The notes beneath the pieces were generated by a model that saw nothing but the letters and a program-made list of their open reading frames with translations, searched no databases and was not told the origin of the DNA. A DNA stretch of 42,451 bases from an uncultured Opitutaceae bacterium (GTDB lineage: Bacteria > Verrucomicrobiota > Verrucomicrobiia > Opitutales > Opitutaceae). The position numbers were made by a program, and so were the translations under genes. Below are positions 1-42,451 of the stretch, piece after piece. Position 1 is the stretch's first letter. Each line of letters starts with the position of its first letter. The stretch lies in the NCBI GenBank assembly GCA_903891325.1, contig CAITEC010000126.1, positions 1 through 42,451 on the forward strand, read 5' to 3'.

Positions 1-100
1 CCGTCAGCACCTTCCACGGCAGACTGATCCCCAGCAGCTTTCCGTAATGCGCGGCTACCGCCGCTTCGTCGGTCTGTTCGCTCATCTCCACAGCTTGCAT
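1..100 (-). CDS. Transposase-like protein, N-terminal fragment cut by the window edge
   Basis: Only the first about 33 codons are present, read leftward from ATG at 100 (or the in-frame ATG at 85, which gives MSEQTDEAAVAAHYGKLLGI). The stretch HYGKLLGISLPWKVLT resembles the N-terminus of ISL3-type transposases, which often begin with a (Y)xxLLGLxxPWxV segment before a zinc-binding domain; that resemblance is from memory and rests on very few residues. No terminal inverted repeat is evident between this start and the next gene. If it is an insertion sequence, most of it lies outside the window. It could instead be an unrelated short-domain protein. Confidence 0.45.
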   Translation of the reverse strand, partial: MQAVEMSEQTDEAAVAAHYGKLLGISLPWKVLT

Positions 101-138
101 GCCTCAGTCCCTCTCAGCCACTAAGAAACCGGAAGAAC

Positions 139-212
139 CCTATTATAGGTCGTATAGGTCCTATAGGACCTATTATAGGTCGTATATGGCCTATAGGACC
201 TATAGGTCATAT
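139..212. repeat. 30-bp tandem palindromic repeat, about 2.4 copies
   Basis: Two 30-bp units occupy 139-168 and 169-198 and differ only in a few bases near the middle; a partial third unit runs 199-212. Each unit holds the self-complementary core TCCTATAGGA or a near form (CCTATAGG) and the half CCTATTATAGG. The tract is AT-rich in a very GC-rich setting and ends five bases before the ATG at 218. It may act as promoter DNA for the methyltransferase gene, but no clean -35/-10 pair can be chosen because the repeat is so TATA-rich. Confidence 0.85.
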
Positions 213-217
213 CCCCG

Positions 218-1390
218 ATGCCCATGCCCTCCCTGAAGCTCAAGCCCAACGTCCGCGCCCGTGTGCTCGATGGGCATCCCTGGGTCTTTGCCAATGAGGT
301 GGAGGCGCTGCTTCCGTCCGAGCAGGACGGTGAAATCGTCGAGTGCCGCGACCGGACGGGGCGGTTCCTCGGCGCGGGCATCTACAACGGCAAGTCGCAG
401 ATCGTCTGGCGGCGCCTGGGCCGCGAGCGCTCGCCGCTCGACCGCGCCGACCTTCTCGCCCGGCTGGAGCGCGCAATCGCCCGGCGCGGACCCGTCGCTC
501 CGGGGGCGTGCCGGCGGCTGGTTTGGAGCGAGTCGGATGATCTCCCGGGCATTGTCGTCGACCAGTTCGGGGACGCGTTGGTTGTCCAAATCCAGACCAT
601 GGCCATGGAGAAGCGCTCCGCGCTGATCGGCGAGCTGCTGGCCGAGCTCCTGAAGCCGGCCGAGGTGATCTTTCGCAACGACGCCCCGATCCGCCGCCTG
701 GAGGGACTGCCGCTCGAGACGCACACGCTGTCCGGCAAGCCGTGGGCGCCGTCGTGGCTCGCCATTGACGGGATCGACTACTGGCTCGACCTCCAGGGGG
801 GGCAGAAGACCGGCTTTTACCTCGACCAGAGGCCGCAGCATTCCGCGGTCGCGAGGCATTGCGCGGGAAGGCGCGTGCTCGACGCATTCTGCAACCAGGG
901 GCCGTTCGCACTGCACGCGGCCAAGGCGGGGGCCGCGCGTGTGCTCGGGCTGGACAGCGCCGAGGACGCAATCGCCGCGGCGCGACAAAACGCGGAGCGA
1001 AACAAGGTCACCGTGGAATTTTCCGTGGCCAATGTCTTCGACTGGTTCAACGCGGCCGAGCGCAAGGCGGAGGAGCCTTGGGACGTCATCATCCTCGACC
1101 CTCCGCCCTTCGCCAAGTCCCGCAGCGCCCTCGAGGGGGCGCTGCGCGGCTACAAGGAGATCAACCTGAGGGCGCTCCAGCGCCTCGCGCCGGGCGGGGT
1201 GCTCGCGACCTACAGCTGCTCCCACCACATGCAGGACGCCGACCTTCGCGGCGTCCTGGCCGCCGCCGCCACCGACGCCCGCCGCAAGGTGCGCGTCCTT
1301 GAGTGGTCCCACCAGCCGCCGGATCACCCGGTCCTCATCGGCATGCCGGAGAGCGAGTACCTCAGGGGGTATATCCTGCAGGCGGAATAG
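218..1390 (+). CDS. rlmI: RlmI-like class I SAM-dependent rRNA (cytosine-5) methyltransferase
   Basis: The 390-residue product matches the RlmI family, which methylates C5 of a cytosine in 23S rRNA (C1962 in E. coli). A PUA-type RNA-binding region opens the protein (about residues 4-80, with HPWVFANEV). A central linker region carries QKTGFYLDQR, and the Rossmann methyltransferase domain begins at VLDAFCNQGPFAL. The substrate-site motif DPPPFAKS lies near residue 293, and the catalytic-type cysteine is in SCSHH. Length is normal for the family (about 390-400). A second in-frame ATG at 224 is also possible. The exact target nucleotide is inferred from the family. No co-directional partner is close; the next genes run on the other strand and converge on it. 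Confidence 0.88.
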   Translation: MPMPSLKLKPNVRARVLDGHPWVFANEVEALLPSEQDGEIVECRDRTGRFLGAGIYNGKSQIVWRRLGRERSPLDRADLLARLERAIARRGPVAPGACRRLVWSESDDLPGIVVDQFGDALVVQIQTMAMEKRSALIGELLAELLKPAEVIFRNDAPIRRLEGLPLETHTLSGKPWAPSWLAIDGIDYWLDLQGGQKTGFYLDQRPQHSAVARHCAGRRVLDAFCNQGPFALHAAKAGAARVLGLDSAEDAIAAARQNAERNKVTVEFSVANVFDWFNAAERKAEEPWDVIILDPPPFAKSRSALEGALRGYKEINLRALQRLAPGGVLATYSCSHHMQDADLRGVLAAAATDARRKVRVLEWSHQPPDHPVLIGMPESEYLRGYILQAE

Positions 1391-1417
1391 AAAACGTTCG
1401 GGATCGTTGGCTTCCGA

Positions 1418-1484
1418 GGTGGAACGCGATCTCCGAGCGCGTTGGGCTGGAGTCGCTCAGCGCGCTCGGAGATCGCGCTCCACC
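1418..1484. repeat. Inverted-repeat hairpin element, family A copy 1
   Basis: Two 24-nt arms (1418-1441 and 1461-1484) are complementary at 23 of 24 positions around a 19-nt spacer. Each arm contains the core GCGATCTCCGAGCGCG or its complement, which can itself fold into a small hairpin around TCC. A second copy lies at 20448-20521 with an identical right arm. The element is 27 nt downstream of the rlmI stop, in a gap between converging genes, so it could help end transcription from both sides. It looks like a REP/BIME-type dispersed repeat; that class assignment is inference. Confidence 0.85.
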
Positions 1485-1565
1485 CAGGAACGTGGACCCG
1501 CGCGCCCGGTTCCCTCGCCCGCGCGAGCGCGCCGAAATGGGTCGGGGAATCGGAAAGTAGTAATT

Positions 1566-1583
1566 GGCAAGTGATAGCTTGCC
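1566..1583. other. Short hairpin in the convergent gap after rlmI
   Basis: A perfect 6-bp stem (GGCAAG at 1566-1571 pairing with CTTGCC at 1578-1583) encloses a 6-nt loop. It lies between the converging rlmI and small-subunit genes. There is no T-tract on either side, so a role as an intrinsic terminator is weak. Apart from this and the repeats at 1418-1484 and 1653-1680, nothing recognisable is seen in 1391-1674. Confidence 0.3.
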
Positions 1584-1652
1584 GGATGCGCTTCGCGCCC
1601 TGCATTCGAGATTTTGCATGCAATTGGCCGATCCCGGGGATTGAACGATCGA

Positions 1653-1680
1653 CTCAGGTTTCAGGTCTCAGGTTTCAGGT
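1653..1680. repeat. Four tandem 7-nt repeats (YTCAGGT) at a gene 3' end
   Basis: The heptamers CTCAGGT, TTCAGGT, CTCAGGT and TTCAGGT follow each other without gaps, equal to two perfect 14-nt units (1653-1666 and 1667-1680). The repeat runs into the end of the small-subunit gene, and on the minus strand it supplies that gene's TGA stop codon (1675-1677). Its function is unknown. Confidence 0.85.
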
Positions 1681-2478
1681 TTCTGCAGGTTTTGCCTTTT
1701 CCTTCAGCCGGCCCAAAAGCCGGAGCAGTCCGTCGAGAATAGTGAGCGGGTGGGGGGGCCAGCCCGGGATGAACAGATCGACGGGCAGCGTTGATGGCAC
1801 GCCATCCTTCACCTCGGGGTGGCCGGCAAACGGCCCGCCGGAGATCGCCCCGGCGCCGACCGCGATGACAATCTTTGGCTCCGGCATGGCCTCCCAGGTC
1901 TTCCGCAATGCCAGTTCCATGTTTTGCGTCACCGGACCGGTGATGACGAGGCCATCGGCATGGCGGGGCGACGCCACAAATTGGATTCCGAAACGCCCCA
2001 GGTCCCAGCCGATGGTGCTGAGCACGTTCAGCTCAGCCTCGTCCGAGCCGTCCCCGCCGGCGCTGACCTGGCGCAACTTTAGGGATCGGCCAAGGAGCTG
2101 GCGCAGGCCCGCATCGAGCGGCTCGGCCAGCCGGACCTCCTCCTTGCCCGGTTCACCGAGGATCAGGTCCTCCCGGCGGCGGACCGCCATGCGATGGTCG
2201 CCGGTCTGGGTGATGGCGTCGTGGGGACACGCGGCCACGCACTCCGCACAAAACAGGCATCGCCCGAGATCGAGCGTGATGCCCTGCCCGGCCCGCGGCG
2301 TTATCGCCTGCGTCGGGCACACGGCGACGCAGGCGTGGCAATCGTCCGGGCATTTGCCGGATTCGACGCGCAAGGCGCCCCCATGCCGGTCCGGCAGGGC
2401 CGGCGCCGGGCCACGGGGATAGGCCATCGTTTCCCGGCCGCGCTTGAGACGATGGACAATGGTATCGAGAACAAACAT
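1675..2478 (-). CDS. Ehr-type complex: ferredoxin fused to a NuoB/HyfI-like small subunit lacking cluster ligands
   Basis: This 267-residue protein joins two parts that are separate genes in Hyf/Hyc systems. Residues about 40-90 form a two-cluster ferredoxin domain (HyfH-like) with cysteines 43, 47, 50, 54 and 74, 77, 80, 84. The second motif has the normal CxxCxxCxxxCP spacing; the first has one extra residue (CPDDC). Residues about 130-260 are a HyfI/HycG/NuoB-like domain (FVASPRHADGLVITGPVT, PKIVIAVG). In that fold four cysteines hold the proximal [4Fe-4S] cluster. Here the aligned positions are Asp143, Asp146, Gly210 and Trp240, and the domain has no cysteine at all. It should therefore carry no proximal cluster. 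It is the last gene of the operon, 6 nt after the large-subunit gene. The family is clear, but the reaction is unknown. Confidence 0.85.
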   Translation of the reverse strand: MFVLDTIVHRLKRGRETMAYPRGPAPALPDRHGGALRVESGKCPDDCHACVAVCPTQAITPRAGQGITLDLGRCLFCAECVAACPHDAITQTGDHRMAVRRREDLILGEPGKEEVRLAEPLDAGLRQLLGRSLKLRQVSAGGDGSDEAELNVLSTIGWDLGRFGIQFVASPRHADGLVITGPVTQNMELALRKTWEAMPEPKIVIAVGAGAISGGPFAGHPEVKDGVPSTLPVDLFIPGWPPHPLTILDGLLRLLGRLKEKAKPAET

Positions 2479-2484
2479 GGCGGG

Positions 2485-3966
2485 TCAGAGATCGAAGCCG
2501 CAGTAGGACAGGTTAAAGCTCTTGTTGCAGATCGGAAAATCCGAAATGGCCTGCCCGCGCAGCGCGAGGGCGACTCCGATCCAGTTGTGGAACGAGGGAT
2601 CCACGACCTTGTAGCGACGGAAGCGGCCGGCCGCGTCGCTGAGCGCCACATGGCACACCTCTCCCCGCCATCCCTCGACCAGCGCCACCGCGAGCGTGTC
2701 CGGCTGAGCGTCCGCCGCGCTGCCGTGCATCGCGCCGTCCGGCGCCGCCGGCAGCTGCTCGCGCAGCAGCTGACCCGCACGCTGCACTTCCAGCCAGCGC
2801 ACCCGCGCCCGGGCGAAGACATCGCCACCGGGCCATACCGCGACCGGCATGGGCGCGAGCCGATACCATCCGGCCGGATGGTCGTAGCGCACGTCCCGCA
2901 CCAGTCCGCACGCCCGCGCGGCCGGCCCCACCAGGCCGAGTTCCGTGGCCTGCTGGGCAAAAACGGTGCCGGTGCCTTCAAAACGCGCGCGAACGGAGGC
3001 GGCATCCCACAGCCAAGCCGTCGCCTGTTCCACCTCGGCCAGCGCGGTCTCCAACCGGCTTGTCATCCAGGCCAGGCGCTCCGGCTCGAGGTCAAAGCGG
3101 CACCCGCCGGGTCGGACCAGCCCCCGGCCAAACCGGTTCCCGCACAGGAGGGCCGTGAGGTTGAGGAAATCGCCCCGGATTTTTCCGCAGGCGGAGGCGG
3201 TGGGCAGAAACGCCACGTCGTTGGCCAGCGCACCCAGGTCGCCCGTGTGATTGGCCAGGCGCTCAAGCTCAAGGGCGATGACCCGCAGCCACTGCGCCCT
3301 GAGCGGCGCCTCCGTGCCGGCGAGCGCTTCCCGCACGGCCGCGTGCGCCGTCGCGTGGCCGATGGTGGTGTCGCCCGCCACGGTTTCCATCTGACTCGCG
3401 GTGACACGGTGGGGTCCGCCGACCAGGGCCGCCTCGATGCCGCGATGCTGGTAGCCGAGCCCGATCTCGAGGTGAATCACCTCCTCGCCGGCGCACTGAA
3501 AGCGGAAATGTCCCGGCTCGATGATCCCGGCGTGCACCGGCCCGACGGCAACCTCGTGGACTTCGCGACCGTCGACGCGGAAGAAATCCCGCAGCGCCGG
3601 GGCGCCGCCGAGGGACTGGCGGACGGGCTTGAGCCAGGGATGCCCCTCCGGGCGCAGCGCGTGCTGCTCCCAGAGCTCACGCTCAAACAGGTGCGCCTGG
3701 GCGTGGGTCGCCGTGAGCGAGGGATAGGCCCCCCGGGCCGGGGTGCTGCGCCCCACGGCCAGGGTGTTGTCGGCGTCGAACGCGATCACCGCGACGACCC
3801 GGGTGTCCCCTCCCTCCGGAACCCCGAACCACGCGCAAAGCCGCGCGCCCCGATCCAATTCCGCCGCCGTCCGGCGCACGAATTCCGCCAGCGGCCACTC
3901 GGGCACGTCCGCCCAGCGGACGCTGGTGGCATTGGCGAGCAGGGCAAAGGGTGAGTCCGAGCTCAT
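2485..3966 (-). CDS. Ehr-type complex: NuoCD/HyfG-like large subunit lacking [NiFe] ligands
   Basis: The 493-residue protein has an N-terminal NuoC-like part (about 1-110) and a NuoD/HycE-like part (about 110-493), as in HyfG/HycE. Recognisable stretches are GPVHAGIIEPGHFRF, LGYQHRGIE and the C-terminal DFPICNKSFNLSYCGFDL. In true group 4 hydrogenases an N-terminal CGIC-type pair and a C-terminal DPCxxC pair bind nickel and iron. Here the first site reads VAGDTTIGH (Ala197, Thr200), as in complex I NuoD, and the C-terminal site reads NLSYCG (Ser487, Gly490), with one cysteine at 489 that is out of register. No [NiFe] centre is therefore expected. The ATG at 3966 overlaps the TGA of the preceding gene (ATGA). 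The protein should sit on the cytoplasmic arm of the complex with the ferredoxin/small subunit; its substrate is unknown. Confidence 0.87.
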   Translation of the reverse strand: MSSDSPFALLANATSVRWADVPEWPLAEFVRRTAAELDRGARLCAWFGVPEGGDTRVVAVIAFDADNTLAVGRSTPARGAYPSLTATHAQAHLFERELWEQHALRPEGHPWLKPVRQSLGGAPALRDFFRVDGREVHEVAVGPVHAGIIEPGHFRFQCAGEEVIHLEIGLGYQHRGIEAALVGGPHRVTASQMETVAGDTTIGHATAHAAVREALAGTEAPLRAQWLRVIALELERLANHTGDLGALANDVAFLPTASACGKIRGDFLNLTALLCGNRFGRGLVRPGGCRFDLEPERLAWMTSRLETALAEVEQATAWLWDAASVRARFEGTGTVFAQQATELGLVGPAARACGLVRDVRYDHPAGWYRLAPMPVAVWPGGDVFARARVRWLEVQRAGQLLREQLPAAPDGAMHGSAADAQPDTLAVALVEGWRGEVCHVALSDAAGRFRRYKVVDPSFHNWIGVALALRGQAISDFPICNKSFNLSYCGFDL

Positions 3967-5408
3967 GAGGCGGGGAAGAGCTGCCGGACGGCCGCCGTCC
4001 ACGCGTCGCGCAGCACGGGCGGCGTCGCCAGTCCGAGCCAGAGTGAAAATCCCAGCAAAATCAGCGGCGGCAGGATGACCCCGGCGGTTTCGCGCACCCG
4101 CTTCCCCTCGAGCCGGGCCGCCCCCGGGCGCGGCCGGCCGTCCACGATGGCAAACACGAGGCGGGTCAGCCCGAAAAACACCAGGAGGAGGCCGCCAAGC
4201 AGCAGGGTGGCGGCGACTCCGTGCCCCGTCCCGATCGCCGCCCGCAGGATGCGCAGTTCGCTGAAGAACGGTCCAAACGGGGGGCAGGCGGTGACGGCGA
4301 ACATGCCGGCCACAAAGATCGTCGCGGAGCGGGGTGTCACCGCCGTCATCCCGCTTACCTCATCGACGGTCCGCGCCCCGGCCGCCCGGCGAATATTGCC
4401 GGCGCTCAGAAACAGGGACCCCTTGGTCAGGCTGTTGCTCCATACGTGAAACAGGGCGGCCCAGGTCCCGGCGGGGCCAAAACCCGCGCCGATGACCAGG
4501 ATGCCCATGTGCTCGACGCTCGAATAGGCGAGCATCCGCTTGAAGTCCCTCGTGGCGAGGAGGAGCAGCGCCGCCACGATCATGGAAAACAAACCGATGG
4601 CGAGCAGCGTGCGGCCCGCCATGGCTCCCGCGCCGGCGGCGTCGACCACGGCTCGAACCCTGAGGATTGCGGTGAAGGCCACGGTGGTCACCCCCCCCGC
4701 CAGGATGGCGCCCACGATTCCCGGCGCCTCGCCGTAGGCGTCGGGCTTCCAGGTGTGCATCGGGGCGAGGCCCATCTTGGTGCCGTAACCGACGAGCAGG
4801 AGCACCCACGCAATCAGGACCCAGGGACGGGAGAGCGCCACCCCCTGCGCCGCCAGCGCCGCGAACGTCAGGTCGCCCGAGCCCCCGCCGCGGAGCGAGG
4901 CGTAGCCCAGGCAGAAGGAGCCCAGCAGGGACAGGCCAATCCCCGTCCCGCCGATAAGCAGGTACTTCCAGGTTGCCTCGAAGGCGCGCGGCGTGCCGTT
5001 GAAATGCAGCAGGGGCACGGCGGCCAGCGTCACGGCTTCCGTCGTGATCCACAGGAGCCCGAGATGCCGGGCCTGGTGACCGGCGCTCAATAGGCCGAGT
5101 ATCGCCAGCAGCGCCGCAACGAACACCCGGTTGGGGCGCTCCGTCCGGATGCGGAGGTAGGACACGCCGTAAACCGAGCAGGCCAGAAACAGCAACGACA
5201 CCGCCGGAAGGACGGATCGGGCGAGGGGGTCGAAGGCGAGCCAGGCGGTCGGCGAGACCGCGGGCGGGTCCACCAGCATCCAAAAGACCAGGAAGGTGTG
5301 ACCGGCGGCGAACACCGGCAGGAGCCAGGGTCGCGTTCGTTCGCTCGGCCAGATCACCGCCAGCAGCGCTCCCGCCAGCGGCGCGAAGACTAGGAGAAGT
5401 TCCTTCAT
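3963..5408 (-). CDS. Ehr-type complex: HyfF/NuoN-like proton-conducting membrane subunit
   Basis: A 481-residue, strongly hydrophobic protein of about 13-14 predicted helices belongs to the antiporter-like (proton_antipo_M) family and is closest in look to HyfF. The charged residues expected within the membrane channel are present: Glu124 in a helix ending WITTEAVTL, Lys148, and Lys211 in GYGTKMGLAPMHTWKPDAYG, followed by DFKRMLAYSSVEHMG. These suggest a working proton or sodium path. Its ATG overlaps the stop of the HyfE-like gene and its stop overlaps the start of the large-subunit gene, so translation is coupled. The ion moved is not determined by the sequence. Confidence 0.87.
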   Translation of the reverse strand: MKELLLVFAPLAGALLAVIWPSERTRPWLLPVFAAGHTFLVFWMLVDPPAVSPTAWLAFDPLARSVLPAVSLLFLACSVYGVSYLRIRTERPNRVFVAALLAILGLLSAGHQARHLGLLWITTEAVTLAAVPLLHFNGTPRAFEATWKYLLIGGTGIGLSLLGSFCLGYASLRGGGSGDLTFAALAAQGVALSRPWVLIAWVLLLVGYGTKMGLAPMHTWKPDAYGEAPGIVGAILAGGVTTVAFTAILRVRAVVDAAGAGAMAGRTLLAIGLFSMIVAALLLLATRDFKRMLAYSSVEHMGILVIGAGFGPAGTWAALFHVWSNSLTKGSLFLSAGNIRRAAGARTVDEVSGMTAVTPRSATIFVAGMFAVTACPPFGPFFSELRILRAAIGTGHGVAATLLLGGLLLVFFGLTRLVFAIVDGRPRPGAARLEGKRVRETAGVILPPLILLGFSLWLGLATPPVLRDAWTAAVRQLFPAS

Positions 5409-6046
5409 TCGCGGAGCACGGTGAGTTTGCGGGTGTCGAGCGAATCGAACGCGCGCTGAATGCGGTCAACGATGATGCCGATGACGAACACCGCCCCGAC
5501 GAGGTCGAGCAGAATGCCCGACTCGACCAGCAGCGGCGTCGAGGTGATGAGCAGCATGCCAAAAAGGTAGATGCCGTTCTCCATGATGAGAAACCCGCAG
5601 ACCTGGGAGATCGCCTTCACCCGGCCGACCAGCAGGATGAATCCGGTGAGGATCGAGGCCAGGGCGCCGGGAACCACGAGTGTGCTGGCGTGGGCGGGGA
5701 GCAGGGGCAGCGACCGGGCGGCCGCCACCGCCGCGATCGTCCCGAAGGCGCCCAGCAGCAACGAGGGCACGAAGCCGATGAAGGGCTCGACTTCGCGGTC
5801 GATATTGGCCGTGCGCATGGCGCGGCGAAGCAGCGTCGGAATCGCCAAGCCCTTCATCACCACCGTCGCGAGCGCGACCAGGCCGACCCGCCAGCCGAAT
5901 GCCGGCTCGATCACCAGGGGAAGCAGGCCGAGAATCACGCCCTGCGCCGCCATCGTGCGGATGATCGAGGGCAGCCGGCTGCTGCCCAGCGCCAGCAGAT
6001 TCAGCCCCATGGCCAGCCCAATCAGGAGGTTCAAGGTCTGGTTCAT
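5405..6046 (-). CDS. Ehr-type complex: HyfE-like small membrane subunit
   Basis: A 213-residue membrane protein with about seven predicted helices. The pattern QVCGFLIMENGIYLFG in the second half, and the order HyfC-HyfE-HyfF in the operon, identify it as HyfE-like. HyfE proteins are thought to combine regions corresponding to the small complex I subunits NuoK and NuoJ; that relation comes from family knowledge. The start chosen is the ATG at 6046, which overlaps the stop of the HyfC-like gene. A longer in-frame start at 6088 would lie inside that gene and adds a poor N-terminus. Confidence 0.82.
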   Translation of the reverse strand: MNQTLNLLIGLAMGLNLLALGSSRLPSIIRTMAAQGVILGLLPLVIEPAFGWRVGLVALATVVMKGLAIPTLLRRAMRTANIDREVEPFIGFVPSLLLGAFGTIAAVAAARSLPLLPAHASTLVVPGALASILTGFILLVGRVKAISQVCGFLIMENGIYLFGMLLITSTPLLVESGILLDLVGAVFVIGIIVDRIQRAFDSLDTRKLTVLRE

Positions 6047-6951
6047 TGCGCGCCGCCCTTCCACGCCAGCAGCAGGGCAAACAGGCAAAGCAGGAATGCC
6101 GTGGTGAGCAGCAGCGGGACGCGGCGGAAGGCGAGGCGCGCCAGCAGCGACTCGACGAGCCCGACGCCGACCGTGACGGCTCCGACCGCACCGATCAGCG
6201 CGGCGGTTGACGCCACCGGCGACAACCGGCTCATCGGCAGCACCGCTTCGCTGAGCAGCACGGCAAAGAGCAGAAACTTCACCGCCGCGCCGTGCAGCAC
6301 CACCGCGAGCGGCGGACCGCTGTGATCGAGCACCATGGCCTCGTGAATCATGGTCAACTCCAGGTGGGTGTTCGGATCGTCAAAGGGAACCCGGCAGTTT
6401 TCCGCCAGCAGCACCGTGAAAAGGCCGGCCCCGAGCAGCACCGCGCCCGCGCCCGAGGAATGCAGCAGCATCGTGTCAAGGACCACGCTGCTGCTCTGCA
6501 CGCTGAGGGACAGGATCGCGGTGATCAGGGCGGCCTCGCTCAACACCGCATAACTCACTTCGCGGGCGGCGCCCATGCCCTCGAAGGCGGACCCGGTTTC
6601 CAACGCCGCCCACGTCGTGGCAAAGCGCGCGACGGCCAGCAGGTAGATGAGCAACAGCATGTCCCCGTCGAAACTCAGGGCGCCGCGAGCCGGACCGAGG
6701 GGCACCAGCAGGACTGCGCCCACCACGGCAACCCAGGCAACGGCCGGGCCGGCGACAAAGCCGGGGGAGGCCAGCGTGCTCAGCACCACGCTTTTCCGCC
6801 AGAGGCGGCCGAGGTCGAAGTAAAGCTGGAGCACCGGCGGTCCGCGGCGCCCCGCCACCCACGCCTTCACCCGGTTGATGACTCCCGGCAGCAGCGGGGC
6901 CAGCAGGAGCCAAAGGGCCAGGCGGGGAACGAATTCCAGGATCGAGATCAT
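6043..6951 (-). CDS. Ehr-type complex: HyfC/NuoH-like membrane subunit
   Basis: The 302-residue protein is a NuoH/HyfC-type subunit with about eight helices. It links the redox arm to the antiporter-like arm in this superfamily. Signature stretches are GSAFEGMGAARE (residues 120-131), AENCRVPFDDPNTHLELT (183-200) and MIHEAMVLDHSG, whose buried acidic residues are conserved in the family. The ATG at 6951 overlaps the TGA of the antiporter gene before it. The full set of charged residues suggests that coupling to ion translocation is retained although the metal sites of the soluble subunits are lost. Confidence 0.88.
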   Translation of the reverse strand: MISILEFVPRLALWLLLAPLLPGVINRVKAWVAGRRGPPVLQLYFDLGRLWRKSVVLSTLASPGFVAGPAVAWVAVVGAVLLVPLGPARGALSFDGDMLLLIYLLAVARFATTWAALETGSAFEGMGAAREVSYAVLSEAALITAILSLSVQSSSVVLDTMLLHSSGAGAVLLGAGLFTVLLAENCRVPFDDPNTHLELTMIHEAMVLDHSGPPLAVVLHGAAVKFLLFAVLLSEAVLPMSRLSPVASTAALIGAVGAVTVGVGLVESLLARLAFRRVPLLLTTAFLLCLFALLLAWKGGAQ

Positions 6952-8894
6952 TTCACCCCCTCCAACATCACGAGAATCGCCAGGCCGGCGAGGCCGGCGG
7001 CAATGTACACGATGTAGAATTGCAGCCGGCCGTGCTGCAGCTGGCGCGCCAATCGCGACAGGCGCAGCACGGTGCCGCCGGCCGGAGCGATGATCCGCTC
7101 CAGCACCGTCTCCGGCACCCGTTCGATCCGGCTGGCCCGCTCCGGGAACGGCCCGCGCGGCCGGCGTTGCGTCCGCTCCGGCAGCATGATCCACGCAAGC
7201 CAACCCGTCGCGGTGGCCGCGAAGGAGCCCCCGGTGTATTGCATCCGCGGCGTCGGAGTTGAGTAGCCGCCGTCCCAGGTCAGCGCGCGGCGCAACCCTG
7301 TGGCGTGCACCCGGCGCCAGAGCAGGATGCTGGCGGCCAGGAAGAGCGCGGCGAGGGCACAGTGTGCCAGGCCCAGCGTCAGGAGGGGCGCCGGCGGTTC
7401 CGCGCCGGCCCACGCGGGATTCCAGGAGCCGACGGCGCGGGCCAGCAGGGGCCACGCGAGGCCGGGCAAAAGCCCGATCGCCAGGCAACCGCCGGCCAGC
7501 ACGCCCATGGGTGCGCGCATGAGCCAGCCCGATTCATGGGCCGCCTCCGCCGCCTGGGTGCGCGGGGCGCCGAGGAAGATGACTGCGCCCGCCTTGAGAA
7601 AGCTCGCCAGCGCCAGGGCACCGGCCACCGCCAGCGCGATGACCGCGGGCAGTGCGATCCAGGCGGACGGGCTGTGGCTCGTCGCGGTCCGGATCAAACC
7701 GAGATAGATCAGCCATTCGCTGACAAATCCATTGAGCGGTGGCAGTCCGGAAATCGCCGCCGCCCCCACGACAAACATCGCCGCCGTCCAGGGCATCGCC
7801 CGCCAGAGCCCGCCGAGCCGGCTCATTTCCCGCGTCCCCGTGGCGTGCAGCACCGAGCCGGCCCCGAAAAACAGCAGCGACTTGAACCAACCGTGATTCC
7901 AAACATGGAGCAACGCGCCCGCGAGCAGGAGCCGGCCCCAGAGCGCGTTGCCCTGGGCTGCGGCGAGCAGCGCCCCGCCGACGCCGATCGCGATGATCCC
8001 GACGTTCTCGACGGAGCAGTAGGCCAGCAGCCGCTTGAGATCGTTTTGCGCGAAGGCAAATGCGATGCCGAGCAGGGCGGTGAGGGCCCCGACGCCCATC
8101 ATCGCCCAGCCCGCGGCGGCCGGTACCGGCAGCCAGCCGCCAAAGCGGATCAGCCCATAGACCCCCATCTTGATGGCCACCCCCGACATCAGGGCGGATA
8201 CGTGGCTCGGGGCGCTGGCGTGAGCCGATGGCAGCCAGATGTGCAGGGGAAACAAGCCGGCCTTCACGGCAAACCCGGCGAACGCCAGCCAGAACAGCGG
8301 CCCCAGATTCGCGTGATCGCGCATGGGACCGAGCTCCCAGCTCCCGGTGCGGCTCGCGAGCCCCGCGAAAAATGCGAAGAGGCAGAGCGTGCCCGCGTGG
8401 GAAGCCGCCAGGTAGAGCCAGCCGGCCGCGCGCACGTCGCGCCGCGCCCGGTCCAGGGTGATCAGGAAATAGCCGCTGACGGCAAAAAGCTCCCAGGCGA
8501 TGAGAAAGTGCAGTCCATTGGAGGACAGGAGCACGCCCCCCATGCTCAGGATGATTGCGCACCACCACCGCCGGCCCCGGGGAGCGGATGCGGCCTGCTG
8601 CTCGTCGGACCAATAGCCGCGGGAGTAAATTGCGCCCAGCCCGCCCACCGTGCCCAGCAGGGCCAAAAAGAGGGCGCTGACTCCGTCCAGCCGCAGGTGC
8701 AGGGCCTCGCCGCCGACCGGAAATGCGCTCCGCCACTCCCAGTCGACCCCGCCGGCCAGGCCGACCAGCGCCGCGGCGACGGTCGCACCGGCTCCGGCCA
8801 CGGTAAGCGCCAGCCACACGCGGGACTGCCGTCCGAGCGCGATGCCCCCGGCCAGTGTGACCAGGGCAAAAAGCAGAAGGGAGGCGATGCTCAC
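6948..8894 (-). CDS. Ehr-type complex: HyfB/NuoL-like antiporter subunit, second copy
   Basis: This 648-residue proton-conducting transporter family protein is a close paralogue of the one encoded at 9624-11573; the two share long near-identical stretches such as SSNGLHFLIAWE, PLHIWLPSAHASAPSH, SGLPPLNGFVSEWL and a shared C-terminal pattern beginning LQHGR. The channel residues Glu135 and Lys211 are in place. A GTG at 8894 is used, overlapping the TGA of the EIIA gene, and the stop overlaps the HyfC-like gene. Having two such subunits next to each other suggests either more ions moved per cycle or alternative assemblies. It probably arose by tandem duplication. Confidence 0.87.
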   Translation of the reverse strand: MSIASLLLFALVTLAGGIALGRQSRVWLALTVAGAGATVAAALVGLAGGVDWEWRSAFPVGGEALHLRLDGVSALFLALLGTVGGLGAIYSRGYWSDEQQAASAPRGRRWWCAIILSMGGVLLSSNGLHFLIAWELFAVSGYFLITLDRARRDVRAAGWLYLAASHAGTLCLFAFFAGLASRTGSWELGPMRDHANLGPLFWLAFAGFAVKAGLFPLHIWLPSAHASAPSHVSALMSGVAIKMGVYGLIRFGGWLPVPAAAGWAMMGVGALTALLGIAFAFAQNDLKRLLAYCSVENVGIIAIGVGGALLAAAQGNALWGRLLLAGALLHVWNHGWFKSLLFFGAGSVLHATGTREMSRLGGLWRAMPWTAAMFVVGAAAISGLPPLNGFVSEWLIYLGLIRTATSHSPSAWIALPAVIALAVAGALALASFLKAGAVIFLGAPRTQAAEAAHESGWLMRAPMGVLAGGCLAIGLLPGLAWPLLARAVGSWNPAWAGAEPPAPLLTLGLAHCALAALFLAASILLWRRVHATGLRRALTWDGGYSTPTPRMQYTGGSFAATATGWLAWIMLPERTQRRPRGPFPERASRIERVPETVLERIIAPAGGTVLRLSRLARQLQHGRLQFYIVYIAAGLAGLAILVMLEGVK

Positions 8895-9598
8895 GCGGGT
8901 TTATCTCCGGCGACGCCGCCAGTGCCCAGTTTGTCGGCCGCCGCTATCGCCCGATAAATGTCCTCGTCGGGAGCCCGGCCGATGATCAGCTCCCGCAGGG
9001 GCCCGCGGGCGAGAAGGCGGCAGATGCGGCCCTCCAGGTCGAGATGCGCCCGGGGCGAGGGCGCCACGAAGAAAAACAGCTGCCGGATCGGAACGGCATC
9101 CGGCATGGGCTCGGCCACGGCCAGCGCCTCGCTCAAAAGCAGGAGGCCAAGCGTGCCGGAGTCGCGTCCCAGCGCGACGCGGGCCCGAAGATGCGGCAGG
9201 GCGAAACCGCCGCCAATGGGTGCGAAGGTCAGGCCATCGCGGCCGTTCAGCCGCCCGGCCAGCAGTTGCCGGATCGCAGGCGTGGCGCCCGGCAGGGAGG
9301 CGACCATTGGCCCGAGCACCGCCAGGACTCCGGCGGCGGGCACGTCGCGCCAGATGCCGCCGGTGCGCAGGAGAGGCTCCAGGTGCCAGCCGGTGGCGAA
9401 GACCGCGGACTCGGGGGAGAGAAACCCCACTTTCGCCGCCAGCCCCCTGCCTTCGGCCCAATGGGCCACCTGGGCCCGATCAAACAAAAGCCGGCCGCGG
9501 TCGCTCGTATGGGGCAGACTTTCGTTGCGCGTCCAGTCCTCCACCATCCGCTCCGAGACTCCGAACGACTCGGCTATCTGAGTTAGATTTAGATACAT
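8891..9598 (-). CDS. HTH-PTS EIIA domain protein inside the Ehr operon
   Basis: The 235-residue protein starts with a MerR/excisionase-like DNA-binding or docking region (about 1-50: MYLNLTQIAESFGVSERMVEDW, then an arginine-containing turn and an AQVAHW helix). A linker follows, then a PTS EIIA domain of the fructose/mannitol/PtsN class (about 60-225). GGGFALPH places the phospho-accepting histidine at 136, and the second active-site histidine fits His185 in AHLDLEG. Such domains take phosphate from HPr-type proteins. No EIIB or EIIC is nearby, so transport is unlikely and regulation more likely. The start is the ATG at 9598; the reading frame stays open up to 9730, but that would overlap the antiporter gene. 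Its place between two antiporter genes, with a 4-nt overlap to the second, ties it to the complex. Whether it binds DNA or the complex is not shown. Confidence 0.8.
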   Translation of the reverse strand: MYLNLTQIAESFGVSERMVEDWTRNESLPHTSDRGRLLFDRAQVAHWAEGRGLAAKVGFLSPESAVFATGWHLEPLLRTGGIWRDVPAAGVLAVLGPMVASLPGATPAIRQLLAGRLNGRDGLTFAPIGGGFALPHLRARVALGRDSGTLGLLLLSEALAVAEPMPDAVPIRQLFFFVAPSPRAHLDLEGRICRLLARGPLRELIIGRAPDEDIYRAIAAADKLGTGGVAGDKPA

Positions 9599-9623
9599 GG
9601 TGTCCGGGTTTCCTTCCGCCGGC

Positions 9624-11573
9624 TCATGGCGCGCCGCCCCACAGAGCCAAGCCGCCCAGGACCATGAGGCCGGCGACGACGTAAAGAAGGTAGGCCTGCA
9701 CCCGCCCATGCTGCAGGCGGCGCGCGCCATCGGCCGCTTTCAGAGTGGCTTTGCCGGCCGGCACGAACAGGCACTCCAGCACCGTTTCCGGCATTTCCTC
9801 CTCGAAGTCGGCGCGGGCGGGGAAGGTTTCCACGGGCCGGCGTCCCTGCCGCTGCGGGCGCAGAATCCACGCGAACCAGTCGGTGATGATGCCCGCGAAG
9901 GAGCCCGCCGTGTACTGCATCCGGGCCGTCGGCGCGGCGTAGCCGCAGTCCCAGGTCAACGCGCGACGCACTCCCGTCTGCCGGGTCCGCCGCCAAAGCA
10001 GGAATACCGCCGTCACCGCCGCCACCGCCAGGACCGCATTGCAGGCGCCGAGGATGCCCAGGGATGGCGGCGCACCCAGGGCGCCCCAGGCCGGATTCCA
10101 CGCCGATGCCGCGCGAGCCACGGCCGGCCAGAACAAGCCGGGCATCAATCCGATCATGAGGCACGCCACCGCCAGCACGAGCATCGGAGTGCGCATCAAC
10201 GGGCCGCTTTCGCGGGCCCGCTCGGCGGCCGGTGTGCGCGGGGCGCCGAGGAAGACGACTCCGCAGGCCTTGACGAAACAGGCCAGGGCCAGCGCGCCCG
10301 TCGCCGCCAGCAGCACCGTGGCGGCAACTGCCACGAGCGCCGGATTGCCGCGGGAGCCCACCGCGCCGAACAGGCCGAGATAGACGAGCCACTCGCTGAC
10401 GAAGCCATTGAGCGGCGGCAGTCCGGAGATGGCCGCCGCACCCAGGGCGAACAGCCCCGCAGTCCAGGGCATGTGCCGCCACAGGCCGCCCAGCCGGCTC
10501 ATTTCCCGGGTGTGGGTGGCGTGCAGCACCGAGCCGGCGCCGAGGAAAAGCAGTGACTTGAAAAGCCCGTGATTCCAAACGTGCAGCAGGCCGCCGGCCA
10601 GGGCGATCCAGCCCCAGGCGGCGTTGCCGTGCTCCCGGGCGATCAGGGCAAATCCGAATCCAATGAGGATGATCCCGATGTTCTCGACGCTGTGGTAGGC
10701 GAGCAGCCGTTTCAAGTCATGCTGGCCGAGGGCAAACGCCACGCCCAGGACGGCGCTGGCGACTCCGAGCGAGGCGACGACCCAGCCCGCTTCCGCGGGA
10801 ACCGGGAGCCAGCCGGTGAAACGCACGAGCCCGTAGATGCCCAGCTTGATCGTCACGCCGGACATGAGGGCCGACACGTGGCTGGGGGCGCTGGCGTGCG
10901 CCGATGGGAGCCAGATGTGCAGCGGAAACAGGCCGGCCTTCGTGCCAAAGGCGGCGAGCGCGAGCCAGAAAAGCGGCGCCAGCTGCGTTTGTCCGCGCAT
11001 GGGACCGAGGTCCCAGCTTCCCGTGTGCGCCGCCAGAATGGCGAAATAGGCAAAGAGGCAGAGCGTGGCGGCATGGGAAACGCCGAGATACAGCCAGCCT
11101 GCCGCCCGGGCCTCGCTCTGCTGGCGATCAAGCGTGATGAGAAAATAGCTGGCGACGGCAAAAATCTCCCAGGCGATCAGAAAATGGAGCCCATTGGATG
11201 AAATCAGCACCAAGCCGATCGCCGCCAGCAAGGCGCTCCACCACACCCGGCCCGAGCGGGCGGAGCGCGGATGCGCACGGTCGCCCCAATACTCGCGGGA
11301 GTAGACCGTCGCCAGACCGCCCACCACCCCAAGCAAGGCGACAAACAATGCGCTGATGCTGTCCAGGCGGAAGTGAAGGCGTTCGCCGCCCAAGACCATG
11401 TTTCCCCGCCAGTCCCAGTCCCCGGCGCCGAGCAGGACGCGGACGGCGGCGCCCAGCGCGGAACCCATGCCCAAGAGGGTGGCGGCCAGCCACAGCCGCG
11501 GCGCCGCGCGGCCGCCGACCATTGCGATCACCAGTCCCAGCCCGGAGATGATCAACAGCGGAGCGACATTCAT
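9624..11573 (-). CDS. Ehr-type complex: HyfB/NuoL-like antiporter subunit, first copy
   Basis: First gene of the operon, 649 residues, with about 15 predicted helices. It belongs to the proton_antipo_M family and resembles HyfB. Glu136 (HFLIAWEIFAV) and Lys212 (FGTKAGLFPLHIW) fit the channel residues of NuoL-type subunits, and the second-half segment FAFALGQ-like/DLKRLLAYHSVENIG is present. The ATG at 11573 was preferred over an in-frame TTG two codons upstream because it matches the hydrophobic N-terminus of the paralogue. The paralogue follows after the EIIA gene. DabB-type bicarbonate-uptake subunits belong to the same superfamily, but no DabA gene is present here. Confidence 0.87.
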   Translation of the reverse strand: MNVAPLLIISGLGLVIAMVGGRAAPRLWLAATLLGMGSALGAAVRVLLGAGDWDWRGNMVLGGERLHFRLDSISALFVALLGVVGGLATVYSREYWGDRAHPRSARSGRVWWSALLAAIGLVLISSNGLHFLIAWEIFAVASYFLITLDRQQSEARAAGWLYLGVSHAATLCLFAYFAILAAHTGSWDLGPMRGQTQLAPLFWLALAAFGTKAGLFPLHIWLPSAHASAPSHVSALMSGVTIKLGIYGLVRFTGWLPVPAEAGWVVASLGVASAVLGVAFALGQHDLKRLLAYHSVENIGIILIGFGFALIAREHGNAAWGWIALAGGLLHVWNHGLFKSLLFLGAGSVLHATHTREMSRLGGLWRHMPWTAGLFALGAAAISGLPPLNGFVSEWLVYLGLFGAVGSRGNPALVAVAATVLLAATGALALACFVKACGVVFLGAPRTPAAERARESGPLMRTPMLVLAVACLMIGLMPGLFWPAVARAASAWNPAWGALGAPPSLGILGACNAVLAVAAVTAVFLLWRRTRQTGVRRALTWDCGYAAPTARMQYTAGSFAGIITDWFAWILRPQRQGRRPVETFPARADFEEEMPETVLECLFVPAGKATLKAADGARRLQHGRVQAYLLYVVAGLMVLGGLALWGGAP

Positions 11574-11585
11574 GACCAAAGGTCA
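11573..11585. promoter_or_regulatory. Perfect 13-bp palindrome at the start codon of the Ehr operon
   Basis: TGACCaaaGGTCA is a perfect 5-3-5 inverted repeat that touches the first gene's ATG. Its position would let a bound protein block initiation or the early transcript. It may be an operator, possibly for the HTH-EIIA protein encoded in the operon. That link is inference; a 13-bp match can also arise by chance. Confidence 0.35.
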
Positions 11586-11631
11586 AAAGGAGCGGCGACT
11601 GCGCTGCCGGGTTGATCCTCAGGCACGCGGA

Positions 11632-11652
11632 CGGGCCCGACCGCCGGGCCCG
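11632..11652. terminator. GC-only hairpin between eno and the Ehr operon
   Basis: CGGGCCC (11632-11638) pairs with GGGCCCG (11646-11652) around a 7-nt loop. It lies 86 nt after the eno stop on the minus strand. No T-tract follows, so it may only weaken read-through, or it may be folding noise in GC-rich DNA. The rest of the 164-nt gap shows no convincing -35/-10 pair. Confidence 0.3.
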
Positions 11653-11737
11653 GCAGGAGGTCCGCTCGAATTTGGCGCGCACCGCAGGCCCGAAGCGTGT
11701 CGATCGGCCTTGGGCGGAACGCGAACACGGCGGCCTG

Positions 11738-14148
<2,411 letters not shown>

Positions 14149-14294
14149 TGCTGGAGAGCAGTTTCTAGAATCCCCCGGGCCCGGCGGGGAGGCAACCCAA
14201 AACGGGGGCCTCGGGTATTCACCCCAGGCAAAACCCGGCCCGCGGCGATACGGTTTTCATTGCCATTCCGCACCTCTCAAACATCCTGCTCAGC

Positions 14295-14723
14295 ATGAGT
14301 GCAGCCGATCCCAAGCGCGAGGGCGCCGCGAGCCAGGCAAGGTGGCCCATCCTGCTCGTCGATGACGAGCAGACGCTGCTGGACGTTTTTCAGGCCGCGC
14401 TCGAACCCTATTTCGAGGTCACGACGGCCACGTCCACCCGCGACGCGGAGGCGATCCTGCAGGGCAGGCAGTTTCACGTGGTGGTCGCCGACCACCTCAT
14501 GCCCGGCGGCAACGGGATGAATTTCCTGGTCCGCGCCCGCGAGGAATACCCGCACATGCAGCGCATCCTCGTGACCGGGTACATGAAGCCGGAGATGCTC
14601 CTGCGCAGCGTCAACGAGGCCGCGCTTTTCCGCTACCTGCTCAAGCCCGTCGCGATCGCGGAGCTGATCAAGGTCGTGCAGGACGCGGTCAAGGCGCATG
14701 ATCTGAGCGTGGCGGCCCTTTGA
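14295..14723 (+). CDS. Stand-alone response-regulator receiver protein
   Basis: The 142-residue product is a single CheY-like receiver domain. It has the acidic pair Asp23-Asp24 in LLVDDEQ, the phospho-accepting Asp66 (VVVADHLMPGG), Thr94 in LVTGY and Lys117 in YLLKP, so it should be phosphorylatable. There is no output domain. The LVTGY...KPEMLLRSVNEAALFRYLLKP pattern is typical of receivers related to RpfG/HD-GYP regulators, which suggests a single-domain relay or a partner found elsewhere. No histidine kinase is encoded in the window. Its last 35 nt overlap the 3' end of the convergent uvrA gene. Confidence 0.9.
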   Translation: MSAADPKREGAASQARWPILLVDDEQTLLDVFQAALEPYFEVTTATSTRDAEAILQGRQFHVVVADHLMPGGNGMNFLVRAREEYPHMQRILVTGYMKPEMLLRSVNEAALFRYLLKPVAIAELIKVVQDAVKAHDLSVAAL

Positions 14724-17700
14724 GCCTCTTTCTAAGATAGGGGGCGGTGGGGCTACCCTTGGTCCGAAGCAGGCCGGCCAGATCCCCCGAGTAGAGCAGC
14801 CTGCCGCCATCAGGGCCGCCCCCGGGCCCCAGCTCGATGATCGCGTCGGCCTCGGCGAGTAGGTCGAGGTGGTGCTCGATCACGACGACGGTGTGGCCCT
14901 GGTCCACCAGCGAGTGCAGGACCCGGATCAGCTTTTCGCAGTCGCTCAGGTGCAGGCCGATCGTCGGCTCCTCGAGCAGGTAGAGGTTCCGCGGGGATTC
15001 GCCGCCGGGCCTGCCGCCCGGCGCTGCGATGCCGCGGGACAGCTCCGTGACCAGCTTCAGCCTCTGGGCCTCGCCGCCGGAAAGGGTGGGGGAGCTCTGG
15101 CCAAGGGCGAGGTAGCCGAGCCCGCAGTCGACCATCAGCTTGCACACGGCCGCCAGCCGCGAATGAAAGTCGAAGAACTCCGCCGCCTCCTCAAAGGTGA
15201 GCTGCAGCACCTCGCCAACGGACTTTCCCTTCCAGACCACGTCGTCGAGCTCCGGGGCGTAGCGGCGGCCCCGGCAGTCGTCGCAGGGCAGGTAGGTGTC
15301 CGGCATGAACGCCATCTCCAGCCGGATCCTTCCGCCGCCTTCGCAGGTCGGGCAGCGGCCGCCGGCGACGTTGAACGAAAACCGGGAGGCGGTGTAGCCG
15401 CGGAGCCGCGCCTCGGGCAGCGCGGCGAAGAAGTCCCGGATCAGGTTGAAGATCCCGAGGTAGGTCGCCGGCGTCGAGCGGGGCGTCTTGCCGATCGGGG
15501 ACTGGTCCACCTCGATCACGGAGCCAAAGCGGGCGCCGAGCCGCAGTTCCGAGAACGGGGGCCGGGGGCGGCCCCCGGGCGGCGCAAGTTCGTCCGATGC
15601 AAAATCGGCAAGGCGGACAAACTCCGCGCCCGTGAGCCGGGTCTTGCGTCGCTTCGCGGCGCAGGCGACCGCCGGGACCAGGAGGTCGCGGAACAGCGTC
15701 GACTTTCCCGCCCCGCTCGGGCCGGCGACCATCACCAGTCGTCCGATCGGCAGCGTCAGGTCAAATCCGCGCAGGTTGCGGAAGGAGGCTCCCTTCAGCT
15801 CCAGCGCGGGCGCGGCGCGGCCCTTGCTCCCGCCGGCAGCGGAAAGCGGCCGGTAGCTTCCCCGCAGCGGGTGCGGGATTCCCCTTTCCATGAAGAGGCC
15901 GGTCAGGGAGCGCGCGTTTCGCCGGATCTCGGCGGGCGTGCCGTCGGCGAGCACCTCCCCGCCATGGATCCCGGCCCCCGGACCGAGGTCGATGATCCGG
16001 TCGGCCGCGGCCATGACCTCCTCGTCGTGCTCGACCACCAGCAGCGTGTTCCCCCGCGAGCGCAGCTCCAGGAGCGTCTCGATCAGGCGCTCATTGTCCC
16101 GCGCATGCAGGCCGATGCTCGGCTCGTCGAGGACGTAGAGGACGCCGGAAAGGTTCGACCCGAGCTGGGCGGCAAGCCGGATCCGCTGGGCCTCCCCCCC
16201 GGACAGCGTCTCCGTGGGGCGGTCGAGTGAGAGATAGCCCAGTCCGACCCGCTTGAGGAAGCGCAGGCGCTCCTCGATCTGCGGCAGCACGTCGCGGGCG
16301 ACAAGGCGTCCCCGCGCGTCCAGGGCGAGCCGCCGCAGGCGCTCCGAAATGGAGGCGGGCGGCAGGCCGAGCAGTTCGGGGAGGGAAAGCGGGGCCCCGG
16401 TGCGAAACGGGAGTTTCACGGCCCGCGCCATCCGGTTGAGCCGGGTGCCCTGGCAGCTCGGGCAGGGGCTCGAGTGGCGCTCGCGGACCGTGGAAAGGAT
16501 GTCCTTGTCGAGGTCCGCGATCTCCGGGGGCAACTCCTCGTCGGGATCCGGCTCGAGCATCCAGTCGAATATCCGCCCGTAGCCCCGGCACGCCGGGCAC
16601 CAGCCGCGCGGCGAGTTGAACGAGAAGTGCTTCGGATCGAGCTCCGGGAAGGACTCGCCGGTCTCCGCGTCCGTGCGCGTGCTCGAGAACCACGAGATGA
16701 CCGCCCCCGCGGGCCCGGCAAGGAAGCAGGAGCCGTTGCCCAGGCGCAGGGCCGCTTCCAGGGCCTTCGCGGCGGGCGGGGCCCCTTCCGCCTTCAGGTC
16801 GGCGACGACCACCTCGATGTCGTGCTCCTTGTAGCGGTCGAGCTTCCTGAAGGCGTCAACCCGGACCATCTTCCCGTCGACGCGCATGAGCGCGTGGCCC
16901 TGGGCCGCGATCCAGGTCGCGATCGGCTGGTGGTGGCCCTTGCGGCCCCGGATCAGGGGGGCGCACAGGTAGAGGTGCCGGGCGCGGGCGGCCGGCGGCC
17001 GGGCAATCACGCGGGCCAGCAGCCTCCTGAGCTCGGGGGCCGAGAGGGGGATCACCGGCCGGCCCGTGTCGGGGTGGTGCTGGATCCCGAGCCGGGCGTA
17101 GAGCAGCCGGAGGTACTGGGCGACCTCGGTGATCGTCGCGACGGTGGACTTGCGCGAGCCGCGGGTCACGCGCTGCTCGATCGCCACGGTGGGCGCGATC
17201 CCGGTGAGCCGGTCGATCGCCGGCCGGGGCATCTGCTCGACGAATTGCCGCGCGTAGGCGGACATGGACTCCATGAAGCGGCGCTGTCCCTCCGCAAAGA
17301 TGATGTCGAAGGCGAGCGTCGACTTGCCGGAGCCGGAGACGCCGGTGACGACCGTCAGCGCCCCGTGGGCGACCCGGATCGAGATGTTCTTCAGGTTGTT
17401 CTCGCGGGCTCCCGTCAGGACGAGCCCCTCCGGCTCCGGCGGGGCCAGGGCCGCCGGAGCGGCGCGCGACCCGCGACCGGCCCGAACGCCCGCATCGGGA
17501 CCCTTGCCGAATTCCAGGGCCTCCCGCAGGAAGGGTGCGGTGACGGCCGCGGACCGGGCCACCTCGGCCGGCGTTCCGGCCGCGACCACCCGTCCCCCGC
17601 CGGCGCCGGCCTCGGGGCCCACCTCGATGATCCAGTCCGCGCACTTCAGGACGTCGAGGTTGTGCTCGACGACAACGACGCTGTGGCCGCGCGCGACCAG

Positions 17701-20397
17701 CGCGGCCAGCACGCCGAGCAGGCACTTGACGTCGTGGCGATGAAGCCCGGTGGTCGGCTCGTCGAGGAGGAGAAGGGCCTCCCCGTTTTCGTCGCCCAGC
17801 TTCCCCAGGTAGCGGACCAGCTTCAGCCGCTGGGCCTCGCCGCCGCTCAGGGTGTTCAGCGGCTGGCCGAGCGTGAGGTAGCCCAGGCCGACGGAATCAA
17901 GGGCGCCGAGCCGGGTGGCGACCTCCGGGTGACCGGCAAACCACGGCAGCGCGTCGCTGATGCTCGTCGCCAGGAGCTCGGCGACGGACCGGCCGCTCCA
18001 CGAGACGCCGAGGACCTCGGGCTTGAATCGCCGGCCCTCGCAGATCGGGCACGGGACGAAGACGTCGGACAGGAACTGCATCTCGACGCGCTCGGCCCCC
18101 AGCCCCTTGCAGCGCTCGCAGCGGCCGTCGCCGCTGTTGAAGGAGAAGCTTGATTCGCCAAGTCCCGCCCGGCGCGCCCCGGGCGTGTCCGCGTAGATCC
18201 TGCGGATGAAGTCCCAGGCCCCGGCGTAGAGGGCCGGGTTTGATCGCGGTGTCCGGGAAAGCGGCGACTGGTCGACCAGCACGATCTCGGAAAAATGGCC
18301 GCCTCCCTCGATCGACCCGATCGAGGCGGGATCCTCGGCGAACTGGAGGCGCTGCGCGAGCAGGCCCTGGTAAATGACGCTGTCGAGCAGCGTGGACTTT
18401 CCCGCGCCGGAAACGCCCGAAAGGCAGACCAGTCGCTTGAGCGGGATCTCGAAGCTGAGCCCCTTGACGTTGTGCTTGGTCGCGTTCGTGAAGCGCAGCC
18501 AGCCGGGAGCGCCCGCGGTCCCCGCGCCGCGGGCCGGCGCCGCATCGATGGTCCTTCTTCCGGACAGGTACGCGCCCGTGATGCTGTCCGCGGACTTCAG
18601 GAGCGCCGGCACCGTTCCCTCGAAGACGATCCTTCCGCCGCGCAGCCCGGGCTCGGGACCGACCTCGATGACGTGGTCGGCTGCGCGGATCAGGGCCTCG
18701 TCGTGCTCGACGACCACGACGGTGTTGCCCGCCCCGGTGAGTGAGCGGATGATCCCCACCAGGCGGTTGATGTCGCGGGGGTGCAGTCCGACGCTCGGCT
18801 CGTCCAGGACGAAGAGCGTGTCGGTGAGCGACGTGCCCAGGCAGGAGGTGAGGTTGACCCGCTGCACCTCGCCGCCCGAGAGGGTCTTGGCGGGCCGGTC
18901 GAGCGTCAGGTAGCCGAGCCCGACCTGCCGCAGGTACCTGAGCCGCGTGAGGATCGCCTCGTGCGCGAGCTCGGCGCTGCCCTGGTCCGCGCGGGCGCGG
19001 GAGCCGGGGCCGCCCGGGTCCGGCCCGCCGCCGCCGACAAGGCCGAGCAGGTCGTCGACGGGCAGCCCGTAAAGCTCCGGCAGGGTCCGCCCCTCCCATT
19101 TCCAGCAGAGCGCCTCGGGCTGGAGGCGGGCCCCGCGGCAGGCCGGGCAGGGGTTGTAGGCCCGGAATCGCGACAGGAAGACGCGCACGTGCATCTTGTA
19201 GGCGTTTTTCTCCATCCAGCGGAAGAACCCCTTCACGCCGTACCACGCCCGCGGCCACTCCTTGCCGGGGCCGCCGTAGCCGGGCTCGCCCTCGATCACG
19301 TAATCCCTCTGCTCGCGCGTGAGGGAGGCGAAGGGGATGTCGGTCGGCAGCTTCCGCTTTCGCGCAAAGGACCGCAGGTCCTCGAGCGACTCGCCGTAGA
19401 CCTTGCCCTCCCAGCAGCGGATCGCGCCCTGGTCGATCGAAAGGGACTGGTCCGGAATCGCGAGCCGGGTGTCGATCTCGATCACGCGGCCGAAGCCCCG
19501 GCACAGGGGACAGGCGCCCAGCGGGGAATTAAAGGAGAACAGCGGCGGGGTCGCCGCGCGGAATATCCGGCCGGTGGCCGGCGACCGGAGCCCCCGGCAG
19601 TGGCGGCCGATTTCCGAGGGGCAGGGCTCGGCCGGATCGGAAAAGAGGACCAGCTCCCCGCGTCCGAAGTGAAGCGCGGTTTCCGCCGATTCCAGGAAGC
19701 GCGCCCGGTTTTCCGGGGAGAGCGCGATCCGGTCCTGGACGACGTAGACCGGTTGATCCCGCCCCCCGGGGGAGGGCGCCAGGGCGGCAAGGACGTCCTC
19801 GATCCGCCCGGAACGGGATCCTTCCGGGGCGGACGGCGCGATGCAGCGGGTGTATCCCTGGCCGCGGAGGCTGGCCGCGATCTCGGACCAGGCGAGGTTC
19901 TCGGGCCGGGCGACCGCGAAGGCGATGCCGAGCGTGCGGCCGGCGTGCGCCGCGAGCGTCTTTGTCCAGATCAACTGCGGGTTGTCGTCCTCGACCCGCT
20001 CGCCGGTCGCCGGGTCGAAGCAGTGCGCGGCGTGGCTGAACCAGACTTTGAAATAGTCCGTGATCTCCGTCATGGTGCCGACCGTCGAGCGCGAGGTCTT
20101 GACCGTGTTCTTCTGCTCGATCGCGATCGACGGGCGGATATTCTCGATCGAGTCGACGCGGGGCTTGTCGAGGAGCTCGAGGAACTGGCGGGTGTACGGG
20201 CTGAACGTCTCGACGTAGCGGCGCTGGCCCTCCGCGTGCAGGGTATCGAAGACCAGCGAGCTTTTTCCCGCGCCGCTCAGGCCGGTCACGACGACGTAGC
20301 GGTTCAGGGGTATGTCGAGGTCGAACCCCTTGAGGTTGTTCTGGCGCACGCCCCGCAGCCGGATGCACTCGGGATGTGATTGTTTGCTCTTGGGCAC
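14689..20397 (-). CDS. uvrA: Excinuclease ABC subunit A, double (four-cassette) form
   Basis: A 1902-residue protein equal to two UvrA proteins end to end. UvrA recognises DNA lesions and loads UvrB in nucleotide excision repair. Four Walker A motifs lie near residues 39 (GLSGAGKSS), 660 (GVSGAGKST), 1018 (GVSGSGKST) and 1560 (GPSGAGKST), each followed by an LSGGE signature. Zinc-binding CxxC pairs recur in each half (CPLC/CPAC, CERC/CPIC, CPAC/CPSC, CPTC/CDDC). Normal UvrA has about 940 residues; a double form is known from chlamydiae (about 1790 residues), so this is a genuine architecture and not an assembly join. The start is a GTG at 20397. The two halves are clearly diverged, so the duplication is old. 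It may work as an internal dimer. Confidence 0.95.
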   Translation of the reverse strand: MPKSKQSHPECIRLRGVRQNNLKGFDLDIPLNRYVVVTGLSGAGKSSLVFDTLHAEGQRRYVETFSPYTRQFLELLDKPRVDSIENIRPSIAIEQKNTVKTSRSTVGTMTEITDYFKVWFSHAAHCFDPATGERVEDDNPQLIWTKTLAAHAGRTLGIAFAVARPENLAWSEIAASLRGQGYTRCIAPSAPEGSRSGRIEDVLAALAPSPGGRDQPVYVVQDRIALSPENRARFLESAETALHFGRGELVLFSDPAEPCPSEIGRHCRGLRSPATGRIFRAATPPLFSFNSPLGACPLCRGFGRVIEIDTRLAIPDQSLSIDQGAIRCWEGKVYGESLEDLRSFARKRKLPTDIPFASLTREQRDYVIEGEPGYGGPGKEWPRAWYGVKGFFRWMEKNAYKMHVRVFLSRFRAYNPCPACRGARLQPEALCWKWEGRTLPELYGLPVDDLLGLVGGGGPDPGGPGSRARADQGSAELAHEAILTRLRYLRQVGLGYLTLDRPAKTLSGGEVQRVNLTSCLGTSLTDTLFVLDEPSVGLHPRDINRLVGIIRSLTGAGNTVVVVEHDEALIRAADHVIEVGPEPGLRGGRIVFEGTVPALLKSADSITGAYLSGRRTIDAAPARGAGTAGAPGWLRFTNATKHNVKGLSFEIPLKRLVCLSGVSGAGKSTLLDSVIYQGLLAQRLQFAEDPASIGSIEGGGHFSEIVLVDQSPLSRTPRSNPALYAGAWDFIRRIYADTPGARRAGLGESSFSFNSGDGRCERCKGLGAERVEMQFLSDVFVPCPICEGRRFKPEVLGVSWSGRSVAELLATSISDALPWFAGHPEVATRLGALDSVGLGYLTLGQPLNTLSGGEAQRLKLVRYLGKLGDENGEALLLLDEPTTGLHRHDVKCLLGVLAALVARGHSVVVVEHNLDVLKCADWIIEVGPEAGAGGGRVVAAGTPAEVARSAAVTAPFLREALEFGKGPDAGVRAGRGSRAAPAALAPPEPEGLVLTGARENNLKNISIRVAHGALTVVTGVSGSGKSTLAFDIIFAEGQRRFMESMSAYARQFVEQMPRPAIDRLTGIAPTVAIEQRVTRGSRKSTVATITEVAQYLRLLYARLGIQHHPDTGRPVIPLSAPELRRLLARVIARPPAARARHLYLCAPLIRGRKGHHQPIATWIAAQGHALMRVDGKMVRVDAFRKLDRYKEHDIEVVVADLKAEGAPPAAKALEAALRLGNGSCFLAGPAGAVISWFSSTRTDAETGESFPELDPKHFSFNSPRGWCPACRGYGRIFDWMLEPDPDEELPPEIADLDKDILSTVRERHSSPCPSCQGTRLNRMARAVKLPFRTGAPLSLPELLGLPPASISERLRRLALDARGRLVARDVLPQIEERLRFLKRVGLGYLSLDRPTETLSGGEAQRIRLAAQLGSNLSGVLYVLDEPSIGLHARDNERLIETLLELRSRGNTLLVVEHDEEVMAAADRIIDLGPGAGIHGGEVLADGTPAEIRRNARSLTGLFMERGIPHPLRGSYRPLSAAGGSKGRAAPALELKGASFRNLRGFDLTLPIGRLVMVAGPSGAGKSTLFRDLLVPAVACAAKRRKTRLTGAEFVRLADFASDELAPPGGRPRPPFSELRLGARFGSVIEVDQSPIGKTPRSTPATYLGIFNLIRDFFAALPEARLRGYTASRFSFNVAGGRCPTCEGGGRIRLEMAFMPDTYLPCDDCRGRRYAPELDDVVWKGKSVGEVLQLTFEEAAEFFDFHSRLAAVCKLMVDCGLGYLALGQSSPTLSGGEAQRLKLVTELSRGIAAPGGRPGGESPRNLYLLEEPTIGLHLSDCEKLIRVLHSLVDQGHTVVVIEHHLDLLAEADAIIELGPGGGPDGGRLLYSGDLAGLLRTKGSPTAPYLRKRLKGPPRSDHAP

Positions 20398-20447
20398 GGG
20401 TGCGGTGACAGAAACCGGGCGGCCGCGAAACGCAAATACGGATCGAG

Positions 20448-20521
20448 GGTGGGGCGCGATCTCCGAGCGCGCCTGCTTGACTCAGTTGCCGGACAAGCGC
20501 GCTCGGAGATCGCGCTCCACC
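20448..20521. repeat. Inverted-repeat hairpin element, family A copy 2
   Basis: Arms at 20448-20471 and 20498-20521 match at 23 of 24 positions around a 26-nt spacer. The right arm is identical to the right arm at 1461-1484, while the spacers are unrelated in sequence. The element begins directly after the stop codon of the glycosyltransferase gene (minus strand, 20522-20524) and precedes uvrA, which is read in the same direction. It could serve as a terminator or mRNA end-stabiliser for the glycosyltransferase transcript. Confidence 0.87.
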
Positions 20522-21637
20522 CTAATACCGCCGATCCGCGAACAAATTTTTGAACAGATCGAGGTAGGCGGAGACCTGGCGCTCGGGATCGAAGGACTCG
20601 CGCGCGAAGGCGCGCGCGGCGGCGGCGCGGGTGGCGCGCTCCGCCGGGCCCTCGGCCATGAGGCGGGCCAGGATCGCGCGGAACCCCGGGGTATCCCCGC
20701 GGCCCACGGCCCAGCCGGTCTCGCCGGGGACAAAGCACTCGCCGATTCCCTGCGCCTGCAGGGCCACTGCCGGAAGCCCGTTGGCCTGGGCTTCTATGAG
20801 AAAATTGGAGAGCGACTCGCTTGCCGAGGCGTGCACCGCGCTGTCGGCCGCGGCATAGAAGGCCGCCGGATCGCGCTGAAAGCCGGGGAACCAGACCCGG
20901 TTGCCGAGCCCGAGCCGGGCCGCCAGCCGCTCGCATGCGGGCCGGGAGGGCCCGTCGCCGGGCAGCCACAGTTGCCAATCGAGGCCCGCCGGCAGCCCGG
21001 CGGCGATCTCCAGGAGCTTCCGCTGGTTTTTTTCCGGCCGGAACATCGCCACGCACAGCATGACGCCGGTCCCCGGCCCCGCGCCGAGGCGGGAACGCAG
21101 GGCGTCGCGGGCGTCCGCCGGCGCGGGCGCGGGAAAGACCAGGGAATTGCGGATGACCGAGATCCTCGCTCGCGCGATCCCGTTTAAGGCGACAAGCCGG
21201 TCCCGGGCCTCCGCGCTGTTGGCGACGATGTGGCGAACCCGCGCGAGGGAGCGCCGGAAGAGAAAGGGCAGGGGCTTTCCCGTCCTGAGGGTGCCCACAA
21301 CCGCCGTCCCGGGGATCTTCCGCTGAAGCCCGCCGGCGAGGCAGTTGGCCATCCGCCCCATGCAGACGACGACATCGGGCCCGAACGCGCGCGCCGACCG
21401 GGCAAGCCCCGGGGCAAACCAGTCCAGCCCGGTGTCAAATCCCTGCAGCGCTCGCAGCCGGAAGCCCCCGCCCGCCGGGGACGACCCCCCGCCGTCGGCC
21501 GGCGCCAGCGCCCCACCGGGCCGGAAGGTCAGGAGCTCGACCGCATGCCCCGCGGCCGCGAACCCGCGCGCGAGCAGGAGGGACTGCCGCTCCGTCCCCC
21601 CGCTCCTGAGGAAGTCCTGGACAATCAGGATTTTCAT
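20522..21637 (-). CDS. Glycosyltransferase family 4 protein
   Basis: The 371-residue product has a GT-B fold of the GT4 kind. The N-terminal domain opens with MKILIVQDFLRSGGTERQS (nucleoside-sugar-type glycine-rich loop). The C-terminal domain has VAMFRPEKN, LPGDGPSR, VWFPGFQRD and the donor-binding E-x7-E motif in ESLSNFLIEAQANGLP. Such enzymes add a sugar to a lipid or polysaccharide acceptor at the inner face of the membrane. Neither donor nor acceptor can be read from the sequence. The ATG at 21637 is preferred to an upstream in-frame ATG that adds only MHSRRA. It diverges from the holin-like gene across 37 bp, and no other envelope-polysaccharide gene is beside it. Confidence 0.88.
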   Translation of the reverse strand: MKILIVQDFLRSGGTERQSLLLARGFAAAGHAVELLTFRPGGALAPADGGGSSPAGGGFRLRALQGFDTGLDWFAPGLARSARAFGPDVVVCMGRMANCLAGGLQRKIPGTAVVGTLRTGKPLPFLFRRSLARVRHIVANSAEARDRLVALNGIARARISVIRNSLVFPAPAPADARDALRSRLGAGPGTGVMLCVAMFRPEKNQRKLLEIAAGLPAGLDWQLWLPGDGPSRPACERLAARLGLGNRVWFPGFQRDPAAFYAAADSAVHASASESLSNFLIEAQANGLPAVALQAQGIGECFVPGETGWAVGRGDTPGFRAILARLMAEGPAERATRAAAARAFARESFDPERQVSAYLDLFKNLFADRRY

Positions 21638-21674
21638 TGCACGCCGGGAATGCACGGGGAAAGTTGGGGCATAA

Positions 21675-22100
21675 ATGGCGTCTTCCCTTCCTCAACTGCT
21701 GGTGCGCTGGGCCATCCTTGCCCTGGGCGTATTCCTTGCGACCCGGCTGGTCCCCGGCATCCAGTGCGACAATGCCGCCACGCTGATCGAGGTGGTCGTG
21801 CTGCTCAGCCTCTTCAACGCGGTGCTGAAGCCGATCCTGGTCGTGTTCACGCTGCCCTTCATCCTGGTGACCATGGGGCTGGGCATCATCGTTATCAATG
21901 CCTTGTTGTTCCTCCTTGTCTCGCACATCGTCGGCGCGTCCTTCCATGTGGCGGGATTTGGCTCGGCCGTCTGGGGGGCGCTGGTGGTCAGCGCGACAAA
22001 TTTCCTTGTGAGCGGAATCCGGGGCCGGCGCGGGCCGCCGCCGCCCCCCCCGCCGCCTCCCGGCAGCGGGGACGCAAGAAACGACGTGATCGACATTTGA
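21675..22100 (+). CDS. Phage-holin-family (superfamily IV, YvlD-like) small membrane protein
   Basis: A 141-residue protein with four predicted transmembrane helices in residues about 8-112 (including LPFILVTMGLGIIVINALLF) matches the widespread bacterial DUF360/holin superfamily IV proteins. Despite the name these are normally chromosomal and not phage-derived. The role is unknown. The C-terminal tail holds nine prolines in a row followed by a polar end, probably cytoplasmic. It lies upstream of lpdA on the same strand with a 69-nt gap. Confidence 0.8.
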   Translation: MASSLPQLLVRWAILALGVFLATRLVPGIQCDNAATLIEVVVLLSLFNAVLKPILVVFTLPFILVTMGLGIIVINALLFLLVSHIVGASFHVAGFGSAVWGALVVSATNFLVSGIRGRRGPPPPPPPPPGSGDARNDVIDI

Positions 22101-22169
22101 GCGATTCCGCCGCCGGCGGCCCGGGAAATTCCTGTTTGACCGGCCTGACAGTCGGATCACGTTTGGGGA

Positions 22170-23567
22170 ATGGCTGAATCCATCGAATACGACCTCGTTG
22201 TCATCGGGGGCGGGCCCGCGGGCTACGCGGCGGCTATCCGCGCGGGCCAGCTCGGCCGCAAGGTCGCGTGCGTTGAGATGGAGCGGCTGGGCGGAACCTG
22301 CCTGAACTGGGGATGCATCCCGACCAAGGCCCTGCTGAAAAGCGCGGAGCTTTACCGCACCATCCAGAAGTCGGAGACGCTGGGGCTTTCGGTCACCGGG
22401 CTGGGATTTGACTTTGGCCGGGTGATGGATCGCTCCCGCTCCGTCGCCGAGCAGATGGCCAAGGGCGTCGAGTTTCTCCTGAAAAAGAACAAGGTGGACG
22501 GGTTCTCCGGCCGCGCGCGGGTGGCCGCGCCCGGCCTTGTCGAGATCACCGAGGGAAAGAACGCCGGGACGCGCCTGAAGGCCGGGAAGATCCTCCTGGC
22601 CACGGGATGCCGGATGCGCCGCCTGCCCGACCTTCCGGTGGATGGCGCCCGCGTGATGACCTCCCGCGAGGCGCTCGCCTCGCGCACGCTCCCCAAGTCG
22701 ATCGCCATCGTCGGGGCCGGGGCGATCGGCGTGGAATTCGCGTATTTTTACAACGCCTTCGGCGCGAAGGTGACCCTGGTGGAGATGCTCCCCCAGATCC
22801 TCCCGGTGGAGGATGAGGACGTCGCGCGGACGCTCCAGCGCTCCTTCGAAAAGCAGGGAATCGCCGTCCACACGGGGACCACCTGCGGGAATTTCCGGGT
22901 CGGGGCCGCCTCCGTGAAGCTCGACCTGACGAAGGACGGCAAGGTGACCGAGATCGAGGTCGAGTCCGTGCTTTCCGCGATCGGGGTGACCGCCAACCTC
23001 GAGGGCGCCCTGGCCCCGGGCGTGCGCCCGGACCTGGACCGGGGCTTCATCCGGGTGGGCGACGACTACCAGAGCAGCGTGAAGGGCGTGTACGCCGCCG
23101 GCGACATCATCGGGCCGCCCTGGCTCGCGCACGTGGCGACCTTCGAGGCCGTGAATGCGGTCAACGGCATGTTCGGCCACGGGCGGCCGCGCCGGGTCGG
23201 CAATTTCCCGGGGTGCACCTATTGCCAGCCGCAGGTGGCCAGCGAGGGCATCACGGAGCGCGCGGCCAAGGAGAAGGGCCTGGACTACCGGGTGGGGAAG
23301 TTCCCCTTCACCGCCTCCGGCAAGGCCGTGGCCTCCGCCGACAGCGAGGGCTTCGTCAAGGTCATCAGCGACGCGAAGACCGGGGAGATCCTCGGCGCGC
23401 ACATCATCGGCGCGGAGGCGACCGAGCTCATCGGCGAGTACGGGCTGGCGATGGACCTGGAGGCCACCGTCGCGGACATCCACCACTCGATCCACGCGCA
23501 TCCGACCCTCAGCGAGGCCGTGATGGAGGCCGCCGCCGCGACGACCGGCGAGGCGATTCACATTTGA
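22170..23567 (+). CDS. lpdA: Dihydrolipoyl dehydrogenase (E3)
   Basis: The 465-residue flavoprotein reoxidises dihydrolipoamide with NAD+ in pyruvate, 2-oxoglutarate or branched-chain 2-oxoacid dehydrogenase complexes, or in the glycine cleavage system. It shows the FAD-binding GGGPAGYAAA, the redox disulphide pair Cys44/Cys49 in GGTCLNWGCIP, an NAD-binding GAGAIGVEFA, the second FAD motif GVYAAGDIIG, and the active-site His444-Glu449 in HPTLSE. Length is standard. A possible -35 TTGACC lies at 22136-22141, but its -10 is poor; GGGGA directly precedes the ATG. The aminotransferase gene follows 23 nt later on the same strand, which suggests a shared transcript. Which E1/E2 partners it serves is not visible here. 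Confidence 0.95.
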   Translation: MAESIEYDLVVIGGGPAGYAAAIRAGQLGRKVACVEMERLGGTCLNWGCIPTKALLKSAELYRTIQKSETLGLSVTGLGFDFGRVMDRSRSVAEQMAKGVEFLLKKNKVDGFSGRARVAAPGLVEITEGKNAGTRLKAGKILLATGCRMRRLPDLPVDGARVMTSREALASRTLPKSIAIVGAGAIGVEFAYFYNAFGAKVTLVEMLPQILPVEDEDVARTLQRSFEKQGIAVHTGTTCGNFRVGAASVKLDLTKDGKVTEIEVESVLSAIGVTANLEGALAPGVRPDLDRGFIRVGDDYQSSVKGVYAAGDIIGPPWLAHVATFEAVNAVNGMFGHGRPRRVGNFPGCTYCQPQVASEGITERAAKEKGLDYRVGKFPFTASGKAVASADSEGFVKVISDAKTGEILGAHIIGAEATELIGEYGLAMDLEATVADIHHSIHAHPTLSEAVMEAAAATTGEAIHI

Positions 23568-23590
23568 CCCCACCCAATCTGCGCAACCCG

Positions 23591-24457
23591 ATGAAAATCT
23601 ACCTGGATGGCAAGTTTGTCGACGAGTCCGAGGCCAAGGTGTCCGTGTTCGATCACGGACTGCTCTATGGCGACGGGGTCTTTGAGGGCATCCGGCTTTA
23701 CGGGGGGAATGTCTTCCGGCTCGACGAGCACCTGGAGCGCCTCGAGCACTCGGCCAAGGCGCTCATGCTGGCGATCCCGCTCAACCGCGCCGAGCTGTCG
23801 GCGGCGACCTGCGAAACCTGCCGCGTAAACGGCCTGTCCGACGCGTACATCCGCCTGGTCGTCACGCGCGGTGTCGGCGACCTCGGCCTCGCGCCATGGC
23901 TCTGCCCCAAGCCGACCCTGTTCATCATCGCCAGCCGCATATCCCTTTATCCACAGGAGCATTACGACAATGGGCTGGCCATTGTCACCGTGCCGACCCG
24001 CCGGATCAGCCCGGCGGCGCTCCCGCCGACCGTCAAGTCCCTGAATTACCTCAACAACATCCTCGGCAAGATCGAGGCCCGGCAGTTCGGCGCGCTCGAG
24101 GCGATCATGCTGAACGACCAGGGATATGTGGCGGAGTGCACGGCCGACAACATCTTCGCCATCCACAAGGGCGCGATCATGACCCCGGCCGCCTCGCAGG
24201 GAGCCCTCAAGGGGATCACGCGGGGCGCGGTCTTCGACATCGCCGCGGAACTCGGCGTCCCGATCCGCGAGGCGGACATGACCCGCTACGACATCTGGTG
24301 CGCCGACGAGTGCTTCCTCACGGGAACCGGAGCGGAGATCGTCCCGGTGTCGAAGCTGGACGGGCGGCTGATCGGGGACGGGCGTCCCGGGACGATCACC
24401 CGCGACATCATGAAGGCGTTCCGGCGCCGGGTGCTTGTCGAGGGAACTCGGATTTAA
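23591..24457 (+). CDS. ilvE: Branched-chain amino acid aminotransferase (fold type IV)
   Basis: A 288-residue PLP enzyme of fold type IV. It transfers amino groups between glutamate and the 2-oxoacids of leucine, isoleucine and valine. The N-terminus has VSVFDHGLLYGDGVFEGIR, the PLP lysine is Lys149 in TVKSLNYLNN, and the family's GYVAECTADNIF and FLTGTGAEIVPV stretches follow. The ATG at 23591 gives the usual family length; upstream in-frame codons run back through the lpdA overlap region and are not plausible. It could be a D-amino-acid aminotransferase-like relative, but the ECTADN and EIVPV motifs favour IlvE. leuC/leuD lie about 5 kb further on the same strand. Confidence 0.9.
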   Translation: MKIYLDGKFVDESEAKVSVFDHGLLYGDGVFEGIRLYGGNVFRLDEHLERLEHSAKALMLAIPLNRAELSAATCETCRVNGLSDAYIRLVVTRGVGDLGLAPWLCPKPTLFIIASRISLYPQEHYDNGLAIVTVPTRRISPAALPPTVKSLNYLNNILGKIEARQFGALEAIMLNDQGYVAECTADNIFAIHKGAIMTPAASQGALKGITRGAVFDIAAELGVPIREADMTRYDIWCADECFLTGTGAEIVPVSKLDGRLIGDGRPGTITRDIMKAFRRRVLVEGTRI

Positions 24458-24625
24458 GTTGGGCCCCCCGCGGCCGTTTAGAAGCAGGGGCAGCCCGCGG
24501 TTGTGCCATTTGCCCCGCTTCGTGAGCCACCGTGTGCCGTCTTGGCACGTGGCGGCGCTCGACCGGTGCTTGCCAGCCCGGTGAAGCGGTGGCACATTAA
24601 CTGCAGGACAGGATACCAATAATTC
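24458..24625. other. Gap before mcsA; weak hairpin, no recognised stress operator
   Basis: This 168-nt gap separates ilvE from the mcsA-mcsB-clpC genes and should hold their promoter. A short stem GTGCC (24534-24538) / GGCAC (24544-24548) is present, and the sequence becomes AT-richer just before the ATG (taccaataattc). Neither a CIRCE element nor the CtsR heptad direct repeat known from Firmicutes clpC operons is seen. Confidence 0.4.
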
Positions 24626-25135
24626 ATGACCAACCCGCTCAAGTGCGACTTTTGCCCCAAGCCGGCGACGGTCCATCTCACGCAGATCGTGAACAACAAG
24701 GTCCACAAGGTGGACCTCTGCGAGGCGTGCGCGCAGTCCAAGGGGGTGACCGACCCGACCGAGTTCTCCTCGCTGGCGGATCTGCTCCTCAAGGCCTCGC
24801 TCAACCCGGAGCAGGCGGCCGCCGGGGTCCGGTGCGCGGCGTGCGGGTTCACCCAGGCCGATTTCAAGAAGCACGGGCGGTTCGGCTGCCCCGCCTGCTA
24901 CGAGGCGTTCAAGGCGCTCCTGGAGCCGATGCTCGACGGGATGCACAAGGGCACGACCCATGCCGGGAAGGTCCCGAAGGCCGCCCTCAGCCGCAAGACG
25001 CTCTCCGACCGGCTCACCAAGCTCGAGGTCGACCTCAGCCAGGCCATCAAGGCCGAGCAGTACGAGGACGCGGCGCGGTTCCGCGACGAGATCAACCAGG
25101 CCAAGCAGGCGGGGGCTCCGAAACCCGCCGAGTGA
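24626..25135 (+). CDS. mcsA: McsA-like activator of protein arginine kinase, UVR-domain protein
   Basis: The 169-residue protein carries two zinc modules built from CxxC pairs (Cys7/10 with 32/35, and Cys70/73 with 88/91), then a UVR (UvrB/UvrC) motif at about 125-163 (KLEVDLSQAIKAEQYEDAARFRDEI). This is the layout of McsA, which activates the arginine kinase McsB. The stop lies only a few nt before the mcsB start, and clpC follows, the same order as the Firmicutes ctsR-mcsA-mcsB-clpC operon but without ctsR. Confidence 0.9.
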   Translation: MTNPLKCDFCPKPATVHLTQIVNNKVHKVDLCEACAQSKGVTDPTEFSSLADLLLKASLNPEQAAAGVRCAACGFTQADFKKHGRFGCPACYEAFKALLEPMLDGMHKGTTHAGKVPKAALSRKTLSDRLTKLEVDLSQAIKAEQYEDAARFRDEINQAKQAGAPKPAE

Positions 25136-25139
25136 TCCC

Positions 25140-26231
25140 ATGACGATCGCCTCCCTCATCGCGACCCCCTCCGAGCTGACCGACAGCCGGACGAACAAGA
25201 CCGCCATCGTGCTGATGACGCGGATCCGGCTCGCGCGCAACCTGGCGGGGCGCTCCTTCCCGGGCTGGGCCCGCCCGGCGCAGCGCAGCGACATTCTCGC
25301 CGTCTGCCGGGAGGCCGTGGCCGCAACCGCGCCGATGAAGCGCAGCCTCAACGTGGCGGTGAGCGAGCTCAGCGACCTGGAGAAGCAGATCCTTGTCGAG
25401 CGCCACCTGATCAGCCGCGAGCTGAGCGGCTCGCCCCAGGGCAGCGGCGTGGTGATCAGCCGCGACCAGACTGTCTCGGTCATGGTCAACGAGGAGGACC
25501 ACCTGCGGATCCAGGTGCTCCGCTCCGGCCTCCAGCTTCGCAAGACCTGGAACGCCATCAACGACCTGGACTCCGCCCTCGAGGAGCGCCTGGACTACGC
25601 GTTCTCCCCGACGCTCGGGTACCTCACCGCCTGCCCGACGAACCTCGGGACGGGGCTGCGGGGCTCGGCGATGATGCACCTGCCCGCGCTCGTGATCGCC
25701 GGGCAGATGGAGAAGGTCGTGCGCGCCGTCAACCAGCTGGGAATGGTCGTGCGCGGGCTCTTCGGCGAGGGCTCGGACGCGAGCGGCAGCATCTTCCAGA
25801 TCTCCAACCAGACGACGCTCGGCGAGGCCGAGGAGGCGATCATCAAGCGGCTGTCGGGCGTCCTGCAGTCGATCATCGAGCACGAGATGAACGCCCGGGC
25901 GAAACTGCTCGAGGCCGACCCCGGGAAGGTCTTCGACAAGGTCGGCCGGGCCTACGGCATCCTCCAGAACAGCCACCTGCTCAGCTCGGGCGAGGCGATG
26001 AACCTGCTCTCCCTGATCCGCCTGGGAGTTGACCTGGGCGTGTTCTCCGAGTCCCACCGCTCGGTCATCGACCGGCTCTTCATCGAGGCCCAGCCCGGCC
26101 ACCTCCAGCACGCCCAGAAGGCGCCCTGCGAGCCGGGGCAGCGCGACCTGCTGCGGGCGGAACGCCTGCGTTCCGAGTTTGCCAATCTGGCCCGCCCTGA
26201 CTTCTCTGCGGCTGGCGAACCCAGGAACTGA
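25140..26231 (+). CDS. mcsB: McsB protein arginine kinase
   Basis: A 363-residue ATP:guanido phosphotransferase-family enzyme that phosphorylates arginines on proteins and so marks them for ClpCP. Visible motifs are the ATP-binding RIRLARN (28-34), NEEDH (117-121), the catalytic-type Cys165 in TACPTNLGTGLRG, and a late RDLLRAERLR that fits the phospho-arginine-binding RDxxRA site of bacterial McsB. It lacks the N-terminal helical domain of creatine/arginine kinases, as expected. The ATG at 25140 lies 4 nt after the mcsA stop. Association with McsA and ClpC supports a working arginine-phosphorylation quality-control route. Confidence 0.95.
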   Translation: MTIASLIATPSELTDSRTNKTAIVLMTRIRLARNLAGRSFPGWARPAQRSDILAVCREAVAATAPMKRSLNVAVSELSDLEKQILVERHLISRELSGSPQGSGVVISRDQTVSVMVNEEDHLRIQVLRSGLQLRKTWNAINDLDSALEERLDYAFSPTLGYLTACPTNLGTGLRGSAMMHLPALVIAGQMEKVVRAVNQLGMVVRGLFGEGSDASGSIFQISNQTTLGEAEEAIIKRLSGVLQSIIEHEMNARAKLLEADPGKVFDKVGRAYGILQNSHLLSSGEAMNLLSLIRLGVDLGVFSESHRSVIDRLFIEAQPGHLQHAQKAPCEPGQRDLLRAERLRSEFANLARPDFSAAGEPRN

Positions 26232-26265
26232 CCGGACCCACCCTCCCTTTATGTCACAGGAACCC

Positions 26266-28803
26266 ATGAATAACTTCACGCCCCGGGCCCAGCAGGTGCT
26301 GGCGCTCGCGCGCAAGGAAGCGGACCGCTTCCGGCACAACTATGTCGGCACCGAGCACATCCTGCTCGGGCTGATCAAGCTGGGCCAGGGCGTGGCCGTG
26401 AGCGTGCTCCAGAAGATGGGGCTCAACCTCGAGACGGTCAGCGCCGCGGTCGAGAAGCAGGTGGGGACCGGCCAGGAGCTCAAGAGCCAGGGAAGCATGC
26501 CCTTCACCCCGCGCGTCAAGAAGGTCCTCGCCCTGGCGGGCAAGGAGGCGAAGACGCTCGGGCACTCCTACGTCGGCACCGAGCACATCCTGCTCGGCCT
26601 GCTGCGCGAGGGCGAGGGTGTCGCCGCGCGCGTCCTGAAGGCGCTCGACGTGGACATCGAGCGCACCCGCAACGAGATCCTCCGGGAGCTCGATCCCCAG
26701 TTTTCCGGCGGCGAGACGCCGGGCGCCCCCCAGGGCGGCGAGGAGGCCGCCGCCGGCGGCACCCAGCGCCCCGGTGCGCAGCCCGAGGACCGCAAGGAGG
26801 TCAAGACCCCGGCCCTCAAGGCATTCGGGCGGGACCTCACCGAGCTGGCCCGCAAGGGCGAGCTGGACCCGGTCGTCGGCCGCAAGAACGAGATCCGCCG
26901 CGTGATCCAGATCCTCTGCCGGCGGACCAAGAACAACCCCGTGCTCATCGGCGAGGCGGGCGTGGGCAAGACGGCGATCGTCGAGGGACTGGCCCAGGAG
27001 ATCTCCACGGGCAACGTCCCGGAGATCCTGCTCGACCGCAAGGTGATCACCCTGGACCTGGCCCTCATGGTGGCCGGCACGAAGTACCGGGGCCAGTTCG
27101 AGGAGCGGATCAAGGCGGTGATGGACGAGATCAAGCGCGCCCGGAACATCATCCTGTTCATCGACGAATTGCACACGATCGTCGGCGCCGGCGCCGCCGA
27201 GGGGGCCATGGACGCCTCGAACATCTTCAAGCCGGCGCTTTCCCGCGGGGAGCTGCAGTGCGTCGGGGCGACCACCCTCAACGAGTACCGCAAGTACATC
27301 GAGAAGGACTCCGCCCTGGACCGCCGCTTCCAGTCGGTCAAGGTCGAGCCGCCGTCCGTCGAGGACACGATCACGATCCTCAAGGGGATCCGGCACAAGT
27401 ATGAGGACCACCACAAGGCCACGTACACGGACCACGCGCTGGAGACCGCCGCCAAGCTTTCGGACCGCTACATCACGGGGCGCTTCCTGCCCGACAAGGC
27501 GATCGACGTCATGGACGAGGCGGGCTCCCGCGCCCGGATCTCGACCCTGAGCCGGCCGCCGGACATCGAGGCCCTGATGAAGGAGATCGACGAGATCTGC
27601 GCGGCGAAGGAAAAGGCGATCAGCGACCAGCATTTCGAGGAGGCCGCGAAGTTCCGCGACACCGAGAAGCAGCTGCGCGCCCGGCACGAGCAGGTCACCG
27701 AGGAGTGGAAGAAGGTCCGCGAGGAGAAGCGGACCATCATCGACGACAACCTCATCCTGCAGGTCGTGGCCGACTGGACCGGCATCCCGCTCTCCCGCAT
27801 GGAGAAGAAGGAGGGCGAGAAGCTGCTCAACCTCGAGAACGAGCTCCAGAAGGTCGTCGTCGGCCAGCAGCTGGCGGCGAGCGCGATCGCGCGCGCCCTC
27901 CGGCGCTCCCGCGCGGACCTGAAGGACCCGCGGCGCCCGATCGGCTCCTTCCTCTTCGTCGGCCCGACCGGCGTCGGCAAGACCGAGACGGCCAAGCAGC
28001 TCGCGGCCCAGATGTTCGGCAACCAGGACGCGCTCATCCAGATCGACATGAGCGAGTACATGGAGAAGTTCACCGTCTCCCGCCTGATCGGCTCGCCCCC
28101 CGGCTACGTCGGCTACGACGAGGGCGGGCAGCTCACCGAGGCCGTCCGTCGCCGCGCCTACGCGGTCATCCTCTTCGACGAGATCGAGAAGGCCCACCCC
28201 GACGTGCTCCAGCTCCTCCTCCAGATCCTGGAGGACGGCCGGCTCACCGACTCGCTCGGGCGCACCGTCGACTTCCGGAACACGATCATCATCATGACCT
28301 CGAACATCGGCGCGCATTTGCTGCAGCGGCAGACCTCGCTCGGGTTCGCGGCCGCCTCGACCAGCTTCAACGACGCGGAGAAGATGCGCGAGAAGGTGCT
28401 CGAGGAGGCCAAGCGCGTCTTCAAGCCCGAGTTCCTGAACCGCATCTCCGACATCGTCTTCTTCCGGCCGCTGGACAAGGCGGACCTGGTGAAGATCGTC
28501 GAGCTGGAGATCAGCAAGTTCGCCCGCCGGCTGGTCGAGCGTAAGATCACGCTCGAGTTCACCGACGGGGCCAAGCAGCTCCTCATCGAGAAGGGCTACG
28601 ACGAAAAGTACGGCGCCCGCCCCCTCCGGCGCGCGGTCGAGCACTACCTCGAGGACCCGCTGGCCGAGGCGATCCTTCGCGGCGACGTGAAGGAGAACGA
28701 GCCGGTCATGGTCAGCTGCGAGGGCGAGAAGCTCGTCTTCGTGCAGCAGGCCCCGCCGCCGGCCGCCACCGAGGTCACCCCGGACGTCCCGGGAAAGGGC
28801 TGA
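26266..28803 (+). CDS. clpC: ClpC AAA+ unfoldase
   Basis: An 845-residue Hsp100 protein that unfolds substrates for ClpP. It has a double Clp-N repeat (about 1-150; [11 protein letters not shown] occurs twice), a first AAA domain with Walker A GEAGVGKT near 229, a middle region with a UVR motif ([18 protein letters not shown]), and a second AAA domain with GPTGVGKT near 566. Two starts are possible. The ATG at 26266 is preferred because AGGA ends 4 nt before it and it gives the usual N-terminus [12 protein letters not shown]; the ATG at 26251 has no ribosome-binding sequence. The UVR motif and short M-domain mark ClpC rather than ClpB. Its TGA directly abuts the stop of the converging LysR gene. 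Confidence 0.97.
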
Positions 28804-29712
28804 TCAGCGGCCCGGTGAGGCGACCGAGAGGAACGCCCGCAGCGCGGGATCGTCCCTCTCCGCGCCCTTCTTCCAGCCGGCGACCAGCCGGCTCTCGGGC
28901 GCCGGCCCGACCAGCCTGCGAAACACCACGTCGGGCGGCAGGAGGCGGGCCTCCGACGGGCACATGAAGGTCGCGCCCATTCCCGCCCGGACCAGCCCCA
29001 CCGCGTTCGCGCGCGGCCAGACCTCCTCGGCGATCCGCGGAGTGATCCCGGCGGCCGAGAACGAGGCGAGCATCCGGTCGTAGAACCCGGGGTTGTGCGT
29101 GCGCGGGAAAAGCACGAAGGGGGTCGACTCCAGGTCCCTCAGGCGAAGCGAGGCGCGGCGGGCCAGCGGATGCCCGGAGGGAAGCAGGATGCCGTTGCGC
29201 TCGCGAAGGAGGAGCCGGGTCTGGAAGCCGGGGGTGGGGGCGTCGGGATGAAAGAAACCGCAGGCGACCTCGCCGGTGGAAAGCGCCGTGAGCTGGGCCG
29301 ACGTGGGCGACTCGTTCAGCTCAAGCCGGATTCCCGGGTGCCTGCGGTGGAACTCCCTCAGGATCCCCGGGAGCACGGTCGCCATGGCCAGGCCGGTGAA
29401 GGCGACGCGCAGGTGGCCGACCTCGCCGGCGGCGACCGCGCGCAGCCCCTCCGGCAGCGCCGCGAGCGAGCGCAGGATCGGCCCGGCCTGGCGGGCGAGC
29501 AGCTCGCCGGCGGGCGTCAGCTCGACCCGGCGGCTTGTCCGGGTGAAGAGGGGGGTGCCCAGCGCCGCCTCGAGCTGTGCGATCTGCCGGCTGAGCGCCG
29601 GCTGGGCGATCGACAGGGCGAGGGCCGCGCGGCGGAAATGGAGCTGGCGGGCAACCTCCAGGAAATAGACGAGGTGCCGGAGCTCGAAGGCATATTGATA
29701 CTCCCTGGGCAT
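28804..29712 (-). CDS. LysR-family transcriptional regulator, divergent from leuCD
   Basis: The 302-residue protein has a typical LysR winged helix at the N-terminus (ELRHLVYFLEVARQLHFRRAA, QPALSRQIAQLE) and a C-terminal effector domain (from about residue 95). The ATG at 29712 gives the canonical start; no clear ribosome-binding site precedes it, and an extended TTG start at 29748 would overlap the promoter region. It is transcribed away from leuC with 56 bp between start codons, the usual layout for a LysR regulator and its target. Control of leucine synthesis is therefore a reasonable inference. The inducer is unknown. The stop codon abuts that of clpC with no gap. Confidence 0.92.
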   Translation of the reverse strand: MPREYQYAFELRHLVYFLEVARQLHFRRAALALSIAQPALSRQIAQLEAALGTPLFTRTSRRVELTPAGELLARQAGPILRSLAALPEGLRAVAAGEVGHLRVAFTGLAMATVLPGILREFHRRHPGIRLELNESPTSAQLTALSTGEVACGFFHPDAPTPGFQTRLLLRERNGILLPSGHPLARRASLRLRDLESTPFVLFPRTHNPGFYDRMLASFSAAGITPRIAEEVWPRANAVGLVRAGMGATFMCPSEARLLPPDVVFRRLVGPAPESRLVAGWKKGAERDDPALRAFLSVASPGR

Positions 29713-29734
29713 CAAAAGAAGCGAAACAAGTATT

Positions 29735-29762
29735 TTGAGGACTGGCAAGTCCGTGGTATAAG
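29735..29762 (+). promoter_or_regulatory. leuC promoter with embedded palindromic operator
   Basis: TTGAGG (29735-29740) and TATAAG (29757-29762) are spaced by 16 nt, a good sigma-70-type promoter. Within it, GGACTggcaAGTCC (29739-29752) is a perfect inverted repeat, well placed as a site for the divergent LysR protein. The -10 ends 6 nt before the leuC ATG at 29769, so the transcript would be leaderless or nearly so. Alternatively AGGG at 29761-29764 is a ribosome-binding site for a transcript that starts further upstream. Confidence 0.5.
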
Positions 29763-29768
29763 GGTGCC

Positions 29769-31184
29769 ATGTCCCAATCCCTCTTCGAAAAAGTCTGGGC
29801 CGCCCACACGGTCCGCCGGCTGGCCGACGGCCAGACGCAGCTGCTGATCGGCACCCACCTGATCCACGAGGTCACCAGCCCGCAGGCCTTCGGGATGCTG
29901 CGCGACCTGGGCCTGCGGGTGGCGATGCCGCACCGCACCTTCGCGACCGTCGACCACATCGTGCCGACCGACCAGTTCAGCGAGCCGTTCGCCGACCCGC
30001 TCGCCGACTCCATGATCAAGGAGCTTCGGCGCAACTGCGCGGAGGCGGGCATCACCTTCTTCGACCGGGCGACCGGCCGGCAGGGCATCGTCCACATCGT
30101 CGGGCCCGAGCAGGGGATCACCCAGCCCGGGACGACGATCGCCTGCGGGGACTCCCACACGAGCACCCACGGCGCCTTCGGCGCGATCGCCTTTGGCATC
30201 GGAACGACGCAGATCCGGGATGTCCTGGCGACCCAGACGATGGCGCTGGGCAGGCTCAAGGTTCGCCGGATCAACGTGACCGGCCGCCTGCGCCCGGGAG
30301 TCTACGCGAAGGACGTCATCCTGCACATCATCCGCACCCTGGGCGTCAACGGCGGGACCGGCTACGCCTATGAGTACGGCGGCGAGGTCTTCGACCGCTT
30401 CTCGATGGAGGAGCGGATGACCGTCTGCAACATGTCGATCGAGGGCGGGGCCCGCGCCGGCTATGTCAACCCCGACGAGACAACCTTCGCCTACCTGAAG
30501 GGGCGCCCGTACGCGCCCAAGGGCGCGGCATGGGAGGCGGCCGTGGCCCGCTGGCGGGCGACCGCGAGCGACCCGGGCTGCGTGTACGACGACACGGTGG
30601 CGATCGACGCCGCCGCGATCGCTCCCACGGTCACCTGGGGCATCAACCCGGGGCAGGGCGTGTCGATCTCCGAGAGCATCCCGGACCCGTCGCGCGCGTC
30701 CACGCCCGACGAGAAGGCCTCGATCGAGGAGGCCCTCGCCTACATGAAGCTCAGGCCCGGCGCGCCGATCAAGGGGACGCGGATCGACGTGGCATTCCTG
30801 GGCTCCTGCACGAACGGCCGGCTGAGCGACTTCCAGGAAGTCGCCCGACACATCAAGGGCCGGCGGGTCGCGGCCGGGGTCAAGGCGATCGCCGTCCCCG
30901 GCTCCCAGGGCGTCGGCAGGCTCTGCGCCGAGCTGGGCATCGACCGGGTCTTCCGCGACGCCGGGTTCGAGTGGCGGGAAGCCGGCTGCTCGATGTGCCT
31001 GGCCATGAATCCCGACAAGCTCGTCGGTGACCAGCTCTGCGCCAGCTCCTCGAACCGCAACTTCAAGGGCCGCCAGGGCAGCCCGACCGGGCGCACCCTC
31101 CTGATGAGCCCGCTCATGGTGGCGGCCGCCGCGATCTCCGGCTCCGTCGCCGACGCCCGCGAGGTCTTTTCCGTAAACTCCTGA
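29769..31184 (+). CDS. leuC: 3-Isopropylmalate dehydratase, large subunit
   Basis: The 471-residue aconitase-family protein isomerises 2- to 3-isopropylmalate in leucine synthesis with LeuD. The [4Fe-4S] ligands are Cys347 ([11 protein letters not shown]), Cys407 and Cys410 (GCSMCLAMN). [20 protein letters not shown], typical of LeuC, is also present. Length agrees with bacterial LeuC of the proteobacterial type (about 465-475). leuD follows after 16 nt. Confidence 0.97.
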
Positions 31185-31200
31185 CCCAAAAAAAATCACC

Positions 31201-31803
31201 ATGGCCCTCTCCAAGATCACCTCCATCACCGGTCGCGGCGTCTGCGTGCCGGGCAACGACATCGACACGGACCGGATCATTCCGGCCCGCTACCTGAAAT
31301 GCATCACCTTCGACGGGCTGGGCGAGGGTCTCTTTTACGACGTCCGCCGCAACGCGGACGGCTCCGAGAAGCCGCACCCGCTCAACGAGGCCCGCTTCAA
31401 GGGCGCCTCCGTGCTGTTCTCGGGGGCGAACTTCGGCTGCGGCTCCTCCCGCGAGCACGCGCCCCAGGCGATCCAGAAGTACGGGTTCCGCGCCATCGTC
31501 GCGGAGAGCTTCGCGGAGATATTCTTCGGCAATTGCACGACCCTGGGGATCCCCTGCCTGGCCGCGTCCCGGGGGGACATCGCGGCGATGGCCGCGGCCA
31601 TCGACCGGGACCCGTCGGCGGTCGTGACGGTGGACGTCGCCGCGCAGTCCGTGAGCGTCGGCGGTCGGGCCTATCCGGCCGCCATCCGCGACTCCGCCCG
31701 CGACGCGCTGCTCAACGGGCGCTGGGACCCGATCGGCGAGCTGATCGAGGGGCTCCCCGCTGCGGGCGCGCAGGCCGCCAAGCTGCCCTACATGGCCGTC
31801 TGA
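31201..31803 (+). CDS. leuD: 3-Isopropylmalate dehydratase, small subunit
   Basis: A 200-residue swivel-domain subunit that completes the LeuCD active site. GANFGCGSSREHAPQAI is the LeuD signature, preceded by NDIDTDRIIPARYL. Its length is that of the proteobacterial-type LeuD. An A-rich run (eight A) precedes the ATG. leuC and leuD form an operon; the next gene begins 94 nt later. Confidence 0.96.
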   Translation: MALSKITSITGRGVCVPGNDIDTDRIIPARYLKCITFDGLGEGLFYDVRRNADGSEKPHPLNEARFKGASVLFSGANFGCGSSREHAPQAIQKYGFRAIVAESFAEIFFGNCTTLGIPCLAASRGDIAAMAAAIDRDPSAVVTVDVAAQSVSVGGRAYPAAIRDSARDALLNGRWDPIGELIEGLPAAGAQAAKLPYMAV

Positions 31804-31897
31804 GCGGGCCTTTAGTGCTTGGCGCGGAGGCGGGTATCCGCAAGTTTGGATGGACCTTTTTCCGCCGCAAGGCGTCAGACAGGCTCTTACCCATTCC

Positions 31898-32470
31898 ATG
31901 CAATACACGTTGATCGATGTCTTCAAGGGGGCCGGCCTCCTCATCATACCCCTGGGAATCTGCTCGGCGGTCGCCGTTTTCATCATCTGCGAGCGGGCCT
32001 ACGCCCTCCGCAGGCTGGCGGTGATCCCGCAGGACCTGGCGGACGCCCTCATCGCGGGCCGCCCGCTCATGGGCGGCAAGCACACGGTGCTCTCCCGCAT
32101 CGTCGACTTCGCCGAGCAGCACCCCAGCGACGAGGGCGCGGTCAAGGCCTTCGCCCGGCTCGAGGTCAACCGGATGCAGCGGGGCGTCCCCTACCTGGAC
32201 GTCATCTACGCGGCGGCCCCCCTGATCGGCCTCTCCGGCACGGTCACCGGGCTGCTGAAGGTCTTCTCGCAGATTTCCCCGGACACGGGCCTTCCCGACC
32301 CGGTCCTCTTCACGCAGGGTGTCGCGCTGGCGCTGTCGGCGACGGTGATCGGCCTTTCGATCGCCATTCCCTCCCTGGTCGGCGCGGGCTACCTCTCCCG
32401 CAAGGTGGACAACTATGCCGCCGAGCTTGAGGTGCTGATCGAGCGGATCCTTCAGCGGGCGCGCAAATGA
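31898..32470 (+). CDS. MotA/TolQ/ExbB-type proton channel protein
   Basis: The 190-residue membrane protein has three predicted helices at about 13-33, 103-121 and 139-160, with a cytoplasmic region between the first two, as in ExbB and TolQ. The conserved AAPLIGLSGTVTGLLKVF opens the second helix, and ALALSATVIGLSIAIPSL forms the third. These proteins form a channel with ExbD/TolR that uses the proton gradient to power an outer-membrane process. The ATG at 31898 is preferred; an upstream in-frame ATG at 31850 adds 16 weakly hydrophobic residues. Its TGA overlaps the start of the ExbD-like gene. No TonB-like gene follows, so the partner is unknown. Confidence 0.9.
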   Translation: MQYTLIDVFKGAGLLIIPLGICSAVAVFIICERAYALRRLAVIPQDLADALIAGRPLMGGKHTVLSRIVDFAEQHPSDEGAVKAFARLEVNRMQRGVPYLDVIYAAAPLIGLSGTVTGLLKVFSQISPDTGLPDPVLFTQGVALALSATVIGLSIAIPSLVGAGYLSRKVDNYAAELEVLIERILQRARK

Positions 32471-32868
32471 GCTCGATTTTCAACCGCACCCGCCGGCGGC
32501 CCGAGCTCAACCTCGTGCCGCTGATCGACGTGCTCGTCATGCTGATCTTCTTCGCGTTCGTGACGATGCAGTTCAAGTCGGCCACGACCCTCAACCTGAA
32601 CCTCCCGAAGATCGAGACCGCGGGCAAGGAGGAGTTCAAGGGCAACATCACGATCAGCGTGGACAAGGACGGGAGCCTCTACTTCAACGACCACGTCGTC
32701 CCGGACGACCAGCTCGGGGACCTGCTGGTCGCCGCCCACAACGGCAACCCGGACGCCCATATCCTGCTCAAGATTGACGAGACCTCCCAGGTCAAGCGGC
32801 TGACCTTCGTCGAGGACGCCTGCCGCAAGGCCGGCTTTGACGGCGCAAGCCTGCAGTCCCGGCAGTAG
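32467..32868 (+). CDS. ExbD/TolR-family protein
   Basis: A 133-residue protein with a short basic N-terminus, one transmembrane helix and a periplasmic domain. The helix begins LVPLIDVLVMLIFF, in which Asp21 is the proton-accepting aspartate needed in ExbD and TolR. The ATG overlaps the stop of the ExbB-like gene (ATGA), so the two are made together. ExbD and TolR cannot be told apart by sequence alone here. Confidence 0.9.
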   Translation: MSSIFNRTRRRPELNLVPLIDVLVMLIFFAFVTMQFKSATTLNLNLPKIETAGKEEFKGNITISVDKDGSLYFNDHVVPDDQLGDLLVAAHNGNPDAHILLKIDETSQVKRLTFVEDACRKAGFDGASLQSRQ

Positions 32869-32888
32869 GCCGGGCCGCCCCTTCCGCC

Positions 32889-33569
32889 ATGTACATTGTG
32901 ATCACGGGGGTCACCCGGGGGCTTGGGCGCGCCCTGGCCGCCTGGTACATCCGCAACGGCCACACGGTCGCCGGCTGCGGCCGGAGCGGCCAGGAGATCT
33001 TCGACCTGCGCTTCGACCATGCCGAGCCCCACAACTTCGCGGCGGTGGACGTTTCCCTGCCGGTGAAGGTCGCCATCTGGGCGGAGCACGTGCTCGGGCA
33101 CGGCGTCCCCGACATCCTCATCAACAACGCCGGGGTGATGAACGACCCGGCGCCCCTCTGGGAGGTCCCTGCGGACAAGTTCGCGCAGGTGATGGCGGTG
33201 AACGTCTCCGGGATGGCCAACGTCATCCGGGCCTTCGCACCGGCGATGATCGCCCGCGGCAGCGGCGTCATCGTGAACCTGAGCTCGGGCTGGGGCCGGA
33301 GCGTTTCACCCGGGGTCGGGCCCTATTGCGCCTCGAAGTGGGCCGTCGAGGGGCTGACCAAGGCCCTGGCCGCCGACCTGCCCGCCGGGATGGCCGCCGT
33401 CCCGCTGAACCCCGGCGTGATCGACACGGCCATGCTCCGGCAGTGCTGGGGCGGCGAGGCCGCCTCCTACCCGAAGGCGGAGGCCTGGGCCGAGACAGCC
33501 GCCCCCTACATCCTGCAGCTCGGGCCCAAGGACAACGGGAAGTCCCTGAGCGTCGGCGGCGAGGAGTAG
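32889..33569 (+). CDS. Short-chain dehydrogenase/reductase
   Basis: The 226-residue protein is a classical SDR with a Rossmann fold. TGVTRGLG binds the dinucleotide, NNAG stabilises the sheet, and the catalytic set is Ser in NLSSG, then Tyr and Lys in YCASK. The substrate is not predictable. It starts 20 nt after the ExbD-like gene and may share its transcript. Its stop lies 3 bp from the stop of the converging fabV gene, so the two genes leave no room for a terminator. Confidence 0.9.
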   Translation: MYIVITGVTRGLGRALAAWYIRNGHTVAGCGRSGQEIFDLRFDHAEPHNFAAVDVSLPVKVAIWAEHVLGHGVPDILINNAGVMNDPAPLWEVPADKFAQVMAVNVSGMANVIRAFAPAMIARGSGVIVNLSSGWGRSVSPGVGPYCASKWAVEGLTKALAADLPAGMAAVPLNPGVIDTAMLRQCWGGEAASYPKAEAWAETAAPYILQLGPKDNGKSLSVGGEE

Positions 33570-33572
33570 GGG

Positions 33573-34757
33573 CTACAGCATCGGGATATTCGGCTCCGCC
33601 TCGGCGTCGTAGTCGATGCCGGGAAACCCGAACCCGAAGAGCTTGAGGAATTCCTCGCGGTAGCCGGCGATGTCGGTGAGGTCCCCGAGGTTTTCCGTGG
33701 TGACCTTGGGCCAGATTTCGACAACCGCGGCCTGGATGTCCGGCTTCATCTCCAGGTCGTCGACCCGCACCCGGCCGCCGGCGTCGAACTTCGGGCCGCC
33801 GGGCGCGTACATCTCCGTCGCGAAGAGCCGCTGGATCTGCTCGATGCAGCCCTCGTGCGTGCCCTTCTCCTTCATGATCTTGTACAGAATTGAGATATAG
33901 AGGGGCACGACCGGGATCGCGGAGCTTGCCTGGGTGACGAGCGCCTTGTTGATCGACACAAAGGCGCGGCCACCGGCAGCCTTCAGCTTTGCGTCGATCG
34001 CCTTGCCCGCGCGTTCGAGATCGTTCTTGGCGATGCCGATCGTGCCGTTCTTGTAGATCGGCCAGGTGACTTCCGGCCCGATGTAGGAGTAGGCGACCGA
34101 TTGCGCGCCGGGGGCCAGGAGTCGGGCATCGCGGAGGGCGTCGATCCACATTTCCCAGTCCTCGCCGCCCATGACGGCGACCGTGTCGGCGACCTCGGCC
34201 TCGTTTGCCGGATCGATTGTCACCTCCGTGACCAGCCCCTTGTCGGTGTCGACGGTCTTGTTCGTGTAGGCCGCACCCACGGGCTTGATGCAGCTCTTGT
34301 GGACGACCCCGGTCCGCGGATGGGTCCGGCGGGGCGAGGCGAGCGAATAGACCACGAGGTCGACCTGGCCCATGTCGGCGCGGATCAAATCAAAGGCCTG
34401 CTTCTTGATCTCGTCCGAAAAGGCGTCGCCATTGATATTCCTGGCATAAAGACCCGCCGCTCGCGCAGCCTGGGTGAAGGCGATCGAGTTGTACCAGCCC
34501 GGGGTCGCCAACCGCCCCTCCTCGCAGGGGCGCTCGAAGAAAATCCCGAGGGTCGCCGCCCCGGAGCCGAAAGCGGCGGTGATCCGGGATGCGAGCCCGT
34601 ACCCGGTCGATGCGCCGATCACCAGGACGCGCTTGGGCCCGGCGGAGATCGGACCCCGGGACTTGACCACGTCGATCCACTCCTGGACATGGGCGGCGCA
34701 GCCGGCTGGATGGGACGTGACGCAGACAAATCCTCTGACCCGGGGCTTGATGATCAT
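33573..34757 (-). CDS. fabV: Trans-2-enoyl-ACP/CoA reductase FabV
   Basis: The 394-residue enzyme performs the last reduction of each fatty-acid elongation cycle with NADH. The N-terminus [20 protein letters not shown], the nucleotide-binding [15 protein letters not shown], and Tyr235-x8-Lys244 ([10 protein letters not shown]) are FabV hallmarks. The Tyr-x8-Lys spacing separates FabV from FabI (Tyr-x6-Lys). FabV enzymes are known to be little affected by triclosan. It lies 40 nt downstream of the anti-sigma gene on the same strand and may be read from that transcript. Confidence 0.95.
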
Positions 34758-34797
34758 GCGCCGTAAAGTCTTGCGGCGCCACAGCCGGTGACAAGTT

Positions 34798-35703
34798 CTA
34801 ATCCGGAAGCCGGGGTGAGTCGCTCAGCAGGACGATCGGACCCTCGGGGGAGGGGACCCCGCCCTCGCGCTCCAGGCTGACGGCGAATTTCGCAATGGAC
34901 TTGATCGGATGGACCGTTCCGAAGGCGATCCGGGCCTGCCCGGTCGACGGGTTCACGGTGAAGACCCCGCCGCTCACCGGCGATCCGTACTGGGGGTCGA
35001 TCACCCAGAGCTGGTACTGCTTGCCCTCGGGCAGCCGCGGCAGGTTCGAGACGGCGAGGATGCCCGCCTGCATCGACGGGCACCAGAGGGCGACCGCAAC
35101 GATCCGCGGTTTCGCGGCCTCCGTGGACGCGAGGTCGGCGATCCGGTAGTCGGCCATCGACGCGGCCCCCTTCTGCCGGCCGGAATATTCGGCAATTTCC
35201 CGGCTGAGCCCGGCGATCCGCGCGGCGGCCACCGACAGGTCCCTGCGGGTGTCCGTGAGCTCGCGCTGGTTGACGATCCGCTCCGCATCGAGCTGGTCCC
35301 TCAGGCTGTGCATCTCCAGGGCGGCGATCGCACCCTGGTCCCGGAGGATGGCGTTCTCCGAGCGGGATCCCTCGTAGAGCCGGGCGGTCCACGCGGCGGC
35401 CACCGCGACGCAGGCGGCGATCGCCCAGGGGATGAGCGTTGCAAAGGAGGTGACGCGGAAAGGGGAGCGCGGGGCGCCGGCCTGGTCGGCGGCGGAGCGA
35501 AGAATGCGATCGCGCAGGACCGCGGGTGGCGCGGCGGGGGGCGCCGCGTGCGCGAGTGCGGCCGCGGTTTCGCGCAATTCACGGACCCGCGCCGCCAGCG
35601 CGGGATCGGCCGCGACGCGCGCCTCGAACGCCGCGCATTCCGCCGGCGCAAGCAGGTCGAGCGCGTAAAGCGCGGCGGATTCGTCCTGGAGGTCGTCGAT
35701 CAT
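34798..35703 (-). CDS. RskA-like anti-sigma factor, membrane-anchored
   Basis: The 301-residue protein has an N-terminal anti-sigma domain (about 1-75, [20 protein letters not shown] pattern), one transmembrane helix (about 86-106), a coiled-coil stretch (about 115-165), and a C-terminal RskA/anti-sigma-K domain (about 180-301, with YQLWVIDP). It should hold the sigma factor encoded just before it at the membrane until an outside signal leads to release. The ATG overlaps the stop of the sigma gene, a sign of coupled synthesis. No zinc-binding HxxxCxxC motif is seen, so sensing is probably not by the zinc/redox route. Confidence 0.9.
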
Positions 35704-36380
35704 GGGCGGGTCGCGAGGGTTTCGCGAAGTTTCTGGAGCCCGCGGCGGATCCGCGCCTTGACGGTGCCGAGCGGCTGGTTGAGCGCTGCGGCGACCTCCT
35801 CCTGGGTCATCCCGCCGAAGAAGGCGAGGTGGAGCGCCTTGCGCTGGTCGGCGGGAAGGGTGGCGACCGCCGCGCGCACGGCCCCGGCCTCCTCGGAGCG
35901 GACGGCAGCCTCGTCGGCCGCCGGTCCGCCGGCGTCCGGATCGTAGCCCAGGTCGGCGGGGGCCGCCCCCTCGAGCAGGCGCATGCGCCGGGTCCGCCCG
36001 CGAATCCGGTCGATAGCCCGGTTTCGAAGGAGCGTCACCGCCCAGGTGAAGGCCGATCCCCGGCTGTCCTCGAAGCGCGACGACTTTTCCCAGAGGGAGA
36101 TGAAGACGTCGTGGGTCACATCCTGGGCCTCGGCGGCGTCGTTGAGCATGGAGACCGCCGTCGCGTAGAGGGGGCGGGAGAACCGGTCGTAGAGCTCCGC
36201 CAGGGCCTCCCGGTCGCCAGCGGCCATGCGGCGCAGGAGCCGGGCATCCGTCAACGCCCGCTCATCCGGCTGGTCGCCATGCAGTTCGGGCGTCATCAGG
36301 GCGATGCGCGGAAGCGGGCCTGGGCCGGCAGACACCGCCGCGGCCCATGCGTCGGGCAAATACGACGGTGCGATGGACAT
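35700..36380 (-). CDS. ECF-type RNA polymerase sigma factor (SigK-like)
   Basis: The 226-residue protein has sigma region 2 (LYDRFSRPLYATAVSMLNDAAEAQDVTHDVFISLW, shown here as its key span around residues 60-95) and region 4 near the C-terminus (LPADQRKALHLAFFGGMTQ followed by EEVAAALNQPLGTVKAR). It is of the SigK/RskA class by context. The ATG at 36380 gives a long N-terminal extension; the ATG at 36296 (MTPELHGDQ) is an equally good start and closer to the family norm. Neither has a clear ribosome-binding site. It is followed by its anti-sigma gene with a 4-nt overlap. Confidence 0.92.
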   Translation of the reverse strand: MSIAPSYLPDAWAAAVSAGPGPLPRIALMTPELHGDQPDERALTDARLLRRMAAGDREALAELYDRFSRPLYATAVSMLNDAAEAQDVTHDVFISLWEKSSRFEDSRGSAFTWAVTLLRNRAIDRIRGRTRRMRLLEGAAPADLGYDPDAGGPAADEAAVRSEEAGAVRAAVATLPADQRKALHLAFFGGMTQEEVAAALNQPLGTVKARIRRGLQKLRETLATRP

Positions 36381-36412
36381 GGAGTGATCATGCTACGCGC
36401 AACCGGGCCAAA

Positions 36413-36431
36413 GGGACGCGCTCGACGTCCC
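36413..36431. other. Short hairpin upstream of the sigma-factor gene
   Basis: GGGACG (36413-36418) pairs with CGTCCC (36426-36431) around a 7-nt loop. It lies between the membrane miniprotein gene and the sigma gene; on the minus strand it is followed by TTTGG. It may attenuate transcription into the sigma gene, but the T-run is too short for a confident terminator. Confidence 0.3.
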
Positions 36432-36448
36432 CGTGGCGAGGCTTTTTG

Positions 36449-36544
36449 TCAGGGGAAAAGGGCCATTCCTATCAGCCCCAGCACGATGAGCAGCGCCAGG
36501 ACCCCGAGTATCTTTCGTTCCTGGCGGGTGACGGACAGCGGCAT
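36449..36544 (-). CDS. 31-residue single-helix membrane miniprotein
   Basis: Reading the minus strand from ATG at 36544 gives 31 codons and a TGA. The product begins MPLSVTRQERKIL and ends in one hydrophobic helix followed by ALFP. The charged N-terminus and helix fit a one-pass protein with the N-terminus inside. The start lies 6 nt after the stop of the ferredoxin-like gene, with GAGG just before the ATG, so it could be translationally coupled. The N-terminus resembles the membrane anchor of ComEA-type proteins, but no DNA-binding domain follows. It could be a chance frame; the clean start, the coupling and the helix argue for a real gene. Confidence 0.5.
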   Translation of the reverse strand: MPLSVTRQERKILGVLALLIVLGLIGMALFP

Positions 36545-36550
36545 GCCTCA

Positions 36551-36892
36551 TCATGGCAAGGGGGCCGGCCGGTGATTGCGGACGGACCGGACGACGGCGT
36601 CGGCCTGCTCGGGCGACGTGAGGGCAAAGCCCTCGGGCGCCGCCCCCGGCCTCACGATCACCACGGAAAAAGCCCCTTCCGGGCAGCAGTCGTGGCAGCT
36701 GGTCTCCAGCGTCCGGACCCGGGGCTTCAGGTCCCGAAGCGCCTCCTTGATCCGCGCCTTCACCGTCCCGGCGCCGCCACCGCAGGCCGGTCCGTCCGCC
36801 CGCTCGAAGCAATCCCGGCAGACGAGGACGAGGGTGGACCAGGCCACCTCCTGGGGGGAGGGCGATTCGGGTGTTCCGGGCTGCGGTTCCAT
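36551..36892 (-). CDS. Cys-rich thioredoxin-like [2Fe-2S] ferredoxin-type protein
   Basis: The 113-residue product has cysteines at 25, 28, 37, 66, 69 and 70 (VLVCRDCFERADGPAC and TSCHDCCPEGAFSVVIV). This resembles thioredoxin-like [2Fe-2S] ferredoxins and the DUF1636 metal-binding proteins, where a first CxxC strand and a later CxxxC-type loop hold the cluster. The assignment is moderate. The start is uncertain: an in-frame ATG at 37000, with AGGG 6 nt before it, would add 36 residues of low similarity to anything known. It lies divergent from mpl and at the head of a minus-strand run that includes the miniprotein and the sigma factor. Confidence 0.6.
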   Translation of the reverse strand: MEPQPGTPESPSPQEVAWSTLVLVCRDCFERADGPACGGGAGTVKARIKEALRDLKPRVRTLETSCHDCCPEGAFSVVIVRPGAAPEGFALTSPEQADAVVRSVRNHRPAPLP

Positions 36893-37039
36893 GGACGGCG
36901 GGATGGCAAAATCCTTGTAAATGGGCTCTTTTCGATTGCCAGTGAAAACGAACCGGCCGTCTTTTGCAGCATGATTGCCATTTGCGGGGTTCGCAGCCAT
37001 GAGGATCCCTGACATGACACGGCCATCTCCGAGACGCGC

Positions 37040-38473
<1,434 letters not shown>

Positions 38474-38479
<6 letters not shown>

Positions 38480-38560
38480 CCGGGGTCCCAGACCCCGGAT
38501 CCGGCGGAGCGGAGCGAAGACGGATGACCCCGGATCCGGCCTCTGGGAGGCCGGCTACAT
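38474..38560. repeat. Inverted-repeat hairpin element, family B, with compensatory changes
   Basis: Two 31-nt arms (38474-38504 and 38530-38560) are inverted copies separated by 25 nt. Each arm folds into its own 8-bp hairpin with a CCA loop: left stem CCGGGGTC/GACCCCGG, right-arm complement CCGGCCTC/GAGGCCGG. The arms differ at only four positions, and these four form two base pairs that both switch from G-C to C-G. The element fills the gap between the converging mpl and rimO genes and may end transcription from both sides. Confidence 0.9.
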
Positions 38561-38578
38561 TCAATCCATCTTTAAGCC

Positions 38579-39985
38579 TCACTGCGCCTGGCGGGCGACC
38601 TTGTAGGCGGCCGGCCGGACCCCCTCGGGCAGGGCGAGCAGGTCGTAGTCGTGGTACCCGGTGATCGTCACCGTGGAAAATTCGCCGACGGGCAGCTCGC
38701 GCGGCACGTACACCCGCCCGTCGATGTCGGGGGCGTCGGCCTCGCCGCGCGCCACGCCGGGCTCCTCGACGAGGACCTTCAGGGTGCGCCCGACGCCGGC
38801 GCCGCTCACGGAGCCGGCGATCTCGCGCTGCAGGGCCATCAGCCGGTGCCACCGGCGCTCCTTCTCGGCGGCGGGGACCTGGCCGGGCATCTTGGCCGCG
38901 CGGGTGCCCTCCTCCTGGGAGTAGCGGAAAACGCCCAGGCGCTCGAAGCGCGACGCGGAAATGAATTCACAGAGTTCGTCGACGTCGGCCTCGGTCTCGC
39001 CGGGAAACCCGACGATGAAGGTGGTGCGAAGGGCGATCCCGGGAATGCCGGCCCGGATCCGCCGGATCAGATCGCGGATCGTCGCGCCGCTCGTCTCCCG
39101 CTGCATCGCCCCGAGCATGCGGTCGCTGATGTGCTGCAGGGGCATGTCGACGTAGCGGGCGACCTTCGGGCAGGCGGCGATCGTGGCGATCAGCTCGTCG
39201 CTCCAGTGGGCCGGATGGGTGTAGAGGAGCCGGATCCAGAAGTCCCCGGGGATGGCGTTGAGCTCCCGGAGCAGGGTGGTCAGGGCATCGCCGCGGGAGG
39301 AATCAACCGGGGTGCGGGGATTGGGGCGCTCGTCCCAGGTGTCCATTCCGAAGAAGGTGGTGTCCTGGGAGATCAGGTTGAGCTCCCTCACGCCCTCTGC
39401 GACGAGCTGGCGGGCCTCGGCGACCACGCTGGCGACCGTGCGGCTGCGGTGCCGGCCGCGGATCTGCGGGATGATGCAGAAGGTGCAGGGATGGTTGCAG
39501 CCCTCGGCGATCTTGACGTAGGCGAGGTGCCGCGGGGTCAGCCGGAAGCGCGGCGTGTCGAAATCCGGGATAAAGGTGGACCGGGGCGTGACGAAGCTGC
39601 GGGAGGCGGCCTTTCCCTCGCGGGCGAAGAGCTCCTCGATGATCGGGGCCACCCTCGTGACCTGGTCCAGGCCGATGAAGGCGTCCACCTCGGGAAGCTC
39701 GCCGGGCAGGTCCTTCGAAAAGCGCTGGGACATGCAACCGGCGACGATCAGCTTCTGGCCCACCCGGCGCTTGCGAAGCCCGCGCTGGCGGCTGGCGTCC
39801 AGGATATGCCCGATCGACTCCTCCTTCGAGGAATCGATGAACGAGCAGGTGTTGACGATCACCACGTCGGCGCCCGCGGCGTCCGGGATGACCTCCATGC
39901 CGGCCTTGTGCAGGTGGCCGACCATGATCTCGCTGTCCACCAGGTTCTTGGCGCAGCCGAGGGAAATAAGACTGACCTTGATCAA
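38579..39985 (-). CDS. rimO: Ribosomal protein uS12 methylthiotransferase RimO
   Basis: The 468-residue radical-SAM enzyme adds a methylthio group to an aspartate of ribosomal protein S12. The N-terminal UPF0004 domain holds the auxiliary-cluster cysteines 11, 47 and 84 (SLGCAKN, NTCSFI, AGCMSQ), and the radical-SAM cluster is bound by Cys163, 167 and 170 (CNHPCTFC). A TRAM domain ends the protein. MIKVSLISLGCAKNLVDSE is typical of RimO rather than MiaB. The start is a TTG at 39985 with AAGGA 7 nt before it, one of the few clear ribosome-binding sites here. It follows the small basic gene by 16 nt. Confidence 0.95.
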   Translation of the reverse strand: MIKVSLISLGCAKNLVDSEIMVGHLHKAGMEVIPDAAGADVVIVNTCSFIDSSKEESIGHILDASRQRGLRKRRVGQKLIVAGCMSQRFSKDLPGELPEVDAFIGLDQVTRVAPIIEELFAREGKAASRSFVTPRSTFIPDFDTPRFRLTPRHLAYVKIAEGCNHPCTFCIIPQIRGRHRSRTVASVVAEARQLVAEGVRELNLISQDTTFFGMDTWDERPNPRTPVDSSRGDALTTLLRELNAIPGDFWIRLLYTHPAHWSDELIATIAACPKVARYVDMPLQHISDRMLGAMQRETSGATIRDLIRRIRAGIPGIALRTTFIVGFPGETEADVDELCEFISASRFERLGVFRYSQEEGTRAAKMPGQVPAAEKERRWHRLMALQREIAGSVSGAGVGRTLKVLVEEPGVARGEADAPDIDGRVYVPRELPVGEFSTVTITGYHDYDLLALPEGVRPAAYKVARQAQ

Positions 39986-40001
39986 CCGGTCGTCCTTCGG
40001 G

Positions 40002-40109
40002 TCACTTCGAGGCCTTGGCGGCCTTGGTGGTCCTGGCGGCCACCTTCTTGCGCTTCAGGTAGGCCAGGCGGCGTTTCTTTTTGATGCCCTTGTTGTATTG
40101 TCTGCTCAT
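40002..40109 (-). CDS. 35-residue strongly basic protein upstream of rimO
   Basis: The ATG at 40109 starts a 35-residue product, MSRQYNKGIKKKRRLAYLKR followed by a Lys/Ala-rich tail. Fifteen of the 35 residues are Lys or Arg and none is Asp or Glu. Such composition fits an RNA-binding or ribosome-associated peptide. It is read just before rimO, which modifies a ribosomal protein. I recall similar small basic genes in related bacteria but cannot name a family. The in-frame ATG at 40187 would add a poor 26-residue extension and is not favoured. It is a credible gene of unknown function. Confidence 0.7.
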   Translation of the reverse strand: MSRQYNKGIKKKRRLAYLKRKKVAARTTKAAKASK

Positions 40110-40188
40110 CGATTGGGAGGGTTGGTTGAAGGATAAGGGGAGATTGTCTCGACGAGCGCCCGGGCAGTCAAGCGCGCCGGGCGCCAAA

Positions 40189-41406
40189 TCAGAGGGTAAA
40201 TCCGAGCAGGCGGGCGAGCGCCTGGGTCCGGATCCCGTAGAAGGCCGCGAACTCCCGGATCTTCCCGGCGATCACCTCGTCCCCCGGCTGCCTGACCTTG
40301 ACGGCGGCGATCATCAGGTTGCGCGCGGTGTGGTCGGGCGAGACGAACTCGAAGACCTTGGTCCGGTAGCCGGCCCACTCCAGGAGCTGGGCCCGCAGGG
40401 CGTCGGTGACAAACTCGGCGTGCCGCTCCTGGAAGATGCCGTGGCGCAGGGCCAGGGCCAGGACGGGGGGCGCGGTGAGCTGGGGCCGGAGCTCCTTCTG
40501 GCAGCAGGGCGAGACGAGCAGGAGCCGGGAACCGGCGGCGATCCCGCGCGCCAGCGCGTCGTCGGTGGCGGTGTCGCAGGCGTGGAGCGCGATCACCAGG
40601 TCGGCCTTGTCGAGCGGCGCCTCCGCGATCGTGCCGGCGACAAACGAGAGCCGGGGGGCGAAGCCCTGCTCGACGGCCATCCGGTTGGAGGCGTAGACCA
40701 GCTCGGCGCGGGCCTCGACGCCGACGACGGAGGCGCGCGCGCCCAGGAGGGCGCTCACCGCGAAGGTCAGGTAGCCCTTGCCGCAGCCCATGTCCACGAC
40801 GGACAGGGGCTCCTCGGGCCCGATCCCCGACTCGGTGAGCAGGTGGGAGACGAGCTCCGCGAACTTCTGGATCTGGCGGAACTTCGGGGCCATCCCCTTC
40901 AGGGGATTTCCCTTCTCGTCGGTGACGCCCAGCCCGCAGAGCCAGGGGGCGTCCGCGGCGATGGAATGGGCCTTGGCGTGGTCGTGGGAGCCCGTCGCGG
41001 CGGGGGCCGCCGGGGCCGCCTTCACGCGGAGCCGGGCGCGGCCGCCCGGCTCGCACTCAAGCTGCGCGATCTGGGTGGCGGTGAAGAGGTGGGCGTCGAG
41101 GAAGTCGGCGCCAAGGAGCTTGTCGACGAGCCTGATGCCGGCGCCGGGCGCGTGGTTCTTCGTCACGTCGCGCGTCGCGTGCCGCCAGACGAAGCTCAGG
41201 TGGGGACCGGACGAGAGCATGACCGGCCGCACGAAGATGTTCTTCAGCGTGTGGTCCTCGCCCCGGTGCCGGCCGAGCGTGAGCTTGGTGAGCGACCCAT
41301 CGCGGGCGGAGGAGCGCAGCAGCGCGATAAAGCGGGCGCGGGGCTCCTGGGGCGCCGGGCGGGCGGGGGCTTCCGGGGGAGTCTCGGGCGACGGGGCGGG
41401 GTCCAT
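40189..41406 (-). CDS. SAM-dependent methyltransferase of unknown target
   Basis: The 405-residue protein has an N-terminal region of about 180 residues without a recognised domain (including a proline/alanine-rich first 25 residues), then a class I methyltransferase domain. VVDMGCGKGYLTFAV is the SAM-binding loop, and HACDTATDDAL and SPCCQKELRP follow. This arrangement fits the Methyltransf_32 family (pfam13679-like), found in bacteria and in eukaryotic methyltransferase-like proteins. The substrate is unknown; RNA is a common guess. It lies upstream of the basic small gene and rimO on the same strand, with a 79-nt gap. Confidence 0.85.
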   Translation of the reverse strand: MDPAPSPETPPEAPARPAPQEPRARFIALLRSSARDGSLTKLTLGRHRGEDHTLKNIFVRPVMLSSGPHLSFVWRHATRDVTKNHAPGAGIRLVDKLLGADFLDAHLFTATQIAQLECEPGGRARLRVKAAPAAPAATGSHDHAKAHSIAADAPWLCGLGVTDEKGNPLKGMAPKFRQIQKFAELVSHLLTESGIGPEEPLSVVDMGCGKGYLTFAVSALLGARASVVGVEARAELVYASNRMAVEQGFAPRLSFVAGTIAEAPLDKADLVIALHACDTATDDALARGIAAGSRLLLVSPCCQKELRPQLTAPPVLALALRHGIFQERHAEFVTDALRAQLLEWAGYRTKVFEFVSPDHTARNLMIAAVKVRQPGDEVIAGKIREFAAFYGIRTQALARLLGFTL

Positions 41407-41531
41407 GTTCGGTTCACCCTATCGGAAGGTCGCCGGAACGCGAGCCCGGGCCTAGGTGATAATGCGTCCCTTTGGGAACAGGGCCTTGCCGTGTTCGCCA
41501 CAGCCCCATCACGCGGGAGCCAACCGTCATG

Positions 41532-41897
41532 TCAGTAACCAATGACCTTAAGCCCGGGGATGCGGGAAAATACCTTGTTGCGCGAGACGAGCGGCAGACC
41601 GTGGAATTTTGCTGTGGCCGCAATCCATAGGTCGTTTTCTCCTGCTTCGAACGCAAGATTTGCCTGCAGCCGCCCGGCAAAGATGGCGAGGTCGCGCCCC
41701 AGTGAAAGCCGCTGATAACCCCTGAAAAGCCGCAGGGTCACGGCGACCGGAGCTCCGGCGGCAAATTCGCCGATTGTAATCACGCTGACATGCTTGGTGA
41801 GATGCCGGTGCCCCCTGAGAAAGGCGGCGCAGGGGCCGGGTTTCTTTGACCTCAGTTCATCCTCAAGATCGATGAAGAAGGTGCTATCAAGCAGCAT
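41532..41897 (-). CDS. vapC: PIN-domain toxin, VapC-type
   Basis: The 121-residue PIN-domain protein is a likely RNase toxin. The acidic metal site is visible: Asp4 (MLLDSTFFID), Glu44 (ITIGEF) and Asp89 in GENDLWIAATA, and a final SRNKVF fits the last PIN motif. The ATG at 41897 overlaps the end of the antitoxin gene by 11 nt, the usual vapBC layout. The surrounding DNA is less GC-rich than its neighbours, which suggests acquisition. Confidence 0.88.
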   Translation of the reverse strand: MLLDSTFFIDLEDELRSKKPGPCAAFLRGHRHLTKHVSVITIGEFAAGAPVAVTLRLFRGYQRLSLGRDLAIFAGRLQANLAFEAGENDLWIAATAKFHGLPLVSRNKVFSRIPGLKVIGY

Positions 41898-42153
41898 GAG
41901 CGTTCCCCTGGCTCCGCGCAGGCCGGAGGGACCGCGGAGGGTTTGCCTGCCGGCTGCGGGCACGGGCCAAGCCATCATCGGTCATCACGCCCTTGCCGCC
42001 AAAATCGCGAAACAACTCGTCGAGATAATCGGCCGGATCTTTTTCCTCCTCCAGCACCCGGCGTAGCGTGGCAGAAATGCTTTCGTGCACCGTCTGGCGG
42101 TGCTTGATCTTCCGATAGACGTCAACGTCGAGTGAAACGGTCTTTCGCGTCAT
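41887..42153 (-). CDS. vapB: VapB-type ribbon-helix-helix antitoxin
   Basis: The 88-residue product begins MTRKTVSLDVDVYRKIK, a ribbon-helix-helix DNA-binding start, followed by ESISATLRRVLEE and a toxin-binding tail rich in Asp/Glu, then Arg/Pro. It should bind and inhibit the VapC toxin encoded after it and repress its own promoter. An in-frame ATG at 42180 adds MSRCTHFEH and is less likely because it would overlap the promoter proposed below. Confidence 0.8.
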   Translation of the reverse strand: MTRKTVSLDVDVYRKIKHRQTVHESISATLRRVLEEEKDPADYLDELFRDFGGKGVMTDDGLARARSRQANPPRSLRPARSQGNAHAA

Positions 42154-42158
42154 GTGCT

Positions 42159-42187
42159 CAAAATGCGTGCATCTGGACATCTGTCAA
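42159..42187 (-). promoter_or_regulatory. vapBC promoter with palindromic operator candidate
   Basis: On the minus strand a perfect TTGACA (-35; plus-strand 42182-42187) precedes a poor -10 (CATTTT/ATTTTG, plus-strand 42159-42165) by 16-17 nt. Between them lies ATGCgtGCAT (42163-42172), a perfect 10-bp palindrome well placed for an antitoxin dimer. The transcript would start close to the vapB ATG. Confidence 0.4.
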
Positions 42188-42239
42188 GGGCGGGTCTGCA
42201 TGGGGTCTTGCCTTCAAATCGGTGGCTGGTGTTCGAAAA

Positions 42240-42296
42240 GGGACCCGCTTTGAAACGGACATGGGCTTCCCTTTGAGTGCAATTAGCGCGGGTCCC
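42240..42296. repeat. 9-bp inverted repeat in the gap after the permease gene
   Basis: GGGACCCGC (42240-42248) and GCGGGTCCC (42288-42296) are perfect inverted copies with a 39-nt spacer. They lie between the 3' end of the permease gene and the vapBC promoter. They could form a weak terminator; no further support is seen. Confidence 0.35.
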
Positions 42297-42330
42297 GCTC
42301 CAATTTCAAGCAGACCCACCACCCCGGGGG

Positions 42331-42451
42331 CTATTCGTAGCGCAGCGCGTCGATCGGGTTCAGGCTGGCGGCGCGGCGGGCGGGGTAGTAGCCGAAGAAT
42401 ATCCCGACGGCGCCGCTGAAGAGGAAGGCGACGACAATCGCACCCGTGGAC
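42331..42451 (-). CDS. MacB/FtsX-type ABC-transporter permease, C-terminal end (partial)
   Basis: About 40 codons are present, ending in a TAG at 42331-42333. The product shows one last transmembrane helix ([21 protein letters not shown]) followed by [16 protein letters not shown]. This is the classic C-terminus of MacB/LolC-type permeases, which move lipoproteins, peptides or antibiotics using mechanical coupling to an ATPase. The rest of the gene is outside the window. Confidence 0.88.

Follow-up and report, generated by a model that had tools for sequence, protein, structure and literature searches.

Relation to described complexes

The closest described systems are the Ehr complexes, for example that of Geobacter (ehrABCDLS), in which a HycE/NuoD-like large subunit without the [NiFe] cysteines is encoded in one operon with NuoL-, HyfC-, HyfE-, and HyfF-type membrane subunits. 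In the portions of the Ehr literature available to our search, no activity was shown for any Ehr complex and no reaction was established. In Geobacter sulfurreducens, Ehr subunits were higher on formate than in hydrogen-containing conditions, and a link to formate was suggested by the authors (PMC7894505); complexes of formate dehydrogenase with Ehr have been inferred from gene content (PMC6349859). The stretch analysed here (the window, 42,451 nucleotides of contig CAITEC010000126.1 from an uncultured Opitutaceae bacterium) carries an operon with the same gene content, and the Geobacter and Geomonas loci share 54-55% large-subunit identity with it (among the best 80 of 573 loci). The Geobacter-type relatives examined keep the proximal-cluster cysteines, whereas the window small subunit lacks all four. 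Proximal [4Fe-4S] ligands are usual among relatives, though they do not formally define Ehr complexes; the window small subunit has DDGW at these positions.

The solved complexes most similar to the soluble, NuoL-like, and HyfC-like subunits, as best or second-best homologues, are the E. coli formate hydrogenlyase FHL (7z0s) and the Pyrococcus MBH (6cfw). Unlike both, the window complex has neither a [NiFe] site nor a proximal cluster, and it lacks the four Ni-Fe-binding cysteines by which group 4 [NiFe] hydrogenases are recognized. FHL has one antiporter-like subunit, whereas the window complex has two NuoL-like subunits and one HyfF-like subunit. Respiratory complex I (NuoB, NuoD, NuoI) is homologous in its small subunit, in its ferredoxin-like subunit, and in its membrane arm, but the window complex has no N2 ligands and no evidence of a quinone site, and the NADH module (NuoE/F/G) is absent among the operon genes. 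The antiporter subunits are also homologous to those of Mrp Na+/H+ antiporters (7qru, 6z16, 7d3u); we know of no Mrp complex with a soluble redox-type arm, whereas the window complex has large and small soluble subunits, both under selection.

An intact operon with a conserved membrane arm

The operon is intact and all of its subunits in the window have intact reading frames on the reverse strand. The first gene (9624..11573) encodes a NuoL/HyfB-like antiporter-type membrane subunit (Pfam Proton_antipo_M, 8e-49; NCBIfam hydrogenase 4 subunit B, 4e-161, under the curated cut-off; solved homologue HycC 7z0s_C, 7.5e-59), and its tandem paralogue (6948..8894; Proton_antipo_M, 3e-43) lies beyond a gene for a protein with HTH_17 and EIIANtr-like domains (8891..9598). 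These are followed by a HyfC/HycD/NuoH-like membrane subunit (6043..6954; Pfam NADHdh, 2e-22; HycD 7z0s_D, 5.5e-14), a HyfE-like membrane subunit (5405..6046) that had no Pfam match and was assigned from NCBIfam PRK11492, hydrogenase 4 membrane subunit (3.4e-22, under the curated cut-off), and a HyfF/NuoN-like antiporter-type membrane subunit (3963..5408; Proton_antipo_M, 7.5e-45; NCBIfam hydrogenase 4 subunit F, 1.7e-72, under the curated cut-off). The last two genes encode the NuoC/D- and HycE-like large subunit P0002 (2485..3966; HycE, 5.5e-40) and P0001 (1675..2478), in which a ferredoxin domain with two [4Fe-4S] motifs is fused to a NuoB-like small subunit. Both the coordinates (1675-11573) and the residues given in the original prediction of a hydrogenase-like membrane complex are borne out, and the gene content together with a large subunit lacking the [NiFe] CxxC pairs fits the Ehr type that it proposed. 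An enolase gene and a methyltransferase gene flank the operon; no conserved association with enolase was found in the relatives' flanks that were examined.

The original prediction also held that the membrane subunits keep their charged channel residues, which applies to most of the aligned residues. Counting residues conserved at 90% or more, these are E138 and K214 (100%) and K245 (94%) in NuoL1 (85 homologues); E135 and K211 (100%), K242 (95%), and K434 (90%) in NuoL2 (81 homologues); E124 (99%) and K211 (100%) in the HyfF-like subunit (93 homologues); and E140, E199, and E205 (all 100%) in the HyfC-like subunit (93 homologues). The exception is a lysine position of the solved homologues of the HyfF/NuoN-like subunit, presumably in TM8, where N, T, S, or V is found and lysine is absent from 93/93 sequences.

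A rebuilt pocket in the large subunit

HMMER alignment of P0002 to HycE (7z0s_E) and MbhL (6cfw_L) places A209 and T212 on the N-terminal CxxC pair, and S499 falls on the first C-terminal cysteine of HycE; the HycE alignment ends at Y500, and G502 is placed on the second by reading the ungapped continuation. All four [NiFe] cysteines are thus absent, at the residues that the original prediction had numbered Ala197/Thr200 and Ser487/Gly490 (12 lower, from a start at Met13). This loss is a family trait, since 106/107 large subunits have no cysteine at those positions. A cysteine one position away from the ligand site (C501) is present in 104/108 large subunits, with S or A in the other four; with it so close, there is a small chance of a one-residue slip at a single C-terminal [NiFe] ligand. 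The former [NiFe] site is occupied by a rebuilt pocket, to which D211, H216, K494, and S499 belong; its D, H, N, K, S, Y, and D residues are invariant in all 107 large subunits aligned.

Loss of the proximal cluster

HMMER alignment of P0001 to MbhJ (6cfw_J) and HycG (7z0s_G) puts D143, D146, G210, and W240 on the four proximal-cluster cysteines, in agreement with the original prediction, and no other cysteine aligns at the ligand positions. The protein has eight cysteines in total, all of them ferredoxin ligands (43, 47, 50, 54, 74, 77, 80, and 84), which the original prediction had likewise described as kept, and its NuoB-like domain has none. AlphaFold2 modelled the small subunit with pLDDT 93.8 and pTM 0.90 from a 98-row alignment (A2, 98 of 105 small subunits), and Foldseek with this model returned HycG and MbhJ as best matches; a single-sequence prediction (pLDDT 36.7) was discarded.

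Loss of this N2-like [4Fe-4S] cluster is rare, affecting 11/154 small subunits (losers: ten Opitutaceae-type rows and one Planctomycetales MAG), while the remaining 143 (keepers) have CCCC; sequencing error is excluded because ten further small subunits from other genomes have the same loss. All 11 losers retain the eight ferredoxin cysteines. At the fourth proximal position (240), Trp is found in 11/11 losers and 0/139 keepers, a keeper count that omits four type-B rows and one gap. The other three positions are unrelated among losers (D/S/N/C at 143, D/A/E/V at 146, and G/A/C/S/E/D at 210), so that Trp240 is the only constant residue. The original prediction had allowed for a new centre. Acidic residues are common at the former proximal site (DD, EE, ED), but a new metal or cofactor held there by Asp or Glu is hardly credible when the residue sets (DVCW, DADW, DACW, CACW, DDGW) offer few or differing candidate ligands and only Trp is constant; we dropped a shared metal site for lack of common ligands. 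Changes at L150 and V178 had seemed loser-specific and were considered as compensatory packing, but two keepers have both.

Our literature search found no mention of cluster loss in Ehr, although Coppi 2005 and Marreiros 2013, which lay outside that search, may mention it. We looked for further Trp variants among Planctomycetota and Verrucomicrobiota with a TGB DNA pattern, which matched 57/343 and 102/337 genomes, respectively; among the 24 listed Trp-type matches outside known losers (seven already among our loci, 17 new), none had small-subunit homology. The pattern is exact, and other spellings of site 240 would escape it. Loci L163 and L066 are one and the same gene.

An intact small subunit encoded elsewhere might join the complex in the cell. 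In three of the loser genomes (G006, G015, and G167) there is a second Ehr large subunit, of type B, whose small-subunit partner has proximal cysteines in G006 (L050) and G015 (L049). However, a single Ehr large subunit (E <= 1e-60; incomplete assemblies) is found in seven loser genomes (G000, G002, G003, G009, G139, G159, and G249), and the window genome's other PF01058 genes lie in Nuo-type and group 1/3-type loci. In its 94.7% complete assembly, the other Oxidored_q6 genes belong to two Nuo-type loci, one HoxFUYH-like locus, and one group-1-like hydrogenase locus, with no second normal small-subunit gene for this complex. We consider such a substitution very unlikely.

Repeated loss under purifying selection

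The ten Opitutaceae-type losers form one clade in the small-subunit and concatenated trees (SH-aLRT 94 in each, not starred). A single origin of all 11 was rejected by the AU test (p_AU 7.4e-7); by these trees, the proximal cluster is lost at least twice. Trees of the large subunit alone split the losers into 4-5 changes, although the AU test, run on nine rows, does not reject a single clade (p_AU 0.398), and a tree of the NuoB-like domain alone, which has few columns, gives three changes. We set aside the reading that the Opitutaceae-type losers shed the cluster independently several times, with which the small-subunit and concatenated trees disagree and which the AU test does not require.

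Median dN/dS values are 0.144 (ferredoxin), 0.116 (NuoB-like), and 0.164 (large subunit) in losers, and 0.175, 0.154, and 0.165 in keepers, from 9/10 Opitutaceae-type losers and 17/30 keepers; by this measure, losers are under purifying selection as keepers are. These values bear on whether the operon is decaying and non-functional. Its cofactors have been lost, the Geobacter Ehr has been termed non-functional (PMC13194489), the small subunit of one relative (L060/L144) is frameshifted, and the large-subunit gene of G249, one of the losers, contains an in-frame TGA. Set against dN/dS of 0.12-0.16 across losers, intact frames in the window, and conserved channel residues, decay seems highly improbable.

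Ferredoxin clusters are also lost

Across the sampled Ehr complexes, no cluster of the electron wire is universal, whereas the large-subunit pocket is. A Gemmatimonadota clade lacks cluster II ligands in 15/15 rows and has an incomplete cluster I in 14, while retaining the proximal cluster and the large subunit. A full cluster I is missing from 34/154 small subunits (20 of them outside this clade), in 13 changes on the tree, and the cluster II ligand set is incomplete in 15/154. The ferredoxin domain of L049 has a long insert and a complete motif. No row lacks both the proximal cluster and a ferredoxin cluster. All three clusters are kept in 108/154 small subunits and every one has at least one cluster, a surprising pattern if redox played no part; Ehr lineages may differ in function.

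These counts are not natural frequencies, the sample being biased: rows came from the best 80 of 573 loci in a genome scan, from the window's family, from a single phylum to which a relative of interest belongs (22/249 genomes), and from a DNA pattern requiring Cys or Trp at position 240. We left out 13 complex-I-type rows (L001, L002, L025-L035), the short loci L007-L023 except L018 (repeats of longer loci), the frameshifted L060/L144, loci that were cut off (L126, L162, L191) or cut off or with N runs (L238, L249), L235 (a duplicate of L131), and three loci without a small-subunit match (L086, L094, L124), and we merged other repeats. Nine of 155 rows did not match the sequence pattern used for the ferredoxin motifs; these and the cluster-state lists were classed by eye.

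How the complex may work

The suggestion in the original prediction that electrons may stop at the ferredoxin domain is what the sequence would lead one to expect: the [NiFe] and proximal ligands are gone and the ferredoxin cysteines remain. Of its interpretation, the Ehr type, the lost sites, and the electron stop stood, and a new centre found no support at the proximal position; it had passed over the differing spread of the two losses, the rebuilt pocket, and the HTH-EIIA gene between the NuoL-like genes. In FHL, relay spacing is below 14 Å and the proximal cluster sits at the N2 position (PMC9474812). Without a proximal cluster, the distance that separates the pocket from the last ferredoxin cluster would exceed the tunnelling limit of about 14 Å, and for this reason the work shared by the family would not be electron delivery into the pocket. 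On this reading, the Ehr complex of the window, a member of the complex I superfamily, has its electron wire to the large subunit cut. The loss of links of this wire suggests that the complex may not run on electrons, and we put forward as the likeliest reading, though at somewhat below an even chance, that it is a relative of complex I that moves ions without being driven by electrons flowing into the large subunit. The pocket would bind a proton, an ion, or a small molecule and, much as complex I does, pass a conformational change on to its membrane arm, making the machine a gated transporter or exchanger of H+, Na+, or K+; the remaining clusters would be structural or report redox state, and Trp240 is a candidate to fill the former cluster cavity.

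Alternatively, the complex could be redox-driven at the ferredoxin domain, with a soluble donor and acceptor trading electrons at the two clusters and their redox state moving the arm and channels. The 11 losers do keep all eight cysteines in a ferredoxin domain under purifying selection, but the Gemmatimonadota clade has lost cluster II and, in 14/15 rows, a full cluster I and has kept the large subunit and the proximal cluster, and 20 further rows have no full cluster I, leaving this reading unlikely. We judge it similarly improbable that the lineages differ, keepers being redox enzymes whose pocket takes a substrate other than hydrogen and the window clade a non-redox device. Such a division would account for the many small subunits with three clusters, and an invariant pocket fits a catalytic site; a functional shift predicts loser-specific change in the large subunit, however, and no large-subunit or HyfF-like columns specific to losers were found. 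The other membrane subunits and the HTH-EIIA protein have only scattered, weak loser-specific columns, which are absent from L066.

The relatives that have lost ferredoxin clusters strengthen the earlier proposal of a possible driver other than hydrogen, quinone, or formate. A broader and rather doubtful idea is that electrons do not drive one entire branch of the complex I superfamily, which would be a ligand- or proton-gated ion transporter under PTS control, in which each Fe-S link is dispensable somewhere and Trp has twice replaced an N2-type cluster. The coupling of redox chemistry to ion movement in complex I is a long-standing question, and relatives that have the pocket and channels but lack N2-type or ferredoxin clusters are natural tests of the arm without electron flow. 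They further limit the functions that the widespread Ehr complexes might have.

A PTS-like protein linked to Ehr

The HTH-EIIA gene of the window (start ATG at 9598) matches HTH_17 (7e-7) and, below the Pfam cut-off, PTS_EIIA_2 (0.002). The window protein alone is thus under the Pfam cut-off for an EIIA domain, and the family has both the fold profile and the active-site histidine: its profile matches PtsN (4gqx, 3.7e-26), with H136 aligned to the AIPH histidine, which we take to be the phosphorylation site. H136 is invariant in 20 aligned HTH-EIIA proteins and in all rows of the relatives' listing. The protein shares with PtsN (EIIANtr) the EIIA domain and this histidine but differs in having an N-terminal HTH_17 domain and in sitting inside an Ehr operon. 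The searched portions of the Ehr literature do not mention an EIIA link, although Coppi 2005 and Marreiros 2013, outside that search, may do so. HTH-EIIANtr-like proteins are linked to Ehr in many phyla, and the linked gene points to a PTS-linked control protein for Ehr; by way of this protein, PTS phosphorylation probably influences the expression or activity of the complex. The window genome also encodes HPr and EI.

Proximal-cluster loss in the window operon

The Ehr (energy-converting-hydrogenase-related) operon comprises eight consecutive minus-strand genes: a NuoL-like gene (9624-11573), an HTH-EIIA gene (8891-9598), a second NuoL-like gene (6948-8894), HyfC-like (6043-6954), HyfE-like (5405-6046), and HyfF/NuoN-like (3963-5408) genes, the large-subunit gene (2485-3966), and last a ferredoxin+small-subunit gene (1675-2478). 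It lies between an upstream enolase and a downstream methyltransferase on the opposite strand. Elsewhere in the window, 14689-20397 encodes a UvrA-like protein with several ATPase segments, at 1902 aa unusually long for UvrA.

The original prediction that the proximal [4Fe-4S] cluster has lost all its ligands holds in HMMER alignments, where D143, D146, G210, and W240 align to cysteines of MbhJ and HycG; the NuoB-like domain contains no cysteine at all. The small-subunit fold is nonetheless predicted intact (pLDDT 93.8, pTM 0.90), its nearest structures being HycG (7z0s_G) and MbhJ (6cfw_J). The genome assembly (94.7% complete, 140 contigs) has five PF01058 genes including the Ehr gene: two belong to Nuo-type loci with small and large homologues close together, and the remaining two, read from translated frames, belong one to a HoxFUYH-like locus and one to a group-1-like hydrogenase locus with an adjacent HypE-like frame.

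Among related genomes, proximal ligands are missing in 11 of 154 small subunits, the window protein included. At 143/146/210/240 these losers read DDGW (window), DDAW (L036), DACW (L037), CACW (L038), CESW (L039), SEEW (L049 and L058), DVCW (L055), DADW (L134), NEDW (L136), and NEEW (L066, a Planctomycetales MAG at about 58% identity). All 11 have Trp240, versus none of 139 subunits retaining the cluster; cysteine is never found at 146 and persists in a few at 143 and 210, so Trp240 is the sole fixed change. Scanning the genomes of Planctomycetota (343) and Verrucomicrobiota (337) with an exact pattern turned up no further Trp variants. The closest named relatives, among the best 80 of 573 matches, are Opitutaceae and other Verrucomicrobiota MAGs, some filed in other phyla; within the window's family, an Ehr-type large subunit (E <= 1e-60) occurs in 43 of 252 genomes.

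In trees built after deleting the ligand columns, ten losers form a single clade, both for the small subunit (SH-aLRT 94, 101 rows) and for a concatenation (SH-aLRT 94, 48 rows). L066 falls outside, and a single origin for all eleven is rejected when monophyly is forced (p_AU 7.4e-7), which together imply at least two separate losses, each arriving at Trp. Losers are scattered in large-subunit-only trees (5 and 4 changes), and those data do not reject a single loser clade (p = 0.398, nine rows tested).

A conserved pocket at the former [NiFe] site

The [NiFe] ligands are absent as well: A209 and T212 align to cysteines of HycE and MbhL and S499 to one of HycE, while G502 is placed by ungapped continuation of the HMMER alignment. 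This loss is general: setting aside one fragmentary row, 106 of the 107 large subunits in the alignment lack cysteine at the four positions. Residues P490, N493, K494, S495, L498, S499, Y500, G502, and D504 are invariant in 107/107, as are G210, D211, and H216. The site is not drifting; what used to bind the metal is now a different conserved pocket. Close to this site, C492 (100/107) and C501 (104/108) are also conserved, and are replaced in type-B, a second, distant Ehr type, and in a few other large subunits.

In the original account the membrane arm keeps its channel charges, and its channel-type charged residues are indeed conserved, except that the HyfF-like lysine is missing family-wide: the TM8 channel position (complex I naming) is N, T, S, or V, with lysine in none of 93 homologues.

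Selection and operon integrity

Across nine losers, the median pairwise dN/dS is 0.144 in the ferredoxin part, 0.116 in the NuoB-like part, and 0.164 in the large subunit; in 17 hand-picked relatives that retain the cluster the corresponding values are 0.175, 0.154, and 0.165. These figures are rough because synonymous sites are strongly diverged. Column-by-column comparison found no loser-specific columns in the large or HyfF-like subunit; the other membrane subunits and HTH-EIIA have only scattered weak ones, absent from L066. Five of ten loser relatives (L036, L037, L039, L058, and L066) have a complete operon with two NuoL-like genes, L038 has one visible, L049 carries an inserted second Ehr cluster, and L055, L134, and L136 are cut stretches. 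By these sequence criteria, the window-type operon is no ruin.

A type-B cluster (about 38% large-subunit identity) adjoins or neighbors the first in several cases (L049 and L061; genomes G015, G167, and G150), and its small subunit retains the proximal cysteines in the two loci read, L049 and L061. In L060, identical to L144 (G208), the small-subunit frame seems broken directly after RQVSAGG, apparently an assembly error or pseudogene.

Ferredoxin-cluster losses and possible function

The opposite loss occurs in a Gemmatimonadota clade (15 rows: L131, L236, L237, L239-L248, L250, and L251; the operon was viewed for completeness in L131), which retains the four proximal cysteines. By motif reading, its cluster II ligands are incomplete or absent, and 14 of these 15 rows also fall short of a full cluster I. 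A further 20 rows, from several phyla, have a defect in cluster I only, several of them missing all or nearly all four ligands together. A tree from few columns places 3 changes in the proximal cluster, 1 in cluster II, and 13 in cluster I. No row of 154 lacks both the proximal and a ferredoxin cluster, and 108 retain all three. Since each cluster is missing in some rows, none is needed across all sampled members, whereas the pocket is invariant.

In formate hydrogenlyase, the spacing between clusters stays below 14 A and the proximal one occupies the N2 position (PMC9474812), so its removal should isolate the ferredoxin clusters from the pocket. Because the pocket is the same whichever end of the wire a member has lost, the shared function is best explained as ion movement gated there, the remaining clusters serving structure or sensing, a tentative proposal that we rate somewhat below an even chance. 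The chief worry for such a non-electron role is that every member has at least one cluster and most have three, together with the formate links of Ehr, drawn through protein abundance in Geobacter (PMC7894505) and gene content in other lineages (PMC6349859). An ion-moving role fits the mention of Ehr among possible pH-homeostasis systems in a genome paper (PMC6688271). Elsewhere, two papers call Ehr function unknown (PMC10284858; PMC10432482), and Ehr complexes and their absent [NiFe] ligands are already known from the literature (PMC6349859; PMC10284858; PMC10432482). Literature searches outside the founding Ehr papers found no report of proximal-cluster loss with Trp replacement, of modular ferredoxin-cluster loss in Ehr, or of an Ehr-EIIA link.

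An EIIA-like protein linked to Ehr

The HTH-EIIA protein combines HTH_17 with an EIIANtr-like domain, and its linkage to Ehr extends to many phyla. Homologues, found by tblastn at about 25% identity, so that some may be missed, occur in 55 of 93 loci searched and in 35 of 58 having at least 8 kb of upstream sequence, mostly between the NuoL-like genes or upstream of them. In other bacteria, EIIANtr affects potassium transport. The active-site His136 is invariant in 20/20 aligned proteins and in every row of a further listing, and aligns to the AIPH histidine of PtsN (4gqx, 3.7e-26); in the window genome there is a single gene for HPr and a single one for an EI N-domain protein.
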